Source: Opitutales bacterium
GTDB lineage: Bacteria; Verrucomicrobiota; Verrucomicrobiia; Opitutales; Oceanipulchritudinaceae
Reading direction: 5' to 3'
Length of the DNA stretch: 64,000 nt
Assembly: GCA_016932335.1 (NCBI GenBank)
Contig: JAFGCZ010000014.1
Location: 62,001 to 126,000, forward strand
Part shown: piece after piece, positions 1 through 64,000 of the stretch
Numbering within the stretch: the stretch's first letter is position 1
Layout of the letters: every line of letters begins with the position of its first letter
The notes under the pieces: model-generated
Told to the model about the DNA's origin: nothing
Databases searched by the model: none
Seen by the model: only the letters and a program-made list of their open reading frames with translations
Position numbers and translations under genes: made by a program

Positions 1-423
1 CATGATGCGTATGCCTATTTCCCTGAACCCCTCAAGGACAAGGTTGGCCAGCTCTACTCCAGCATGCCCAAAGAAGGGCAGAAGAACGTTGGCATGCCCA
101 CCAGCAACCGCTTGGCCATCGTTATCGGTATTCTTAATGAAGCCGACAAATTCAACAAGAGCATTACCGTACGCAAGGAAGACCACAACATCGACGGTAT
201 GAGCATGGAAGTAGACGTAGTTTACTTCGGTCTGTCCATGGCTATCTACTCCGACACGGACGGCAAGAATGCAGGCATCGGAATCCCCGCCAAGAACGGC
301 TGGTCTTGGGAAGCCCGCAATGACAAGGCAGTTGAAATTGCCAAGACCATCAAGGTTGCCAATGATACGCTGAAGCCCGCCGTGTTCACGGAAGTGCCGA
401 TGCAGATCACCAGCGTCAATTAA
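1..423 (+). CDS. DUF3450-like protein of the TonB energiser operon (5' end outside window)
   Basis: Only the last 140 residues are present; the frame is open from base 1, so the start lies upstream. The visible part is a C-terminal region with no membrane segment. Proteins of the DUF3450 type sit immediately upstream of a long MotA/TolQ/ExbB protein in TonB2-like operons of gammaproteobacteria and Verrucomicrobiota. The gene order here (this gene, TtpC-like, ExbB, ExbD, TonB, TPR) matches that arrangement. The conserved tyrosine/glycine-rich segment (VDVVYFGLSMAIYS, about residues 75-88 of the fragment) resembles the family's 'RVALVYxTxDG' region, but the match is weak and context carries most of the call. 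The next gene starts 20 bases downstream. The molecular function is unknown; such proteins are thought to be periplasmic helpers of the energiser. Confidence 0.6.
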   Translation, partial: HDAYAYFPEPLKDKVGQLYSSMPKEGQKNVGMPTSNRLAIVIGILNEADKFNKSITVRKEDHNIDGMSMEVDVVYFGLSMAIYSDTDGKNAGIGIPAKNGWSWEARNDKAVEIAKTIKVANDTLKPAVFTEVPMQITSVN

Positions 424-443
424 TTCATTAACGCCTCCAATCA

Positions 444-1814
444 ATGAAGAAATTTATACTTTCACTAACTGCCCTTCTCTGCGCCGCCGGGCTTCATGCA
501 CAGACATTCAGTGCTGCCACACAGCAAAGCCAGGCTGATCTGCAGAACGTTCTCAACCAGTATGCCGCCCTGCAGAAGGAAATTGCTGCAGAAAAGGTTC
601 CTCTGAGCCGCAAGCTTCAGGAAGTTGAACTGGAAGCTACAGAAAAGACCAAGGAAAAGGATCGTCAGCAGAGTCTCTCCGACAACGCCGGCTTTACCCT
701 GACCTCTCTGCAGGATTCCGTAAAGAAGCTGAAGGACAACAACGCTTACATGTCGAATTTGTTGAACGACTACATCAACCGTTTCAACACCCAGCTCGAC
801 CAGAGTGAAACGCCTCTTTACAAAGACGCCATTGACGCAGCTTTGAATGCCAAGGAAAACGGCGGCGACCCTAGCGTAACATTTGGTCTGCAGATGGCTG
901 TGCTGGAACAATCCTTTGACCGTTTGATGAAGTCCATCGGTGGACAGACCCTCCGCGGCGACGCCATTGTCGGCAGCGGGGTTAAAGAATCCGGCAGCTT
1001 CGCCGTAATGGGCCCGATTGCTTTCTTCGCCAGTGACACCTCCAGCATTGCCGGTGTTTCCTATACAGAAAGCAACTCTGTTCAGCCCCATATTTACGAG
1101 TTGGACAGTAAGACAGGTATCCGCGAGCTCATCGGCAACGGTTCCGGTCTGGTCATGCTCGACGCCTCCCAAGGTGAAGCCCAAAAATTTGAAAACGAGC
1201 AGGATACGCTGACCGAGGAAATCGCCAAGGGTGGTTTCGTTATGTGGCCGATCCTGACACTGGCCGGTGCCTCTCTGATCATCATTGTGATCAAGGTCAT
1301 CCAGTTCCTTGGTGTTAAGGAAGCCAAGCAGAGCGACCTCTCAACCATCATCACTGCCTTGCGCGACGACCGCGGCGAAGAAGCTCTGGCTTATGCCAAG
1401 CAGATCAAAGGCCCGGTAGGCGAACTCCTGCAGGTGGCGGTAAGCAATGCCGACCAGGACAAGGAAGTTATCGAAGAAATGCTTTACGAAGTTATCATTA
1501 ACAACCAGCCCAAGCTGGAGCGTTTGTTGACCTTCATTTCCGTAACCGCTGCGGTTGGACCTCTCTTCGGTCTGTTGGGAACGGTAACCGGTATGATTCG
1601 TACCTTTAAGATGATTACGGTAGTAGGAACCGGTGATGCCGGCTCTCTCTCCGGTGGTATTTCCGAAGCGTTGATCACCACCAAGTGGGGTCTGATCATC
1701 GCTATTCCTGCGCTGCTCTTCCACGCAATGTTGGCCCGCACCGCCCGTGGTGTTATTGGTAGCATGGAACAGGCTGCGGTTGGATTCATTAACGGCATTA
1801 TTGACGAAGAATAA
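444..1814 (+). CDS. TtpC-like MotA/TolQ/ExbB proton channel family protein with periplasmic N-domain
   Basis: This 456-residue protein is about twice the size of an ordinary ExbB. A signal peptide (MKKFILSLTALLCAAGLHAQ) is followed by a helical, coiled-coil-rich periplasmic domain up to about residue 260. Then come a membrane segment (MWPILTLAGASLIIIVI), a cytoplasmic stretch, and the two conserved MotA/TolQ/ExbB helices (about residues 365-390 and 405-430, with GPLFGLLGTVTGMI and the TTKWGLIIAIPALL stretch). Long proteins of this type (TtpC in Vibrio TonB2 systems) act with ExbB, ExbD and TonB to couple proton flow to outer-membrane transport. ExbB, ExbD and TonB genes follow on the same strand, supporting the role. 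The family is certain; the TtpC assignment rests on size and context. Confidence 0.88.
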   Translation: MKKFILSLTALLCAAGLHAQTFSAATQQSQADLQNVLNQYAALQKEIAAEKVPLSRKLQEVELEATEKTKEKDRQQSLSDNAGFTLTSLQDSVKKLKDNNAYMSNLLNDYINRFNTQLDQSETPLYKDAIDAALNAKENGGDPSVTFGLQMAVLEQSFDRLMKSIGGQTLRGDAIVGSGVKESGSFAVMGPIAFFASDTSSIAGVSYTESNSVQPHIYELDSKTGIRELIGNGSGLVMLDASQGEAQKFENEQDTLTEEIAKGGFVMWPILTLAGASLIIIVIKVIQFLGVKEAKQSDLSTIITALRDDRGEEALAYAKQIKGPVGELLQVAVSNADQDKEVIEEMLYEVIINNQPKLERLLTFISVTAAVGPLFGLLGTVTGMIRTFKMITVVGTGDAGSLSGGISEALITTKWGLIIAIPALLFHAMLARTARGVIGSMEQAAVGFINGIIDEE

Positions 1815-1854
1815 GTTGGTGGAAACCACTGATTATTCAATGAGGCTATAAACA

Positions 1855-2532
1855 ATGCCGGATGCCACAAATTTAAGCGACGCACAGCAACAGGCCGTGG
1901 AAAAGGTTCTGTCGGGTCCACAAAACTTTGGTGAATTACTTCATTTCATCACAAGCGTGTGGAACGATGGGGGCTGGGTCATGATCCCGTTGCTGATGCT
2001 GACCATATACCTCTATTTCGAGGGTGCCAGCGTCCTGCTCAGTATGAACCGTCTGGGGCTGAAAAAAGCTCCTCAGGAGGTTTGGCACAAATGGTATGCT
2101 AATCCAGAAGAAGGCCAGGGCCACGTGGGCGAAGTAATTCGCTACGCCATGGCCGGCGGACGTTCGACCGATGCGATTCTCGGTCGTATTGAAACCGTAC
2201 GCCAGAACATTCTCTCCTTCGTTAACCAGAAAATCCGCCTGCTGACAGTCCTTGTGGCTGTATCTCCGCTGATGGGTCTTCTGGGAACGGTTATCGGGAT
2301 GCTCACTACCTTTAAGGGATTGGCTACCTCCACAGGTCAAACGGTTGACCTCGTAGCAAAAGGGATTTCTGTGGCGTTGATCACGACACAGACCGGTCTG
2401 ATGATCGCCATCCCCGGCTACCTATTCATCTCGCTCATCATGCGTAAGCGCAACGAATACGCTGCATTCCTCTCTCAGTTGGAGTCATTGAGCGTGCAGG
2501 ACTGTGCTAAAGCAGAAAAAGAAACCGCCTAA
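1855..2532 (+). CDS. exbB: ExbB-type biopolymer transport protein
   Basis: A 225-residue MotA/TolQ/ExbB family protein and the short partner of the preceding TtpC-like gene. It has an N-terminal membrane helix (GWVMIPLLMLTIYLYF, about residues 40-55), a cytoplasmic region, and two C-terminal helices. The first carries the family signature VSPLMGLLGTVIGML (about residues 138-152), the second ALITTQTGLMIAIPGYLF (about residues 173-190). ExbB forms the inner-membrane pentamer that, with ExbD, conducts protons to energise TonB. It starts 40 bases after the preceding stop, and exbD follows after 21 bases, so the genes are very likely co-transcribed. There is no clear ribosome-binding site, as is common here. 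ExbB rather than TolQ is favoured because tonB follows and no tolA or tolB is present. Confidence 0.9.
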   Translation: MPDATNLSDAQQQAVEKVLSGPQNFGELLHFITSVWNDGGWVMIPLLMLTIYLYFEGASVLLSMNRLGLKKAPQEVWHKWYANPEEGQGHVGEVIRYAMAGGRSTDAILGRIETVRQNILSFVNQKIRLLTVLVAVSPLMGLLGTVIGMLTTFKGLATSTGQTVDLVAKGISVALITTQTGLMIAIPGYLFISLIMRKRNEYAAFLSQLESLSVQDCAKAEKETA

Positions 2533-2553
2533 GCCCAAGGAGAACAAAGAACT

Positions 2554-2970
2554 ATGAGAAAACAAGGATCTTTAGTTACCGACGAGGCCGTCATGGAGGA
2601 TATTAATATCTCTCCAATGATCGACATGGTGTTTATTCTGCTGATTTTCTTCATTGTCACCACGGTGTTCGTAGAAGAGCCCGGCGTGGAAGTAAACCGC
2701 CAGTATGCCCGTTCTGCCCTACAGCAGGAGAAGAATGTAATTCTCATCGCTATTACCGCCAGCAACGATGTTGTCTACGGCGGCACTTCGGTGGGAGAAA
2801 AAGGCATTCGCTCTGTGCTTACGCGCCTGCTCAAAGATGCCCCGGACATGCCTGTAATTCTACAGGTGGACAAGGATTCTTCCGCAGGTACCGTGATCAA
2901 GGTAGTTGATGAAGCGATGCTGGCTCGAGCCAAGTCGATCAAAATCTCTACTGCGAAGAGCAGTCGTTAA
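2554..2970 (+). CDS. exbD: ExbD-type biopolymer transport protein
   Basis: 138 residues: a short cytoplasmic N-terminus, one membrane helix at about residues 22-41, and a periplasmic domain, the standard ExbD/TolR build and length. The helix contains the motif PMIDMVFILLIFF, whose aspartate (Asp24) is the family's essential proton-carrying residue. A good ribosome-binding site (AAGGAG) lies 8-13 bases before the ATG. ExbD sits in the ExbB pentamer and transfers proton-motive energy to TonB across the periplasm. It lies between exbB (21 bases) and tonB (12 bases). Nothing odd was seen. Confidence 0.93.
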   Translation: MRKQGSLVTDEAVMEDINISPMIDMVFILLIFFIVTTVFVEEPGVEVNRQYARSALQQEKNVILIAITASNDVVYGGTSVGEKGIRSVLTRLLKDAPDMPVILQVDKDSSAGTVIKVVDEAMLARAKSIKISTAKSSR

Positions 2971-2982
2971 GGAGAAACGCAC

Positions 2983-3639
2983 ATGAAGGAAAAAAACATC
3001 AATCCGCCGACAATAGGCAAGCGTCCTCCGACAGCCCTTCTCTATGGGATTTTCATTGCCGCTCTGCTCTTCCTTTTACTGCCGCTGACTCAGCTGATCA
3101 GCTCTGTCCGCCCGCCGGACACCACAACAGTATCGGGAATTGATGATGCACCGCCTCCTCCGCCGGACATGGATATTACTCCACCGGAAGAGAAGCAAGA
3201 GGAAGAGGAAATCGAAGAAATGGAAGAAGCCCCTCCCCCACCCGACCTGAGTATGTTGGAATTGTCTACAGACGCCGACATTACCTCCGGTTTTGGGGCA
3301 TCGGACTTCAGTTTCAACTTCGATGCCAAAGGTGCACTGGATGACCTGATCTTCAACATTGGAGATGTAGACAAACGCCCGACACCGAAATACACCAAGG
3401 CCCCCATTCACCCGGCCGAGCTCAAGCGTATGAAGATTGAGGGAACAGTAATTGTTGAGTTCGTTATCGACGAAAACGGCAATGTATTGGTTCCAAAAAT
3501 CTACCAGAGCCCCAACGACGGGTTTAACAAGAATGCGCTGGATGCCATCCGTAAATGGAAATTCAACCCTGCCGAAAAGGGAGGGAAGAAGGTAAAAGTT
3601 CGTGTTCGTCAACCAATCGACTTCAAATTAAATAATTGA
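2983..3639 (+). CDS. tonB: TonB family energy transducer
   Basis: 218 residues with classic TonB architecture. A cytoplasmic N-terminus leads to one membrane anchor at about residues 18-40. A short Pro/Glu-rich spacer follows (PPPPPD at about 57-62 and APPPPD at 83-88, with an acidic run between). The C-terminal TonB domain spans about 138-214 and contains the typical VEFVIDENGNV and AIRKWKFNPA elements. The periplasmic spacer is short compared with E. coli TonB, as in TonB2-type proteins that rely on helper proteins. The ribosome-binding site AAGGAG precedes the ATG. The protein is expected to contact the TonB boxes of the receptors at 16527-19481 and 51297-54875, although other receptors may exist outside the window. 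Confidence 0.93.
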   Translation: MKEKNINPPTIGKRPPTALLYGIFIAALLFLLLPLTQLISSVRPPDTTTVSGIDDAPPPPPDMDITPPEEKQEEEEIEEMEEAPPPPDLSMLELSTDADITSGFGASDFSFNFDAKGALDDLIFNIGDVDKRPTPKYTKAPIHPAELKRMKIEGTVIVEFVIDENGNVLVPKIYQSPNDGFNKNALDAIRKWKFNPAEKGGKKVKVRVRQPIDFKLNN

Positions 3640-3643
3640 TCTA

Positions 3644-5134
3644 ATGAATCGTAAATTATTACTACTTTGTGCCACTTTGGGCCTGGCCGGCAGCGTATCT
3701 GCCGCCGTTCAGGAAGTCCCGGTGGAACCCTTTCTTTCACAAGAAATCCTAAACGACCCCGCATTTATCAAGGCTGTAAGCTACAACTTCGCCCCCAATC
3801 TGGAGGTGGAGCCGAAGTTCAATGCCGTTGAACAGGAACTCTTCCAGCAGGTGCAGCCATTGCTCACAGGCGACCAGCCCAACTTCTTTGCTGCGCTGGA
3901 CATTCTGGAAGAAGAACTCCGCAACAATGACAAGGTAAATGCCATAGTTCCCTGTACCATTGGTAACATCTACTGGGCCATGGCCAGCTCTGAAAAGACG
4001 CCGGAAGCCAAAAGAGAAGAATACACCAAAAAGGCTCAGGTTGCGTTTGAAAAGGCAGTAGAACTGTTCCCAAATTATCTGCGTGCCTACAAGGCCCTCT
4101 CTCAGTTGGCGAATGTCAAAGGCGATCACAAGGCAGCCCAGAAAGCCGCCCTGAAAACCATTCAGCTCGGGGACAACGATCCGATCACCTACGGCATTCT
4201 GGGTTACACCTACTATGATAGTGGTAAGTTTGTTTCCGCAGAAGCCACCTTCCGCAACGCACTGGTGTTCGATCCAAACAATAAGAGCTTCCGCGAATTG
4301 CTCGGACGCTGCCTGCTGGAACAAAGTCGCTACAACGAAGCCAATGCTTTGTTTGAAGAACTGATCCAGGAAGAACCAGAAAAGGACAACTACTGGTTGC
4401 TGCAGGTAAACACCTACCTCGGCCTCGGCGAAACCCAAAAGGCATTGCTGAACCTGGAAGTCGTCCGCAAGATGGGCAAGGCCTCACCGCAAAGTTTGAA
4501 ACTGCTCGGTGATATCTACGCCCAGCAGGACATGATTGGCCTCTCCTATGAAGCTTACATGGAAGCCCTGAAGACCGATAAGACCAACGCCGTGAGCACA
4601 AAGGACTTCCTTGCCGCCGCCAATACACTGGTGGCCTACGGAGCAAATGCCGAAGCCATTAACATGTGTAACGCTCTGGAAAAGAAATTCGGAAGCAGTG
4701 TTGCCAAGGATGACAAGCTGACCCTTCTGACTATCCGCTCCAGCGCTAATATTCGCTTGGGTAATGGAGCAGAAGCCGCCAAGAATCTGGAAGACATTCT
4801 CGACGTAGATCCCTACAACGGCAGAGCTCTGTTGACGCTGGCTGATTACCTCTCCCAGATGGTCAAGAGCACCGTTGACGGTGCAGAGGTGGAAAATCCG
4901 CGTGACCGTGAACGTGCGATTTACTACTACGAGCGCGCTGAAAACCACCCGGAAGATTCCGTAAAGGCAACAGCCTTCAAGGGCCACGGCCAGATGTTGG
5001 TTAAGCTGAAGGAGTATGACAAGGCCGCCGCCATGTTGCGCGAGGCTTTGTCTCTGGATGAGAACAACGCATCCTTGAGAGCTTATCTGGATCAGGTAGA
5101 GGGAGCAGCCCGCAACCTGACCCTGAGAAAGTAA
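3644..5134 (+). CDS. Periplasmic TPR-repeat protein of the TonB energiser operon
   Basis: 496 residues with a signal peptide (MNRKLLLLCATLGLAGSVSAA), then an array of tetratricopeptide repeats covering most of the protein. Clear repeat units are at about residues 155-260 (YLRAYKALSQLANVKGD and ITYGILGYTYYDSGKFVSAEA) and near the C-terminus (about 430-480). It starts four bases after the tonB stop and ends at a strong terminator, so it is the last gene of the operon. A TPR protein (TtpB-like) closes TonB2-type operons in other bacteria, where it helps energy transfer or positions the receptor complex. The TPR fold is clear; the exact role is inferred from position. Confidence 0.85.
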   Translation: MNRKLLLLCATLGLAGSVSAAVQEVPVEPFLSQEILNDPAFIKAVSYNFAPNLEVEPKFNAVEQELFQQVQPLLTGDQPNFFAALDILEEELRNNDKVNAIVPCTIGNIYWAMASSEKTPEAKREEYTKKAQVAFEKAVELFPNYLRAYKALSQLANVKGDHKAAQKAALKTIQLGDNDPITYGILGYTYYDSGKFVSAEATFRNALVFDPNNKSFRELLGRCLLEQSRYNEANALFEELIQEEPEKDNYWLLQVNTYLGLGETQKALLNLEVVRKMGKASPQSLKLLGDIYAQQDMIGLSYEAYMEALKTDKTNAVSTKDFLAAANTLVAYGANAEAINMCNALEKKFGSSVAKDDKLTLLTIRSSANIRLGNGAEAAKNLEDILDVDPYNGRALLTLADYLSQMVKSTVDGAEVENPRDRERAIYYYERAENHPEDSVKATAFKGHGQMLVKLKEYDKAAAMLREALSLDENNASLRAYLDQVEGAARNLTLRK

Positions 5135-5147
5135 TCTTTTTCACGCA

Positions 5148-5179
5148 AAGGCCGGTATCGCACGATACCGGCCTTTTTT
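5148..5179 (+). terminator. Rho-independent terminator of the TonB operon
   Basis: A hairpin with arms AAGGCCGGTATCG and CGATACCGGCCTT (2-base loop) is followed by a run of six T. It begins 14 bases after the TPR stop codon and separates the TonB operon from pyrE. Confidence 0.93.
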
Positions 5180-5242
5180 GTGTTTCATTTGCGTATTTTA
5201 GACTTTTCACCCCTGATAGAATGGGATTTGTTAAAGGCAGGC

Positions 5243-5809
5243 ATGAAGCAAAACGAAGAGATTCTGAACATTTTTGAAACAACCGGAGCCTTGAAAAAGG
5301 GACACTTCATTCTGCGGTCGGGGTTGCACAGCGGGCACTTTTTCCAGTGCGCGCGTGTGTGTGAGTATTTGGACAAAGTATCGCGCCTGGCCGAGATGAT
5401 GTTGGAACAGATCAAGGGAATCGAGTTCACAACGGTGCTCGCACCTGCTCTTGGTGGACTGGTTATCGGACAGGAAGTTGCCCGCCAGGCGGGAGCGCGT
5501 TTCATCTTTGCCGAAAAGGTAAAGGATACACTGGCCCTGCGTCGCGATTTCAAGATTCACCCCGGTGAAAAGATTCTTGTGGTTGAAGACGTTATCACAC
5601 GCGGTGGGCGCGTGACAGAGGCGCTGGCCATCATTGAAGGCCGCGGGGGCAAGCCGGTAGCCGTTTCCGTGATGGTGGACCGAAGCGAGGGCAAAACCAA
5701 ATTCGATGTGCCCCACTTCTCTCTGCTGGAAATGAGCTTCCCGACGTACAATCCAGATGCAGTCCCCAGCGAACTGAGAAAGATCCCAGCCATTAAACCC
5801 GGAAGCTGA
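5243..5809 (+). CDS. pyrE: Orotate phosphoribosyltransferase
   Basis: This enzyme joins orotate and PRPP to give orotidine 5'-monophosphate, the fifth step of pyrimidine synthesis, in the cytoplasm. The protein is 188 residues from the chosen ATG. The PRPP-binding motif is at residues 111-124 (ILVVEDVITRGGRV), a close form of the family's VVEDVxTTGGS. An upstream 'APALGGLVIGQEVA' loop (about 68-80) and the 'FAEK' lysine region (about 89-92) are as expected. A longer reading from 5180 would begin inside the preceding terminator and adds 21 unconserved residues, so ATG 5243 is preferred; a weak AAAGGCAGG lies just before it. It appears to be a single-gene unit between two terminators. Confidence 0.9.
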   Translation: MKQNEEILNIFETTGALKKGHFILRSGLHSGHFFQCARVCEYLDKVSRLAEMMLEQIKGIEFTTVLAPALGGLVIGQEVARQAGARFIFAEKVKDTLALRRDFKIHPGEKILVVEDVITRGGRVTEALAIIEGRGGKPVAVSVMVDRSEGKTKFDVPHFSLLEMSFPTYNPDAVPSELRKIPAIKPGS

Positions 5810-5824
5810 GAAAGATTTTATAAA

Positions 5825-5857
5825 AGAAAGAGCAGGTCAAATGACCTGCTCTTTTCT
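5825..5857. terminator. Bidirectional terminator between pyrE and the HtrA gene
   Basis: The hairpin AGAGCAGGTCA / TGACCTGCTCT (2-base loop) is flanked by A-rich sequence on the left and TTTTCTT on the right. It can therefore end pyrE on the plus strand and the htrA-type gene on the minus strand. Confidence 0.88.
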
Positions 5858-5885
5858 TATGATCTAATATTTCCTCTAAAAAGGG

Positions 5886-7355
5886 TTATTCTACGGTAAT
5901 GCCGATGTAGCCATAGAAACCATTGCGGAGGGCCAGATAGAGGCTGTTAGCGCCCTTGTGAAGGGCAGCCGTGGCCTCAGCCACTGAGTTGACAGGCTGA
6001 CCGTTTACCTCCAACAGGAGCATGCCTTCTCCCAGTATCCTGCGGTACGGCGAATCTGCATCCACGGAAGTAACCACCAGCCCTTTGCCGGAGGATAGAT
6101 TATAACGGTCCTGCATCTCGGCGCTGTTGGGGGAGAAAGTGACTCCTTCGAGCACTTCACCTGTCATCGCAGCGGCGTGATCTCCAGAAGCCAGCGTTGC
6201 TTTCAGGCGAATTTCCTTACCATCCCGCCAAATCCCCAGAGTCACTTCTGTATCGGGTCTTAATTCAGCAATCTGCACACGCAGTTCGCCGGAATCATCC
6301 ACCGCATTGCCATCCAGAGAGAGAATGACATCTCCACGCTTGAGGCCTGCCTTTTCCGCCGGAGAATTCTTGGCCACATCGGTAATAAGAGTTCCCTTGG
6401 ATTGGGCCAAATGCATGGCCTCAGCCAAATCTCCATCCAAATCCTGCAGATAGATACCAAGGTAACCTCTGCGAATTTCTCCATCGTGAACAAGCCCGGT
6501 GAGGATGGATTGAGCCATGTTTACGGGGATGGCAAAACCGAGCCCGATATTCCCCCCCGACTGCGAAAGAATGGCTGAATTGATTCCTACCAAGCGACCT
6601 TCGGTATCGATGAGGGCTCCACCGGAATTCCCCATATTGATAGCGGCATCTGTTTGTATAAAATTCTCGTACCCTTCCTGACCAAGCAGGCCGAGGCCGC
6701 TGCGGCCGGTGGCCGAAACAATGCCCATGGTTACCGTCTGTTGAAGCCCCATGGGGTTGCCAATGGCGAAAACGATATCCCCTACCCTGAGGTTGCGGCT
6801 GTCGGCCATGGGAATGACCGGCAGGTTTTCCTCTTCGATCTTCAAAACGGCAATGTCTGTTTTTGGATCGCGCCCGACAATTTTGGCATCGTATTCCCTG
6901 TTGTCGGCAAGGGTAATCTTGATGCCATCGGCTTCGTAGCCCTGTTCATCGGTAACGACGTGGTTGTTGGTCAGGATATAGCCATCCGAAGAAACGATAA
7001 CCCCGGAGCCCATGCCATAGGGAACCATTTTTTCTTCGAGCTGAGGGCCTGAGTTACGCTGCGGAGGAAATCCGTAGAGCTGCCGCAGAAACTGGTCGAG
7101 CGGGTTGCCGCCGGTATTCCGGCGCACCAGGCGCTCTGAGGCCACCGTAACCACTGCTTTTCTGGATAGATCGATGATATCGGCGTAGCTGTTGACTGGT
7201 GCCTGATTGGAGCGATCAATGTCTCGTGAATCCAGCGGGAATGTCTTCTGTGCGTCTTCCGTTGGGGAAGCCGACGAAGCGGAAAAAGCAGTAGCAGCGG
7301 TAATGCTAAGACCTGCAATTAAACTTAAGGTGATTAAGAGCGGTTTTTTGTGCAT
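5886..7355 (-). CDS. HtrA/DegP-family periplasmic serine protease (Do-like)
   Basis: 489 residues with an N-terminal signal peptide (about residues 1-29), a trypsin-like domain, a complete PDZ domain, and a second, weaker PDZ at the C-terminus. The catalytic triad is intact: His132 in TNNHVV, Asp167 in DPKTDIAVL, and Ser244 in GNSGGAL. The first PDZ is at about residues 300-390 (RGYLGIYLQDLD and AEKAGLKRGDVILSLDG). Family members degrade or refold misfolded envelope proteins in the periplasm. The C-terminal PDZ-like part (about 400-489) is divergent. It is a single gene, with a terminator on each side. A deg-type symbol is withheld because DegP, DegQ and DegS cannot be separated here. Confidence 0.93.
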   Translation of the reverse strand: MHKKPLLITLSLIAGLSITAATAFSASSASPTEDAQKTFPLDSRDIDRSNQAPVNSYADIIDLSRKAVVTVASERLVRRNTGGNPLDQFLRQLYGFPPQRNSGPQLEEKMVPYGMGSGVIVSSDGYILTNNHVVTDEQGYEADGIKITLADNREYDAKIVGRDPKTDIAVLKIEEENLPVIPMADSRNLRVGDIVFAIGNPMGLQQTVTMGIVSATGRSGLGLLGQEGYENFIQTDAAINMGNSGGALIDTEGRLVGINSAILSQSGGNIGLGFAIPVNMAQSILTGLVHDGEIRRGYLGIYLQDLDGDLAEAMHLAQSKGTLITDVAKNSPAEKAGLKRGDVILSLDGNAVDDSGELRVQIAELRPDTEVTLGIWRDGKEIRLKATLASGDHAAAMTGEVLEGVTFSPNSAEMQDRYNLSSGKGLVVTSVDADSPYRRILGEGMLLLEVNGQPVNSVAEATAALHKGANSLYLALRNGFYGYIGITVE

Positions 7356-7435
7356 AACTTTTTCTCAATGTTCACCTGTGTAGACAAAAAACCTTCCACG
7401 CAGTTCCGAAAACATGGAAGCGGATCTGCCGGCAC

Positions 7436-7466
7436 AAAAAAAACCTCCTGAAAAACAGGAGGTTTT
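7436..7466 (-). terminator. Terminator of prs (minus strand)
   Basis: The stem AAAACCTCCTG / CAGGAGGTTTT has a 5-base A loop. Read on the minus strand, it is followed by eight T. It lies 25 bases past the prs stop codon. Confidence 0.92.
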
Positions 7467-7490
7467 GATTTTTAAAAAAAGAAAAAAAGC

Positions 7491-8438
7491 TCAGTAGCCT
7501 TTGATGTTGAAAAGGCTTGTCACCGACTGGTGATTGCACACACGGAGCATAGCCTCACCAAGGAGCTCTGCCACGCTGAGCACTGTAATGGGCAGATCGT
7601 GAGGATCTACAGGCACAGAATTGGTGGTGATCAATTCATCAAGGAAGCCGGTGCGTAGACGTTCATAGCCCTTTTCGTTGAGTACGGCATGGCTGACACA
7701 GGCTTTGACTTCGGTGGCTCCGTTTTCGCGGCATATCTGAGCAGCAGCCTGCAAGGTTCCGGCAGATTCTGTAAGGTCGTCCACCAGGAGCACAGGGCGC
7801 CCCTTGACATCGCCAACCAAATTGGTGGCTTCAACGGTAGTAGCCCCGGTGCGACGCTTGGCGACAAAGCCAAAACTGAGGTTCAACATGTTGGCATAGG
7901 CACTGACCATCTTCAGACCGCCTACGTCTGGAGAAATAACCACCAAGTCGCTGTTGCGGTATTTGCGCAGGTAGTCTTCGAAAATGGTAGAGGCATAAAG
8001 GTGATCCACCGGCATATCGAAAAAGCCCTGAATCTGCGGAGCATGAAGATCCATGGTCAATACACGGTTGGCCCCGGCAGTAACCAGAAGGTTGGCCACA
8101 AGCTTTGCGGTAATGGGAACGCGCGGCTGGTCTTTGCGATCCTGACGGGCATACCCGTAAAAAGGCAATACGGCAGTAATCCGGTTGGCGGAAGCTCTGC
8201 GGGCAGCATCAATGAGGATGAGGAGCTCCATGAGGTGGTCGTTTGCCGGCGGGCAAGTAGGCTGGACAATAAAGACATCCGTTCCACGGATATTTTCATT
8301 GATCTTCACCCAGATTTCCTGGTCGGGAAAACGCTTGATGCTGACAGAACAGGGTTCTGTGCCGATGTAGTCGCATATTTCCCTGCACAATTCAGGGTTC
8401 GCTGTTCCGCTGAGAATTTTCATTTCTCCAATTTGCAT
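7491..8438 (-). CDS. prs: Ribose-phosphate pyrophosphokinase (PRPP synthetase)
   Basis: The enzyme makes PRPP from ribose 5-phosphate and ATP, feeding nucleotide synthesis (including PyrE), histidine and tryptophan. From ATG 8438 it is 315 residues, the normal length. Recognisable parts are the N-terminal KILSGTANPEL, the ATP-site KRFPDQE, YGYARQDRK with the catalytic-loop basic residues, VDHLYA, and the PRPP loop VLLVDDLTESAGTL. That loop has Thr-Glu-Ser where most bacterial enzymes have Ile/Val-Asp-Thr. The open frame continues 77 codons further upstream, but that part is unconserved and overlaps lpxD. A GGAG lies just before a second ATG at 8423, so the start could be five codons later. 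It is downstream of lpxD by about 49 bases on the same strand. Confidence 0.95.
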   Translation of the reverse strand: MQIGEMKILSGTANPELCREICDYIGTEPCSVSIKRFPDQEIWVKINENIRGTDVFIVQPTCPPANDHLMELLILIDAARRASANRITAVLPFYGYARQDRKDQPRVPITAKLVANLLVTAGANRVLTMDLHAPQIQGFFDMPVDHLYASTIFEDYLRKYRNSDLVVISPDVGGLKMVSAYANMLNLSFGFVAKRRTGATTVEATNLVGDVKGRPVLLVDDLTESAGTLQAAAQICRENGATEVKACVSHAVLNEKGYERLRTGFLDELITTNSVPVDPHDLPITVLSVAELLGEAMLRVCNHQSVTSLFNIKGY

Positions 8439-8487
8439 AGAGGTGGCTGATTGAGTTGCGTAAAGTGCTATGAAAAGCAGACGGAGC

Positions 8488-9534
8488 CTATTTGTCGAGT
8501 TGCTTTTCGATGCTTTTAATACGCTTGAGCATATCTGGGAGCTGCTTGGAAGCCGCGATGGAGCGGCGTTCCTGGAAATAATCATAGGCCGGGGTACCGG
8601 AAACTTTGGCTCCGTCCGGCAGATCGCAGTTAACACCGGCCTGACCGGAAATAAAGCATCCGTTGCCAATAGTCAGGTGACCGGCAGCGGCCGACTGCCC
8701 CCAGAAAACAACATAATGACCAATGGTGGTAGAGCCGCTGATACCGACTTCTGCACAGAGAATACAGTGACGACCAATTTTCACATTATGGGCAATCTGG
8801 ACCAGGTTATCGATTTTGGTACCCATACCGATACGGGTTTCCCCGAAACGGGCCCGGTCCACACAGGTATTGGCCCCTATTTCAACATCGTCTTCAAGCA
8901 CTACACACCCAATCTGCGGCACTTTAACATGCACCAACTGAGGCGGTTTCCCCTGCTGTGTATAGCCAAAGCCATCTGCCCCCAAACGTACGCCGCTGTG
9001 CAGACGAACACGGTCGCCGATGCGGGTATGATCTGCCAGAGAGACCTGGGCAAAAATACTGCAATCCGCACCTATAACCGATGAATGCCCCACATAGACC
9101 TGTGCCTGTAAATAACACCCCGAACCGATGACCGCATGGGCCTGAATAACGCACCCCGGACCGACATAAGCCGTTGGATCGATTTTAGCTTCCGGGTCTA
9201 CGATGGCAGACGGGTGGATGCCCGGGGCAGGTTTTGGCGCAAGTTCCGGCTCAATTCTGCGGCACACATAGCTGACGGCATCGGAAGGGTTGTTGACCCT
9301 GATATAGGCTTTACCGGATTTGGGCTGTGCCGGATAATCCATTGGAAGAAAGACAATGGCTGCGTGAGATTCATCAAGCGCCTTGCCATGCTTTCTCGAT
9401 ACAAGGAAGGATAAATCCGAGGCAGTGGCATCTGCCAACGCGGCTATTCCGGTCGCGAATACATCGGAATTACCTTCAAGAATCGATTCCGGAAAAAAAG
9501 AAGAGAGCTCCTGTGCCGTAAAATGCATATCCAT
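8488..9534 (-). CDS. lpxD: UDP-3-O-acylglucosamine N-acyltransferase
   Basis: LpxD transfers a 3-hydroxyacyl chain from ACP to UDP-3-O-acylglucosamine, the third step of lipid A synthesis. It is 348 residues from ATG 9534, close to the 341 of E. coli. An N-terminal uridine-binding domain (about 1-110) is followed by a left-handed beta-helix of hexapeptide repeats (about 115-290). The repeats include VRLGADGFGYTQQG, typical of LpxD, and the conserved histidine region (NLVQIAHNVKIGRHC). A C-terminal helix follows (about 315-348). The open frame extends 17 codons upstream, but those residues are unconserved. Its presence shows the cell makes a lipid A-type outer membrane. It lies between a tannase-like gene and prs, all on the minus strand. 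Confidence 0.95.
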   Translation of the reverse strand: MDMHFTAQELSSFFPESILEGNSDVFATGIAALADATASDLSFLVSRKHGKALDESHAAIVFLPMDYPAQPKSGKAYIRVNNPSDAVSYVCRRIEPELAPKPAPGIHPSAIVDPEAKIDPTAYVGPGCVIQAHAVIGSGCYLQAQVYVGHSSVIGADCSIFAQVSLADHTRIGDRVRLHSGVRLGADGFGYTQQGKPPQLVHVKVPQIGCVVLEDDVEIGANTCVDRARFGETRIGMGTKIDNLVQIAHNVKIGRHCILCAEVGISGSTTIGHYVVFWGQSAAAGHLTIGNGCFISGQAGVNCDLPDGAKVSGTPAYDYFQERRSIAASKQLPDMLKRIKSIEKQLDK

Positions 9535-9612
9535 ACACGGGTCTACATACAGAATGTCGAAGGGCTTGCAAAGGTTATAGCACAAAAAAGTCAGCGGCTC
9601 AGCGCTCGGAAC

Positions 9613-11310
9613 TTATTCGCTGCAAAGGGAGTCCACCCAAGTGAAGAGTTCGGGCAAATCGTAATCACCTGAGTGCGGTTGCCCCCAGGCATATTCCATA
9701 TCTACAGAGGCTCCGTTGTTTTCGAGATCAGTTGCTAAGATCAACGGAATGGCAAGCGAGGTTTCTCGATCCAGAGTGCCATGACGAATACGCCAGAAAG
9801 GAGCCGTGAGAGAACCCGGCTGCCCAATGTAATAGAGTGGATTCATCATCTTGATGACGGAAGAATCAGCAACCGGAGCATTTCTGCTCTGCTCGGCGGA
9901 AAATGCCGTAAAGTGCAAGGCATCGATGGTATCTGTTCCAAACAGACTGTTTTCGGGAGATTTCAGTTTGAGAGAATCGAATGCTGGAGGAGTTTTCTTT
10001 CTCCCGGCAAAATGAATATAAGCATCAAAGTCCAACGCCACAACAGTACCGTTCTCGACATGAATCCATGGGTATTGGGAAAGATTCAAACCACGGGACA
10101 AAGCTTTCTGCGCAGAATCAATAATTAATGATATTAGATAATCCTTAAAACTACCATTGCCTGACGCATCCAGGGAAAGCAACTGTCCTCCAGATGTTTT
10201 TAACCCAAGCGAGTTCAAATAAGGCGGAAACTGTTCTTTGAGAAGGCCGGAAATCTTTTTCTCTTTTCGCCCCAAACGGGAAACATATCCGTCATCGGGA
10301 TAAGTGGTTTCTTCGTTAAAAAGCCATTCGTAAGACATATCGGCATGTTCCAAATCCGTAATAGGACAATAGCAGGACGCCGCAAAAACGGCATCAGATG
10401 CTTCCGCGGCACCCAACTCCCTCAGGTAAAGTTCATAGTCGGGATGATCACCTGTAGCGCCAAGCAATGCAGAAAGAGATCCTCCAGAACCGGTTCCGTT
10501 GGAAATAATTTTTTGGGCATCGCCGGGCATTAATTTGTCGTTGTAGTGCAGGTAGCGAACAGCGGCCTTCAGGTCGATAATGGCAGCCGGAGCCTTCCCG
10601 TAGTAGTTACCCTCCTCATTCTGTAAATTACGTCCTCTGGCACCCGGTGCGGCGACAACGTAGCCGTGAGCCAATGCCTCAAAGACAGCATTGGGATGGT
10701 CATTCCCGGGCATGTTGCCCATAGGCGGTCTTCCTTCAGGAGGCATCCCTGCACCGGGACCTCCCGCCCCCATATCGGGAGCACCACCGGACGGGCCTCC
10801 CCCTTCCCGGCCTCCGCCAGAACCACCTCCGGCACCTCCTCCGAAGGACATACTCCCGCTGAAACCACCGGCGCCGGATTTGCCCGGGGGCGGACCTCCG
10901 CGGCCCCCTTTACCATGTGCTGAACGATTCGAAAAATCCCATGGCTTGTCCTCGGGTGTAGCTGGCTCGGCAGGCATGTATCCACCAACAGAATTTACAA
11001 AAAAGACAGGGGCGGTCTGGGCGGTATATCCGTTAACAGACTTACCGCGGAAATAGGCCTCGGGCACGTAAAAATGCATGTATTGATAATCCACATCAAC
11101 GGGGTGCGCCACGTAGATGAGGTATTTGTACGATCGTATACGGATGGTTTTTCCGTGATCGAGGATATCTTCTTTGGTGTAGTTTCCGGGATTAAACTTC
11201 AGGCTGAACGTTTTATCGCTTTCGGCAAGGGCTGCATGGGAGATAAAACAGCAGAGGGATAGAAGCGTTGCGCCAAAACTTAACTTCTTCCAGGATTTGA
11301 TTTGCTTCAT
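9613..11310 (-). CDS. Secreted subtype-B-tannase-like alpha/beta hydrolase with Gly/Pro-rich insert
   Basis: 565 residues with a signal peptide (about 1-29), so it acts in the periplasm or outside. The fold is alpha/beta-hydrolase and the closest family I recognise is the bacterial subtype B tannases (esterases of galloyl or similar esters). Matching stretches are GYVVAAPGARGRN (about 217-229), FAASCYCPITDLEHADMSYEW in the lid region, and the C-terminal RHGTLDRETSLAIPLILA and WGQPHSGDYDLPELF. The last two hold the expected acid (Asp of LDRET) and His (PHSGD). The nucleophile elbow reads GTGSGG (272-277) instead of the usual GTSAGG, which would move the serine one position to Ser275. A Gly/Pro/Arg-rich insert fills residues 133-200. 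The substrate is unknown: tannin, phenolic ester and carbohydrate ester are all possible. Confidence 0.75.
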   Translation of the reverse strand: MKQIKSWKKLSFGATLLSLCCFISHAALAESDKTFSLKFNPGNYTKEDILDHGKTIRIRSYKYLIYVAHPVDVDYQYMHFYVPEAYFRGKSVNGYTAQTAPVFFVNSVGGYMPAEPATPEDKPWDFSNRSAHGKGGRGGPPPGKSGAGGFSGSMSFGGGAGGGSGGGREGGGPSGGAPDMGAGGPGAGMPPEGRPPMGNMPGNDHPNAVFEALAHGYVVAAPGARGRNLQNEEGNYYGKAPAAIIDLKAAVRYLHYNDKLMPGDAQKIISNGTGSGGSLSALLGATGDHPDYELYLRELGAAEASDAVFAASCYCPITDLEHADMSYEWLFNEETTYPDDGYVSRLGRKEKKISGLLKEQFPPYLNSLGLKTSGGQLLSLDASGNGSFKDYLISLIIDSAQKALSRGLNLSQYPWIHVENGTVVALDFDAYIHFAGRKKTPPAFDSLKLKSPENSLFGTDTIDALHFTAFSAEQSRNAPVADSSVIKMMNPLYYIGQPGSLTAPFWRIRHGTLDRETSLAIPLILATDLENNGASVDMEYAWGQPHSGDYDLPELFTWVDSLCSE

Positions 11311-11560
11311 AGTTTGTCTATTTCATTTTATTGATCCTTTTTCTCCTTAAAAGTTCTATTTAAAGAAAAGAAGGCCAACCCCTATCACATTAACGTTGCA
11401 CGGATGCGAAAAATTACATTCCGAGACACAGGTCTATTGTTAGACTTGTTTATGATTTTTTAAAAAATTCGATAAGGAGTAGTCTATTGAACTAATTAAG
11501 AGATAAAAGTCATTCATCTCCCAGTATCATAACTTGGTTTAGAAATCACTGCGCTGAAAA

Positions 11561-12529
11561 ATGAATTCCTTAGATGATCCGATAATAACCCATATGTACA
11601 CAGCCGACCCCTCCGCACACGTTTTCGAGGGAAAGCTCTATTTGTATCCCTCCCACGATCGCGAGGGGAACAATGAAGATAATGATCTGGGAGATCAGTA
11701 TGACATGGTGGATTACCATGTTTTCTCAATGGAAACAGTACCTGGACCAGTAACAGACCATGGGGTGGCGTTGACGATTGAAGATGTGCCCTGGGCCAGC
11801 AAGCAGCTTTGGGCCCCGGACGCCGCATATAAAGACGGCAACTATTATCTCTATTTTCCAGCCCGCGATGAAGATAACATTTTCCGCATAGGGGTGGCCA
11901 TTGGAGAACGCCCTGAAGGGCCGTTTAAGGCACTTCCACAACCAATCCCCGGAAGCTACAGCATAGATCCCTGCAGTTTTGTCGACGACGACGGAAGCGC
12001 CTATCTCTTTTTCGGAGGTATCTGGGGTGGGCAGTTGCAGAATTGGGAGAAAGATCATTTTGATGCCAGCGCAGAAGAACCCACAGGGAATGTTCCGGCT
12101 GTTTTGCCTCGAGTCGGCAAACTGGCTGCAGATATGACATCGTTTGATGGCTCTGTGCAAAAGATACAAATTCTGGACGAAAACGGAAGCCTCCTCCGAG
12201 CCGATGATCATGACCGGCGCTTCTTTGAGGGCCCCTGGATACACAAACGCAACGGAATTTACTATTTATCCTACTCCACCGGAAACACCCATTACTTGGC
12301 CTACGCCAAAGCCGACAACCCGCTTGGCCCGTTCACCTATGCCGGCCGTCTGCTTGATCCGGTGATCGGCTGGACGACGCACCACTCTATTGTAGAATAT
12401 AAGGGCAAATGGTATCTATTCCACCACGACAGTTCTCTTTCCGGCGGGCTCAATCACCTGCGCTGCATTAAAGTTAAGGAACTTGTTTACGATGAGCAGG
12501 GCAATATGAAGGTATTGTTGCCTGAATAA
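11561..12529 (+). CDS. Cytoplasmic glycoside hydrolase family 43 enzyme
   Basis: 322 residues and no signal peptide, so probably cytoplasmic. GH43 enzymes are five-bladed beta-propellers that hydrolyse arabinose-, xylose- or galactose-containing oligosaccharides. The three expected acids are visible: Asp16 in TADPSAHV (base), Asp136 in SIDPCSFVDDDG (pKa helper), and Glu223 in FFEGPWI (acid). Typical propeller strands are LWAPDAAYKDGNYYLYFPA and HHSIVEYKGKWYLFHHD. The protein is single-domain with no carbohydrate-binding module. The gene is flanked by convergent or divergent genes and lies alone between the tannase-like and lactonase-like genes. Likely a beta-xylosidase or arabinofuranosidase; the specificity cannot be told from sequence. 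Confidence 0.9.
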   Translation: MNSLDDPIITHMYTADPSAHVFEGKLYLYPSHDREGNNEDNDLGDQYDMVDYHVFSMETVPGPVTDHGVALTIEDVPWASKQLWAPDAAYKDGNYYLYFPARDEDNIFRIGVAIGERPEGPFKALPQPIPGSYSIDPCSFVDDDGSAYLFFGGIWGGQLQNWEKDHFDASAEEPTGNVPAVLPRVGKLAADMTSFDGSVQKIQILDENGSLLRADDHDRRFFEGPWIHKRNGIYYLSYSTGNTHYLAYAKADNPLGPFTYAGRLLDPVIGWTTHHSIVEYKGKWYLFHHDSSLSGGLNHLRCIKVKELVYDEQGNMKVLLPE

Positions 12530-12569
12530 GGAACATTTAAAACCATAACAAGGCCTAGAGAATCAGCAT

Positions 12570-13727
12570 TCAGAGCGGAAGAGCCTGAATGAATACCGGC
12601 TGAGGAATGCCCTTAATCTCCGATTTCTGATGTAGAGTGCCGTCTGATTCTATTCTGAAAACTGAAATTGAATGGGAATAGCGGTTGGCGACAAAGAGCA
12701 TGTTCATCCAAGGAACAAGTGTAAAGCTGCGTGGCCAACTCCCGCCACAGGAAATAATCTGCCTGCGTTCCAGCGCTCCTTTTGCGCCAACAGAAAAGAC
12801 AGCAATACTGTCGTCTCCTCTGTTGGAGGTGTAAAGAAATTGACCATCCAGAGTTAGCGCAATATGGGCAGCCTGACTTTTGCCTGAAAAACCATCAGGA
12901 AGCGTAGACAGCTCCTGAAATGGTTCCAAAAGGCCACAATCGCCTACCCTGGCAGCAACGATGCTGTTGCTCAGCTCATTAAGAATGTAGGCCGTAGCAG
13001 CAGATGGATGAAAAGCCATATGGCGAGGCCCCGAACCCGGATTCAGTTTTAGTGCATCCCGGCCATGAGTCCAGTTATCACTACGGTCGTAAACCATTAC
13101 CTTATCAATTCCTAAATCCACAACATAGAGGTATTGACCATCGGCCGACCAGTTTACCCAGTGTGCATGAGGCCCTTCCTGACGGGACGTATTCGGCCCG
13201 CTACCATGGTGCGCGATGATGTGGAAAGGTGAATCAATCGCTCCGGTATCCGGATGCACATCGTAGAGCGCAACCGTTCCACTCCCGTAATTGGCCACGG
13301 CTAATGTGTGGGAGTCAGGAGACAGAGAGGTATAGCACGGATAAGCACCTTCCGAAGGTTGCGAAGCAACGTCCATCCAGCCGCCTTCTTCTGCCTTGCG
13401 AACATAGGCCGTGACAAGTCCTTCAGCTGCCTCTTTAACGGCATATAAGCGAGCATACAGTGCATCCAAAGCCATAAAAGAAGGATTCTCCGAAGCTATT
13501 TCCAAAACCGGTATAGACGCTGTTTGAGTATCGCAATTATACGTCAAAGAATAAATCCCCTTGCTGGGAAAGGGAATATCGGAAGCCCCATTACCAGTAT
13601 AAGTGCCAATGATCAGGCGTATTTCCGCTGCATGCGTATTCATGGAGTCCAAAGATGGCTCCTGTGAATAGGGAAACAAGCTAAATGGAGAAAGACCGAG
13701 AAGGAAGAAAAAGCAGAATCGAAACAT
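12570..13727 (-). CDS. Secreted seven-bladed beta-propeller, lactonase (YbhE/Pgl) family
   Basis: 385 residues with a hydrophobic signal sequence at the N-terminus (MFRFCFFFLLGLSPFSLF). The rest is the repeated-strand pattern of the lactonase beta-propeller family that includes 6-phosphogluconolactonase YbhE. Signature parts are IGTYTGNG near the start, RQEGPHAHWVNWSADGQ (about residues 182-198), NPGSGPRHMAFHP and LYTSNRGDDSIAVF. YbhE itself is cytoplasmic. Export here suggests a sugar-lactone or related periplasmic substrate rather than the pentose phosphate pathway. It faces the GH43 gene, with only 40 bases between the stop codons and no clear terminator. Confidence 0.8.
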   Translation of the reverse strand: MFRFCFFFLLGLSPFSLFPYSQEPSLDSMNTHAAEIRLIIGTYTGNGASDIPFPSKGIYSLTYNCDTQTASIPVLEIASENPSFMALDALYARLYAVKEAAEGLVTAYVRKAEEGGWMDVASQPSEGAYPCYTSLSPDSHTLAVANYGSGTVALYDVHPDTGAIDSPFHIIAHHGSGPNTSRQEGPHAHWVNWSADGQYLYVVDLGIDKVMVYDRSDNWTHGRDALKLNPGSGPRHMAFHPSAATAYILNELSNSIVAARVGDCGLLEPFQELSTLPDGFSGKSQAAHIALTLDGQFLYTSNRGDDSIAVFSVGAKGALERRQIISCGGSWPRSFTLVPWMNMLFVANRYSHSISVFRIESDGTLHQKSEIKGIPQPVFIQALPL

Positions 13728-13916
13728 GGTGGAGCAAAAATGCCAATGAAGTGCTCAGATAGCAATCTATCTGAGAAAGAATAAGCTTCAACTGGTAAAA
13801 ACGTTAGCCTTCCAACGCCATATTACTCAAAATTCATAAGAATGCACTTGATGGTACGGTTTATGGTTTATTTCGTTAACCGAAAAAGCAAGTGTCCGCA
13901 TTCATCCATTTATTCT

Positions 13917-15176
13917 ATGAAATCAAGCGATTCAGCCAACGAAATTCGCAAGCGTATAACACCTGGGGTATTCGAGGTGTCCCCCGATTTGCTGAACATC
14001 CCTTTGGCAACCCCCAAACGCCGCCTACTGGCAATGCTCATTGATTTGCTGGCAATTGCATTCGGTTCTCTTTTCGGGCTTGGAGGGTTGAGCCTGTTTG
14101 CCTGCATCATGTGTGTGAGAGCGGCGATTCGGGCACACCGCATCCCCAAAGAGCAAAGAGAACACATCTTGCGCAGGAACCCGAAAGCCATGATCGGATT
14201 TGCCGTTGTTTTCTCCCTGCTGGCACTGTGCTTTTTCAAATCGCCGATGGACATCAACGTGGATGTAAAATCGGATACCGGTGCCATCAAGCTTTCCGTA
14301 AAAGACAGCATCAGCATTGTTTCACGGCTAAAAAGCCTGGACCGCAAAGATGCGGTTGCCCGAGAAATAGAGGCCAAGCAAATTATCCGGGAATTGTCAG
14401 AGGCGGGATTTACAGACCAGGACATTACCGATCTGTTTGAAGAAACATTTGAATTTCTAAACCTGAATGAAGAAGAGCTTGAAGCACTTAATGAAGCTAA
14501 AGCAAGCTACTTTACAGAGCTGAGGGAAAACCGTTTGAACGACGGAGCTGCCGACCTGGCCTACGAATACTGGAGAACGGTGGACGAAAATGCCGATGTG
14601 GACACCATTGAGATCGCCCGGCATTCTTTGAGGAACAAGCTGGCCGGAGCAGAAATAGATGCATTGAAAGCCGAAAAAGAGGAACTGACTGAGACGATAG
14701 AGGAGATCAAAGCGGGCAAATCCATTTCCGATTACATTCTGGCCCTATCGGATAATCTCGGCCTAAAAATCGGGTGGACACTGTTCTATTTCATGCTGAC
14801 ACCTGCCTTTTGCAGGGGGAGAACCTTGGGGAAATATCTGATGGGCATACAGATTATACGGCTGGACGGGAAGCCCCTGACGCTGTGGAATACCTTTGAA
14901 CGCGCCGGTGCATATTATGCCGGGTTAGGAACCGGTTTACTAGGATTCGCCCAAATTTATTGGGACCCCAACCGCCAGGCAATTCAAGACAAACTTGCCG
15001 GGACCGCAGTCATTCGCACCATAAAGAAGAAAAAAGAAAAAACGCCCCCAAAACCGGCAGAGACACCGGAACCGGAAAAGGAAGCCAAAGAAGAAACACC
15101 GACTGATACGCAGGAAGAGCCCCCAAAACAGGTAGCGGAGGAGACGGAGGCAGAAGACAACGAAAGTCGGGAGTAA
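13917..15176 (+). CDS. RDD-family membrane protein with central helical insertion and acidic tail
   Basis: 419 residues from ATG 13917. An in-frame ATG at 13842 would add 25 unconserved residues, so the later start is preferred, although neither has a good ribosome-binding site. The RDD domain is split. Its first half (TPKRRLLAMLIDLLAIAF, with the Arg and Asp of the family) and a membrane region lie near the N-terminus. Its second half (FCRGRTLGKYLMGIQIIRLDGKPL, then ERAGAYYAGLGTGLLGF and NRQAIQDKLAGTAVI) comes about 240 residues later. The insert between them has one membrane helix, then a long charged, probably coiled-coil stretch. The C-terminal 60 residues are Lys/Glu/Pro-rich. RDD proteins have been linked to Na+/H+ exchange or are of unknown role. 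Its stop abuts the stop of the LacI gene. Confidence 0.8.
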   Translation: MKSSDSANEIRKRITPGVFEVSPDLLNIPLATPKRRLLAMLIDLLAIAFGSLFGLGGLSLFACIMCVRAAIRAHRIPKEQREHILRRNPKAMIGFAVVFSLLALCFFKSPMDINVDVKSDTGAIKLSVKDSISIVSRLKSLDRKDAVAREIEAKQIIRELSEAGFTDQDITDLFEETFEFLNLNEEELEALNEAKASYFTELRENRLNDGAADLAYEYWRTVDENADVDTIEIARHSLRNKLAGAEIDALKAEKEELTETIEEIKAGKSISDYILALSDNLGLKIGWTLFYFMLTPAFCRGRTLGKYLMGIQIIRLDGKPLTLWNTFERAGAYYAGLGTGLLGFAQIYWDPNRQAIQDKLAGTAVIRTIKKKKEKTPPKPAETPEPEKEAKEETPTDTQEEPPKQVAEETEAEDNESRE

Positions 15177-16229
15177 TCACCGCGATTTAGGGAGAAATGC
15201 GGTGGTTTCTCCAGTCACCAGTTTTCCAGCAACCATAACGTGACGGCATTTCGGTGAACCCTCCCTCATTTTCCGCTCAAGTTCGTGCACGGCAGAAAAA
15301 CCAACATCTTTGAGCGATACGGCAACCGTAGTGAGCTGAGGCAACCCTTCAGGCGGCAGCACACCATCGAACCCGGTTACTGAACAATCCTGAGGGACCC
15401 GGATGCCGTGTTTTTGCAATCCGACAAGCAGGTGGTAAGCCTGGTGATCGGCGGCGCAGACCCACGCGGTGACTCCTTCTCGGGTACGCCGAGCCACATA
15501 AGCCACCAATTCATCCAGAGGCAAGGCCGGCCCCGGTAACACATTGACAATGTTCGCTGGGTTAATCTCCAAGCTAGAAAGATACATGTGCTCCAGATAA
15601 GTACCAAGACGGCGTTCCACCCACTTGGCCCGGATTTTATATTTCCAACTGATAAAGCCTATGTTGGTGTGCCCTAAAGAAATCAGACGGTCCATAACCA
15701 AATTGATACCGTGGTGCTGATCGGGCTCTACGCAATCCAGCCCCAGATCATCGTAATCATCGAGAATGGAAAGCGTGGGAATCCTGCTCATTAGGTTCTT
15801 GACCGCCTCGGAAGCAAACGGATAAAGCATCAGAGCTCCGGCCCACTCGCTGATATTGATGTTTTTGACAATTCTGCGTGTTTTCGGCCCCGGAGTAAAA
15901 GAGTCCGGATCAATATAATGGATCTGTATGGCCATTTTTGAGGCAGCAGCCCGTTCGCTGATACCGTCCAAAATCTGAGACGCCGTATCCACCGTAGCAA
16001 TTTGATCCTTAGGCAACCCGACAAGAACCGCTATGGTCTGACATTTTCCCTGAGCACTGCGTTCGCGCACATTTCGCGGAGCGCTGTATGAATAGCCCAG
16101 TTGATTTGCCAACTGAAAAACCTGAGATCGAGTTTCCGGATTAATTTTCGGGTGGTTGGTAAAACAACGCGAGACCGTGGTTCTGGAAAGATTCAGTTGA
16201 TCGGCAATTTCCTGTTGGGTAACTTTCAT
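15177..16229 (-). CDS. LacI-family transcriptional regulator
   Basis: 350 residues. An N-terminal LacI helix-turn-helix with hinge helix (VTQQEIADQLNLSRTTVSRC, then PETRSQVFQLANQLGYSY) is followed by a periplasmic-binding-protein-like effector domain (about 65-345). That domain contains DCVEPDQHHGINLVMDRLISLGH and QDCSVTGFDGVLPPEGLPQLTTV. It is probably a sugar-responsive repressor or activator of the adjacent beta-glucan locus. It is encoded just downstream of the TonB-dependent receptor (298-base gap), and three copies of a LacI-like palindrome (TGCAC-N3-AATGCA) lie upstream of the receptor, phosphorylase and transporter genes. No good copy lies at its own promoter; a degenerate half match is near 16427. 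The effector is unknown. Confidence 0.92.
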   Translation of the reverse strand: MKVTQQEIADQLNLSRTTVSRCFTNHPKINPETRSQVFQLANQLGYSYSAPRNVRERSAQGKCQTIAVLVGLPKDQIATVDTASQILDGISERAAASKMAIQIHYIDPDSFTPGPKTRRIVKNINISEWAGALMLYPFASEAVKNLMSRIPTLSILDDYDDLGLDCVEPDQHHGINLVMDRLISLGHTNIGFISWKYKIRAKWVERRLGTYLEHMYLSSLEINPANIVNVLPGPALPLDELVAYVARRTREGVTAWVCAADHQAYHLLVGLQKHGIRVPQDCSVTGFDGVLPPEGLPQLTTVAVSLKDVGFSAVHELERKMREGSPKCRHVMVAGKLVTGETTAFLPKSR

Positions 16230-16410
16230 AGGTTGATTTCTGAATATAGGAAGAGAGTTATGTTTAAAAATGAGACTGACGAGTAAAAACTGGTGTAGAG
16301 TGCACTATTCATCAACAAGAAGAAAACGGCAAAAAACCAAAAAAGGTACACCTAACCATCTCACACAAAAAAACTTAGAATCTCAAAACAACACTCATCC
16401 ATGTAACCTA

Positions 16411-16427
16411 TAAGGATTTATGTGCAT
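16411..16427 (-). promoter_or_regulatory. Degenerate half-site resembling the TGCAC-N3-AATGCA operator
   Basis: Read on the minus strand this region contains TGCACATAAATCCT. It shares TGCAC and the AA of the operator motif seen at 19550, 19581 and 25021 but lacks the second TGCA. It lies about 190 bases upstream of the LacI start, so weak autoregulation is possible. The match could easily be chance. Confidence 0.25.
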
Positions 16428-16450
16428 TATTCCGAAAAGCACGAAGAGTT

Positions 16451-16490
16451 AAAAAAGTAAGCCGCATCCCATTTCCATGAGATGCGGCTT
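16451..16490 (-). terminator. Terminator of the TonB-dependent receptor gene
   Basis: The stem AAGCCGCATC / GATGCGGCTT, read on the minus strand, is followed by a run of T (TTTTTT). It begins 37 bases beyond the receptor stop codon. Confidence 0.9.
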
Positions 16491-16526
16491 CTCCTGAGTA
16501 AGTATCAAACAGACTATGTTCTATTA

Positions 16527-19481
16527 TCAAAAAGATATCCCCATCTGCCATCTCCATGACATACCGGGAGCATAGATCAGTCCGTATTGATCTTCATCAT
16601 CCAGTAGGTTGTCTATGTTCAGCTGAGTGGTGAAGTCATATTTATCGCTGAGGGTGCGGGAATACTTAAGCATAAGGTTCACAGTATAACGTGGGTCCGT
16701 CCATGCCTGAATCTTGGTACCACTATCGTTGAGCTTCAACTGGCGGGTGGTGGTGAAAGCAGAAGCATACTCACGCTTGCTTTCCCAGGTAACCCCGAGC
16801 CCCACCTGGAATCCGTTGAGCACACCTTCGGTAAAGCGGTAGGTGGCCCAGGAGCTGACAGCATCCTTGGGAGTATCATCCAGTGATTCACCTGTGCCGT
16901 ATCCAATACCGGCCCAACTGTTGGTGTCGATATTGGGCAGACCAGCGGAACCACCGGGATAGGCGTCTTCGGGCTGAACCCCACTAAGGCCCCATGAACC
17001 ATTGGGGAAGTACCAAACGGCCCAGCGGTCCCAGTTGTCGGGATTGTAGGGATATTGGGCAAAGTTCCCGGCATCGTCGATCTGACGTGTGGTGTGCGAA
17101 TAGTTGAGGAGAATCTGAATGTTTTCGTTCGGAGTAAAGAGGAGTTGGGCCTCATAACCTTCGGACGAATCGGAAATGGACTGACTGGCGCCATGAGAAG
17201 ACCAGTCTTCGGAAGCGGTGTTCACGTTGGGGTCTTCGTCCACTTCGGTGCCAGTGTAAAGCCAACCCGGCCATGCATCCACACGCTCTTCATAGGGTTT
17301 GGCATATTCTGCATTGAGGGTTTCAAAGACTTTATCGAGGTACGCGGCACCATCTGCAGAGGAGGCATTGATGTACGTGTAGGTTTCTCCATCATTTGGA
17401 TTTACCGCCTCGAACACCGCTCCGGAAGCAACGGCACTGTCCCATTCGCTGCGGGCTGACTGGAGCCAGAGATTATCGGCCTTGGCCGGATCTGCAGCAT
17501 TGAAATCGTCCATACGATAAACGATATCGGCATCGGGATCAAACTGCCCCCATGCGGGATAGGGAGCCCACCAGTAGGATGCGGGAACACCGGTGCGCTC
17601 GATTTTAAATGCGCTGACAGTTCCGGAAATTTTTCCATCGAACAAGTCGAATTTGATGCCGGCTTCTTTGGAAACGGCCTTGGCGGCGGGCAGCGCATTG
17701 CCATATCCATCCACAGCGCCATCGAAATTGGGATTAATCCCTTCGGAACGCAGGGCAAAGACACTAAACCCTTCCAGCAATTCCAAGCTGACCCCAAACT
17801 GAGTGCTGTCGGTGGAAACACTCGGGCTTTCGCTAATCTCAAAAGGTGCAGATACCTCGCGCAGATTGGCGTTGATGGTATCGACAGAGTTTTTGTCGCG
17901 GCGGATACCGGCAATGACAAAAAGGCGATCTTTGAGGAAGCGGCCGGAATAGACCAGATAATTGCCTGCGTTATTGGCTGAGGTCCATTTGTAGGTATTG
18001 GGCTCGAGCTCGGAGCTGGGAGAACCGTCTCCCTGAACATCAAAGCGGATGTAGGAACTGTCCAGAGGGCTTTTCCAATTCCAATCAGCCGAATTGTAGC
18101 TCATAATATCGCTTTCAGATTCTTCGTAGGAAAAGCCGTAGAGCAGATTATGCGAGGAAGCGAACCATCCTTTATCCTGAAGCAGATCGAACTTATAGTT
18201 TAATTCTGCGCGGAATTGGTCGCGGGTGTTTTCCTCGTGGTTATCGCTCCAGTTATACTGGAAGACAACATTATCCACTTCCACAAAATCATCGGCCGTA
18301 GTTCCATTGATGATCTGGCGCGCCCGAACAGTGCCCCACAGATCCTGAGGGCCCGTGTTGCAGACTAATGCGCCAAAGACGTCGCGGGTATCATATTCGG
18401 CCTTGTTGTAGTTGTAGCCGATAAGGGCATCCAGCCCATCAAAGATATGCTGTTCCACTTGGATGAAGGCATTTACGGCCTTGGTCTCTACATAGGTATC
18501 GGGGCCGGACCAACGAAAAGTGCGCACGTCCTTATCATCAAATTCAAGGAAGCCGTATGTCTGCATGCGGTCAGGCTGATCGACGGGAATATCTTCGATG
18601 GTGGGGGTGCGCACACTTTGGAAGCTGACCCCTTCATCGGTTTGCTCACCGTATTCAAAATCCACAGTAACTTTGGTTGTTTCAGTTGGCTTGAACGTGA
18701 CAATGGGCGAGATAAAGTAGTGCTCACTGTTTTTGATATCCGTCCAATCGTCGGATGTTTCCGCAGCCATAGTAATGCGGTAGTTAACATCCCATGTTTC
18801 AGAAATCGGCCCGGAGACATCCGCAGTGGCCCGGTAGAGATTGTCGGAACCGATCTGCACCTCATATGACTGATGCAGTTTATCCATCGGCTGTTTGACC
18901 ACGTAATTGATGACACCACCAAAATTACCGATACCGTAAAGCAACGCAGAAGGCCCGCGGACAACTTCAATACGGTCGATATTAATGGAGTCGGTGGCAT
19001 GCTGACGGCGGAAACCGTTGCGCAGAACATTGTCGGTTACAAATCCGCGCATTTTGAAAGACGTCTGCGTTTTATTATTGGTCACCCCTTCGGGGTTGTT
19101 GACACCGCCTACATCATCAAATGCGGCCGCATTCATGGCATCGTTCTGGGACTGGAGGACAATCCCCGCGCTGTAGCGGAGGGATTCGCGCAAGTCTCCT
19201 GAGCCGGTGTCTTCGATAAATTCGGATGTGACCACTTCGATGCTCAGGGGAATATCCTTGATGGGGACATTCACGCGGGTACCGGAAATGGCATTGGAGG
19301 CATAGTAGCCGCTATCTGTAGATGTATTGACCTCAAACGGAGAGAGTACGAGGACAGTGTCCTGGTCGTCCGCCCCCTGCCCAAAGACAGCCGGCGAACA
19401 CAGCAGTGCAGGGGTAGCAACAGCTGCAAAAAGGGCGAAATGAGGTACAGATCGCCCGTTCCTGGGTTTCATTTTTTTCAT
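16527..19481 (-). CDS. TonB-dependent receptor of the beta-glucan locus
   Basis: 984 residues from ATG 19481. The frame is open 26 codons further up to 19559, but that segment overlaps the operator and is unlikely to be translated. After a signal peptide (about 1-36) comes VLVLSPFEVNTSTDSGY, the N-terminal extension typical of Verrucomicrobiota receptors, which probably holds the TonB box. The plug domain (about 55-190) includes GTRVNVPIKDIPLSIEVVTSEF and RGPSALLYGIGNFGGVINYV. The 22-strand barrel ends in the terminal aromatic residue (WQMGISF). It moves oligosaccharides or metal complexes across the outer membrane with TonB energy. No SusD is present. The divergent phosphorylase-like gene and the laminarinase-type genes suggest beta-glucan oligosaccharides as substrate; this is inference. 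Confidence 0.92.
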   Translation of the reverse strand: MKKMKPRNGRSVPHFALFAAVATPALLCSPAVFGQGADDQDTVLVLSPFEVNTSTDSGYYASNAISGTRVNVPIKDIPLSIEVVTSEFIEDTGSGDLRESLRYSAGIVLQSQNDAMNAAAFDDVGGVNNPEGVTNNKTQTSFKMRGFVTDNVLRNGFRRQHATDSINIDRIEVVRGPSALLYGIGNFGGVINYVVKQPMDKLHQSYEVQIGSDNLYRATADVSGPISETWDVNYRITMAAETSDDWTDIKNSEHYFISPIVTFKPTETTKVTVDFEYGEQTDEGVSFQSVRTPTIEDIPVDQPDRMQTYGFLEFDDKDVRTFRWSGPDTYVETKAVNAFIQVEQHIFDGLDALIGYNYNKAEYDTRDVFGALVCNTGPQDLWGTVRARQIINGTTADDFVEVDNVVFQYNWSDNHEENTRDQFRAELNYKFDLLQDKGWFASSHNLLYGFSYEESESDIMSYNSADWNWKSPLDSSYIRFDVQGDGSPSSELEPNTYKWTSANNAGNYLVYSGRFLKDRLFVIAGIRRDKNSVDTINANLREVSAPFEISESPSVSTDSTQFGVSLELLEGFSVFALRSEGINPNFDGAVDGYGNALPAAKAVSKEAGIKFDLFDGKISGTVSAFKIERTGVPASYWWAPYPAWGQFDPDADIVYRMDDFNAADPAKADNLWLQSARSEWDSAVASGAVFEAVNPNDGETYTYINASSADGAAYLDKVFETLNAEYAKPYEERVDAWPGWLYTGTEVDEDPNVNTASEDWSSHGASQSISDSSEGYEAQLLFTPNENIQILLNYSHTTRQIDDAGNFAQYPYNPDNWDRWAVWYFPNGSWGLSGVQPEDAYPGGSAGLPNIDTNSWAGIGYGTGESLDDTPKDAVSSWATYRFTEGVLNGFQVGLGVTWESKREYASAFTTTRQLKLNDSGTKIQAWTDPRYTVNLMLKYSRTLSDKYDFTTQLNIDNLLDDEDQYGLIYAPGMSWRWQMGISF

Positions 19482-19549
19482 TAAGACAATCGGGGTTCGT
19501 TGGTTAAGTGAAAGCGAAACTGCCAGCAATGGCAATGGTCCAAAGTTTG

Positions 19550-19563
19550 TGCACCTCAATGCA
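19550..19563 (+). promoter_or_regulatory. Operator-like palindrome, copy 1 (TGCACCTCAATGCA)
   Basis: TGCA-N6-TGCA with matching flanks (TGTGCA on the left and TGCACA on the right). It is the first of three sites fitting TGCAC-N3-AATGCA. It lies 69 bases upstream of the receptor ATG on the minus strand. A TTGACG (minus strand, 19567-19572) that could serve as the receptor's -35 box lies between this copy and copy 2, which would suit repression by the LacI protein encoded nearby. Confidence 0.65.
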
Positions 19564-19580
19564 CATCGTCAATACTATTT

Positions 19581-19594
19581 TGCATTAATGTGCA
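19581..19594 (-). promoter_or_regulatory. Operator-like palindrome, copy 2 (minus strand TGCACATTAATGCA)
   Basis: The second copy of TGCAC-N3-AATGCA, in opposite orientation, 31 bases from copy 1 centre to centre (about three helical turns). The spacing is compatible with cooperative binding on one DNA face. It lies in the divergent region between the receptor and the phosphorylase-like gene, so it could control both. Confidence 0.65.
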
Positions 19595-19733
19595 CCTTTT
19601 TTAATTGACTCAAAAAGTGAATTGAAGATGCTCTAAAAGATATTCGGAAGAAATACCGAGACGAATTTCCAACGAACGAAAGGATGGCTCAGCCCCTTCG
19701 TTCCGACAGATCTCCCAACACATACACCCTTAC

Positions 19734-22700
19734 ATGAAGGAATTTTCCACACCCCCTCTCGAAGACAACGAACACGGCTTTACAATCCGCCGGTACGATC
19801 ACATGGATCCATTTCTGATTCACCTCCCGAGCAGCAGCAATCACTGGATTTATGCGGGAAGCAACGGTGCTATAAGCGCCGGAAAAGGAAATCCGGGCAA
19901 GTCTTTGTTCCCATATTATACGCAGGACAAACTGTTCGATATGGCCGATGCGGCAGGCAGCCTATGCCTCTTGCGCGGTATCGATAAAAACGGCCAAAAC
20001 TACCTGTTGGAAGCCTTTAAGAAGGGAGCTGTAACGGAGCAGACGATTGAACGAAACCTTATAAAAAGCAGCAGCGGAAGCGCCCTGACTTTTGAGGAAA
20101 TACACCGAGAAAGAGGCCTTATCATACAATGCACCTGGAGCAGCAGCGAAAACTATGGCTTACTCCACTCTCTAACGGTTAAAAACACCGGAAAAAGTCC
20201 TCTGGAATGCGACATACTCTTTGGCATTCACAACATTATGCCGGCCGGCTTAACCGACCAGTTTCAAAATGAATTCAGCAACTTGGCCGATGCCTACAAA
20301 CGCTGCGAACTGATCGGTCCCAACAACCTGGCACTTTACTACTTAAATTCGGTACCCACCGACAGAGCAGAGCCCAGTGAGGGATTGCGTTGCAATACAG
20401 TCTGGAACTGCGGCTGGAACGATGCTACGGTGCTGATCAACAGTAAACAGATAGAACAGTTTCGCCAGGGAAAAACCGTTGAAGCCATCCCCGAGTCACG
20501 TGGCTTAAGAGGAGCCTATCTATTGAGTAAGCGCATCCACCTGGAGGGAGGAAGCAGCAGCCGTTGTATACTGGCGGCAGAGTTGGGCTTGTCTGCAGCA
20601 GAAGTGGTTAACCTGCAGCATAAGTTGAGGTCACTCCCCAACGCGATAGCAGAACTCGACAAAGAAGCCAAGGATACCGCAAGAACGTTGAAAGAAATAA
20701 TCGCTGCGGCAGACGGGTTGCAGGCCAGCGGAGATCCATTGCGCAATGCGCGCCATTACTCCAACACACTTTATAATGTGCTCAGAGGCGGGATTTTCGC
20801 CAAAGGCTACATCCTCCCAACAGAGGATCTGAGGAAAACCATCGAGCATTACAATAAGGACGTATTTGAGAAGCACCGCCCGTGGCTGGAAACGTTACCC
20901 GAAAGCCTGCACCTGAACGACTTACTACAACAGGCTGAAAAAACGAATGATCACCAGCTGATTCGACTTTGCCGTGAGTATTTGCCGCTGATTTTCAGCC
21001 GCCGCCACGGTGATCCATCCCGTCCCTGGAATCGCTTCAATATTGTCCTTAAAAATACAGACGGAAGCCCCAAATACGCTTATGAAGGGAACTGGCGCGA
21101 TATTTTCCAAAACTGGGAAGCCCTGCTTTACTCCTACCCCGAATTTATTGAGTCCGTCATCTACAAATTTGTGAATAATTCCACAGCCGACGGTCATAAT
21201 CCCTACCGGATTACCAAAGACGGATTTGACTGGGAAATATTCGATCCCAATTCACCGTGGTCAAACATCGGCTACTGGGGCGACCATCAGATAATATACC
21301 TGCTGAAACTGCTGGAGGCCTCGCACAAACACCACCCTTCCCGACTTCAAAACCTGTTGAAAAAGAGCTATTTTTCGTATGCACAAGTTCCTTACCATAT
21401 TCGAGAGTTCAGTGAGGTGCTGAAGAACCCAAGCGCATCCATTGTTTACAGTGATGCCGATGAACAAGCAATCTACGCACGCATTGGCCGCATGGGTGAA
21501 GACGGCAAAATGCTGCCGACCGCAGACGGAAAGGTTTATCAGGTAACCCTGATGGAGAAACTGCTGGTAGCACTGTTGAGCAAACTGGCCAATCTGGTTC
21601 CCGGCGGCGGTATCTGGATGAATACTCAGCGTCCAGAATGGAATGATGCCAACAACGCGCTGGCTGGCTTTGGCATTTCTGTGGTTACTCTGGGCTACAT
21701 TCACCGTTATATATTGTTCCTCGAAGATCTGGTCCGTGAGAGCACTCCCGAAGGTGTTTTTGAGCTGAACCGGCGCCTGAAAAAATGGCTGGAAGAACAA
21801 ACCGCCACACTGGAAAAACTGTCCTGCGATGAAAACGCCGTCAATCATTCGGAAAAACGTCGGAAATACCTTTGTGAACTGGGAATTGCAGCAAGCAATT
21901 ACCGGCTGGATCTGTATGCACATGGTGCAGATGAACACTTTGAACCATTATCCAGATCTGAATTGCTTCGCTACCTGGAAGCCGCCAGAAAAAGCGTTTC
22001 TCATTCACTGTTGAAGAATGAGCGAGGCGACGGATTGTTCCATGCGTACAACACGATGAACCTGACAGAAAAGGGCATCGATTTATCGCGTTTGGATGTC
22101 ATGCTGGAGGGACAAGTTTCGATTCTCAGCGCCCATCTATTGAACGCCAACAAAGTCAGCGATTTACTCAAAGCCCTGCGGCAAAGTGCTCTTTATTGCC
22201 CGCAGAGAAAGTCTTACCTGCTGCAGCCCGATAAAGCACTGCCCTCCTTTTTGGAGAAAAACAAAATTACCACGGAAGCCGTTGAAAAAAGCGCGCTGCT
22301 GAAGCAAATGCTGAAAGATGGCTACACCTGCATCGTTGAAAAAGATAGCGATGGGAACGTGCGCTTCAACGGTGATTTCCGCAACAGCGAAGGTGTCGGC
22401 ACGGCTTTGGAGCAAATGAAGCGAACGGCCTACAAAGCACTTATCGAGGAGGAACAGAAAGATCTGCAACAGCTTTTTGAAGAAACCTTCCAACACCGGA
22501 CATTTACCGGGCGATCCAGTGCCTTTTTTGCCTTTGAAGGACTCGGCAGCATTTACTGGCATATGGTCTCCAAACTGATTCTGGCAATTCAGGAAAACCA
22601 CACTCAGATCCGTAAAGAAGACCCGGCCGGAGAAAACTGCAGCACCGTTGCCGCGGCTTATACAGAGACACTCCTTGGGCTGGGACTTTATAAAAGCCCT

Positions 22701-23156
22701 CATGAATACGGAGCATTTCCGACGGATCCTTATTCGCACACCCCCAAACATGCCGGAGCGCAACAACCGGGCATGACTGGACAGGTAAAGGAAGACTTAC
22801 TCAACCGTTACCTCGAGCTCGGGCTGGAAATTCATGACGGCTGTATCCGCTTTGATCCGTATCTGCTGCAAAAGCAGGAGTTTGCAGAGGGAGAAAGTTG
22901 CTTCCATTATTACTCAACCAACGGAGCGTGGGAAACACTGGATCTCCCGGAAAACAGTCTGGCCTTTACCTATTGTCAGGTCCCGGTGGTTTACCACATC
23001 GGAAAAGACAGGCGTCTATGTCTTCACTTCAAAGATGGGCATAAAGTAGAAAAAATGGAAACCACACTAAACCAAGAGGAGGCAAAGCATCTTTTCAGCA
23101 GAAGCGAAAAACTACATTACCTCTATGTGCAGTTTCCCGAAACGATCTTTCACTAA
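19734..23156 (+). CDS. Large cytoplasmic glycoside phosphorylase-like protein (clan GH-Q, GH149/GH161-type candidate)
   Basis: 1140 residues, no signal peptide and no membrane helix, so cytoplasmic. The N-terminal half is beta-rich (SNHWIYAGSNGAISAGKGNPG and ALFGIHN-like strands). The second half looks like an (alpha/alpha)6 barrel, with FSRRHGDPSRPWNRF, YEGNWRDIFQNWEALLYSYP, NIGYWGDHQIIYLLKLLE and NTQRPEWNDANNALAGFG. The EWNDANNAL stretch resembles the DWND general-acid region of GH94 phosphorylases. Beta-1,3-glucan phosphorylases of GH149 and GH161 have about this length, cytoplasmic location and clan. GH17, GH16, a sugar transporter and GH30 follow directly, so a phosphorylase releasing glucose 1-phosphate from imported beta-glucan oligosaccharides fits well. 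Family membership is from memory of motifs and context; another alpha/alpha-barrel hydrolase cannot be excluded. Confidence 0.6.
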   Translation: MKEFSTPPLEDNEHGFTIRRYDHMDPFLIHLPSSSNHWIYAGSNGAISAGKGNPGKSLFPYYTQDKLFDMADAAGSLCLLRGIDKNGQNYLLEAFKKGAVTEQTIERNLIKSSSGSALTFEEIHRERGLIIQCTWSSSENYGLLHSLTVKNTGKSPLECDILFGIHNIMPAGLTDQFQNEFSNLADAYKRCELIGPNNLALYYLNSVPTDRAEPSEGLRCNTVWNCGWNDATVLINSKQIEQFRQGKTVEAIPESRGLRGAYLLSKRIHLEGGSSSRCILAAELGLSAAEVVNLQHKLRSLPNAIAELDKEAKDTARTLKEIIAAADGLQASGDPLRNARHYSNTLYNVLRGGIFAKGYILPTEDLRKTIEHYNKDVFEKHRPWLETLPESLHLNDLLQQAEKTNDHQLIRLCREYLPLIFSRRHGDPSRPWNRFNIVLKNTDGSPKYAYEGNWRDIFQNWEALLYSYPEFIESVIYKFVNNSTADGHNPYRITKDGFDWEIFDPNSPWSNIGYWGDHQIIYLLKLLEASHKHHPSRLQNLLKKSYFSYAQVPYHIREFSEVLKNPSASIVYSDADEQAIYARIGRMGEDGKMLPTADGKVYQVTLMEKLLVALLSKLANLVPGGGIWMNTQRPEWNDANNALAGFGISVVTLGYIHRYILFLEDLVRESTPEGVFELNRRLKKWLEEQTATLEKLSCDENAVNHSEKRRKYLCELGIAASNYRLDLYAHGADEHFEPLSRSELLRYLEAARKSVSHSLLKNERGDGLFHAYNTMNLTEKGIDLSRLDVMLEGQVSILSAHLLNANKVSDLLKALRQSALYCPQRKSYLLQPDKALPSFLEKNKITTEAVEKSALLKQMLKDGYTCIVEKDSDGNVRFNGDFRNSEGVGTALEQMKRTAYKALIEEEQKDLQQLFEETFQHRTFTGRSSAFFAFEGLGSIYWHMVSKLILAIQENHTQIRKEDPAGENCSTVAAAYTETLLGLGLYKSPHEYGAFPTDPYSHTPKHAGAQQPGMTGQVKEDLLNRYLELGLEIHDGCIRFDPYLLQKQEFAEGESCFHYYSTNGAWETLDLPENSLAFTYCQVPVVYHIGKDRRLCLHFKDGHKVEKMETTLNQEEAKHLFSRSEKLHYLYVQFPETIFH

Positions 23157-23169
23157 CCCTAATTCATAT

Positions 23170-24168
23170 ATGATCCAAAAACTCATACCCGCATTCATCG
23201 CCCTAAGCACTGCGGTTTTATGGAGTGCAGAGCAGCCCCACCACACACTTGGAGAAACCTGGGAACCGGCCATCTGTTTTTCCGTTTACAGGGACGGGCA
23301 AAGCCCGGTAACACAATCCTACCCGACAACAGAGGAAATATCTGCAGACCTGCAGTTGATTGGCCAACACTTCAGCCTGATTCGCTTATACGATTGTAGT
23401 GAATACGCCGTGCGGCTTTTGGAAACCATCCGTGCAGAACAACTGCCTTTTAAAGTGCTTCTGGGAGCCAGTTTGGATGCCGAATTTGCCAACCCCAAGA
23501 ACAGTTGGACCGATTGGGCGGGGGTCAATTTTGAAAAGAACAAAACACATAATGACGAAGAGACAGACCGCCTGATTACATTGGCCAACGAGTATTCCGA
23601 CATCATCACCGCCGTTGCGGTGGGCAATGAATCGCTGGTGGACTGGACAGACCACCCGGTAACACCTGAGCGAAGTCTGGAGCTGGTGCTGAAAGTGAAG
23701 CACAGAGTAATACAACCGGTAACGGTATGCGACAACTGGGTGCCGTGGTGGGATGGTTTGGACGGGCTCGCCGAAGCGGTAGATTTTATCTCTCTGCACA
23801 CCTATCCTCAATGGGAAGGGAAGTCGGTGGAACAGGCACTGGATTACAGCAAAGCCAATTACTATACCGTCAGGGCCGCTCACCCCGGTAAAAAAGTCAT
23901 CATTACAGAAGCCGGTTGGTGCACCACAAGCGATCATCCGCAGATGTTGCCCGGTGCTGCCACGGAAGAGAACCAGACTAAGTATATCGGCAAGCTGCTG
24001 GACTGGGCTCAAGCAGACCAGATTACCCTCTTTCTCTTTGAGGCGGTCGATGAAAACTGGAAAGGAAGCGAATCCCGGACAGAGCCGGAGAAACACTGGG
24101 GCTTATACCGCTCAGACAGAACGCCCAAGAAAGTCGTGGAAAGCCTCCGCAAACTCACAGAAGAATAA
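23170..24168 (+). CDS. Secreted GH17 beta-1,3-glucanase
   Basis: 332 residues from ATG 23170, with a signal peptide (MIQKLIPAFIALSTAVLWSA); the frame is open 15 codons upstream, but that overlaps the preceding gene and is unconserved. It is a (beta/alpha)8 barrel of glycoside hydrolase family 17. The acid/base Glu154 lies in VAVGNES and the nucleophile Glu247 in VIITEAGW, both at family-typical positions. Other family features are LIRLYDCS and FISLHTYPQW. GH17 enzymes cut or transfer beta-1,3-glucans such as laminarin. The gene starts 13 bases after the phosphorylase-like gene and ends 8 bases before the GH16 gene, so one operon is likely. Whether it is endo, exo or a transglycosylase is not visible. 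Confidence 0.9.
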   Translation: MIQKLIPAFIALSTAVLWSAEQPHHTLGETWEPAICFSVYRDGQSPVTQSYPTTEEISADLQLIGQHFSLIRLYDCSEYAVRLLETIRAEQLPFKVLLGASLDAEFANPKNSWTDWAGVNFEKNKTHNDEETDRLITLANEYSDIITAVAVGNESLVDWTDHPVTPERSLELVLKVKHRVIQPVTVCDNWVPWWDGLDGLAEAVDFISLHTYPQWEGKSVEQALDYSKANYYTVRAAHPGKKVIITEAGWCTTSDHPQMLPGAATEENQTKYIGKLLDWAQADQITLFLFEAVDENWKGSESRTEPEKHWGLYRSDRTPKKVVESLRKLTEE

Positions 24169-24176
24169 ACACACTT

Positions 24177-24974
24177 ATGAAATCACCTCTACTACCCTTA
24201 GCACTTTTAAGCCTACTGCCCATGAATCTACACGCAAAAGAATGGAAATTGGTTTGGTCCGATGAATTCAACGAGGGTGCGTTGCCATCGACAGAAAAAT
24301 GGCGTTACCAAACAGGCGGTCACGGTTGGGGGAACAATGAGCTTGAGTTTTATACCGACCGAAGAGATGAAAACGCCAATGCCTTCATTGAAGAGGGAAA
24401 GCTCATCCTCGAAGCCCGAAAAGAAGCTTACAACGATTTGCTTTACACCTCGGCCCGGCTCAATTCCAGAGAGAGTTGGATCTATGGCCGCTTTGTTATC
24501 CGTGCGAGAGTGCCCGAGATGGAGGGCACGTGGCCGGCCATCTGGATGATGCCGGACAAGGCCACCTACGGAGACTGGCCCAAGAGCGGGGAAATAGACA
24601 TTATGGAGCACCTTGGCCGGATGAAAAACTCCATCCATTGCACCCTGCACACCGAGGCAGCCAACCATATGAAGGGGAATCAACGGACAAGCATCACCGA
24701 AGTAAAAACAGCAACCACAGAATTCCATGATTACCGTGTGGACTGGACACCTGAGGGTATCTGCGGATTCGTGGACGATGTTTTGTTTTTCTCGGCAGAG
24801 AACGAAACACTGGCAGACCCAGAAAAAGGGCATGCTTACTGGCCGTATGACCAGCCTTTCCACCTGATTCTAAACCTGGCCATCGGCGGAAACTGGGGCG
24901 GCGAGGTTGATCCCGCACTGACAAACCAAAGGTTGGAAATAGACTATGTGCGTGTTTATCAGTGCGAGGACTAA
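24177..24974 (+). CDS. Secreted GH16 endo-beta-glucanase (laminarinase type)
   Basis: 265 residues: a signal peptide (about 1-20) followed by a single GH16 jelly-roll domain with no binding module. The catalytic signature is complete: Glu139, Asp141 and Glu144 in SGEIDIMEHLGR, the E-x-D-x-x-E form with methionine typical of laminarinases and lichenases. Other conserved parts are WSDEFNEG, WGNNELEFYT, GTWPAIWMMP, HDYRVDWTPEGI and NLAIGGNWGG. It would hydrolyse internal beta-1,3 (or mixed-linkage) bonds of laminarin outside the cytoplasm. It lies in the GH17-GH16-transporter-GH30 series. GH16 also contains agarases and carrageenases, but the neighbours and motif favour beta-glucan. Confidence 0.92.
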   Translation: MKSPLLPLALLSLLPMNLHAKEWKLVWSDEFNEGALPSTEKWRYQTGGHGWGNNELEFYTDRRDENANAFIEEGKLILEARKEAYNDLLYTSARLNSRESWIYGRFVIRARVPEMEGTWPAIWMMPDKATYGDWPKSGEIDIMEHLGRMKNSIHCTLHTEAANHMKGNQRTSITEVKTATTEFHDYRVDWTPEGICGFVDDVLFFSAENETLADPEKGHAYWPYDQPFHLILNLAIGGNWGGEVDPALTNQRLEIDYVRVYQCED

Positions 24975-25020
24975 TCGGCCGGGCACTCAAATTTCACAGG
25001 CCGGAGCATTCTTTGTATTG

Positions 25021-25034
25021 TGCACAACAATGCA
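25021..25034 (+). promoter_or_regulatory. Operator-like palindrome, copy 3 (TGCACAACAATGCA)
   Basis: The third site fitting TGCAC-N3-AATGCA, 52 bases upstream of the transporter ATG in the 111-base gap after the GH16 gene. It suggests a second regulated promoter inside the locus, controlling the transporter and GH30. Confidence 0.62.
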
Positions 25035-25085
25035 AGTTGCTAAGGTCAAAAACAACTACCTCAATTCTGCAATTTACCCCTATAC

Positions 25086-26465
25086 ATGAAAGAAAACTCC
25101 ATCAAGCTAACGGAGAAAGTTGGCTATGCGCTGGGTGATACCGCGTCAAATTTCTTTTTCCAAACGTTCAATCTATTCCTTCTTTATTACTATACAGATA
25201 TATTTGGCCTGCCGGCGGTATGGGTGGGGTCGATGATGCTGGCCGCCCGTTTGTGGGATGCCGTAAGCGACCCACTGATGGGAGTCATTGCCGACCGCAC
25301 CAAGACACGCTGGGGGCGCTACCGACCCTACCTGTTGTGGATGTCCATCCCTTACGGAATTGTCGGCTTTCTGGTGTTTGCCAATCCAGATTTGGACACG
25401 ATGGCACAGAAAAAGATTTATGCCGCAGTAACCTACCTGATGATGATGACGGCTTACACGGCCATCAATATCCCCTACTCGGCATTGATGGGGGTTATGT
25501 CGCGCTCTTCGGACGAGCGGACCACGCTTTCCACGTTTCGCTTTGTCGGCGCATTCAGTGGCGCATTAGTCATATCCGCCTGTGCACTCCCCTTGAAAAA
25601 CTATCTGGGAGGAGTAACGGAAGATCTACAGGGGGCTGCGCTGGTGCAGGCGGAAGCCACCGGATTTCGTCTGACGATGCTGTTGTTTGCCATCGCGTCT
25701 ATAATTTTCTTTGTGATTACATTTGCCACCACGCGTGAGCGAATTGATCCGCCAAAATCTGAGAATGCATCGATCTTCCGAGATTTTAAAATCCTTTTGC
25801 AAAACCGCCCCTGGGTAGTCATGTGGATTGCTGCGATATTGACCCTGACCAATACGGCGGTACGCAACGGAGCAATCATCTATTACTTTAAGTACTTTGT
25901 CGGTTCGGAAACTCAGGCCACCTATTTCTATACCACGGGCGGAATTGCCATGGTGCTGGGGGTAGCCTCAACCAAACTGTTCACAGCCCGCTGGAGTAAG
26001 AAGAACCTGATGATCGTGCTGAGCACGCTCAATGCCATATGCATTCTAGTGTTTTTCTTCATTCCCAAAGAGCAGGTATGGTTGATGCATATTGTAAACG
26101 CGGTGGGCACCTTTGTGGTTGGGCCAACGCCTGCGCTGGTCTGGGCGCTCTACTCCGACACCGCGGACTATGCCGAGTGGAAGTTTAAACGCCGGGCCAC
26201 GGCACTGACATTTTCCTCGGCCATGTTTGCACAAAAGCTGGGGCTGGCCCTGGGAGCGGGAATGGCCGGCTGGATTCTCAGCTACCTCGGGTTTGTGGCT
26301 AACCAGGCCCAAACAGATGAGGCCATTTTAGGCATTCGACTCATTTTCAGCGTAATTCCAGCAGTATTTGCCTTTGCCAACGCCGGAGTCATGCTCCTCT
26401 ATCCTTTAAACGAAGCAAAAGTGGCTGAAATCGAAGCCGATTTACAAGCACGCACTGCTGAATAA
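25086..26465 (+). CDS. GPH-family (MelB/YicJ-like) cation:sugar symporter
   Basis: 459 residues with about 12 membrane helices. The N-terminus KLTEKVGYALGDTASNF and the loop DPLMGVIADRTKTRWGRYRPYLLW are diagnostic of the glycoside-pentoside-hexuronide family within the MFS fold. Such proteins import glycosides with Na+ or H+. Here it would carry oligosaccharides made by GH16, GH17 and GH30 across the inner membrane to the cytoplasmic phosphorylase-like enzyme. An operator-like site lies just upstream, and the GH30 gene follows after 13 bases. The substrate is inferred from neighbours only. Confidence 0.92.
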   Translation: MKENSIKLTEKVGYALGDTASNFFFQTFNLFLLYYYTDIFGLPAVWVGSMMLAARLWDAVSDPLMGVIADRTKTRWGRYRPYLLWMSIPYGIVGFLVFANPDLDTMAQKKIYAAVTYLMMMTAYTAINIPYSALMGVMSRSSDERTTLSTFRFVGAFSGALVISACALPLKNYLGGVTEDLQGAALVQAEATGFRLTMLLFAIASIIFFVITFATTRERIDPPKSENASIFRDFKILLQNRPWVVMWIAAILTLTNTAVRNGAIIYYFKYFVGSETQATYFYTTGGIAMVLGVASTKLFTARWSKKNLMIVLSTLNAICILVFFFIPKEQVWLMHIVNAVGTFVVGPTPALVWALYSDTADYAEWKFKRRATALTFSSAMFAQKLGLALGAGMAGWILSYLGFVANQAQTDEAILGIRLIFSVIPAVFAFANAGVMLLYPLNEAKVAEIEADLQARTAE

Positions 26466-26478
26466 CCCCTACTCTGTA

Positions 26479-27990
26479 ATGAACCTGTATAAAACCCTTA
26501 CCAGATGGGCACCGGCCGCCGGATGCATCCTAAGCGGAACCATTACCTGTGCCGCAATGACCACTGAAGTATTTCAAACATCGCGGGACGGAGACCGCCT
26601 GACTGCGCTTCCCGCCCTGCTTGTAGCAGAACATCCTCATGAATTGGAGGTTGCCTTAAACCCCGAGCAAACGTATCAGAGCATCGTGGGCATCGGGGGC
26701 GCATTCACCGAATCTTCCGCCGTTGTTTTGCAGAAAATGTCCCGCGAGAAACGCATGGAAGTGATTGATGCCTATTTCTCGGAGGCAGGGGCTGCTTACT
26801 CACTCATGAGAACCCATGTGGGGGGCTGCGACTTTTCACTGGGAAGTTATAATTATGCCCCAAACCCCAATGACGAAGAGCTGGAAGAGTTCTCCATCCG
26901 CGAAGATAGAGACGACTTGATCCCTTTGATCAAAGACGCCCAGGAGGCATCCAGAGACGGGTTCAATATTCTTGCGTCTCCGTGGACAGCACCCTCGTGG
27001 ATGAAAGACAACAACAGCCCATTGGCCGGGCATTTATTAAAGGAACATTACGGCACTTATGCGCGCTACTTTGCCAAATACATCAAGGCATATGCGGAAG
27101 AAGGCATTCCTGTCTGGGGAATTACCGTAATCAATGAGCCAGAGGGTAACGGAGGCCAATGGGACAGCATGCATATGAGCCCTGAGGAGATGGCAGAGCT
27201 GGTAGCAGACTACATAGGACCCGAATTTGAGAAACAGGAAATCGAGGCAAAAATCCTGATTTTTGACCAGAACCGTGAGCATGCCAAGGAATGGACTGAC
27301 CGCTACTACGAGAATCGAGAAGCACTCTCTTACACAGCCGGGACAGCACTGCACTGGTACAGCAGTACCTACGAAGTACATGAAGAGGTAATCCGTGATA
27401 TTCTCCGGGCCAATCCGGGGCAGTTTGTAATGCACACCGAAGGCTGCATTGATGCCATTAACAGTGTGCCTCAAGGAGACTGGCTGAAAGACGACTGGTA
27501 TTGGAGAAAGGAATGCACCGACTGGGGATACCATTGGGCAGAACCGGAAAACCGCCACCACCATCCAAAGTATAAACCGTTTTTCCGCTATGCCCGCAAT
27601 CTCTTGGGTTCTCTGCAAAGCGGGATGTGCGGATGGATAGACTGGAACATCGTGCTGGATTTCAACGGAGGGCCCAACCATGCACAAAACTGGTGTCTGG
27701 CGCCGATTCTCTGCGATCCGGAAAGTGACACGGTGTATAAAACGCCACTCTACTATGCCATGGCCCACTACAGCAAATTCGTTCGGCCCGGAGCCGTGCG
27801 CATCGCTTGCCCGGAAATGGTATTGGGAGTCATGAGCGGTGCCTTTAGAAACCCCAATGGTTCCATTGTTGTTATTTTACTCAATGAAGAGCCGGAGACC
27901 AAACGCTTCTCAATCTCTCTGAAGGGGAGCTACTATGAGGGAGAGCTCAAGGCGGAAGCCTTGCAAACAATCCTCTTCAAAGAAGAGTAA
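26479..27990 (+). CDS. Secreted GH30 glycosidase (beta-1,6-glucanase or beta-glucosylceramidase-like)
   Basis: 503 residues with a signal peptide (about 1-26). The GH30 (beta/alpha)8 domain starts with QSIVGIGGAFTESSAVVL and holds acid/base Glu220 in VINEPEG and nucleophile Glu321 in FVMHTEGC. A C-terminal beta-sandwich of GH30 type begins at about residue 440 (NPNGSIVVILLNEEPETKRF). Subfamilies with this 'GGAFTES' start include glucosylceramidases, exo-beta-glucosidases and endo-beta-1,6-glucanases. In this locus, removal of the beta-1,6 branches of laminarin is the most economical reading. It is the last gene before a plus-strand terminator. Subfamily assignment would need a tree. Confidence 0.9.
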   Translation: MNLYKTLTRWAPAAGCILSGTITCAAMTTEVFQTSRDGDRLTALPALLVAEHPHELEVALNPEQTYQSIVGIGGAFTESSAVVLQKMSREKRMEVIDAYFSEAGAAYSLMRTHVGGCDFSLGSYNYAPNPNDEELEEFSIREDRDDLIPLIKDAQEASRDGFNILASPWTAPSWMKDNNSPLAGHLLKEHYGTYARYFAKYIKAYAEEGIPVWGITVINEPEGNGGQWDSMHMSPEEMAELVADYIGPEFEKQEIEAKILIFDQNREHAKEWTDRYYENREALSYTAGTALHWYSSTYEVHEEVIRDILRANPGQFVMHTEGCIDAINSVPQGDWLKDDWYWRKECTDWGYHWAEPENRHHHPKYKPFFRYARNLLGSLQSGMCGWIDWNIVLDFNGGPNHAQNWCLAPILCDPESDTVYKTPLYYAMAHYSKFVRPGAVRIACPEMVLGVMSGAFRNPNGSIVVILLNEEPETKRFSISLKGSYYEGELKAEALQTILFKEE

Positions 27991-28099
27991 GCTTCAGGGC
28001 TATCACCGAAGGGTCATTGCATGGGTGTGAACATCACAAGGGAGAGGCCCCATCGTTCATAGGAATAGATTTGTGATCGAGTCACTCAGGCATTGACAG

Positions 28100-28134
28100 G
28101 CAGGTTCGGCAAACGCCGGACCTGCTCTATTTTC
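28100..28134 (+). terminator. Terminator of the transporter-GH30 unit
   Basis: An 11-bp stem with one G-T pair (GCAGGTTCGGC / GCCGGACCTGC) and an AAAC loop is followed by TCTATTTTCC. It lies 110 bases after the GH30 stop. The T run is imperfect. The rest of the 318-base gap (27991-28307) holds no convincing gene. Confidence 0.75.
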
Positions 28135-28180
28135 CAGAGAAAAGGTATGGGTGTGTTTATTCCAACAACCACACATTCCA

Positions 28181-28215
28181 CAATAAAATGGCCTCGATCA
28201 AAAGATCGAGGCCAT
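28181..28215 (-). terminator. Terminator of the glycerol operon (glpD end)
   Basis: A perfect 12-bp stem (ATGGCCTCGATC / GATCGAGGCCAT, AAAA loop). On the minus strand it is followed by TTTATTG. It lies about 95 bases past the glpD stop. Confidence 0.78.
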
Positions 28216-28307
28216 AGACTTTACAGACTGTATGCGTCAAATGTGAGACACTTCGCCACAGCACAGGTAAGCCCCTTTGCTATGTGTGTGTTGATTCGGA
28301 ATGGAAG

Positions 28308-29903
28308 TTATTTGTGCGATGAATCGTCTACACTGGAGGCATCGGTAAACACGTAGCGTTTAGCCAGTTCGGTATAGTCTTTTACTTGTTGTGCTGCCCA
28401 TTGAGCATCTTGCCCTAATTCTTTAGATAAAATCTGAGCCACCACAGGAGCAGCAGCAATGGAGGCTTTGGCATTAAGCAGGAGGGCTCTGGTGCGCCGG
28501 GAAAGAACGTCTTCGACTGTGCGGGCCATTTCCTCGCGGGCATGCCAAATGACTTCGGCCTTCTGATAGTTGAGGTCTGGATGGATGCGCTCGGCCAATG
28601 CGGGATCTTCCTGGGATATGGCTTTTACGTGGGATGCATCACTTCCATAAACGGCAAGGTTGGCCTGCTCATTCTTATTTTGAGTCCAGCCGTGAATCTG
28701 CATTTCCTTGGTCACGCATTCTTTCTTTTCCATGGAGCCGACACCTTCAGCCTGGTTAATGACATCCTCAGCCATGCGGCGGTAAGTGGTCCATTTCCCT
28801 CCGGTCAGGGTAATCAGACCGCTCTTGCTGATCATAATGGTATGGTCTCGGGAAAGAGCCTTGGTATTTTCGGAATCTCCTTTGGCGCGAACCAAGGGGC
28901 GCAAACCTGCAAAAATACTGCAAACATCGTCATCTTCCGGCTTTTCCGTAAGGTATTTGCGGGCATGGGCAATGACGAAGTCACGTTCTTCAATCAAGGC
29001 ACGCGGTTCCAGACTCTTGTGGTGCAGAGGCGTATCGGTGGTGCCCAAAACCACATGATCGTGCCAAGGCACGGCAAAGAGCACGCGCCCATCGGAGGTT
29101 TTGGGAATCATGATGGCCGAATTACCCGGTAAGAATTTCTTTGGGAGGATGAGATGGATACCCTGACTTACGGCAACAATATCTTTGCTTCCCGGTTCGT
29201 CCATTTTGCGGAGATCATCGACAAAAACGCCAGTAGCATTGATGACGACTTTTGCCTTTACGGTAAAAGTCGTATCCTTCTCCAAATCGTGAATTTCCAC
29301 ACCGGAGACTTTTCCGTTGTCCTTAAGAATGCGGGTGCAGCGGGCATAGTTGACCACGGAGGCGCCGAGATCTTCAGCAGTTTGGGCCAGATTGACCGCT
29401 AGGCGGGAGTCATCGAACTGACCATCGGAATAGCACACGCCACCGGTCAGGTGATCCGGGTTAATGGTAGGGATGGCCTGGAGGGTTTTCTCCCGGCTCA
29501 ATTTACGGGAAGGTTCCAGCCCCAGTTTCCCGGCCAGAGCGTCGTACATCTTCATGCCGATGCCGTAGTAGTGCTTCTGCCACCATTTGTAGGAGGGAAT
29601 GACAAAGGCTTGTGAACGCACCAGATGCGGTGCATTTTTAGCCAGTCGGCCGCGTTCGTGCAAGGCTTCCAGAACGAGGGAAACATTGCCCTGCTGGAGG
29701 TAGCGCACACCGCCATGGACCAGTTTGGTTGATTTACAGGAAGTGCCTTTGGCAAAGTCGCTCTGTTCAAAGAGAGCCACGCTGTGCCCGCGGGAGGCAG
29801 CGTCAACTGCCGCCCCCAGACCGGAAGCACCGCCGCCGATAACAACGATATCGAAAGGTTGCTCAGCTGACTGAACTCTATCTAGTGATAAGGAACGTTT
29901 CAT
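28308..29903 (-). CDS. glpD: FAD-dependent glycerol-3-phosphate dehydrogenase
   Basis: 531 residues. It oxidises sn-glycerol 3-phosphate to dihydroxyacetone phosphate at the inner membrane, passing electrons to quinone. The FAD-binding dinucleotide fold is at the N-terminus (FDIVVIGGGASGLGAAVDAASRG, about 17-39), followed by GTSCKSTKLVHGGVRYL, the GlpD/GlpA signature. FAGLRPLVR and LITLTGGKWTTYRRMAED are further family blocks. The C-terminal domain (about 400-531) is helical. It is the last gene of glpF-glpK-porin-glpD on the minus strand, 56 bases after the porin. Length and motifs are normal. Confidence 0.95.
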   Translation of the reverse strand: MKRSLSLDRVQSAEQPFDIVVIGGGASGLGAAVDAASRGHSVALFEQSDFAKGTSCKSTKLVHGGVRYLQQGNVSLVLEALHERGRLAKNAPHLVRSQAFVIPSYKWWQKHYYGIGMKMYDALAGKLGLEPSRKLSREKTLQAIPTINPDHLTGGVCYSDGQFDDSRLAVNLAQTAEDLGASVVNYARCTRILKDNGKVSGVEIHDLEKDTTFTVKAKVVINATGVFVDDLRKMDEPGSKDIVAVSQGIHLILPKKFLPGNSAIMIPKTSDGRVLFAVPWHDHVVLGTTDTPLHHKSLEPRALIEERDFVIAHARKYLTEKPEDDDVCSIFAGLRPLVRAKGDSENTKALSRDHTIMISKSGLITLTGGKWTTYRRMAEDVINQAEGVGSMEKKECVTKEMQIHGWTQNKNEQANLAVYGSDASHVKAISQEDPALAERIHPDLNYQKAEVIWHAREEMARTVEDVLSRRTRALLLNAKASIAAAPVVAQILSKELGQDAQWAAQQVKDYTELAKRYVFTDASSVDDSSHK

Positions 29904-29959
29904 TTCTTAGGAATTTCTTTTAAATAGCGTCGGATCGGAGAAAGTGCTTCCAACGCCGG

Positions 29960-31219
29960 TTATAAGTTGATGACACCACGGATTCCGGTTACCCATACGG
30001 TATCCCGATCGCCATTGCCCTGCGGGTTTTTGACGGCTTGAATGCTTGGCTGAATGGTCAGCCAGCCGGTTACTTTGGCCTTATAAGAAAGCTCCAGAGT
30101 AAATTCTTCGTTGGCTTTTACCCCACCGGCAGCCACCTGAGCATCGGAATAATCACTGCTGAGGAAGGCGGCAATCAGACCGATGCCCAATTCATCCTGT
30201 GGACGGGAGGCAAAGGGCCCAACAAAGCGAGCCATAGCGGTGAATTCGTGATGATAGAGGTTGCGGTCTTCGGGAGCGTATACCCACATGATGGAGGCAT
30301 CGAGGTGGCGGGATTTATCTCCACCGAGATAGATCAGGGTTTTACCCAGACCGGTATAAAAGAGGTAGTCGTTATCTTCGACCTCCGCATTGTAAGTGGA
30401 AAAATCACCGGTATTATAGTGCATACCAACTTTAAAGAAGCCGGGCATGGCAGAAGCGGAACCATTTTCCCGATAACCGAATTCGGTGGCATAGCCCACG
30501 GGACCTTCCCAGGAAGCACGCAAGCCATTATGGTCGTCGTAATAAGCGTCGAGGTTGTTGGTATCAAAGATTCCGGCTTTCAGGTAAAGATCGGATGATG
30601 CTGTTGGCCGCGTCATAACCCAGGTAGCAATGAGGCCCAATTTTTCTGCCGGATCGTAGGGCAATGCCGGGCCAAAGATAGCGTTGGGCACATAGGCAAA
30701 CTCATCGTTCATGAAGCTGCTGCCGTATTCCTGATTCCCAAATGCTCCAACCGCATCAATTTTCCCCAACCGATAGGAGAAAGCACCTTCGGCCAGAGTT
30801 TGTTCAAACCAAAACTCGGCAAGCCGGGTGGTTTCGGCCCCTTCGATGGAACTGGGGTTGGTAAACACGCCAAAGCGGGAACGGTTGTAGTTACGCCCGT
30901 ATTGATGAACGCCGCTGACCACAAACTTACCGCCTTCGATCCCAGCCAGTTTTTCCAGATCGAGGTTCATTCGGGCACGGAAACGCCCAAAATAGGCGGT
31001 ACCATTACTGAGCGCACCATCAATGTCATCGTAGCTGTCAAAGATATGAAAGAGGTCGAAGGTAATACCATCGTTGGCCAGAGAAGTCCGAGAACCATCC
31101 CAATCTCCGAAGAGATAGGGACTGTTCGTAATGCTATAATCCTGCGCCATTGCCTGAGAAAAGAGACCGGCAAAGCAGGCCACTCCAAGAGAGAGGCTTT
31201 TCGATAATGTTTTGTTCAT
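29960..31219 (-). CDS. OprB-like carbohydrate-selective porin in the glycerol operon
   Basis: 419 residues with a signal peptide (about 1-25, ending SQAMAQ). The mature N-terminus (LFGDWDGSRTSLANDGITFDLFH) is the OprB start; such proteins usually begin GDWGGxRxxLxxxGI. The rest is amphipathic beta-strand pattern ending in an aromatic-hydrophobic C-terminus (VTGIRGVINL). OprB porins let small carbohydrates diffuse through the outer membrane. Its position between glpK (13 bases upstream) and glpD suggests it serves glycerol or glycerol-phosphate entry, an outer-membrane counterpart of GlpF. Confidence 0.87.
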   Translation of the reverse strand: MNKTLSKSLSLGVACFAGLFSQAMAQDYSITNSPYLFGDWDGSRTSLANDGITFDLFHIFDSYDDIDGALSNGTAYFGRFRARMNLDLEKLAGIEGGKFVVSGVHQYGRNYNRSRFGVFTNPSSIEGAETTRLAEFWFEQTLAEGAFSYRLGKIDAVGAFGNQEYGSSFMNDEFAYVPNAIFGPALPYDPAEKLGLIATWVMTRPTASSDLYLKAGIFDTNNLDAYYDDHNGLRASWEGPVGYATEFGYRENGSASAMPGFFKVGMHYNTGDFSTYNAEVEDNDYLFYTGLGKTLIYLGGDKSRHLDASIMWVYAPEDRNLYHHEFTAMARFVGPFASRPQDELGIGLIAAFLSSDYSDAQVAAGGVKANEEFTLELSYKAKVTGWLTIQPSIQAVKNPQGNGDRDTVWVTGIRGVINL

Positions 31220-31232
31220 GTTTAACCCCTAG

Positions 31233-32741
31233 TTATGCTTCTGATGCTTCTTCCCAGTTTTTGGCACGCTCGAGGGCTTTATCCCACCCCTTACGCATGT
31301 TTGCCATTTCCGCAGCATCTCTGTGCGGATCGAAGATGGCATCTTTCTCCCAATGTTTACTGATTGTCTCTTTACTATCCCAAAACCCTACAGCGAGCCC
31401 GGCCAGATAGGCCGCCCCCATAGCGGTGGTTTCGATGCACTTCGGACGAACCACGCGTGATTGCAGCAAATCGGATTGAAATTGCATCATAGGCTCACTC
31501 CGGCAGGCGCCACCGTCCACGCGAAGCTCTTTGAGGGAGAGGCCACTGTCCTTTTCCATCGCCGTGATGAGGTCGGCACTCTGGAATGCGATCGACTCCA
31601 GCGCAGCCCGGCAGAAATGAGCTCTGTTCGTGCCGCGGGTAATGCCAACAGCAACCCCACGGGCATAGGGATCCCAGTGCGGAGCACCAAGACCGGCAAA
31701 CGCTGGAACAATGTAGAGCCCTCCGGCATCGGTCACGGTTTTGGCAACCTCGTCGATTTCGGGTGCAGTTCGCACCATCTGCAATTCGTCGCGAATCCAT
31801 TGAACAACAGCTCCGCCGATGAAGACCGAACCTTCCAACGCATATTCTGTTTTGTTGCCGATACGCCAGGCAACCGTAGTGAGCAGGTTGTTTTGTGAAC
31901 GGACGGGTTTTTCTCCTGTGTTCATGAGCAAGAAGCAACCCGTGCCATAAGTGTTCTTAACCATTCCCGGAGCGAAACAGGCTTGGCCGAAGAGGGCGGC
32001 ATGCTGATCTCCGGCAATCCCGGAGATGGGGGCTCCGGCCGGATAAAGATTTTGCTTAACGTGCCCGTAAACCTCGGAGCAGGAACGGATTTCCGGGAGC
32101 ATACAACGAGGAATGTTAAATAGTTTCAGGAGATCATCATCCCAATCGTCTTTCTCAATGTTATAGAGAAGGGTTCTGTCGGCGTTGGTCACATCGGTAA
32201 CGTGTACTTTGCCACCGGTGAGTTGCCAAACAAGCCAACTGTCCACCGTGCCGAAGAGTAATTTGCCGGATTCAGCCTTTTGCCGAGCGCCCGGCACATT
32301 TTCCAGAATCCAGCGGATTTTGGTTCCAGCAAAATAGGGGTCGAGGCGCAGTCCGGTTTTTTCAGAAACCATAGCTTCGAGGCCTTCTTCCTTGAGCTTA
32401 AGGCAGTAATCAGCGGTGCGTCGGTCCTGCCAGACGATGGCATTGTAAACTGGTTTTCCGGTTTCCTTATCCCAAACAATGGTGGTTTCTCGTTGATTGG
32501 TAACACCTACAGCTGCGATATCGTCGCCACTGAGGTTGGCTCTGGAGATAGCTTCTGCGGCCGTGGAACTCTGACTGGACCAAATCTCCATCGGGTCGTG
32601 TTCCACCCAACCCGGTTTGGGATAAATTTGCTGGAATTCTTTTTGGGCAACAGAAACGATTTTAGCATCGTGATCGAAGATGATGGATCTTGAGCTGGTA
32701 GTGCCCTGATCAAAGGCAAGTATGTATTTTTTTTCGTTCAT
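31233..32741 (-). CDS. glpK: Glycerol kinase
   Basis: 502 residues, the normal length. It phosphorylates glycerol to sn-glycerol 3-phosphate with ATP in the cytoplasm. FGGY-kinase blocks are intact: the N-terminal [17 protein letters not shown], the substrate region [29 protein letters not shown], and the FGGY C-terminal signature around [16 protein letters not shown]. The residues of the catalytic base (Asp in [10 protein letters not shown]) and of glycerol contact (Arg-Arg in QDRRT) are present. It is 33 bases downstream of glpF and 13 upstream of the porin. Confidence 0.97.
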
Positions 32742-32774
32742 GGAGTAGAGCAGTTGTGGTGAATGATGATGGGG

Positions 32775-33521
32775 TTATAGGGCCAACAACATGAAAAGTT
32801 TGGCACCGAGAACACCTCCGATAATCGGAGCAACAACGGGAACCCAAGCATATGCCCAGTCTGATGAGCCCTTGCCGGGGATGGGCAGGATGGCATGCAT
32901 GATACGCGGACCAAAGTCGCGAGCAGGGTTGATGGCATAGCCGGTAGGACCACCCAAGGATAAACCGATGGAGAACACAAGAAGGCCAACAAGAAGAGGC
33001 CCAAACCATGTGCCAACAGCAGTGGCCCAAGCGGCCTGCTCTGTAGGAGCACCCAAACCGACTTTCCCCAAAGCCAATACCCCGAAAACAAGCATTCCGG
33101 CACCGATGATTTCTGTAACTACAGCCGGGAATATTTTCCTGATGGCAGGTCCCGTACTATGGCAGGCGAGAATGGCTCCCTGATCTTCCGTTTCGCTCCA
33201 ATGAGCATAATAGCAAAGGAAGACGAACACTTGACCAACAGCGGCACCTACTATTTGTGCCGCAATATAACCGGGAACCTGAGCCCAGGGGAAAGCGCCA
33301 ATCGAGGCAAGGGCCACCGTAACGGCCGGATTCAAGTGAGCACCGGAGATGCGAGCGGTAGCATATACCGCGAGAGCTACAGCAAGCCCCCAACCGGTTG
33401 CGATGACAATCCAACCACTATTCTGTCCTTTTGATTTGGCAAGACATACATTGGCAACAACACCGTTGCCAAGGAGAATAAGGATGGCCGTACCGACCAG
33501 TTCGGCGAGATAAACATTCAT
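32775..33521 (-). CDS. glpF: Glycerol facilitator (aquaglyceroporin, MIP family)
   Basis: 248 residues with six membrane helices and two half-helices. Both pore motifs are present: NPA at residues 64-66 (GAHLNPAVTVAL) and the second as NPARD in GYAINPARDFGPR. The Asp after the second NPA is the mark of glycerol-conducting members rather than pure aquaporins. It carries glycerol through the inner membrane for GlpK. It is the first gene of the glp operon, and its promoter lies in the 255-base gap shared with the divergent regulator. Confidence 0.96.
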   Translation of the reverse strand: MNVYLAELVGTAILILLGNGVVANVCLAKSKGQNSGWIVIATGWGLAVALAVYATARISGAHLNPAVTVALASIGAFPWAQVPGYIAAQIVGAAVGQVFVFLCYYAHWSETEDQGAILACHSTGPAIRKIFPAVVTEIIGAGMLVFGVLALGKVGLGAPTEQAAWATAVGTWFGPLLVGLLVFSIGLSLGGPTGYAINPARDFGPRIMHAILPIPGKGSSDWAYAWVPVVAPIIGGVLGAKLFMLLAL

Positions 33522-33531
33522 ATTTTTTTGG

Positions 33532-33664
33532 GGTTTAGTTGTTTTATGGAATAGTTTTCGGGAAGATTAAGCCTAAGTCCATAAAATCGCAAGTATATAA
33601 TAAACATTGATTTATGTATTTTACTAAATTTGTGTTTCCCATTTTTTCTATTTTTTTTGGGGTT
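33532..33664. repeat. Two direct copies of ATTTTTTTGGGGTT in the glpF-glpR gap
   Basis: ATTTTTTTGGGGTTT at 33532-33546 and ATTTTTTTTGGGGTTC at 33650-33664, 118 bases apart. The first overlaps the leader just before the glpF ATG. The rest of the gap is AT-rich. The repeats might be regulator sites, but they do not resemble known GlpR operators, so the role is open. Confidence 0.4.
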
Positions 33665-33776
33665 CAAAAATGGGAATCCAACGAAAAGCAAACGGTTCTG
33701 CACAATAAAACCCAATAAAAGCCAAGAGATTTACTTGTGAACTCCAAAAATATGTTCTAAAACAATTTTGAAACTT

Positions 33777-34556
33777 ATGCTAGCCCACGAAAGACAAGAG
33801 CTCATTTTAAAACGTATTGAGGCCGATGGAATGGTTAAAAGCATCGAATTGGCCAAAGACTTCAAAGTGACCAATGAGACCATTCGAAAAGATTTGGAAT
33901 TACTGGCACAGGAGAAGCGGGTGATGCGTATTCACGGAGGGGCCACCAGAGTCAGCGATACGCGGTACGACCTCCCTCTCCCAGCCCGGCAGGCGGTCAA
34001 CCGCTACGTAAAGAGTATCGTGGCGCAGGAAGCGACCAAGCTGATTACACCGAACTCAACTGTTTTTCTGGATGCCAGTTCCACTGTGTTGATGATGACA
34101 GAGACTCTACCAAAGATACCTCTGACAGTATTGACCAACGCACATCACGTAATAGTAGCACTGGGCGGGAAAACACACTGTGATCTGATTTGCACGGGTG
34201 GCATCTACGAAGAAAAGTCTCGCTCCTATGTAGGAGCGATGGCCGAAGATGCCCTCAAGCGCTATGTAATTGAATGGCTTTTTTTGGGGGTGGATGGGCT
34301 GGACCACGCGATGGGAGCCTCCGAGGTAAACCCCGGGCAGGCAGTTTTAAAAGAACGGCTGATTCCAAGGGCCGAAAATGTGTGTATCGTTTGCGATTCC
34401 TCAAAACTGGGGAAAAAGAGTCCCTTTATTTTTGCATCCATTCAACAGATCGATTATCTGGTGACGGATGATAGAGCGAGCGAAGCTCAAATACGACAGA
34501 TGGAGAGTGAAGGCATAAAAGTAATCCAGGCACACATTCCCGATAAGGAGGCTTAA
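33777..34556 (+). CDS. DeoR/GlpR-family transcriptional repressor
   Basis: 259 residues from ATG 33777; the frame can also start at a TTG nine bases earlier. The N-terminal DeoR helix-turn-helix is plain (RQELILKRIEADGMVKSIELAKDFKV, TNETIRKDLELLAQEKRVMRIHGG). The C-terminal DeoRC sensor domain (about 80-250) contains NSTVFLDASSTVLMM and CIVCDSSKLGKKSPF, typical of sugar-phosphate-sensing members. It is divergent from glpF, so it is most likely the glycerol 3-phosphate-responsive repressor of the glp operon. It ends 7 bases before the stop of the convergent kinase gene. Confidence 0.92.
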   Translation: MLAHERQELILKRIEADGMVKSIELAKDFKVTNETIRKDLELLAQEKRVMRIHGGATRVSDTRYDLPLPARQAVNRYVKSIVAQEATKLITPNSTVFLDASSTVLMMTETLPKIPLTVLTNAHHVIVALGGKTHCDLICTGGIYEEKSRSYVGAMAEDALKRYVIEWLFLGVDGLDHAMGASEVNPGQAVLKERLIPRAENVCIVCDSSKLGKKSPFIFASIQQIDYLVTDDRASEAQIRQMESEGIKVIQAHIPDKEA

Positions 34557-34563
34557 TGATTTA

Positions 34564-37269
34564 TCAGACAGAAGATTCTTCGGGATGCAGGTATTTGAGC
34601 AATGCCGCAGAAAGTGCATGCGGGCTGATGGGTTTGATTAACACTTCATCTATGCCAATCTCTCTTGCGTTTCGATCGGCCATGTCTGTGGCATGTGCCG
34701 TAAAGGCAATGATAGGAACAGATTTATAATGGAGATTGCGGCGAATGTTCTTGGTGGCGGTTATACCATCCATGACCGGCATGCTCAAATCCATCAAAAT
34801 CAAATCATATTTATTGGCAGAAGTCATCTCAATTGCCTTCAGTCCATTGACTGCAACATCAATACGGCGGCAGTATTTCCGCAGGGTGGCTTTAATAAAG
34901 GCTGAATTGTCTGCATTGTCTTCGACCACCAATAAACTGCCAAACGGTTCAATCGCACTGATTTCGGCAGAATTATCTATAGAAGGTTCTGCCTCATAAC
35001 TTTGGGAAACAACGATAACAGGAACGGTAAACCAAAAGACAGATCCTTTGCCCTGCTCACTTTTAAGGCCAATCTTTCCGTTCAGGATATTGACGATTTC
35101 TCTGGAGATGGCCAACCCCAGGCCGGCGCCCTCATATTTTCGGGTAAATGATGTATCCTCCTGAGTGAATGGAAGAAAGAGAGAGTTCTGAATATCTTTG
35201 GAAATGCCGATACCGTTGTCGTGAACCTCGAGACGAAGCACTCCCCGATGACCGTCTTCAAGAGATTGCAACGCACAGTGAATCTTCACCATGCCGTTTT
35301 TGGTGTATTTGCAGGAATTGCCCACCAAGTTATCCAAGAGCTGATGGATCATATTTTTATCTGTATGGACCATCAAATCCTCAGTTATGGGAATGCATCC
35401 ATCTATACCATTGACCAGAGCAATTTCATTCCCCTGAGCATACTCTTTGTATTCTTCGATAGCTCCGGAAATAAAATCAAGCAGAACAAAATCCTCGTAA
35501 CTGGGCGTAAAATGCCCGCCTCTCATTTTGGAATAGTTTAAAATATTATCAACAAGGCGCAGCATGCGCTCTGCAGACTGGCTGATGAGCTGCAAATACT
35601 TGAGACATTCAGGATCTGTTTCCAATTCGAGAAGCAAAGAGGCGAACCCGAGGATGGGATTAAGCGGAGTTCTCATCTCATGACTCATCATGGCAAGAAA
35701 TTCATCTTTATGATTGTTGGCTGCTTCAGCGCGATTTTTGGCATCAATAATCTCCTTTTCCCAAGCTTTGCGTTCGGTGTTATCCTGAATAATGGAAAAG
35801 AGGAGCGGTTTTTGTTTGCGGTAGACCTTGGTCGTCATCACCGCAACATCACGAATTTCGCCATTAGCCAGCCGGTGCTGGAACTGGAATTTGTAATCAA
35901 TCCCATCCTCCACGGATTTCATTTTTTCTTTCAGAAGAGAAACCGGGAGGCTGTTGATATCGGAAACATTCAACCTGAGGAGGTGAGCATGATCATAACC
36001 GTAAAACTGTAAGGCAGAGGGATTGGCATCCACAATACTGCCGTCAGTCGGATCAATGATCAGCATGGGAGTAAAACTGTTATCAAAAAGGCTTTTAGTA
36101 CGTTCCTCACTCTCTTCCAATTCGAGCAAGGTTTGTCTTTGCCGCATAAAGAAAAAACTCAAAACAACCGCAAAAATGAGCAAGAGAACAAACACTGCAA
36201 TAAAGACCGAAAAGGTTTTGGGGTATCTCTGATAAATAGAAAGCGGACGGTTAAGGAATACCGTATCTTCCGGGAGCGCCGACATATCAGCGCCATAATA
36301 CTTCAACTGACTATAATCCAGCAGGTAGATATTCCCGCAGTCTTCAATCAGGGGCAGATTCTGAATGGTTTCTCCCTTTAAGATACGGCAACCGTAAGCA
36401 GCGGCCTGCTCAGCCATTTCTTTATGAGAAACGACCTTTCCACCGATCAAGCCTTCCCCAACGCCGTGCCTGTAAGGATGAAAGACAGGACGCTTGCAGT
36501 ATTGCTCCAGCCACATGACTGCTTGCCTAAAATTCTTGCTTCGCCCATCTTTATCTCGAAATGCAGACAACAAAAGGACTGCATCGGTTGACCCCAGCCC
36601 GGAAAGGATCTCTCCCAGTTCATCAAAGGAATATTCGCCCAAATCTTCAATCTTACAACGACTGAGAAGGAACTCAGGGATACTATTATTAAAGAAAACG
36701 AGGTCATTTTCACCACTGGTCGTTGAATCGACGATGACATGCAACGTTTGTGTTTTATGAAACAAGGAAAAAGCCAACTCCACCGTATCCAATAAGGATA
36801 CATTTTCGATAATTCCGGTGTAGTCGGGCTTCTGAGCAACTTCCTGTGCCAATTCGTGATTGTTGACTCCAAAAAAAACAACGGGCACCTTTGGGCCAAA
36901 GAGGTCATCTTTATAGCTCAAAAGAAAAAGCAGCGCATTATCGTCGCCGGAAATGATTAAATCGTAGCTTCCCATAGAAGCCACGTTCTCCTTGAGGTTT
37001 CGGTACACAATAGGAAACCGCTCCGCAGCAGAGTAGCGTTTGGAATTCATAAACCTCAGATCAAGGTCTGCGCTTTCTGACTCCAAGAAATAATTCTTTC
37101 CCTGTAAGACGCCTTCGATCTGATAGAAACTGGTAGGGAAGGAGAGATCGTAGGAAGCAAGAAAGAGAATCCTATAAACACGTGTATCAGAATTTTCGGC
37201 AGAAAGCGGTCGACACAAAATAGAGAGGAGAAGAACAAGGGGGAGTATGCACTTTTTCAGAAAGTCCAT
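34564..37269 (-). CDS. Hybrid sensor histidine kinase with ABC-type substrate-binding sensor
   Basis: 901 residues. The order is a signal or anchor sequence (about 1-24), then a periplasmic domain resembling the ABC_sub_bind family (about 30-340; VPVVFFGVNNHE and TQTLHVIVDSTTSG). A membrane helix (352-375), a PAS domain (about 385-500) and a histidine kinase core follow, with phospho-acceptor His530 in MMSHEMRTPL. The ATPase domain has DNGIGISKD and GAGLGLAIS. A C-terminal receiver (about 775-895) has LLVVEDN and phospho-acceptor Asp in LILMDLSMPVMDG. It senses a periplasmic ligand and signals by phosphorelay. No response regulator or phosphotransfer gene is adjacent. It is convergent with the glpR-type gene, but nothing ties it to glycerol. 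Confidence 0.93.
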   Translation of the reverse strand: MDFLKKCILPLVLLLSILCRPLSAENSDTRVYRILFLASYDLSFPTSFYQIEGVLQGKNYFLESESADLDLRFMNSKRYSAAERFPIVYRNLKENVASMGSYDLIISGDDNALLFLLSYKDDLFGPKVPVVFFGVNNHELAQEVAQKPDYTGIIENVSLLDTVELAFSLFHKTQTLHVIVDSTTSGENDLVFFNNSIPEFLLSRCKIEDLGEYSFDELGEILSGLGSTDAVLLLSAFRDKDGRSKNFRQAVMWLEQYCKRPVFHPYRHGVGEGLIGGKVVSHKEMAEQAAAYGCRILKGETIQNLPLIEDCGNIYLLDYSQLKYYGADMSALPEDTVFLNRPLSIYQRYPKTFSVFIAVFVLLLIFAVVLSFFFMRQRQTLLELEESEERTKSLFDNSFTPMLIIDPTDGSIVDANPSALQFYGYDHAHLLRLNVSDINSLPVSLLKEKMKSVEDGIDYKFQFQHRLANGEIRDVAVMTTKVYRKQKPLLFSIIQDNTERKAWEKEIIDAKNRAEAANNHKDEFLAMMSHEMRTPLNPILGFASLLLELETDPECLKYLQLISQSAERMLRLVDNILNYSKMRGGHFTPSYEDFVLLDFISGAIEEYKEYAQGNEIALVNGIDGCIPITEDLMVHTDKNMIHQLLDNLVGNSCKYTKNGMVKIHCALQSLEDGHRGVLRLEVHDNGIGISKDIQNSLFLPFTQEDTSFTRKYEGAGLGLAISREIVNILNGKIGLKSEQGKGSVFWFTVPVIVVSQSYEAEPSIDNSAEISAIEPFGSLLVVEDNADNSAFIKATLRKYCRRIDVAVNGLKAIEMTSANKYDLILMDLSMPVMDGITATKNIRRNLHYKSVPIIAFTAHATDMADRNAREIGIDEVLIKPISPHALSAALLKYLHPEESSV

Positions 37270-37438
37270 AAAAGCATATATAATGTAAAAGCCCTAAAAG
37301 GCAAACAAGGTCCTATTCTCAGAGGATGTTTTTTTAGCTTTCTTTTTTGTGAGCTAAGATTACTAATAAGTTTATCCGCTCAACTATAGAGGAAGAGAGC
37401 ATCTCTTCATCATCAAGGAATCAATTCACTTACCCAAA

Positions 37439-38200
37439 ATGTTCCTGTTATCCAAATTACTCTGCGCCGTGGTTCAGCCCGTGTTTTGGCTGGCATTGTG
37501 GTGGACCATTGCCCTGTTGCTGCTAAGCCGCAAAAAAAAGACGGCGGTTGGAATGCTCTGGGCAGGATTGATTTTTCTAGGACTTCTTGGCTTCCAAATG
37601 TTCCCAGATGCACTGTTGCGGCCTCTGGAAAATAAATATCCGGTGCCCGACGAAAAAGTAATTGCCGAACATTCGGGGGTGATTGTGTTGGGAGGAGCCA
37701 TTGAGCACCCGGTAAGTTTCGTAGCCCACGGTCAGGTTCCGACGGGAGAAGCGGGAGAGCGTATGAGTGTGCCGGCCGGCTGGATGCACCGCTACCCGCA
37801 CCTGAAACTGGTCTTTGCCGGTGGAGAGGGTCGGCTCCACAGAACAGGTATTTCGGAAGCAGATCTGGCCAGGCAGTTTTACGAAGAACAGGGCATTGAG
37901 GCCGGACGTATTCTTATTGAATCGGGTTCTCGCAATACAAGGGAGAATGCCTTGAACACAGCCAAAGTTCTTGGCAAAGCACGATCCGAACGTTGGCTGC
38001 TGGTCACCTCGGCAGCACATATGCCTCGGTCTGTGGCGGAATTTGAAGCAGCCGGTATTCAGGTAACTCCCTACCCTGTAGATTTTAAAACGGGAGACAC
38101 TCCTTTATGGATGCGCTACTCCATGGCCCACAGCCTCATGCGCTGGCAGATAGCATTGCACGAGTATCTGGGAATGGTGGTCTATGATTTGACCCGATGA
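37439..38200 (+). CDS. YdcF/ElyC-type DUF218 membrane protein
   Basis: 253 residues: two N-terminal membrane helices (about 5-30 and 36-57), then a DUF218 domain (about 78-240). The domain shows the family pattern VIVLGGAIE, LVFAGGEG, ESGSRNTRENALNTAKVLG and LLVTSAAHMPRSV. Members (ElyC, SanA, YdcF) take part in envelope integrity or lipid-carrier metabolism at low temperature; the chemistry is not settled. The ATG at 37439 is preceded by no clear ribosome-binding site. Its stop is one base away from the stop of the convergent FUSC gene. Confidence 0.88.
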   Translation: MFLLSKLLCAVVQPVFWLALWWTIALLLLSRKKKTAVGMLWAGLIFLGLLGFQMFPDALLRPLENKYPVPDEKVIAEHSGVIVLGGAIEHPVSFVAHGQVPTGEAGERMSVPAGWMHRYPHLKLVFAGGEGRLHRTGISEADLARQFYEEQGIEAGRILIESGSRNTRENALNTAKVLGKARSERWLLVTSAAHMPRSVAEFEAAGIQVTPYPVDFKTGDTPLWMRYSMAHSLMRWQIALHEYLGMVVYDLTR

Positions 38201-38201
38201 A

Positions 38202-40361
38202 TTAATCGTTTGGCGGCTCTTTGAGCGCACCTGAAATCCGGGCGATCTGCCGGGTAACATCGGCAATATTGTAGAGCAGGGTAAGCTTCTGTTTGAGGAC
38301 AGGTTGCTGAGAAGTCTGCATGGCCACTTTGATCTGCTCCAGCAAATCACAGATATCGCACCGTTGTGCAGGAGTATGCTCTGTGGCTGAGTCGGTGGCA
38401 TGCAAAAGAGCAAAGAGTACCGCATCGGCAATAGAAAGCATTTCGGCAGCCCCTGCATGCTGCTGCTGGCGGTGAGCCCCAAAGGCTGATATGTATGAAA
38501 GCAGGGCGTGGTTATGGTAGGTCAGAGTGAAGGCCTGAGAAGTAAAATTGCGGCGTTTTCCGGGTTCGAGCTGAATATCCTGCCAAGCCAAAACCAGGGC
38601 ATTGTCGGCACGGTGAGCCGCACGACGGGCAATACGGTAGGGCAAATCATCATCGTCAAAGGAACGTCGGTACTCGTGAATAATGGCTGCAAAATAAGCG
38701 GCATTCTTCTGCAAGGCATCATTAATCAATACAGGCAAACGCTTCGATTGCCAGTCGGGCCAAAGCAGGCGCACGGCAAGAATGGAAAGACCAGAACCGA
38801 TCAGCGTATCGATAATGCGGGGAAGCATCAGATTAACCCCCTGGCTGGAGACCAGATTGAAAGCACAAAGCACAAAGGTGGTAATAAAAACAACGGAAAC
38901 AGAGTAATTTCTGCGCAGCCAGGCAAAGAAGCAATAGGCCGAAGTCAGCATAAAGAGCAGTTGACCTTCCGTGGTGGGAAGTAACTGAATGAGCAAAACC
39001 CCTCCGACCACTCCGGTAATGGTTCCAAGAATACGCTGAAAGAGACGGCGTCGGGTTTCACCGTAGCTGGACTGCAGAACAAACAGACAGGTCAACACAA
39101 CCCATTCGCCTTTGCGCAAGTTGAGCAACTCGGAAACGGCAAAACCAACCAGGAAACAAGAACTGAGGCGTAAGGCATAGCGCAGGCGCGGGTTACTCCA
39201 TGTTAACTGATCGAGAAAACGGCGGCGCAGCGAACGGTTATCGCGGGCTAACCTGGGGGCGATGCTGCGGAAGAATTCATCGCTGAGTGTTTGCATAGAA
39301 CGGTGAGAGCGGGTGATGTTATTCACCAGCAAAGGCAAATCCGAGCTGTCTTTGATACGCCCCTGAGCCACCTGATCGTTGAGCATATTAATGGTCCACC
39401 CAAGGGATACCGGGTGGCGGTAGGGAACGCCGGTCAAGAGGCTGTCAGCAAACAGGCGCACTGCCTGAGCCAGTTGCAACAGGGCCTGGCCAATCCCTTC
39501 CATTAAATCTCTGTTGGCGGATTCATTACTCAGCAAGTCATAGCGTTCGTGGCTGGATGCCGCGCGCTCATGAAGACTCTGCAAAAGCATAAAGTAGCGT
39601 AGGTAGGGTGTCAGCGGAGCATCATCGGGCAAGACATCGCGATAACTGTTGAGGACATCCTTGCAACGGTCGAGGGCATCGACAACACGAACATTCTGCA
39701 GTGCCAACTGATGGCGAACCTTGGCTTGAATCAGCTCATCACTGGGAAAGAGTTCGGCTTTCAGTTCCATGTAACGGGCCAGTGCCTGAAAGCCTCGTGA
39801 AAGCTGTTCTTCGAGCAAGCGCCAGGGATGAATGCAAAGCAAAAGGAGAGAAAACAGGCCGTAGAAGAGTGCACCTGAAGGCAACAGAACGGGCTGCCAA
39901 TACCAGGCCGGGCTGATAGAGGCTCCTATCATGGCATAAATACCGACAAGAATCGTACCGAAAGTAACGCCGCGATAGCGCTCACTGAGCCCCCCTATCA
40001 AGAGAAAAACAATGGTGGACAATGCCAAGCCAAGCCCAAGGAGCACAGGATAAGGGCTGAGTAAGGAGACAGATAAACTGGAAACGGCGAAACTGACCAC
40101 TTTTAGGGCCAGAGAACGGATACGGCCGCGGGGATGGTCGTCGGTTTCGGAGAGGGCTCCAGCCAGTGCCCCTAAAGAGAGCGAAACGGCGAAGAAGGGG
40201 TACCCGGCAAGCACCAGAGGGATGGCCAGGCAGGCCATTGCCAGCGTTGCCTTAGCCGCCATTAAACGGTCGGGATTTCGCCAGAAAGCCCTGCGGGCAG
40301 ATTCATACCAGCTCTTCCTGCGCAAAGGAGCAGTCCATACACTAACAACACGATTCAACAT
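38202..40361 (-). CDS. FUSC/YccS-family inner-membrane protein
   Basis: 719 residues from ATG 40361; the open frame continues 40 codons upstream but without family features. The build is the YccS/YhfK type. There is a block of membrane helices near the N-terminus (about 30-185), a soluble helical region (about 190-370) and a second membrane block (about 395-520, including GFAVSELLNLRKGEWVVLTCLFV and GTITGVVGGVLLIQLLP). A C-terminal cytoplasmic domain follows (about 535-719). FUSC proteins resemble aromatic acid and drug exporters (AaeB and PET-type) but most lack a proven substrate. The motif YSVSVVFITTFVLCAFNLV is typical. It is convergent with the YdcF gene. Confidence 0.88.
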   Translation of the reverse strand: MLNRVVSVWTAPLRRKSWYESARRAFWRNPDRLMAAKATLAMACLAIPLVLAGYPFFAVSLSLGALAGALSETDDHPRGRIRSLALKVVSFAVSSLSVSLLSPYPVLLGLGLALSTIVFLLIGGLSERYRGVTFGTILVGIYAMIGASISPAWYWQPVLLPSGALFYGLFSLLLLCIHPWRLLEEQLSRGFQALARYMELKAELFPSDELIQAKVRHQLALQNVRVVDALDRCKDVLNSYRDVLPDDAPLTPYLRYFMLLQSLHERAASSHERYDLLSNESANRDLMEGIGQALLQLAQAVRLFADSLLTGVPYRHPVSLGWTINMLNDQVAQGRIKDSSDLPLLVNNITRSHRSMQTLSDEFFRSIAPRLARDNRSLRRRFLDQLTWSNPRLRYALRLSSCFLVGFAVSELLNLRKGEWVVLTCLFVLQSSYGETRRRLFQRILGTITGVVGGVLLIQLLPTTEGQLLFMLTSAYCFFAWLRRNYSVSVVFITTFVLCAFNLVSSQGVNLMLPRIIDTLIGSGLSILAVRLLWPDWQSKRLPVLINDALQKNAAYFAAIIHEYRRSFDDDDLPYRIARRAAHRADNALVLAWQDIQLEPGKRRNFTSQAFTLTYHNHALLSYISAFGAHRQQQHAGAAEMLSIADAVLFALLHATDSATEHTPAQRCDICDLLEQIKVAMQTSQQPVLKQKLTLLYNIADVTRQIARISGALKEPPND

Positions 40362-40444
40362 AATAGTCTGATGCGAAAAGGGAACCCTAGCGGTTTCCTG
40401 AACAAATGTAAGCACATAATGAAATGCCGGCAAGAGACAGAGAG

Positions 40445-40471
40445 GCCGCGGCATGCCTCGCATGCCGCGGC
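40445..40471 (-). terminator. GC-rich hairpin after the Nif11-like gene
   Basis: A perfect 11-bp stem (GCCGCGGCATG / CATGCCGCGGC, CCTCG loop), 28 bases past the stop of the Nif11-like gene and upstream of the FUSC start. The minus-strand tail is CTCTCTGTCTCTT, poor in consecutive T, so termination may be partial. Confidence 0.5.
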
Positions 40472-40498
40472 TTAAAAACACAACAATATCAGAAAAAC

Positions 40499-40720
40499 CT
40501 AGCGGAGCCAGATTTGACGGGTACGTGGATTGCCCGAAGACTCAAAATCGAGGTCTTCATCTTTTAGGAACACATCCAGTTCAGAAACTGTAAATTCGTA
40601 GCCATCGACAGCCGCTTCTTCAACGAACTTTTCTTTGGTTTCAATAGCATTGTATTTAGCGCGCAGGATCTTATCAGATCCACCGGCCAACAACAGTTTT
40701 TCAACGTTTTCTTTCGACAT
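40499..40720 (-). CDS. Nif11-domain-like small protein
   Basis: 73 residues. The sequence (start MSKENVEKLLLAGGSDK, middle KEKFVEEAAVDGYEFTVSEL) matches the Nif11 domain pattern, a short helix-turn-helix-like fold. It is used both in nitrogen-fixation-associated proteins and as the leader of Nif11-type RiPP precursors. The conserved Gly-Tyr/Phe-x-Phe-Thr-xx-Glu-Leu piece is at about residues 40-48. After the domain only about 20 residues remain (ending GNPRTRQIWLR), with no double-glycine plus cysteine-rich core. No modification enzyme or peptidase-transporter is nearby, so it may be a stand-alone protein rather than a peptide precursor. The function is unknown. Confidence 0.72.
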   Translation of the reverse strand: MSKENVEKLLLAGGSDKILRAKYNAIETKEKFVEEAAVDGYEFTVSELDVFLKDEDLDFESSGNPRTRQIWLR

Positions 40721-40968
40721 GGGTAATTTGATTTTTGATGTTTCAGTAAAAATGATTCTGGTCAGTCACACACATGTCTCTGTCCCCCTTGGCGAACAAG
40801 CATGGGGAGCAAGACCCGCGCCAACTCGGCGTAATGGGCATTCTTTGAGTTCAGACAGGCAAAGCGAACAGGAAGCATTCAAATTTAGCCACCGAGGATA
40901 GACCTATGATTCATTGACATGCCTACCATATCTGCATAGCTAGAATCTACCATATCCCCGTAATTCCC

Positions 40969-42051
40969 ATGCTTTTGAACGACAACTCGCTCCCACCCTC
41001 TCACGCAGATGAGATTGTTACGTTCTTTTCCAGCGTTTCCGGTTCTATGAAGATTGTGCTGGATGATAACAGGCAGATTCTTTTGGCAAACCGTAAAATG
41101 CTGGAATGGCTGGGAATCAGTGAAATGAATGACATTTCCGGGAAAACATTAGGGGAAGCACTCCGGTGTAGCAACCTTTCCGATGGAGGAACCTGCGGGC
41201 ACACAAAATACTGTCCCTACTGCTTCTTCAATTCCATTTTTGAGCAAATCGTTTCGGAGAACTGCGAACTTGAAATTCCTTTAAATGATGAAAAAGGGTC
41301 CTGCTTCCGGGCTTTTTCCAGACAGTTCCATACTCCCGGAAAAGTGCTTACAGCTATTCTTTTGGTTGATATCACGGAAGAGAAGCGAAGAAAGATGCTG
41401 GAGAGGACCTTTTTCCACGATTTGCTGAACTCTGTGTCGGCACTGGAAGGCTCTTTGGCCCTACTGAATGAAATTGGTCGAGAAGAAGGCGATTATGATT
41501 CGGTTTTGGAAATAGCGCTGGGTTGTGCAGAACATATGTCCGGAGAAATTCGCTTTGCGCAAAAGCTGACTCTGGCCAGAGAAAACAACTTAAGCATTCA
41601 GACAAAATCGGTATCTGCGTATGAGATAGCCAGGGCAGTAAGGCAAATGCTAAAAATCATGAGCGAATCCAAGGGTGTCGCGCTGAAGTTGAAATGCGAC
41701 GAAGCATGTCTTTTGGAAACCGATGAGACACTGCTTTCGAGATCCCTGATCAACCTGTTAAAGAATGCTATAGAGGCGAGCAGTAAGGGAGAGACAGTAA
41801 CATTGAACATTGCCCGGGAAGGATCGTCGATTCGTTTTGATGTCTGCAACAACGCCGAGATGCCCCTGCAGGTGAGCCAAAACATCTTTAAGTATGCATT
41901 TTCCACCAAAGGCCCGGGACGCGGAATTGGAACCTACAGCGTAAAGCTTTTTATTGAAAAATACCTGGGAGGGCATGTATCCTGCAAAAGCGGGAAAGAA
42001 GGAACGGTTTTCTCAATCGTGCTGCCCACTCTCAATATTTCTCAGCCTTAA
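40969..42051 (+). CDS. Cytoplasmic PAS histidine kinase with four-cysteine cluster
   Basis: 360 residues and no membrane helix. The N-terminal PAS-like domain (about 15-140) contains Cys67, Cys76, Cys82 and Cys85 in the region LRCSN...GGTCG...KYCPYC. A related Cys pattern occurs in PAS domains of kinases from anaerobes and suggests metal, Fe-S or redox sensing. The kinase core has phospho-acceptor His150 in RTFFHDLLNSVSALEG, an N box (SLINLLKNAIEASS) and a G box (GPGRGIGTYSVKLF). A short product with no receiver domain, it needs a separate response regulator, and none is adjacent. The CE2-like esterase gene starts 22 bases downstream, so they may be co-transcribed, without an obvious functional link. 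Confidence 0.88.
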   Translation: MLLNDNSLPPSHADEIVTFFSSVSGSMKIVLDDNRQILLANRKMLEWLGISEMNDISGKTLGEALRCSNLSDGGTCGHTKYCPYCFFNSIFEQIVSENCELEIPLNDEKGSCFRAFSRQFHTPGKVLTAILLVDITEEKRRKMLERTFFHDLLNSVSALEGSLALLNEIGREEGDYDSVLEIALGCAEHMSGEIRFAQKLTLARENNLSIQTKSVSAYEIARAVRQMLKIMSESKGVALKLKCDEACLLETDETLLSRSLINLLKNAIEASSKGETVTLNIAREGSSIRFDVCNNAEMPLQVSQNIFKYAFSTKGPGRGIGTYSVKLFIEKYLGGHVSCKSGKEGTVFSIVLPTLNISQP

Positions 42052-42073
42052 CGCCATAAAGCCTGTTCTAACC

Positions 42074-43177
42074 ATGAATTTATTCTTCAGCAAAACACTT
42101 TTCACCGGAGCAGTTGCTACGCTTATGCTGCTCACTCAAGCCTGCACCACAGTAGAAAACTCAGCGAGCCTTACGATTTCGGCAAACAATCCCCACATTC
42201 TCTACAGTGGGCGTGCAGAAGGTTATGGAACGGAACAGGTGGTGGTGGGCTACAGCGGAGCCCGCGAACGCATCAAATTCCACGGAACCTCCATCGGAGC
42301 CAAGATTATAGATGATTCCGGCGAGAATTACATCGCTGTTTGGGTGGATGGAGAAGCCACCGGAAAAATGGTGCTGAATCGTGAAGATCATTTCTATCCG
42401 TTGGCGGAGAATCTGGAGGAAGGTGAGCATACCGTGGAAGTGATGCGTATAACCGAATGCCAGTTCGGGCTCACCCGTTTCGAGGGATTTGTACTGAATG
42501 AAGGGGCCAAAGTGTTGCCATGGATTCCTGAACACGACCGCAAAATCGAGTTCATCGGAGACTCCATTACCTGCGGTTATGGAGTGGAAGCCAATGACCC
42601 GAATCTACACTTTGATGCCGCCACAGAAAACTTCAGTTTGAACTATTCCGGTCTAACGGCACGGGCATTGGATGCCGATTATGTAGCCATCTGCCGTTCG
42701 GGAATCGGCATTGTGCGTAATTATGACGGACCTTACGAAGGCAGCAAAGACACCATGCCGGACGTTTATCCCTACTCTTTCTACTTGGATTATAACCAGG
42801 CCTGGGATTTCAGTAAATACACCCCCGATGTGGTCTGCATCAATCTCGGAACCAACGATTTCAGTACCACAGGAGTGAATGTAGATAAATACATTGCCAC
42901 CTACACCGCATTTGCCGGAAAAGTATTGGGGCACTACAGTGAGGCACAGCTGGTCATCATCCTCGGGCCGATGGACAACGGCGCCGAGCTGAAAACCGCA
43001 CTGAATCAGGTGGTGGCCAACTTAAGCGAAAATAATGCGGGAAGAGTTCACTTCCTCGAACTGACCGCGCAGGGACAACTCGGATTGGGCGCCGACTACC
43101 ACCCTAACTTGGAACAGTCGCGCTACAATGCCACCGAATTGACGACCTACCTCTCTGATTTGATGGGCTGGAAATAA
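42074..43177 (+). CDS. Secreted SGNH esterase, carbohydrate esterase family 2-like
   Basis: 367 residues from ATG 42074; the frame is open 40 codons earlier, but that overlaps the kinase gene. The signal sequence ends near LLTQAC, so it may be a lipoprotein although the lipobox is imperfect. An N-terminal jelly-roll (about 30-145) precedes an SGNH hydrolase domain. The serine is Ser164 in FIGDSITCGYG, block III is GTNDFS, and the histidine is in ADYHPN near the C-terminus. This two-domain order is that of CE2 acetyl esterases, which deacetylate xylan, glucomannan or related polysaccharides. It follows the kinase gene by 22 bases. The substrate cannot be stated. Confidence 0.87.
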   Translation: MNLFFSKTLFTGAVATLMLLTQACTTVENSASLTISANNPHILYSGRAEGYGTEQVVVGYSGARERIKFHGTSIGAKIIDDSGENYIAVWVDGEATGKMVLNREDHFYPLAENLEEGEHTVEVMRITECQFGLTRFEGFVLNEGAKVLPWIPEHDRKIEFIGDSITCGYGVEANDPNLHFDAATENFSLNYSGLTARALDADYVAICRSGIGIVRNYDGPYEGSKDTMPDVYPYSFYLDYNQAWDFSKYTPDVVCINLGTNDFSTTGVNVDKYIATYTAFAGKVLGHYSEAQLVIILGPMDNGAELKTALNQVVANLSENNAGRVHFLELTAQGQLGLGADYHPNLEQSRYNATELTTYLSDLMGWK

Positions 43178-43231
43178 ACCGATCACTCTTGGTTGAGGGA
43201 GAGTCCAAATTTCTTTAATTTATTATTTGCT

Positions 43232-43246
43232 TATTTTCTTAATTGT
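43232..43246 (+). promoter_or_regulatory. AT-rich repeat element before the ArsR gene (TATTTTCTTAATTGT)
   Basis: A 15-base element that recurs, with one mismatch, 386 bases later in front of the porin gene. It lies 16 bases before the ArsR start codon and within a very AT-rich leader, a typical place for an ArsR operator (autorepression). Confidence 0.6.
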
Positions 43247-43262
43247 AGTAAATAAAGACATC

Positions 43263-43595
43263 ATGGACAATAAATATGAGTTGATCAACCATCGCAGTCT
43301 CTGCGAAATCCAAGCTGATTTTTGCGCAGTCTTTACGAATCCCGTCCGTATCCGCATCATTTTGGCTCTGGGAAAAGATGAACTCAGCGTTGGTGAGATT
43401 CAGGATAAACTTGGGGTCGAAACAACACTCCCCAACCTTTCCCAACACCTGCGTCTAATGCGTGACCGCATGTGCCTAAGTTGCCGTAAAGAGGGGAAGA
43501 ATGTCTATTACCGAGTGACCAGCCCCTTATTTCTGGAGGCAATGTCTCTGGTTCGCGAAGGCATAAAAGATGCAGAGAAACTTCGCGGGAAGTAA
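43263..43595 (+). CDS. ArsR/SmtB-family regulator with CxxC
   Basis: 110 residues from ATG 43263; 12 further codons are open upstream but lie in the AT-rich leader. The winged helix covers about 18-95, with FTNPVRIRIILALGKDELSVGEIQDKL and the recognition helix TLPNLSQHLRLMRD. Cysteines are at 14, 21, 71 and 74; Cys71-x2-Cys74 opens the wing (MCLSCRKEGKNVYYRV). The classical arsenic-binding ELCVCDL motif of helix 3 is missing, so the signal is not the classical As(III) site. Thiol- or persulfide-based sensing, as in BigR/SqrR relatives, is possible but not shown. It is the first gene of a four-gene unit with porin, TDT transporter and thioredoxin, which it probably represses. Confidence 0.88.
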   Translation: MDNKYELINHRSLCEIQADFCAVFTNPVRIRIILALGKDELSVGEIQDKLGVETTLPNLSQHLRLMRDRMCLSCRKEGKNVYYRVTSPLFLEAMSLVREGIKDAEKLRGK

Positions 43596-43617
43596 TGCTC
43601 TGCATCAATTATTTAAT

Positions 43618-43632
43618 TATTTACTTAATTGT
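43618..43632 (+). promoter_or_regulatory. AT-rich repeat element before the porin gene (TATTTACTTAATTGT)
   Basis: The second copy of the 15-base element (14 of 15 bases equal to that at 43232). It is in the 52-base gap between the ArsR stop and the porin start, 15 bases before the ATG. It could mark a second ArsR-controlled promoter. Confidence 0.6.
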
Positions 43633-43647
43633 TTAAATCGAAAACTA

Positions 43648-45147
43648 ATGAATTATCGACATATAACCACCTTAAGCCTGATCTATGTTCTGAGCAATGC
43701 GGCCGCATATGGCATGAACAACTGGTTCGCAGAAGGAAATGAGAACGAAGAGGCTCGACCGATCGTCTGGCCCGAAGCCATGGAAGTAAAAACCGGTGGA
43801 GAAATCCTGCTGAGGTATGAAAACTGGGATTGGTTTGGAAAGAAGAATGATAGCTATGATTTCCAATTTCAACGAACCAGAGCGCATCTGAACATCAACT
43901 ATGAAACCGTAGCATTTTATTTGGAGCCTCAGTTCGTCAGTATGTGGAATCTGCCTGAAACCGCTGTAGCGAGTGCACCGGCGGGACCGTCAGGAATGGG
44001 AGCGCTGTACTACATCCACAACGGTGATTCTACGGTACACAGTATTGGCCTACATCAAGCGTGGCTGAAAGCCGATAAGCTTCTGGGAGAACACTTATCC
44101 GTAAAGGCAGGTCGCATGACTTATAACGGTATAGACTACCTGGATTCTCGCGATGGAACAAAGTTCAACACGCTCAAGGAAATGCGGCTGGCAGATCGAC
44201 TCTTAAGCTCTTTTGAATGGTCTGCGTTTGCCCGGGGTTTTGACGGTATTCGGGCCGAATCAACCTTGGGCGAGGTCGCCCTAACCGGTTCCTGGTTTTA
44301 CCCAACTGAAGGCGGCTGGGAAGCAAACTTCAATGAAACGATAGAAGAAGTGCGCATTGCCACGCTCGGAGCAACACTTCCCAAAGGGATGCTCCATGAA
44401 GATATAGAAGTAAGCTTTTTCTATTACAACTACGAGGACTCGCGCGACTGCAGTCAACGTGTTGACAATAGCGGAACGGCAAGAACGGAGGAAGCGGCCA
44501 TCAACATGCACGTTTTGGGAGGCTATCTCGTAGGCGTGAGCAAAGCAGGAGAAGGCCAATGGGACTATCTACTCTGGGGAGCCTATGAAGACGGGGACTG
44601 GTATGAGCAAGACCACTCGGCCTATGCCTTTACAGCAGAGACCGGCTATCAATGGAATCATATGACATGGAAGCCCTGGATAAGATTCGGCTACTTTTTG
44701 GGATCCGGTGACAGTGACCCAAATGATGCTGATCATGAAACGTTCTTTCAGTTGGCACCGGGAACGCGCAAATATCAACTCTTTCCCTATTATGATCTGC
44801 AAAATTCTGAAAGTGTTTACACACAACTGATTTTATCGCCAACAGAAAAGCTCAAGATTCGGTTGGATTACAGCAATAACCGCTTGGCGGAAAGCACAGA
44901 CCTTTGGTACATGGGAACGGGAGTGACTCAGGAAGACGGAAGCATTTTTGGCTATCTAGGGCGCCCATCTGGAGGCAAGACACAACTCTCTCAAGATGCG
45001 TCCATAAGCATCAGCTACCAAATCAGCCCTTCTCTGCAAATTGAAGCATTCTATGCGCATGTATGGGGGAATGATATTGTTGAAAGCATCTATCCGGAAT
45101 CATCCGATGCTGATTACTGCTATGTGCAAACCACTTATAAATTCTAA
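43648..45147 (+). CDS. Alginate-export-family-like outer-membrane porin
   Basis: 499 residues from ATG 43648, with a signal peptide (about 1-24). The mature protein is a beta-barrel pattern of alternating aromatic and polar residues and ends in YVQTTYKF, a normal outer-membrane C-terminus. Matches to the alginate_exp family (AlgE-like barrels) include GGEILLRYENWDWF near the start, FQRTRAHLNINYE, LHQAWLKADKLLGEHLSVKAGRM and WSAFARGFDGIRAES. Many proteins of this family are general or anion-selective porins without any link to alginate. It lies between the ArsR gene and the TDT transporter (29-base gap), so it probably gives the same solute a path through the outer membrane. Confidence 0.8.
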   Translation: MNYRHITTLSLIYVLSNAAAYGMNNWFAEGNENEEARPIVWPEAMEVKTGGEILLRYENWDWFGKKNDSYDFQFQRTRAHLNINYETVAFYLEPQFVSMWNLPETAVASAPAGPSGMGALYYIHNGDSTVHSIGLHQAWLKADKLLGEHLSVKAGRMTYNGIDYLDSRDGTKFNTLKEMRLADRLLSSFEWSAFARGFDGIRAESTLGEVALTGSWFYPTEGGWEANFNETIEEVRIATLGATLPKGMLHEDIEVSFFYYNYEDSRDCSQRVDNSGTARTEEAAINMHVLGGYLVGVSKAGEGQWDYLLWGAYEDGDWYEQDHSAYAFTAETGYQWNHMTWKPWIRFGYFLGSGDSDPNDADHETFFQLAPGTRKYQLFPYYDLQNSESVYTQLILSPTEKLKIRLDYSNNRLAESTDLWYMGTGVTQEDGSIFGYLGRPSGGKTQLSQDASISISYQISPSLQIEAFYAHVWGNDIVESIYPESSDADYCYVQTTYKF

Positions 45148-45176
45148 AAAAGCTTAACTCTGACAGGTTTCATCCA

Positions 45177-46691
45177 ATGAATACACGCGAAATCCTACGT
45201 TACTTTTCTCCCCGCTGGTTTATTGCCATCATGGGGACAGGTGCCTTGGCCAATATACTGCAACTGCTTGCCGGACAGCCAAGCGGTTGGCTTCACACAG
45301 CGGCAGTATTATTACTCTACATATCTGTAATAGCCTTTCCCCTTGTATCTGTTTTACTGCTAAATCGGGTATTTCTTGACAGCGCGACATTGAACAAGGA
45401 GCTGAAGCATTCCAGCCTAGTGCAGTTCTATTCGGCCATTTTTATTTCCGCTGCAGTCTGCGCCACCGGATTGCTGAAAATCCCCCTTCCCTTCCCAGGC
45501 CCGGAAGGCGCTTTGCTTCTGGCCAAGGCGTTCTGGGGCATATCACTCTTGAGCGGAATCACTCTGGCAATCTTTACACCTTGGCGAATTATCACAGAAA
45601 ATCACGGAGAAATCCGGCGCATTCTCGGTTTTTGGTTCCTGCCACCGGTAGGGTTGTTTGTGCTGGCTTTTGCCGGAAACTTCTTGGCGCTGAAAACCGG
45701 AAACCAACAGTGGATCAATGCGTTAGCACTGCTTGATGCGATACTCATGGGGGCCGCATTATTTCTCAGCTTTATGCTTTTCACGCTATTCCTGCTCAGG
45801 GCTCTGGCATTCCCTTTTCCGCAGATGGATGTGATTCCCAGTTTCACGATTGGGTTAGCTCCGGCAGGGGTTTCCATTATTGCCCTAATCAGTTATCTGC
45901 CACTGCTTGGAAAAGCCACCAATATGGCTTTTTTACCCGTTGCCAGCATTAAACCACTGGTTTTGTTTGCCGCTCTGCTCATTTGGGGTTTCGGTCTCTG
46001 GTGGGGTGCCGTTGCCGGATTTGTAACGGTGACTGCTTTTCGCAGAAAAGGAATTCCCGTAACGCTGGGTTATTGGGCATTTATCTTTCCTCCTGCCGCA
46101 TTCACTCTGGCCACATTAATTTTGGGGCAAGCCAGCGGAATTACATTCATTCAGACAACTGGGAAGCTCTTTACTGTTCCGGTAGCCCTGGGTTGGTTCA
46201 GCGTCAGTCTATTGACACTGAAGGGCATTTTTACAGGAAGTATCTTCAAGCTACCACCCTCTTTTGCGGAGATTATTGACGCAAAACCAGCAGAAAGAAC
46301 AAAGAGTTCGCAAGTGACTCAGCATCATTTCCAGGGAAAGTTTCCCGTATTCAGTCTAAACATTCCCAAAAATGATTTGTACACCGACTTACATGCACTG
46401 GCGGGAGTCATAAAAGAAAAAATCTTCAAGCACCCTGTAGCCAAACACATCGCCGACTTTGATCACTTTGCCCACACCAGTGAAATCAAAGGAGAGATGA
46501 CACCCGGTCTGTTGAATGCCCTCAACGTAATTTTCTGTTTTGGTCCAAAAATAGAGGAAAGCCATGTCATGGCTGCCCGTCCACGCTCTTTCGGCATCAC
46601 TGAATTCGAAAAGCATTTTACGGTCAGTTTTCTGGAAGCCCCCAGCGAACAGGCCACGCAAACCATGAAAGACTGGGTTCATTCATTATAA
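45177..46691 (+). CDS. TDT/SLAC1-family transporter fused to a C-terminal DUF6858-like domain
   Basis: 504 residues. Residues 1 to about 365 form about ten membrane helices of the TDT family (TehA, Mae1, Ssu1 and SLAC1 relatives), beginning YFSPRWFIAIMGTGALANI, a good family start. Known members move anions such as malate, sulfite, nitrate or chloride, or give tellurite resistance. From about 380 to the end is a soluble cytoplasmic domain (GKFPVFSLNIPKND, FDHFAHTSEIKGEM, NVIFCFGPKIEE, ARPRSFGITEFEKHFTVSFLEAP). It resembles the small free-standing proteins I remember as DUF6858 in Campylobacterota. The fusion is unusual. It is flanked by the porin and a thioredoxin (18 bases). The substrate is unknown; an oxyanion such as sulfite is one possibility. 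Confidence 0.82.
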   Translation: MNTREILRYFSPRWFIAIMGTGALANILQLLAGQPSGWLHTAAVLLLYISVIAFPLVSVLLLNRVFLDSATLNKELKHSSLVQFYSAIFISAAVCATGLLKIPLPFPGPEGALLLAKAFWGISLLSGITLAIFTPWRIITENHGEIRRILGFWFLPPVGLFVLAFAGNFLALKTGNQQWINALALLDAILMGAALFLSFMLFTLFLLRALAFPFPQMDVIPSFTIGLAPAGVSIIALISYLPLLGKATNMAFLPVASIKPLVLFAALLIWGFGLWWGAVAGFVTVTAFRRKGIPVTLGYWAFIFPPAAFTLATLILGQASGITFIQTTGKLFTVPVALGWFSVSLLTLKGIFTGSIFKLPPSFAEIIDAKPAERTKSSQVTQHHFQGKFPVFSLNIPKNDLYTDLHALAGVIKEKIFKHPVAKHIADFDHFAHTSEIKGEMTPGLLNALNVIFCFGPKIEESHVMAARPRSFGITEFEKHFTVSFLEAPSEQATQTMKDWVHSL

Positions 46692-46709
46692 TCAAAGGGA
46701 AGGAATCAA

Positions 46710-47024
46710 ATGAGCAAGTTACATTCAAAAAGTGAAATTCTAGAAGCCAGCATGGAAAAGCCCGTTCTCGTAGATTTTTGGGCATCCTGGTGCACACCGT
46801 GCCAAGTACTGGGGCCAGTGTTGGAAGAAGCCGAACAGAGAGGGGGTGGTCGGTGGAATCTCATTAAAGTAGATGTGGAAGAGAACGAAGATTTAGCCCG
46901 GGAATACCAAATTATGAGCATTCCTGCCGTAAAACTTTTTTACAAAGGAAAAATCGTGGCTGATTTCACCGGTTATCGACCGCTTCCAGTGGTGGAGCAA
47001 TGGGTGAATCAGTACATTCAGTAG
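46710..47024 (+). CDS. Thioredoxin with WCTPC active site
   Basis: 104 residues, no signal peptide, so cytoplasmic. The thioredoxin fold is complete: VDFWASWCTPCQVLGP (Cys28 and Cys31), the KVDVEEN strand, the cis-proline loop MSIPAV, and the C-terminal helix. The active site has Thr where ordinary thioredoxin has Gly (WCGPC), a change that usually shifts redox potential slightly. It is the last gene of the ArsR-porin-TDT unit, before a strong terminator, which suggests a reductant partner for whatever the transporter or regulator handles rather than the housekeeping thioredoxin. A GGAAGG-like ribosome-binding site is close to the ATG. Confidence 0.92.
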   Translation: MSKLHSKSEILEASMEKPVLVDFWASWCTPCQVLGPVLEEAEQRGGGRWNLIKVDVEENEDLAREYQIMSIPAVKLFYKGKIVADFTGYRPLPVVEQWVNQYIQ

Positions 47025-47049
47025 CACAACGTTACTCAAAAAGATCCGG

Positions 47050-47316
47050 TTAAGACAAGGCTGCCCGTATTCTGATACGGGCAGCCTTCATTATATCAAA
47101 GCAATATTGAAACTGTATACAAGGAGGTGGACGCCCACTCCAACGGCGAAAGTCCACGGAGAAAGAATACATGGAGGCATAGCCTACCATGCGGGCAATA
47201 TCGTCGACCTTGGCCTGGAACGATCGGAGCATGGTTGCAGCTCTCTGCATGCACAGATGGGCCAGTATCGGCATACTCCAGTCGTTGACCAGATCGGCTG
47301 CCATCTTAATACACAT
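47050..47316 (-). pseudogene. Remnant of an AraC-family regulator (C-terminal DNA-binding part)
   Basis: The minus-strand frame encodes 88 residues. VDDIARMVGYASMYSFSVDFRRWSGRPP (two pieces, about residues 37-64) is a clear second AraC helix-turn-helix. MQRAATMLRS before it matches the linker helix (RMQRAAxLL). Upstream, DWSMPILAHL matches the first helix-turn-helix start, but about 25 residues that should follow (the recognition helix and its linker) are missing. It therefore looks like a fragment with an internal deletion. It is in the same frame as the kinase gene, five codons beyond the kinase stop. Its 3' end runs into the thioredoxin terminator. A functional product is very unlikely. 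Confidence 0.65.
47057..47095 (+). terminator. Terminator of the ArsR-porin-TDT-thioredoxin operon
   Basis: A perfect 14-bp stem (AAGGCTGCCCGTAT / ATACGGGCAGCCTT, 4-base loop) with a TCATTAT tail, 32 bases after the thioredoxin stop. Read on the minus strand it may also stop transcription from the kinase side. Confidence 0.88.
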
Positions 47317-47331
47317 GCGGAGAAGGCTGCT

Positions 47332-49422
47332 TCAGCGGTCGTTCCGATCGGAAACCTGAAACTGCAGGGCTTCGGCCTCTTGTTGGAGGATTTTATTATT
47401 GAACCAATCGTGCCAGTACCCCCCAGTGCGCAGATCCAGAGGAGTCTTGAAACGATTACTGATCAAATCTCCTGCATCCGTCAGGTCCTGATTGGCTTTT
47501 TGCCGATCACCCAGCTTTATATAGGCCATAGCTCTGATCAATTTAGCCATAGTGGATCGGGAATCTTCAGGGTGCTCTTGTAGCAATGCCTTACTCGTGT
47601 AATCAACTGCTACCTGATAATCTCCGTTTCGGTAATACCACAGCCCTACGACAATACATCTCCAGGCTTCCATGCGATCAATGGGGACCTCATGCAGGTT
47701 ACCTGTGTACTGTTTGGCAATTTCCATGACAGGAATCAATGCTTTCTGCAATGCTGGAGAAGTTGGCCGCAATAAGCACATTTTAAGCACATGCTCTGCC
47801 GCTACAGGGTTTTTGGTCTGGCCCAATTTTGCGATAAGAAAGGAGCAAAACTCATCATAACGCTGAAAATCTTTGATGGTAACCAGCAGCGGGCTGACCG
47901 GCAATAGGTCCTCCGTAGCCGTGTAGGACATATCATTTTCGTCAAAACGATTGACGCGCGACATAGCCAACCAGCGTTCTGCGGAGGCCTCCAAATCTCC
48001 ATTCATGGCGTTCCAGGTTCCCAGGGAGCGAAACACATTGGTTGCTTCCAGAGAAGGATGCGCCAAGCCCCCACCCATTTGAGCAATTTCTTTATCCGCT
48101 TCGACCATTTTGCCCTGCATAATCAGAATAGCAGCCCTGGTAATATGTTCGCGTTCTTCCGACTCCCGCCTCAGCACTTGCTCTTCGCTTTCAGCAATAT
48201 GAGCCTTGAGATAGAGGTAGGTTGATGCGGAAAAACCCATGATAGCCGTAGAGACAGTGATGGCTCCGGCAATGGAGATCATTCGATTTCTCCGTATCAT
48301 TTTACAAAGCGAATACCAGCTACTCTGGGGATGGGCTTTTATCGGCTGATTTTCCAGAAAAGCGGCAATATCGGCGGATAATTCGCTAACGGTTTCATAG
48401 CGTTCATCTCTATTTTTATGAATCGCCTTGAGGATGAGCAAGTTCAGTTCTTTGCGAATCCTTATGTGCTTTGCCGCACAGCATTTCTCAGGAGAAAGCG
48501 GGGCTTCGTGGAGCATGCGCTCTCGAACTTTTTGCAGCCCCTGCTTCATCAGCTCTTTGTTATCGAACGGGGCTTCACCGGTAATCAATTCATAGAGAAT
48601 CATACCAAGGCTGTAGATATCGCTTCGAGTATCCACATCCTGAGATTTTGGATCAAACTGTTCCGGGCTCATATAAGCGGGAGTTCCCACCCACTGCCCC
48701 TGAACTGTATCCCCTTTGTAGGACTCTCCTTCCGTAGCCTTGGCAATACCAAAATCGATAACTTTAGGTATGGCAACTCCGTCAATAACAGTCACCAGGA
48801 TATTTGACGGCTTTAAATCCCGATGAATGACCCCTTTATTATGCGCGTGTTGCACCGCGGAACAGACACTGATCATCAGGCGAAGGCATTCTTCTACAGT
48901 TAAGCCGTTTGCTTTGCTGTAATCGGTGATTTTATCTCCATGGATATACTCCATAACAAAGAAAGGTCTTCCGGTATCAGTTTCTCCGGCATCAATTACA
49001 TGGGCAATATTAGGATGCTCCATCATGGCCAAGGTCTGCTTTTCCGTCTCAAATCGGGAAATAATGGCTTTGCTGTCAATACCCGCTTTAATAACCTTGA
49101 GAGCGACTCTTTGTTTAATGGGTTTTCTTCGCTCGGCCTCATAAACGATGCTGCAGCTGCCCTCTCCAAGAATATCCTTAATGTAATAGGCGCCGATGGA
49201 TGTGTTTGCCACGGAGAGTTCGTCTCTTAGTTGGGCCATATTTCGATGAGCATTGCGAAAAATCACCGTGGCATCGGTGTAATCCTGTATCAGGAGGTCT
49301 ACCGCATCGCTCAAGTCAGCATCGCCCTTACAGGCATGCTGCAAAAAAGAATGGCGCTCTTCGGCATTATTTATCTCCAGTGCATTGAGAAAAATTTCCT
49401 CGGCTTTTTTTTCCAAATCCAT
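47332..49422 (-). CDS. Membrane-anchored Ser/Thr protein kinase
   Basis: 696 residues from ATG 49422, which has GGAG seven bases before it; an in-frame TTG at 49428 is a poorer start. Counting from that TTG, the kinase domain spans about 82-360. The glycine loop is GEGSCSIVY, the ATP lysine is in VALKVIK (Lys111), the catalytic loop is HRDLKPSN (Asp204), and DFG is at 225-227, with GTPAYMSPEQ as the activation-segment end. One membrane helix (about 383-407) follows, then a helical C-terminal domain with TPR-like repeats (about 440-680, GLWYYRNGDYQVAVDYTSKAL). The N-terminal 75 residues are helical. This is the Pkn-type kinase common in Verrucomicrobiota and Planctomycetota. It starts 2 bases after the sigma-factor stop codon. 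Confidence 0.93.
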   Translation of the reverse strand: MDLEKKAEEIFLNALEINNAEERHSFLQHACKGDADLSDAVDLLIQDYTDATVIFRNAHRNMAQLRDELSVANTSIGAYYIKDILGEGSCSIVYEAERRKPIKQRVALKVIKAGIDSKAIISRFETEKQTLAMMEHPNIAHVIDAGETDTGRPFFVMEYIHGDKITDYSKANGLTVEECLRLMISVCSAVQHAHNKGVIHRDLKPSNILVTVIDGVAIPKVIDFGIAKATEGESYKGDTVQGQWVGTPAYMSPEQFDPKSQDVDTRSDIYSLGMILYELITGEAPFDNKELMKQGLQKVRERMLHEAPLSPEKCCAAKHIRIRKELNLLILKAIHKNRDERYETVSELSADIAAFLENQPIKAHPQSSWYSLCKMIRRNRMISIAGAITVSTAIMGFSASTYLYLKAHIAESEEQVLRRESEEREHITRAAILIMQGKMVEADKEIAQMGGGLAHPSLEATNVFRSLGTWNAMNGDLEASAERWLAMSRVNRFDENDMSYTATEDLLPVSPLLVTIKDFQRYDEFCSFLIAKLGQTKNPVAAEHVLKMCLLRPTSPALQKALIPVMEIAKQYTGNLHEVPIDRMEAWRCIVVGLWYYRNGDYQVAVDYTSKALLQEHPEDSRSTMAKLIRAMAYIKLGDRQKANQDLTDAGDLISNRFKTPLDLRTGGYWHDWFNNKILQQEAEALQFQVSDRNDR

Positions 49423-49424
49423 GT

Positions 49425-49985
49425 TCAATCTCCGCGAAAAGCATTATTCATCCAGCGAAAGAGCCACACCTTTGCCGCAGCCCAATGCCGATCAACTGTC
49501 CGCTTGCTCATGCCCAGCTTCTCGGAAATTTCTGTATGGGAAAGGCCGCCGAAAAAGCGTTCGACGACAACAGCGGCTCTTTCCGGATCGCATGTTTCCA
49601 ATTCTGTAATCCCATCATTGATGAGAATAAGGCAGTGCTCGGGGCAGCTGTGGGAAAGGGACTCGAGCACTTCGGAGTTTTCCTTCTGCTGATCGCCTCC
49701 ATGGCGTAAACGCTCCTTTTTTCTCAGGTGATCGATGAGAATATGCCGCATCGTGGTGGTCGCGGTAGCCAGAAAGTGATTCGACGTTTTCCAGAAATCA
49801 TTTCCAGCCATTTTCATCCATGCCTCGTGGACCAAAATCGTTGGCTGAAGAATAGTTTGAGGAGCCAGCGTGGACATTTGCTTATAAGCAAGCTTCTTGA
49901 GACGGAGGTACATTTCAGGAGTGAGGTTTTTTTCTGCATCAAAACCGTCATCATTCCTGTTTTCTGTATCAGATGGTGGGGCCAT
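49425..49985 (-). CDS. ECF-type RNA polymerase sigma factor
   Basis: 186 residues. Region 2 is at about 30-95 (LRLKKLAYKQMSTLAP, TILVHEAWMKMAG, TTTMRHILIDHLRKK). Region 4 is at about 130-182, with helix-turn-helix LSHTEISEKLGMSKRTVDRHWAAAK. The pattern LKxLA-x-TxLVHEAY-like plus HFxAxAxxxMRxILVDxxR is that of the sigma-70 ECF subgroup found in Planctomycetota, Verrucomicrobiota and Acidobacteriota. These sigma factors are typically encoded beside Ser/Thr kinases rather than anti-sigma factors. No anti-sigma gene is present here. The kinase follows by 2 bases, so regulation by phosphorylation is likely. The divergent malectin-like gene starts 215 bases away and is a candidate target. Confidence 0.92.
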   Translation of the reverse strand: MAPPSDTENRNDDGFDAEKNLTPEMYLRLKKLAYKQMSTLAPQTILQPTILVHEAWMKMAGNDFWKTSNHFLATATTTMRHILIDHLRKKERLRHGGDQQKENSEVLESLSHSCPEHCLILINDGITELETCDPERAAVVVERFFGGLSHTEISEKLGMSKRTVDRHWAAAKVWLFRWMNNAFRGD

Positions 49986-50163
49986 TATTCAGACAGAGCG
50001 GAAAGACATCGAGGTATCCGGGCTCTGATTCTTCTTTTCGGAAAAGGGTAAGAAAAAAGAAAAAGGTGGCGTTCTCCAACGCGAAATCTCGTTAACAAGG
50101 ATTAGAGGTTCTCTAGCAAACTGTCGAGGGAATACTTATTGCCAAACTCATCTTTCTTACTCC

Positions 50164-50190
50164 ACAATCCATTTATAACCAATGGATTGT
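50164..50190. promoter_or_regulatory. Inverted repeat upstream of the malectin-like gene
   Basis: ACAATCCATT and AATGGATTGT, two perfect 10-base arms separated by seven bases, ending 10 bases before ATG 50201. It could be an operator or, if translation starts at 50252, a leader hairpin. There is no T run, so it is not a terminator. Confidence 0.5.
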
Positions 50191-50200
50191 AATCGGTTGT

Positions 50201-51160
50201 ATGCATCTCCTATTGGTCTATTCCTACCGTTTTATAAAAACCCTTCACAGCATGCCATGCGCTTTGCCGGTAAGCTGGATATTGGGCATCTTTGGAATGG
50301 GATTAATTCCTTACACCCTTATGGGAAAAACACGATCTGGACCTGTTATGTATGGACACCATGTTTGTGTGGAAGGTGATTTTATACATACCTATACACT
50401 CCTTGATGAAAAAGAAGGACTGGATGCAAACCTGTTTTCTGAAGAGGTTTTCGGAAAAAAATTCAGCGTAAGCGTGGATGACCTGCCGAAGGGAAATTAT
50501 GTCATCACTCTGGACCTGACAGAAACCTACCACAGCGAAGAAGGCCTTCGCATAATGCAGATCCTGTATCTGGACGAAGTTGTGGCGGATGATGTGGACA
50601 TCATCAAGCTAGCCGGTGGAAAGAACCGGGAACTGCGGTTGCAGTTTTATGTGACTTACGACCCGGAAACAGCCAAAGGGCCTCTGGCGCTGACTTTCAT
50701 CGCCAAAAAAGACAACGCCAAGTTGAATGTTTTTCAGGTAGAAGATTCATCAGGGAAGAAGGTGGCCTACCTGAAAATCAAGGATCTTCCAATGACTCTC
50801 TCGTCAGCCACTGAGCCGGAAGCAAATCTTTCGATATCCAAACCGTTTCATGCGGAACACCGGGAGCAAATGCTCAAATGCTCCGCGGTAACATTTTTTC
50901 ATAGGACACATTTGGTTAACTGGGAAAACCTTGGGCATCTTATTGAGGGTGCGGGGTTTTCCATTGTAGGGAAATACCCGGGATTCCCGAGGATCGATAC
51001 ATCGGACACCTACTTTAACAGTATGGTGCAGGGCACAACAACGGCTCATTATGGGGATAAGAGCAGTTGTTTTGTAACAGTACATCCTCGGGAATCTGGG
51101 TCGGGCAACAGCTTCCCTGTAAGCACCCTCAGGTTAGCCGTAACCACTAATCATTCTTAA
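50201..51160 (+). CDS. Malectin-like domain protein, exported
   Basis: 319 residues. The N-terminus is hydrophobic (PVSWILGIFGMGLIPYTLM, about 23-41) and could be a signal peptide or anchor; an alternative start is ATG 50252. Residues about 50-195 look like a malectin-type carbohydrate-binding beta-sandwich: VCVEGDFIHTYTL, FSVSVDDLPKGNYVITLDLTE, RIMQILYLDEVVADDVDI, and PLALTFIAKKDNAKLNVFQVE. Malectin folds bind di- and oligosaccharides. The C-terminal 120 residues match nothing I recognise. The gene is divergent from the ECF sigma and kinase pair. It could be a surface or periplasmic sugar-binding protein under their control; this is inference. Confidence 0.65.
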   Translation: MHLLLVYSYRFIKTLHSMPCALPVSWILGIFGMGLIPYTLMGKTRSGPVMYGHHVCVEGDFIHTYTLLDEKEGLDANLFSEEVFGKKFSVSVDDLPKGNYVITLDLTETYHSEEGLRIMQILYLDEVVADDVDIIKLAGGKNRELRLQFYVTYDPETAKGPLALTFIAKKDNAKLNVFQVEDSSGKKVAYLKIKDLPMTLSSATEPEANLSISKPFHAEHREQMLKCSAVTFFHRTHLVNWENLGHLIEGAGFSIVGKYPGFPRIDTSDTYFNSMVQGTTTAHYGDKSSCFVTVHPRESGSGNSFPVSTLRLAVTTNHS

Positions 51161-51243
51161 ATTTTTCCATTCCTGATTTAACGATAAACCAAAAAAAACC
51201 ACTTCCTTATAACTCACAATGCGTTGAGTCATGACCCTCCTTA

Positions 51244-51261
51244 GGCAGGGATCACCCTGCC
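51244..51261 (+). other. Small hairpin in the leader of the second TonB-dependent receptor gene
   Basis: A perfect 7-bp stem (GGCAGGG / CCCTGCC, ATCA loop), 36 bases before ATG 51297. No T run follows, so it is not a standard terminator. It may affect mRNA stability or be chance. Confidence 0.35.
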
Positions 51262-51296
51262 CAATGTAACCAACCAAACAAAAACAAATTCTGTAT

Positions 51297-54200
51297 ATGA
51301 AAAAATCTATACGATTACCCCAATCCGGAGCTCGTTCCCGCGAGAATCTGGTAAAAGGTTTGTCGGCACTCCTTCTGAGTGCGGGGCCTGTACTGGCTCA
51401 AACAGAAAGTACGAATGAGGATATCTACATTCTGGATCCGTTCACCGTCAGCTCCGACTTCGATGGGTATAAAGCGCTGGACACCCTAGGCGGTGCCCGT
51501 GTGCGAACCACCCTTGCGGATACAGCGGCTTCACTGTCTGTTATTACCCCCAAACTGATGCAGGACTTGAATGTTACCAGCGCCGAAGATCTTCTGGTCT
51601 ACACGACCAATACAGAAGTCTCCGGTCTTGGCGGTAACTTCTCGGGGATTGCCTCCCGCGGTTTCGGGGTGGCCAGTTCGGGGGAAGACCGCAGGCTGGT
51701 AAATCCGGCGGGAACCAACCGTTCCCGCGGCCTCTCCGCCATGGATAATACGCGAAACTATTTCCGCAGCGAAATACCCTGGGATGGTTATAACATCAGC
51801 CGTGTAGACATTTCCCGCGGCCCGAATTCCTTCCTCTTCGGCGTAGGGAGCCCGTCCGGTATCTCCAACGTTTCCACCAACGATGCGGCCTTCAATACCT
51901 TTGGGAACTTTGAGTTCCATTATGGCAGCTACGGAACTACCCGCGAATCCTTCGATTACAACCACGAAGTATTGAAAAACGAGCTGGCTGTGCGAGTCGA
52001 TCTAGTCAACGACGAAAAGCAGTTTAAGCAAAACCCGGCGTACAACCATTCACAGAGAGCCTATCTTGCGCTGCGTTACGATCCTTCCTTTCTGGACACG
52101 GAAACAGCCCATACCAAGATTCTCTTCAATTATGAGTATGGCGATGTCAGCTCCAACAATCCGCGTATGTTGCCCCCAATGGATTACATTACCGGATATC
52201 TGGCTGAAGCCAACGGAGAAGGGATTGACGAATTCGTTTATAATCCGGACGCCAGCGGTGCCGACCCCAATTTCTCTCCCTGGGTAGCCAGCGAAGACAT
52301 CCACTATGCCTGGGGAAATACACCAACCTACTGGTATGATGGGGCTACCGGTCAATTGATTCAGGCGGGTCAATCCAATGCCGGCGGCTACCGCTACAAC
52401 AGTAGCACAAGCGTTGCCGGATTCGGCGGAATAGGCAATTCCTATAACGTATATTCATCGGGTTTCCGCCATTATGCGGAAGCGGTCAATGCAAACAATC
52501 CCGATCTGTACCCCGGGGCCGATGCCGGAACAGTCACTTACCTGGACAAAACACTCTCCGACCCCAGTATCTTCGACTTCTACAATAATTTGATTGATGG
52601 AGCCAACAAACACGAGTGGCAGGACTGGGATGTTTACAACCTCAGTGTAGTGCAAAGCTTGTTCAGCGATCGCCTGGTGATACAGGCCGTAGCCACACAC
52701 GAAGACTACGAAAATGGAATTGAAGGTGCTCTGGGCGGATACGTTAACCCTTATATTGCAATCGACTTGAATGCCTATGAGAACCGATACCCATCCTGGT
52801 ATGATGAGGCTACGGAAAATCCGAATTTGGGTCGTCCCTTCATTGCCGGAAAGTATGACGGGGGCAACAGCTCAACACATACGATTCACGACAACTATCA
52901 GTTGACGGCAAACTATTCTCTACGGGCAGAAGACCTGACCAGCTCTGATTCCCTGATTCAAATTCTCGGACACCATGAGTTCACCGGATTGGTCGGCCGT
53001 TATGTTACGGAAGAAGAAAACCGCAAATGGGCGATGTATGCGGCCAGTGAAGCGTATTCTGATCGCTTGGAATTAAGCCCAACCTTATCGAATAGAAGCC
53101 TCAGCTGGGTCACCTATCTGGGTGATTCCCTAATTGACAGCAACAGTGCAACCGGCGCCTATTTGAGTAACATTAACGGAAGCCTGACTCCTGCCTCCGG
53201 AAATGTAACACTGTTTGACCGGACCTGGACTGCAACCGGCGTTGATCCGAATGCGGTATGGATCTACCAGATTCCCGGCCAGGAGCCCTCCTCTCTTACT
53301 CAGATAGACAATCCGGCTAATTATTCGGGTTATCAACCCTATGCCATGAGTGTCGTAGACGAAAACCTCTACTCTTCGGGAGATAAGAGCAAGGAAACAC
53401 TGGAATCCTACGCCTTCATGTACCAGGGTTTTCTTTTCAACGATGCAGTGATTCCGTCTTTTGGCTGGAGACGCGACAAAGTGCGTCAGCAGGGAAGCAA
53501 CGCCCCGATAGACAGCAACACCAATATTGCCTCTATGGACTATGAGCTGGAAGACGAAGGAGTCCGTATATCCACAACATCGGTCAGCTACGGTATTGCC
53601 GTGCACCTGGCTAAGATTTTTAAGAACCTGCTTCCTGAAAACGATGATATTACACTGTATTACTTCCACGGAAGCAATCAGACTCCCAAAGTACGTTATG
53701 CCATCGATACGTCTATGCTTCCCAACGAAGAAGGGGAAACTGACGACTTCAGTATTCAGTATGACGGCTTCAACGGCCGCTTTACGGTTCGCCTGACCTA
53801 TTTCAAGACTATCGACAAATATGCATCCGCATCCTATGGTCAGCCTCTCGGCGCCAGTGGCTGGCTGATTGACTCACTTCCTTCCTGGACGGTCGGTTTT
53901 GCCGCCTCCGCGTTGTATGCAGTTGATCACCCGGACAGTGAGATGCCCAATGACCTGCTCTGGCAGTCCTGGCTCTGGCAGTGGGGCCGTGACAATCCCG
54001 ATCTGGTGGCTGAAGTGGGAGAAGTCATGCGCAATGAATTCAGCGATGTTTTCACGCAGGAATACTGGGATCTTTACAATCTGCCGGTTGATGCCGCCGC
54101 CATCCGGGCCGGAGACTGGTTGAACGTGCTGAGCAACGGATCAGCTCCCCTGCCCTGGAATATTGCCAACGAGCACCTAATCCACGGGGTTCATCCGGTA

Positions 54201-54875
54201 ATTGATCAGGATTTGGAAGCCAAAGGCTTCGAATTGGAAGCAACGGTTCGCCCACTCTCCAACTGGGATATCACCTTCAACGCCTCTCGCGTAGAAGCCT
54301 ACCAAACAAAGTTGGGTGAAAGGACTTCTGAATATTTGGAAAGTTTGGCAGATCTTTATATCAACTCTCCTTTGTCACAGGTCGCTCAATGGGGAAATAT
54401 TAACTCACCTCTACGGGACCAGTTCATGAGTGGACTTTGGGGGCCCTATCTGACTCAGCTAGCGCTGACCGGATCCGATCAGCCAGAAATCAGAAAATGG
54501 AACTTCAAAGTAATCTCCAACTACACCTTCAACGAAGGCTTTATGAAGGGTTTCAATGTGGGCGGTGCATTCCGTTGGGCAGACAAACCCATTCTGGGAT
54601 ACGGCATCTATGAAGGGGAGATGTTTGGTGAATCTGCCTGGATGATAGATGTCAACAAGCCTTACTATGGCTCCACTGATTCTCACTTCGACTTTTGGGT
54701 GGGGTACCAGCGTGCCTTAACAGAAAAGATCGACTGGCGCATTCAACTGAACCTGAGAAATGTCGGTGAAAGTTCCGGATTGGAAACTATTGCCGTAGAA
54801 CCGGACGGTACAGTTGCCCAGCAGCGCATTACTCAAGGGATGACCTACGATCTGAGCATGAAGTTCATGTTCTGA
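51297..54875 (+). CDS. TonB-dependent receptor of the second glycan locus
   Basis: 1192 residues, larger than the first receptor. After a signal peptide ending VLAQ (about residue 35) comes IYILDPFTVSSDFDGYKALD, the Verrucomicrobiota N-terminal extension. The plug is at about 60-210 (GGARVRTTLADTAASLSVITPKLMQDL and SRGPNSFLFGVGSPSGISN). The barrel extends to the C-terminus (MTYDLSMKFMF, final Phe). There is no SusD gene, as in the first locus. The neighbours downstream are a broken GH43 and a GH27 alpha-galactosidase, so a xylo- or galacto-oligosaccharide could be the substrate; this is inference. The gene ends at a strong terminator. Confidence 0.92.
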   Translation: MKKSIRLPQSGARSRENLVKGLSALLLSAGPVLAQTESTNEDIYILDPFTVSSDFDGYKALDTLGGARVRTTLADTAASLSVITPKLMQDLNVTSAEDLLVYTTNTEVSGLGGNFSGIASRGFGVASSGEDRRLVNPAGTNRSRGLSAMDNTRNYFRSEIPWDGYNISRVDISRGPNSFLFGVGSPSGISNVSTNDAAFNTFGNFEFHYGSYGTTRESFDYNHEVLKNELAVRVDLVNDEKQFKQNPAYNHSQRAYLALRYDPSFLDTETAHTKILFNYEYGDVSSNNPRMLPPMDYITGYLAEANGEGIDEFVYNPDASGADPNFSPWVASEDIHYAWGNTPTYWYDGATGQLIQAGQSNAGGYRYNSSTSVAGFGGIGNSYNVYSSGFRHYAEAVNANNPDLYPGADAGTVTYLDKTLSDPSIFDFYNNLIDGANKHEWQDWDVYNLSVVQSLFSDRLVIQAVATHEDYENGIEGALGGYVNPYIAIDLNAYENRYPSWYDEATENPNLGRPFIAGKYDGGNSSTHTIHDNYQLTANYSLRAEDLTSSDSLIQILGHHEFTGLVGRYVTEEENRKWAMYAASEAYSDRLELSPTLSNRSLSWVTYLGDSLIDSNSATGAYLSNINGSLTPASGNVTLFDRTWTATGVDPNAVWIYQIPGQEPSSLTQIDNPANYSGYQPYAMSVVDENLYSSGDKSKETLESYAFMYQGFLFNDAVIPSFGWRRDKVRQQGSNAPIDSNTNIASMDYELEDEGVRISTTSVSYGIAVHLAKIFKNLLPENDDITLYYFHGSNQTPKVRYAIDTSMLPNEEGETDDFSIQYDGFNGRFTVRLTYFKTIDKYASASYGQPLGASGWLIDSLPSWTVGFAASALYAVDHPDSEMPNDLLWQSWLWQWGRDNPDLVAEVGEVMRNEFSDVFTQEYWDLYNLPVDAAAIRAGDWLNVLSNGSAPLPWNIANEHLIHGVHPVIDQDLEAKGFELEATVRPLSNWDITFNASRVEAYQTKLGERTSEYLESLADLYINSPLSQVAQWGNINSPLRDQFMSGLWGPYLTQLALTGSDQPEIRKWNFKVISNYTFNEGFMKGFNVGGAFRWADKPILGYGIYEGEMFGESAWMIDVNKPYYGSTDSHFDFWVGYQRALTEKIDWRIQLNLRNVGESSGLETIAVEPDGTVAQQRITQGMTYDLSMKFMF

Positions 54876-54917
54876 TCTCGACCAGAATTTCTGAAATTTT
54901 TCAGGGATTTAATACAT

Positions 54918-54949
54918 AAAATAGCGCCAATTCATTTGGCGCTATTTTT
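54918..54949 (+). terminator. Terminator of the second TonB-dependent receptor gene
   Basis: The stem AAAATAGCGCCAA / TTGGCGCTATTTT (5-base loop) is followed by a T run. It lies 43 bases past the receptor stop. Its A-rich left arm may also allow function in the other direction. Confidence 0.92.
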
Positions 54950-55040
54950 ATGTTTCAATTTTTCGTATATTTCATTCCTTTCTACAACAACATCAATAAG
55001 TTCCTTTCTTATGTTTTGCTCAAACAAGGCCTCTTTTCTG

Positions 55041-56602
55041 ATGCGAACAGCCCTCCCCCCGGTGGCTCTGGGCCTACTCCAAACAACCCCTTTACGTGCC
55101 GACGATACCCCGGGTTGGGATCGCGGCGTAGAAGGCCAGCGCAAGGCCGACATGGGCAATGGTTATTTTCTGAATCCGGTACTGGCGGGCGACCGACCTG
55201 ACCCTCTGTGCTGAAGCAAGGAGACGACTACTATATGGTGCATTCTTCCTTTGAGAGTATTCCCGGGTTGTTAATCTGGCACTCCAAGGATCTGGTCAAC
55301 TGGGAGCCGGTAACCTCTGCGTTGAATACCTATGTGGGCAGTGTCTGGGCACCGGATCTGTCTTACCTCGACGACCGCTACTACATCTATTTCCCGGCGG
55401 TTTCCGAAAAAGGATTTACCAATATGGTGGTGTATGCCGACGACATTAAAGGCCCTTGGCATGGACCCGTGGACCTGGAAGTCGGCAATTTTGACCCAGG
55501 TCATTTGGTAGACAAAAACGGGCAGCGCTACTTGTATTTTAACGGCGGCAATATGGGTAAACTCAGAGCCGACGGCTTAAGCATGGAAGGTAAAGTGCAC
55601 CATGTTTATGACGGCTGGAAATACCCCGAACACTGGGAAGTTGAGACCTTTGCTCAGGAAGGCCCAAAAATGCTCAAGCACGGAGCTTACTACTACATGG
55701 TGCTAGCCGAGGGCGGCACCGCCGGACCGGCTACCAGCCATATGGTGATTATGGCTCGTTCCACATCTCCGGAAGGGCCCTGGGAAAACTCGCCTTACAA
55801 TCCGGTAGTCCACACGGGATCCTCGCAGGAAAAGTGGTGGTCCAGAGGGCATGCTACATTGCTGGAAGGCCCCGATAAGCAGTGGTATCTGGTATACCAT
55901 GCCTATGAAAAGGATTTCTATACCTTGGGCCGACAGACATTGCTCGAACCGGTGGAATGGACAGCAGACGGCTGGGTAAAAGCATCCGGTTATGATGTGG
56001 CCCGCCCCATTCCATTACCGGAAGGAGGCATCGCCGTTGCCCACGGGCAAGCCCTTTCCGATGATTTCAGCCGCAACAAAATCGGGCTTCAATGGAAGTT
56101 CTTCCAGCCGCGCAGCAATTATACAGAGCGTTACCGCTACGAAGACGGTAGTCTGGTGCTGGAGGCAGAAGGGAACTCTCCCAAGGACTCTTCTCCGCTA
56201 CTCTTCATTACCGGAGACCAGGCCTATGAGATGCAGGTGGAAGTTGATTGCGACGAAAATGCCAAAGGCGGCCTCTTGCTCTTCTACAACCACAATCTCT
56301 TTGCCGGGCATGGTTTCTCCAACAACAAAATGCTGGAATACTGCAAGGGCGGCGTTCAGGAATTCCCCAAACCGGACTATATAGGAAACCGTTTCTTCCT
56401 GAAAATACGCAACAACCGCAACGTTGTTACCGTCTGGTACAGCGCCGATGGCGAAAACTGGACAAAACACTGGATGCAGTATGAAGTATCCGGTTACCAT
56501 CACAATATTGAGGGTGGCTTTCTGACACTGGCTCCAGCCTTGATGGCGGCCGGAGAAGGCGAAGTGCGTTTCAGAGACTTCAAATATAAGGCTTTACCCT
56601 AA
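55041..56602 (+). pseudogene. GH43 beta-xylosidase-like gene broken by a one-base frameshift
   Basis: Two frames join into one GH43 protein of about 520 residues. The first (ATG 55041) gives a signal peptide (MRTALPPVALGLLQTTPLRA), then NPVLAGDRPDP and a stop at 55212-55214. The second, open from 55202, continues exactly with PSVLKQGDDYYMVHSS, and its first possible start is GTG 55208. A single missing base in the run at 55203-55205 explains the break; GH43 proteins normally read ADPSV or RPDPSV here. The catalytic base Asp (RPDP) falls before the shift, so the downstream frame alone would be inactive. Downstream features are intact: VWAPDLSYLDDRYYIYF, FDPGHLVDKNGQRYLYF, EGPKML, and a C-terminal sandwich (about residues 340-520). 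True mutation or sequencing error cannot be told apart. Confidence 0.85.
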
Positions 56603-56637
56603 GCTTTTGTTCTTTAGGATCATAACTCTTTCAATCA

Positions 56638-56686
56638 ACTCCTTAGTTTTGCCGTATCTCAATGTGCAAGGCTAAGGAGTTCTTTT
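56638..56686 (+). terminator. Terminator after the GH43 gene
   Basis: The stem ACTCCTTAG / CTAAGGAGT, extended by TTGC/GCAA inside, encloses about 12 loop bases. It is followed by TCTTTTC. It lies 35 bases after the GH43 stop and 22 bases before the GH27 start, so the two are probably separate units or only partly read through. Confidence 0.68.
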
Positions 56687-56708
56687 CACCCCATAAACCA
56701 CTTACCCC

Positions 56709-58508
56709 ATGCATAAAAGTCTAATGTTCCTCTTCGCTTCCGCTCTATCCGCGGTGAGCGCTCATACCGCATCCGGTTCCGATTTTAAGGACTGGGCGCA
56801 AACCCCGCCGCTGGGCTGGAATAGTTGGGACAGTTTCGGAACCACGATCAACGAGGCCCAGGCCAAAGAACAGGCCGACGCCATGGCCCAATACCTAAAA
56901 CCTTACGGTTGGGAATATTTTACGGTAGATATTCAATGGTACGAACCCAACGCCCGTGGCCACGACTACAAAGCGGGGGCTCCGCTGGAAATGGACGCCT
57001 ACAGCCGCCTGATACCGGCAACCAGCAAATTCCCCTCCGCGGCAGAGGGCCACGGTTTTAAGCCTTTGGCCGATTATGTGCACTCCAAAGGGTTGAAATT
57101 CGGGATTCACCTGATGCGCGGTATCGCCAAGCAGGCAGTCAAAGAGAATACACCCATCTGGGGCACCAGCGCCCATGCGGCTGATGTGGCCAACATTCAA
57201 AGCACCTGCCAGTGGAACCCCGATATGTATGGCGTTGATATGGGTAAAGAGGGCGCTCAGACCTACTACGATTCTCTGTTCCAAATGTATGCCGACTGGG
57301 GCGTGGATCTGGTAAAAGTGGACGATATTGCCCGCCCTTACGATGAGGTACAGAAGGCTGAAATTGAAGCCATCCGCAAGGCTATAGACAAGACCGGGCG
57401 CCCCATCGTATTAAGCCTGTCTCCGGGCGATACGCCGATAGAAAAGGGCTCCCATGTGATGACTCAAGCCAATATGTGGCGCATTTCCGATGATTTCTGG
57501 GACCGCTGGCCTCCACTTTACGGGATGTTTGAGCGGCTCAATAAATGGACCCAGTATCGGACAGCGGGAACCTGGCCGGACGCCGACATGCTTCCATTTG
57601 GAAAGGTTGAATTTGGACGCCCGACCAACTTTACCAAGGATGAACAATTGACCTGTATGAGCCTGTGGTGCATTGCCCGCTCTCCCCTGATTCTGGGCGC
57701 AGACATGACTCAAATGGACACCTTTACGCTGGACTTGCTGACAAATCCGGAAGTGCTGGAAGTCAATCAACACAGCGATAACAACCGCCAGTTGAGCAAT
57801 GCAGATAACCTTATTGTCTGGGTGGCCGATGTCCCGGGCAGCAAGGACAAGTATGTGGGGTTGTTCAATGCTCAGGATAACAGCGATCCCTTTGATCTGA
57901 CCTCTCCCGACTTTCAGGCCGTGTTGACACACGAGGCGCCCGGCAGCCAAGTGATTAACATCAACCTATCTATCGACGGAGCCAAAACACTGGTGTTGGC
58001 AGTGGATGAGGGAGGCGACGGCAGCGGTTACGACCATGCAGCCTGGATAGAACCCAAGCTTATCGGCCCGGGAAAGACCTTCCAACTGTCCAACCTACCA
58101 TGGGCACTGGCGACCTCCGGCTGGGGCGTTCCGCAGAAAGACAAAACCATAGACGGCAAGCCCCTTCAGTTGAACGGCAGAGAAGTCAAAGGCATTGGGA
58201 CTCACGCTAAATCGGTGATCGAATTTGATCTGCCGGAAGGCTACAACACATTTACAGCCAAAGGTGTTGTAACGGACGGAAGTGTGCAACCGGGCAGACT
58301 GACCTTTATGGTATTGATTGACCCCGAAAAAGTCACCCTGCCGGACAAAGCAAACGTCGCGGTGAGTTTTGAGGATTTGGGAATTACCGGAAAAGCGAGT
58401 GTGCGCGACCTCTGGGCCAGAAAGGATCTGGGAACATTCGAAAGTTCTTTCGGACAGGAGCTCCCGTTACACGGAGCCGGCCTCTATCGGATATCTCCGG
58501 AAGAGTAA
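56709..58508 (+). CDS. Secreted GH27 alpha-galactosidase with inserted NPCBM-like sandwich
   Basis: 599 residues with a signal peptide (about 1-23). The GH27 barrel (about 28-370) begins TPPLGWNSWDSFGTTINEA. Nucleophile Asp205 is in LVKVDDIA, and acid/base Asp261 (or Asp262) is in WRISDDFWDRW. The GH27 C-terminal sandwich is split: before and after an NPCBM-like region of about 400-540 (SIDGAKTLVLAVDEGGDG, then LPWALATSGWGVPQ and GIGTHAKSVIEFDLP), with the rest at about 550-599 (RDLWARKDLGTFESSFG). Within the insert the usual last strand of NPCBM comes first. I recall a similar order in GH27 enzymes of Bacteroidota, so it may be normal for this group. It would remove terminal alpha-galactose from galactomannans or oligosaccharides. 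It is followed by a terminator. Confidence 0.9.
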   Translation: MHKSLMFLFASALSAVSAHTASGSDFKDWAQTPPLGWNSWDSFGTTINEAQAKEQADAMAQYLKPYGWEYFTVDIQWYEPNARGHDYKAGAPLEMDAYSRLIPATSKFPSAAEGHGFKPLADYVHSKGLKFGIHLMRGIAKQAVKENTPIWGTSAHAADVANIQSTCQWNPDMYGVDMGKEGAQTYYDSLFQMYADWGVDLVKVDDIARPYDEVQKAEIEAIRKAIDKTGRPIVLSLSPGDTPIEKGSHVMTQANMWRISDDFWDRWPPLYGMFERLNKWTQYRTAGTWPDADMLPFGKVEFGRPTNFTKDEQLTCMSLWCIARSPLILGADMTQMDTFTLDLLTNPEVLEVNQHSDNNRQLSNADNLIVWVADVPGSKDKYVGLFNAQDNSDPFDLTSPDFQAVLTHEAPGSQVININLSIDGAKTLVLAVDEGGDGSGYDHAAWIEPKLIGPGKTFQLSNLPWALATSGWGVPQKDKTIDGKPLQLNGREVKGIGTHAKSVIEFDLPEGYNTFTAKGVVTDGSVQPGRLTFMVLIDPEKVTLPDKANVAVSFEDLGITGKASVRDLWARKDLGTFESSFGQELPLHGAGLYRISPEE

Positions 58509-58535
58509 TCCATCCCATATTACTTGATCTTTTGG

Positions 58536-58564
58536 AAAAGCCCCGTGTTTACGGGGCTTTTTTT
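58536..58564 (+). terminator. Terminator of the GH27 gene
   Basis: The stem AAAAGCCCCGT / ACGGGGCTTTT (GTTT loop) is followed by a run of T, 27 bases after the GH27 stop codon. Confidence 0.93.
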
Positions 58565-58826
58565 ATAAAAAATAGAAAACAGACATAACCTACTATGTAT
58601 AAACAAGATATAAATCCTACCCAAAATAACTCAGGCAAAACAAAATAAAATATACCACAAAACTAATACCATAACAAAAGATCAATATAATAGATCGCTT
58701 AATCGCATATATAACTATAAGAAAACGACTTAAGTCGGATAACTATTTTTTAGTATTTTATATCACCAAAAAAAGAACACTATATTTTCTTATTTCCATA
58801 ATAATCAAATACTAGCAAAACAAACG
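58565..58826. other. AT-rich gap before the osmolyte operon; no gene seen
   Basis: This 260-base stretch is almost wholly A and T and has no open frame with family features. No DnaA-box cluster or tandem repeat was found. It probably holds the promoter and upstream region of the porin-proVWX operon. Confidence 0.6.
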
Positions 58827-58842
58827 ACTAACGGTTGTTAGT
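58827..58842. promoter_or_regulatory. Inverted repeat ACTAACGGTTGTTAGT before the osmolyte operon
   Basis: A perfect palindrome with 6-base arms and a 4-base centre, 29 bases before ATG 58872. A TTGACA follows at 58845-58850, but no fitting -10 can be placed before the ATG. It is a good candidate operator; the binding protein is unknown and no regulator gene adjoins. Confidence 0.5.
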
Positions 58843-58871
58843 ATTTGACATCCATGTTAGGGTTGTAGCTT

Positions 58872-60209
58872 ATGGCTAGCTTAATCAAAAAAAGCATCTC
58901 AATTAATGCATTCCTACTACTGCCTCTGGCGGCGCTGGCTCAGGGGACAGGCCTTTCAGAGGCAGAGCTCAATGCCCGCATAGAGCAGCTGGAAAGTGAA
59001 CTGGCTCAGTTGAAGGCAGAGAAAGCAGAAATCTCCCAAGAGCTGGAAATCAAGGAAGCAGCATTGACCCAAGCCGAAGAAAGCAGTGCCCCCATTACAT
59101 TGGCGGACGGGGAAGGCGGCATCTGGACGATTGGTGGTGCCATTCGAGCAAACTATACCCTGGGTGATTACAGCGGCGGCAACAACCCAAACCGCGGCGG
59201 ACACGGGGGCAACTTCGGGCTGGATGTCTTCCGCATCAATGTTGATTACAGCAATGGCCCCTGGAGCGGTAAAATGGAGTATCGTTTCTATGATGGGTAC
59301 AATTTCTTCCACACGCTTTACGGAGCTTACAACTTTGAAGATGAAAGTGTGCTTAAAGTAGGCCTTAACCGTGCACCCTTCGGAGTCGGGGCTTACGGAC
59401 CAGCCAATTCGTGGTTTTTTGACCAGCACTATTACGTAGGCCTCTCCGACGATATGGATTACGGAATCTCCTACACAAAGACATCTGGAGAATGGACCTT
59501 TGATGCTGCCGTATATCTGGCAGCCGAAAACAACTGGCGCGGTTCCTCCGCAGACAGCGCCCGCTATTCCTACGATATCGTTGATACCGGAGCCGTTAAT
59601 GCTCATTATCGGGAGCGCGGCCAATTAAACCTGAGAGCAGTGCGTTCTTTTGCCGGAACCGTTCCCACAGATATTGGAGCTTCGGCGCAGATCGGCCTGC
59701 ATAAAGGAGATGATCTTTTTGCCGACGATACCACCTCCTACGCATTTGCCGTGCACAGCACCAGCTCGTGGGAGAACTGGGGATTAAAGACTCAACTGAG
59801 CTATTACAATTACAATGCCGATTACACGGGCATAGATGGAAGCAATGATGACCTGATTGCCATGGGAGCGTACGACTATGCCGCCGCGGTGGCCAGTGAA
59901 GGCGTTATCCCCTCTATTGCGATCAACTACCTTTGGGTTCCCAAAGACATTCCGTGGATTGATTCGATCAACTTCTACAATGATTTCAGCGTCATTATGA
60001 AGCGTGGTGAAATGGCGGATAGAACCGACTTCAACGACAGCGCCATGAATGTAATCGGCATGGCTATTGCCCGGGGCAACTGGTATATCTACGTAGACTA
60101 CGCCCTCTCCAACGGAAACTACTTTGTAGGAAACAGCGGAGACTTTGGTGCCAATGTGAACGATGATTGGCAAAAGCGTTTTAACATCAACTTCGGCTAC
60201 TACTTTTAA
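58872..60209 (+). CDS. Outer-membrane porin with N-terminal coiled coil, first gene of osmolyte operon
   Basis: 445 residues. After a signal peptide (about 1-24, ending LAALAQ) comes a coiled-coil segment (about 28-72, RIEQLESELAQLKAEKAEI and following heptads), which often forms a periplasmic stalk in trimeric porins. A beta-barrel of phosphate-selective-porin type follows (about 80-445), ending FNINFGYYF. Visible strands include GAIRANYTLGDYSGG, GKMEYRFYDGYNFFHTLY and VGLNRAPFGVGAYGP. The proV-type gene starts 53 bases later with no terminator between, so the porin is probably the outer-membrane entry for the same osmolyte. Its substrate is inferred only. Confidence 0.85.
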   Translation: MASLIKKSISINAFLLLPLAALAQGTGLSEAELNARIEQLESELAQLKAEKAEISQELEIKEAALTQAEESSAPITLADGEGGIWTIGGAIRANYTLGDYSGGNNPNRGGHGGNFGLDVFRINVDYSNGPWSGKMEYRFYDGYNFFHTLYGAYNFEDESVLKVGLNRAPFGVGAYGPANSWFFDQHYYVGLSDDMDYGISYTKTSGEWTFDAAVYLAAENNWRGSSADSARYSYDIVDTGAVNAHYRERGQLNLRAVRSFAGTVPTDIGASAQIGLHKGDDLFADDTTSYAFAVHSTSSWENWGLKTQLSYYNYNADYTGIDGSNDDLIAMGAYDYAAAVASEGVIPSIAINYLWVPKDIPWIDSINFYNDFSVIMKRGEMADRTDFNDSAMNVIGMAIARGNWYIYVDYALSNGNYFVGNSGDFGANVNDDWQKRFNINFGYYF

Positions 60210-60262
60210 GCAGCGGATCCCGCTAAGGAGTTCTGTTACGGGATCGCGAAAAAAAGGCTTTT

Positions 60263-61495
60263 ATGAGCAAAATCGAAATAGAAGGTCTGTATAAAATATT
60301 TGGCCCCAGAGCCAAGACGCAGGCCATGCCTTTGGTAAAAAAAGGAAAATCAAAAGCTGAAATCCTCAAACAAACCGGCTGTACGGTGGGAATCAACGAT
60401 GCCTCTTTTCAGATAGAAAAGGGGGAAATCTTTGTAATTATGGGGCTTTCGGGCAGCGGTAAATCCACTGTAATCCGCTGTTTGAACCGCCTGATCGAAC
60501 CAACATCCGGCTCGGTCAAAATTGACGGAGAGAACATCGTAAATCTCCCGCCGGAAAAGTTAAGAGAAGTGCGCCGGAAAAAGATGGGGATGGTTTTTCA
60601 GAAGTTTGGGCTCCTCCCTCATCGTTCGGTGATTGATAATGTGGCTTTCGGGCTGGAAATTCAGGGACTGGATAAAAACACCCGTCTGGAGAAAGCCAGG
60701 GAAGCGATTGATCTGGTCGGGCTGCAAGGCTACGAGGAGAGCATGACGCAGGCTCTCTCGGGCGGGATGCAGCAACGCGTTGGCCTGGCCAGAGCACTGG
60801 CCAACGATCCGGAAATTCTTTTGATGGATGAGGCATTCAGTGCGTTGGATCCTTTGATTCGCGTTGGGCTGCAAAACGAACTATTGGAGTTACAGGCCCG
60901 TATGCACAAAACCATCGTCTTCATCACACACGATCTGGACGAGGCCCTAAAGCTGGGAGACCGCATCGCTATTATGAAAGACGGTGAAGTGATTCAAATC
61001 GGCACACCTGAAGAAATCCTCACCGAACCGGCCAATGAGTATGTGCGCTCTTTTGTGGAGAATGTGGACCGCTCCAAGGTGATTACTGCGGGAACCGTAA
61101 TGGAAAAGCCATATGCACTGGCCGTCAACGACGACGGTCCTCACCTGGTGACCCGTAAAATGAAGCAAACGGGGCACTCCACCATCTTTGCGGTAGACCG
61201 TGAGCGCAACTTCCTCGGGTATGTGAGTATCGATGATTCCATTGAACTGACCAAAAAGGTTCCTCTGGCAGAAGATGATCAAGCCAAACGAAACATTAGA
61301 GGAATCATTCGCACGGATGTCGCAACCTGTTCGCCGGAAACATCTCTGAATGATCTGTTGAACAGTGCTGCGAACAGTAAAATGCCCATTGTTGTTACCG
61401 ACGAAAACGGAAAATTCAAAGGTATCGTGTCCCACGTGGCGCTGATCTCTGGCATTGCCGGCGATGAAACAAGCGAAACGGAGGTATGCTCATGA
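60263..61495 (+). CDS. proV: Osmolyte (glycine betaine/proline) ABC transporter ATP-binding protein
   Basis: 410 residues. Parts in order: an N-terminal helix specific to ProV/OpuAA (GLYKIFGPRAKTQAM), then Walker A GLSGSGKST (61-69), the Q-loop VFQKFGLLPH, signature LSGGMQQRVGLARAL (165-179), Walker B ILLMDEAFSALD, the His switch VFITHDLDEALKLG, and two CBS domains (about 280-405). In family members the CBS pair senses ionic strength and gates transport. It is followed by proW, whose ATG overlaps this gene's stop as ATGA, a sign of coupled translation. The substrate (betaine, proline or choline) is not decided by sequence. Confidence 0.95.
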   Translation: MSKIEIEGLYKIFGPRAKTQAMPLVKKGKSKAEILKQTGCTVGINDASFQIEKGEIFVIMGLSGSGKSTVIRCLNRLIEPTSGSVKIDGENIVNLPPEKLREVRRKKMGMVFQKFGLLPHRSVIDNVAFGLEIQGLDKNTRLEKAREAIDLVGLQGYEESMTQALSGGMQQRVGLARALANDPEILLMDEAFSALDPLIRVGLQNELLELQARMHKTIVFITHDLDEALKLGDRIAIMKDGEVIQIGTPEEILTEPANEYVRSFVENVDRSKVITAGTVMEKPYALAVNDDGPHLVTRKMKQTGHSTIFAVDRERNFLGYVSIDDSIELTKKVPLAEDDQAKRNIRGIIRTDVATCSPETSLNDLLNSAANSKMPIVVTDENGKFKGIVSHVALISGIAGDETSETEVCS

Positions 61496-62322
61496 AACTC
61501 TATGAGATTCCCGTCGGAGACTGGTTTGAGGCTCTGATCAAATTCTTTAAAACCACGTTTGACAGCCAGTTTGACGCCATTCGCGAAGGACTCGGCTTCC
61601 TGATTCACCAACTGGAGGCCGCTTTAATGATGCTGCCCTGGTGGGTTATGCTGATATTGATCACGGCACTGGTCTTTCGGCGAAGCGGCAAAGGCCTGGC
61701 CCTTTTTGCAGGTTTCGGTCTGCTTTTAATCCAGTCCATGGGACTTTGGAACGAAACGATGCTGACAGTAGCACTCGTCATCGTATCCACCACGATGGCC
61801 TTGTGCATCGGTATCCCCCTGGGAATATTGGCTGCGCGGAAGAGGCAAGTGGAACGCATACTGCGGCCGTTGCTGGACTTCATGCAGACCATGCCGGCTT
61901 TCGTTTACCTGATTCCCGCAGTTACCTTTTTCAGTCTTGGGATTGTCCCAGGGGCCTTCGCCACGATTATTTTTGCAATGCCTCCTGCAGTCAGGCTGAC
62001 TCAACTGGGGATAAAACAAGTCCCCGAAGAAGTAGTTGAAGCAGCTCAATCCTATGGAGCTACACCACGGCAACTGCTCCTTAAGGTGCAATTGCCCATC
62101 GCAATGCCAACGATACTGGCAGGCGTCAACCAAACCATCATGCTGTCCCTTTCCATGGTAGTGATTGCGGCAATGATTGGAGCCCCCGGACTTGGACGAG
62201 TGGTTTACGGTTCCATCCAGGCAATGGCCATCGGACGCGCCTTCGAAGGGGGATTGGCCATCGTTGTCATCGCCATTTTATTGGACCGCCTGACTCATTC
62301 CATTGCACAAAAACGGAAATAA
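61492..62322 (+). CDS. proW: Osmolyte ABC transporter permease
   Basis: 276 residues from ATG 61492, which has GGAGG eight bases before it and overlaps the proV stop; an ATG at 61486 is possible but badly spaced. There are about six membrane helices in the BPD_transp_1 fold. The EAA loop reads QVPEEVVEAAQSYGATPRQLLLKVQLPIAMPTILAG (two pieces, about 180-213). MPAFVYLIPAVTFFSLG is typical of ProW/OpuAB. It forms the inner-membrane channel with ProV. The proX-type gene follows after seven bases. Confidence 0.95.
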   Translation: MKLYEIPVGDWFEALIKFFKTTFDSQFDAIREGLGFLIHQLEAALMMLPWWVMLILITALVFRRSGKGLALFAGFGLLLIQSMGLWNETMLTVALVIVSTTMALCIGIPLGILAARKRQVERILRPLLDFMQTMPAFVYLIPAVTFFSLGIVPGAFATIIFAMPPAVRLTQLGIKQVPEEVVEAAQSYGATPRQLLLKVQLPIAMPTILAGVNQTIMLSLSMVVIAAMIGAPGLGRVVYGSIQAMAIGRAFEGGLAIVVIAILLDRLTHSIAQKRK

Positions 62323-62329
62323 CATTTAT

Positions 62330-63199
62330 ATGAAAAAACAAATCCGCAACGTAATCCTCCCCATAATCTCGGCTGCTGCATTGTTGCTGGCCGCCTGCGG
62401 CGCACCAGAAGACAGTGCTGCCGACAAACAGATTAAGATTGCCTACCCAAACTGGGCCGAGGGCATTGCCATGACTCAGTTGGTTGATCATTTATTGGAT
62501 GACATGGGCTACGATGTAGAACTAACCATGGCTGATCCGGGACTGATCTATGCATCTCTGGCCGAGGGCAGTCAGGACGTATTACTCGACGCCTGGCTTC
62601 CGATTACGCATGAGTCATACATGACTCAATACGGAAACAACCTCGATGATCTTGGAACCACTTTTGAAGGGGCAAGAATCGGGTTAGTGGTACCCTCTTA
62701 TGTTGACATCCAATCAATCGAAGAGCTACCGGCTCACGTTACTGAGTTCGAAGGCCAGATCATAGGAATTGGTCAGGGAGCCGGAATCATGAAAAAGACG
62801 ACTCTGGCACTCACTGAGTATAAACTGGGCGATTATGAACTGATTCCCTCCTCCGGCCCGGCCATGACTACGGCTTTGGATGAGGCGATTGAGGACAACA
62901 AGGCCATTGTCGTTACCGGCTGGCAACCGCACTGGAAGTTTGCCCGTTACGACCTAAAATTCCTGGAAGATCCCAAGGGAGTTTATGGTCAGGCAGAAGG
63001 CATCCACAAAATCACCCGTAAGGGCTTTGCCAAAGATCAGCCGGAAGCAGCTGCCCTACTCTCCAAAATGAAACTAACCGGGGAAGAGCTGGGAAGCCTG
63101 ATGGATGCCTTGCGCAATACCAAAACCGATGCAGAGCAATCCGCTGCGGTAGATACCTGGATTGAAACACATCAGGAATTGATCAACAGCTGGAAATAA
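62330..63199 (+). CDS. proX: Osmolyte-binding lipoprotein of the ABC transporter
   Basis: 289 residues from ATG 62330; nine more codons are open upstream but overlap proW. The N-terminus is a lipoprotein signal with lipobox LAAC (Cys23). The rest is the OpuAC/ProX substrate-binding fold: KIAYPNWAEGIAMTQLVDHLL, VLLDAWLPITHESYM, GIGQGAGIMKKTTLAL and VVTGWQPHWKFARYDL. The aromatic and Trp residues in these segments resemble the cation-binding cage used for betaine-type ligands (for example the Trp in DAWLP and GWQPHW). It would be anchored to the inner or outer membrane and deliver ligand to ProW. It is the last gene of the operon. Confidence 0.94.
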   Translation: MKKQIRNVILPIISAAALLLAACGAPEDSAADKQIKIAYPNWAEGIAMTQLVDHLLDDMGYDVELTMADPGLIYASLAEGSQDVLLDAWLPITHESYMTQYGNNLDDLGTTFEGARIGLVVPSYVDIQSIEELPAHVTEFEGQIIGIGQGAGIMKKTTLALTEYKLGDYELIPSSGPAMTTALDEAIEDNKAIVVTGWQPHWKFARYDLKFLEDPKGVYGQAEGIHKITRKGFAKDQPEAAALLSKMKLTGEELGSLMDALRNTKTDAEQSAAVDTWIETHQELINSWK

Positions 63200-63220
63200 T
63201 CTGTTTTTTGCAAATTATCT

Positions 63221-63257
63221 AAAAAAAGCGCCCCGTTCTTTTCGGGGCGCTTTTTTT
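63221..63257. terminator. Terminator between proX and the GH127-like gene
   Basis: The stem AAAAAAAGCGCCCC / GGGGCGCTTTTTTT with a 9-base loop works in both directions, ending the proVWX operon and the convergent GH127-like gene. Confidence 0.93.
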
Positions 63258-63276
63258 AAAGAGACGAACACCTGAA

Positions 63277-64000
63277 TTACTCGGTCCTAAGCAAACGCAA
63301 ACCGTAGATGCCTCCGGCCAGTTCCTTTACTGCGCGGAAGCGAACCGTCAATTTGTTGTCCGCAGCAGCATCAATGATCTCTGAAGGCAACGGATAGTGC
63401 TTATCGAATAACTTGTATCCATTGGATCCATCCAGTTCTTCTGTGGCAATCACGACACCGTTCACACTGATTTCAAAGGTACGCCCGGAATCTTCTCCGC
63501 TGTAAGTTACAGAAAGCTCCATTTGCTTTGCGTAACCGCGGGTATTGAGGGTGTACTGGAAATCTTTTCCATGCCTCCAGTGGTGTCCCTTATACATACC
63601 GGTCTCGGTGTCTTTTCCGGAAAAGTTGTGCTCCACCTCGGGCTGCTGTTCACCGATAGCAACAAAATCCAGAGTTGCGGCCTCGAGGCTGGCTTTAGCA
63701 GCCTCCTCCTCGCGTAGTTTCTCGCGGGAAGCAGACCATTCATCTCGAGTCATAGCATTCCAGTACATCTGATAACGCTGACCATGCAGATTGTAGAATG
63801 GAACCAGAGGCAAGCCATCTTGAGTAGAAGGTTCTACGATATCCTCTAGGAGAAAGTGCAATGGCCCTGAATCCTCATCCGCAGAAATATGAGAGAGCAA
63901 ATCCTCAGGCTCGGAAATGAGAACAGGAGCTTTATCCATAGGAACCAGCGAACCATGAGCAACGTGGCCCATACGACTATCGTCCGCATAAAGTCCCTCA
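63277..64000 (-). CDS. GH127-like beta-L-arabinofuranosidase, C-terminal part (5' end outside window)
   Basis: About 240 C-terminal residues; the frame is open through base 64000, so the start is outside. The segment SRMGHVAHGSLVPMDKAPVLI followed by SGPLHFLLED and PLVPFYNLHGQRYQMYWNAMT is the beta-sandwich pattern that follows the catalytic barrel in GH127-type proteins (DUF4986 region). The final 120 residues (FSGKDTETGMYKGHHWRHG, then FEISVNGVVIATEEL) form another sandwich of the DUF6805 type common at their C-termini. No catalytic residue is in the visible part. GH127 enzymes release L-arabinofuranose from arabinan-rich or hydroxyproline-linked glycans. The call rests on these accessory domains. 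Confidence 0.72.
   Translation of the reverse strand, partial: EGLYADDSRMGHVAHGSLVPMDKAPVLISEPEDLLSHISADEDSGPLHFLLEDIVEPSTQDGLPLVPFYNLHGQRYQMYWNAMTRDEWSASREKLREEEAAKASLEAATLDFVAIGEQQPEVEHNFSGKDTETGMYKGHHWRHGKDFQYTLNTRGYAKQMELSVTYSGEDSGRTFEISVNGVVIATEELDGSNGYKLFDKHYPLPSEIIDAAADNKLTVRFRAVKELAGGIYGLRLLRTE

Follow-up and report, generated by a model that had tools for sequence, protein, structure and literature searches.

Three copies of a short motif lie close to a gene for a LacI-family regulator in this stretch of DNA, and we wanted to know whether they are the operators of that regulator. The original prediction had proposed this on the basis of the motif TGCAC-N3-AATGCA, and its factual part is easily confirmed: within the window (that is, the whole 64-kb stretch of DNA that was analysed) the motif matches exactly at 19550, 19581-19594 and 25021, all three copies are intergenic, in promoter gaps as claimed, and the LacI-family gene at 15177-16229 carries the Pfam domains LacI and Peripla_BP_3. 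We give a probability of roughly 85% to the reading that the three sites, called O1, O2 and O3 below, are operators of this LacI protein, which would be a local repressor of beta-1,3-glucan genes, released by sugar. This reading is supported by phylogenetic footprinting, by a matrix made from other genomes, by the presence and absence of sites in loci that were picked by their GH149 gene, and by a change of spacing in one subclade of the regulator.

The locus and its three sites

Judging from the enzyme families, the genes at 15177-27990 probably form a beta-1,3-glucan (laminarin-type) utilisation locus. Laminarin is among the main algal storage sugars. The features are as follows.

15177-16229, minus strand: LacI-family regulator, 350 aa, HTH and Peripla_BP_3 domains; predicted binder of O1-O3
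16459-16490, minus strand: terminator-like hairpin between the TonB receptor gene and lacI, a 14-pair stem followed by a T run
16527-19481, minus strand: TonB-dependent receptor (Plug domain), with a site conserved upstream of its orthologs; predicted target of O1/O2
19550-19563, plus strand: site O2, TGCACCTCAATGCA, exact match, 69 bp upstream of the TonB receptor ATG; weakest of the three
19581-19594, minus strand: site O1, TGCACATTAATGCA, between the divergent TonB receptor and GH149 genes; strongest of the three
19734-23156, plus strand: GH149 beta-1,3-oligoglucan phosphorylase (phmmer match to PDB 6hq6); predicted target of O1/O2
23170-24168, plus strand: GH17 glucanase (Pfam, gene order), probably co-transcribed with GH149
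24177-24974, plus strand: GH16 glucanase (Pfam, gene order), probably in the GH149 operon
25021-25034, plus strand: site O3, TGCACAACAATGCA, 52 bp upstream of the MFS sugar transporter ATG
25086-26465, plus strand: MFS_2 sugar transporter (Pfam); predicted target of O3
26479-27990, plus strand: GH30 glycosidase (Pfam, gene order), 13 bp past the transporter and probably on one transcript with it

The gene that had been called phosphorylase-like does encode a phosphorylase, and it can be assigned more precisely to GH149. Its 1140-aa product matches PDB 6hq6, a bacterial beta-1,3-oligosaccharide phosphorylase, over residues 13-1133 (phmmer, E = 5.9e-291), compared with just 1.7e-9 for GH161; it has no Pfam match. 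The TonB receptor most plausibly starts at the ATG at 19481 rather than at the mechanically called TTG at 19559. Counted from this ATG, O2 and O1 lie 69 and 100 bp upstream, and on the other side the distances from O1 and O2 to the GH149 ATG at 19734 are 140 and 171 bp. Since the strong hairpin at 16459-16490 separates the receptor gene from lacI, the latter probably has its own promoter in this genome. Autoregulation of lacI in this genome was considered and rejected: the best candidate site, at 16413, has two mismatches and falls outside the top matrix hits. Further along the window, at 28308-34556, we see an apparent glycerol gene set with a glycerol-3-phosphate dehydrogenase-like FAD enzyme, an OprB-type porin, glycerol-kinase-like and aquaporin-like ORFs and a DeoR-family regulator.

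In the regulation that we propose, a LacI dimer would bind the 14-bp inverted repeat TGCA-N6-TGCA with its A/T-rich core, and LacI sitting on O1-O3 would keep the TonB receptor, the GH149 operon and the transporter operon switched off. Known LacI-family operators, for example the cre sites of CcpA, have this same 14-bp frame. When breakdown products of beta-1,3-glucan (laminarin-type) reach the cytoplasm, a sugar, presumably a laminari-oligosaccharide or one derived from it, would bind to the Peripla_BP_3 domain; the sugar-bound LacI would then leave the DNA, and the uptake and degradation genes would be expressed. The centres of O1 and O2 are 31 bp apart, about three helical turns, so that the pair could seat two dimers on one face of the helix, possibly in a cooperative manner.

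It is unlikely, but worth weighing, that the LacI protein binds these sites as an activator or a dual regulator rather than as a simple repressor. The sites are 52-171 bp away from the start codons and the scan did not place any promoter with confidence, which would leave room for activation; against this, repression is the usual mode among characterised LacI-family proteins that control local sugar genes. As for the promoters, the scan for sigma-70-like signals gave 9 hits where 8.7 were expected, that is, a chance number. The original prediction had suggested that a TTGACG between O1 and O2 could be the -35 box of the receptor. The hexamer does lie there (minus strand, 19572-19567), but its role as a promoter element finds no support, as no sigma-70-like promoter passed the scan at this position and the accompanying -10 is poor (TTGACG-17-CAAACT, 3/6).

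Counts and positions of the motif

The exact form of TGCAC-N3-AATGCA has no fourth copy in the 64-kb window, and in the 2.1-Mb assembly (80% complete) there are 4 copies where about 1.0 would be expected, the fourth being at C14:82613 inside a 770-aa ORF. The exact motif is thus not scattered at random over coding DNA; such a scatter had been named beforehand as a possible refutation. With two mismatches allowed, 24 matches are found in the window and 22.4 expected, and at this chance level only the exact form is informative. Looser patterns behave similarly: the overall count of TGCA-N6-TGCA in the genome itself is near chance, several of its good-scoring sites outside this locus are not next to any obvious sugar gene, and TGCANNTTAATGCA gives 19 matches in 55 relatives, again near chance. 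Such counts without position are therefore uninformative. If the 33 listed TGCA-N6-TGCA sites of the genome were scattered at random, the probability of finding at least three within these 5.5 kb would be 1e-4, for a region that was picked post hoc.

A symmetric 14-bp matrix, trained on N6-type sites outside the studied genome, ranks O1, O3 and O2 first, second and third in the 64-kb window, with 18.6, 14.9 and 12.1 bits; the next match has 11.1. With a longer, extended matrix O1 remains first and O3 second, and O2 (19550) drops below 7, which makes it the weakest of the three. Note that the motif as first described is present but is a local form of the real one, an inverted TGCA-N6-TGCA repeat whose core is A/T.

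A TGCA-N6-TGCA site around 1430-1560 of L192 (G000:C4:33000-36000) is flanked by a repeated segment, GAGCTAACCGCTCTATTTGCCGACAGGCACTGGTGAC, that resembles an intergenic repeat.

Sites beside orthologous regulators

Orthologs of the regulator were taken from relatives and from GTDB genomes, and the noncoding DNA of their loci was searched for all inverted or direct 4-mer dyads with spacers of 0-20 bp. In the 18 loci of closer orthologs TGCA-N6-TGCA ranks first (31 noncoding copies in 14 loci, 0.4 expected). It is also the first among the inverted dyads in the 80 loci with more distant homologs, where it has 60 copies in 37 loci against 2.0 expected, followed by TGCA-N8-TGCA with 19 copies in 18 loci. 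Note that TGCA is its own reverse complement, hence the counts of inverted and direct dyads coincide. With its flanks, the consensus is roughly TAARG-TGCA-MWTTAA-TGCA-AWT.

The sites of the relatives precede genes for the TonB receptor, GH149, transporter, GH16 and GH17-adjacent genes and, often, lacI; a GH81 and a GH72-like gene also occur in the neighbourhood. Loss of the motif where the LacI gene is kept had been named as evidence against the operator, and in most such loci the sites are retained; two orthologs (L065, L092) have one-mismatch sites only, and in two more (L067, L106) no site was found. The genome also encodes a second LacI paralog, 69% identical to the first, whose divergent promoter region contains the site TGCAGTTTAATGCA next to a cluster of GH5, TonB receptor, GH16 and transporter genes. 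In summary, the same kind of site recurs beside LacI relatives across Verrucomicrobiota and in some Planctomycetes. A search for relatives of the regulator on viral contigs found none.

A different LacI-type gene, at 32710-33639 of contig C1 of G000, is flanked by the TGCA-N6-TGCA sites TGCAACGCCTTGCA and TGCAAATGTTTGCA at 30951 and 36136 (L160, L161, L198). The second of these is just ahead of a TonB receptor gene, and this may be another LacI regulon.

Co-occurrence of sites and regulator

We searched for GH149 in 289 genomes of the phylum and took 19 loci, ignoring the regulator in this choice. Five of the loci have an N6-type LacI close by, and each contains a site that scores 12 bits or more (in one of them, L236, the only site at this level has one mismatch), compared with none of the ten loci without an N6-type LacI. 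One locus, L234, has strong sites and no LacI within 20 kb; a search of its whole genome finds an N6-type LacI on another contig (460 bits). In the ten genomes without sites, such a search gives just generic LacI proteins of no more than 97 bits, or nothing at all. Sites are thus found in 6/6 genomes with an N6-type LacI and in 0/10 without (Fisher p = 1.2e-4), a value to be read with the caveats that the ten LacI-less loci all come from other classes of the phylum, so that lineage and regulator are confounded, and that some of the six genomes are near relatives of those used to train the matrix. The remaining three GH149 loci have a second LacI type, one of them with an N8 site between lacI and the receptor gene.

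In one locus, L066, divergent LacI homologs with two helix types (CFTNHP and SLANHP) stand back to back at 8763-10993; there is one TGCA-N6-TGCA between them, and GH149 and TonB receptor genes adjoin.

Half-site spacing and helix type

Of the 55 loci whose homolog has the helix ...TVSRCFTNHP, 43 carry N6 sites and 2 carry N8 sites; where the helix is ...TVSRS(L)xNHP, N6 is found in 5/45 and N8 in 17/45. The spacing is sharply fixed at N6-type loci, with 66 copies for N6 and at most 8 for every other spacer. When the tree is calculated with the DNA-binding part removed, it shows a single split between the helix types and two changes of spacing, which leaves one independent comparison. The Fisher value of 6e-12 for the shift between N6 and N8 is therefore overstated, and no significance can be claimed from a single independent pair. 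A subclade of the second helix type, with SQ(P/T)TVSRS, retains N6. The association of helix and spacing suggests, short of statistical proof, a direct contact between LacI and DNA.

In the subclade with the helix SRSLANHPAI, TGCA-N8-TGCA replaces N6 in L094, L096, L102, L105, L116, L117, L124, L125, L127 and L129, and these sites are upstream of a TonB receptor, a transporter or lacI. The sequence TGTGCACA is also over-represented near LacI homologs with this helix.

Could some other protein, such as a global regulator of sugar or carbon use, be the one that binds the sites, with LacI being just a neighbour? Gene neighbourhood by itself cannot identify the binding protein, and half-sites that contain TGCA occur for other regulators such as CytR (PMC3454398). 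We nevertheless regard this as quite improbable: the sites track the N6-type LacI in GH149 loci even when LacI is elsewhere in the genome, they often precede lacI itself in the set of loci near LacI, their spacing varies by LacI subclade, and no gene for another regulator could be made out from 11.5 to 28 kb of the window. That the three copies are chance matches or functionless copies of a spread repeat is very unlikely: it would agree with the chance-level counts of the two-mismatch motif in the window and of TGCA-N6-TGCA genome-wide, but is contradicted by the conservation upstream of orthologous genes in dozens of genomes, by the independent matrix that puts just these three sites on top, and by the presence and absence of sites with LacI in GH149 loci.

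Comparison with known systems

The LacI protein and its predicted operators resemble the LacI/GalR local sugar regulators catalogued by Ravcheev et al. 2014 (PMC4052901) in combining HTH and Peripla_BP_3 domains with an inverted-repeat operator. The operators in this catalogue are mostly 30-140 bp upstream of sugar genes, likewise here; autoregulation is frequent, and the distances of paired sites peak at 32 bp, about three helical turns, compared with 31 bp for O1 and O2. The text of that paper does not mention Verrucomicrobia or laminarin.

CytR of Escherichia coli, a LacI-family protein whose reported half-sites include TGCAA/TTGCA (PMC3454398), is similar to our case in its TGCA sites; however, its spacers vary widely, it needs CRP and its targets are nucleoside genes, whereas here the spacer is fixed at N6 (N8 in one subclade) and the genes are glucan genes. 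GlyR3 of Clostridium thermocellum (PMC5483248) is a LacI-family repressor of the celC-glyR3-licA operon that laminaribiose releases, which is close to our proposal, but the system is Gram-positive and, unlike the locus here, is without a TonB receptor or GH149. BglR of Thermotoga maritima (PMC3750489) controls laminarinase and laminaribiose transporter genes, but belongs to the ROK family and not to LacI. Clusters of GH149 with LacI or AraC regulators have been described (PMC5827456), with GH16/GH17/GH30, TonB receptors or transporters and a nearby regulator, as here; the available part of that paper gives the gene order and names no operator, whereas here an operator is predicted. In the open-access literature, we found no operator of glucan genes in Verrucomicrobiota. 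A defined operator and regulator would allow beta-1,3-glucan-responsive genes to be predicted in these mostly uncultured bacteria.

Hinge of the regulator and centre of the predicted operator

The regulator has an N-terminal LacI-type HTH (Pfam LacI, 33.1 bits with a cut-off of 27, residues 6-47) and a C-terminal sensor domain (Peripla_BP_3, 78.9 bits). Its relatives in the PDB are CcpA/LacI, and the predicted model matches CcpA and LacI structures. Its hinge is atypical: in the alignment, Arg52 and Arg55 are found where LacI has Ala53 and Leu56. Among the N6-type homologs the position of Ala53 is Arg in 52 of 53, and the position of Leu56 is never Leu. In the AlphaFold model residues 49-61 are unstructured with a pLDDT under 50; however, a control model of a canonical Rhodopirellula LacI has a pLDDT of 40, and hinges of LacI proteins without DNA may be disordered too, so that the sequence is stronger evidence on the hinge than the model.

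The operator is unusual as well. None of the 66 noncoding TGCA-N6-TGCA sites near N6-type regulators has a central CG, and 58 have AA, AT or TT instead. In contrast, operators of the catalogued LacI-family regulators are mostly even palindromes with a central CG, found for 1173 of 1303 regulators (PMC4052901). In the LacI family the hinge helix has a leucine, which enters the central CG, in 82%; exceptions such as CytR, cited as departing from the rule because of a flexible unstructured linker, have been called rare (PMC2978694). Note that hinge Ala/Leu and central CG are typical, not universal, in the LacI/GalR family and are not conditions of membership. The predicted regulon is best classed with the LacI family, its operator and hinge being atypical.

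We tentatively suggest, at somewhat below even odds, that a large LacI subfamily of Verrucomicrobiota and Planctomycetes has dropped the hinge-leucine wedge at a central CG and reads an A/T-centred operator via the conserved linker Arg52 in the narrow minor groove, and that linker and helix changed again in one subclade, with half-sites 2 bp further apart. A regulator without the usual hinge contact, paired with operators that have no central CG, offers a case in which LacI-type DNA recognition can be tested directly. If the suggestion is true, the subfamily would provide a natural series from which to learn how the distance between half-sites is set by LacI-type proteins.

In three loci of Rhodopirellula type (L126:17798-17811, L119:17881-17894 and L113:11834-11847) we see TGCAACCGGTTGCA, a perfect palindrome with a central CG, next to an MFS_2 transporter gene and a different LacI that has the canonical hinge ARGLASGR. 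Its outer frame is that of the operator studied here, but its centre is the usual one of LacI, a contrast that is suggestive only.
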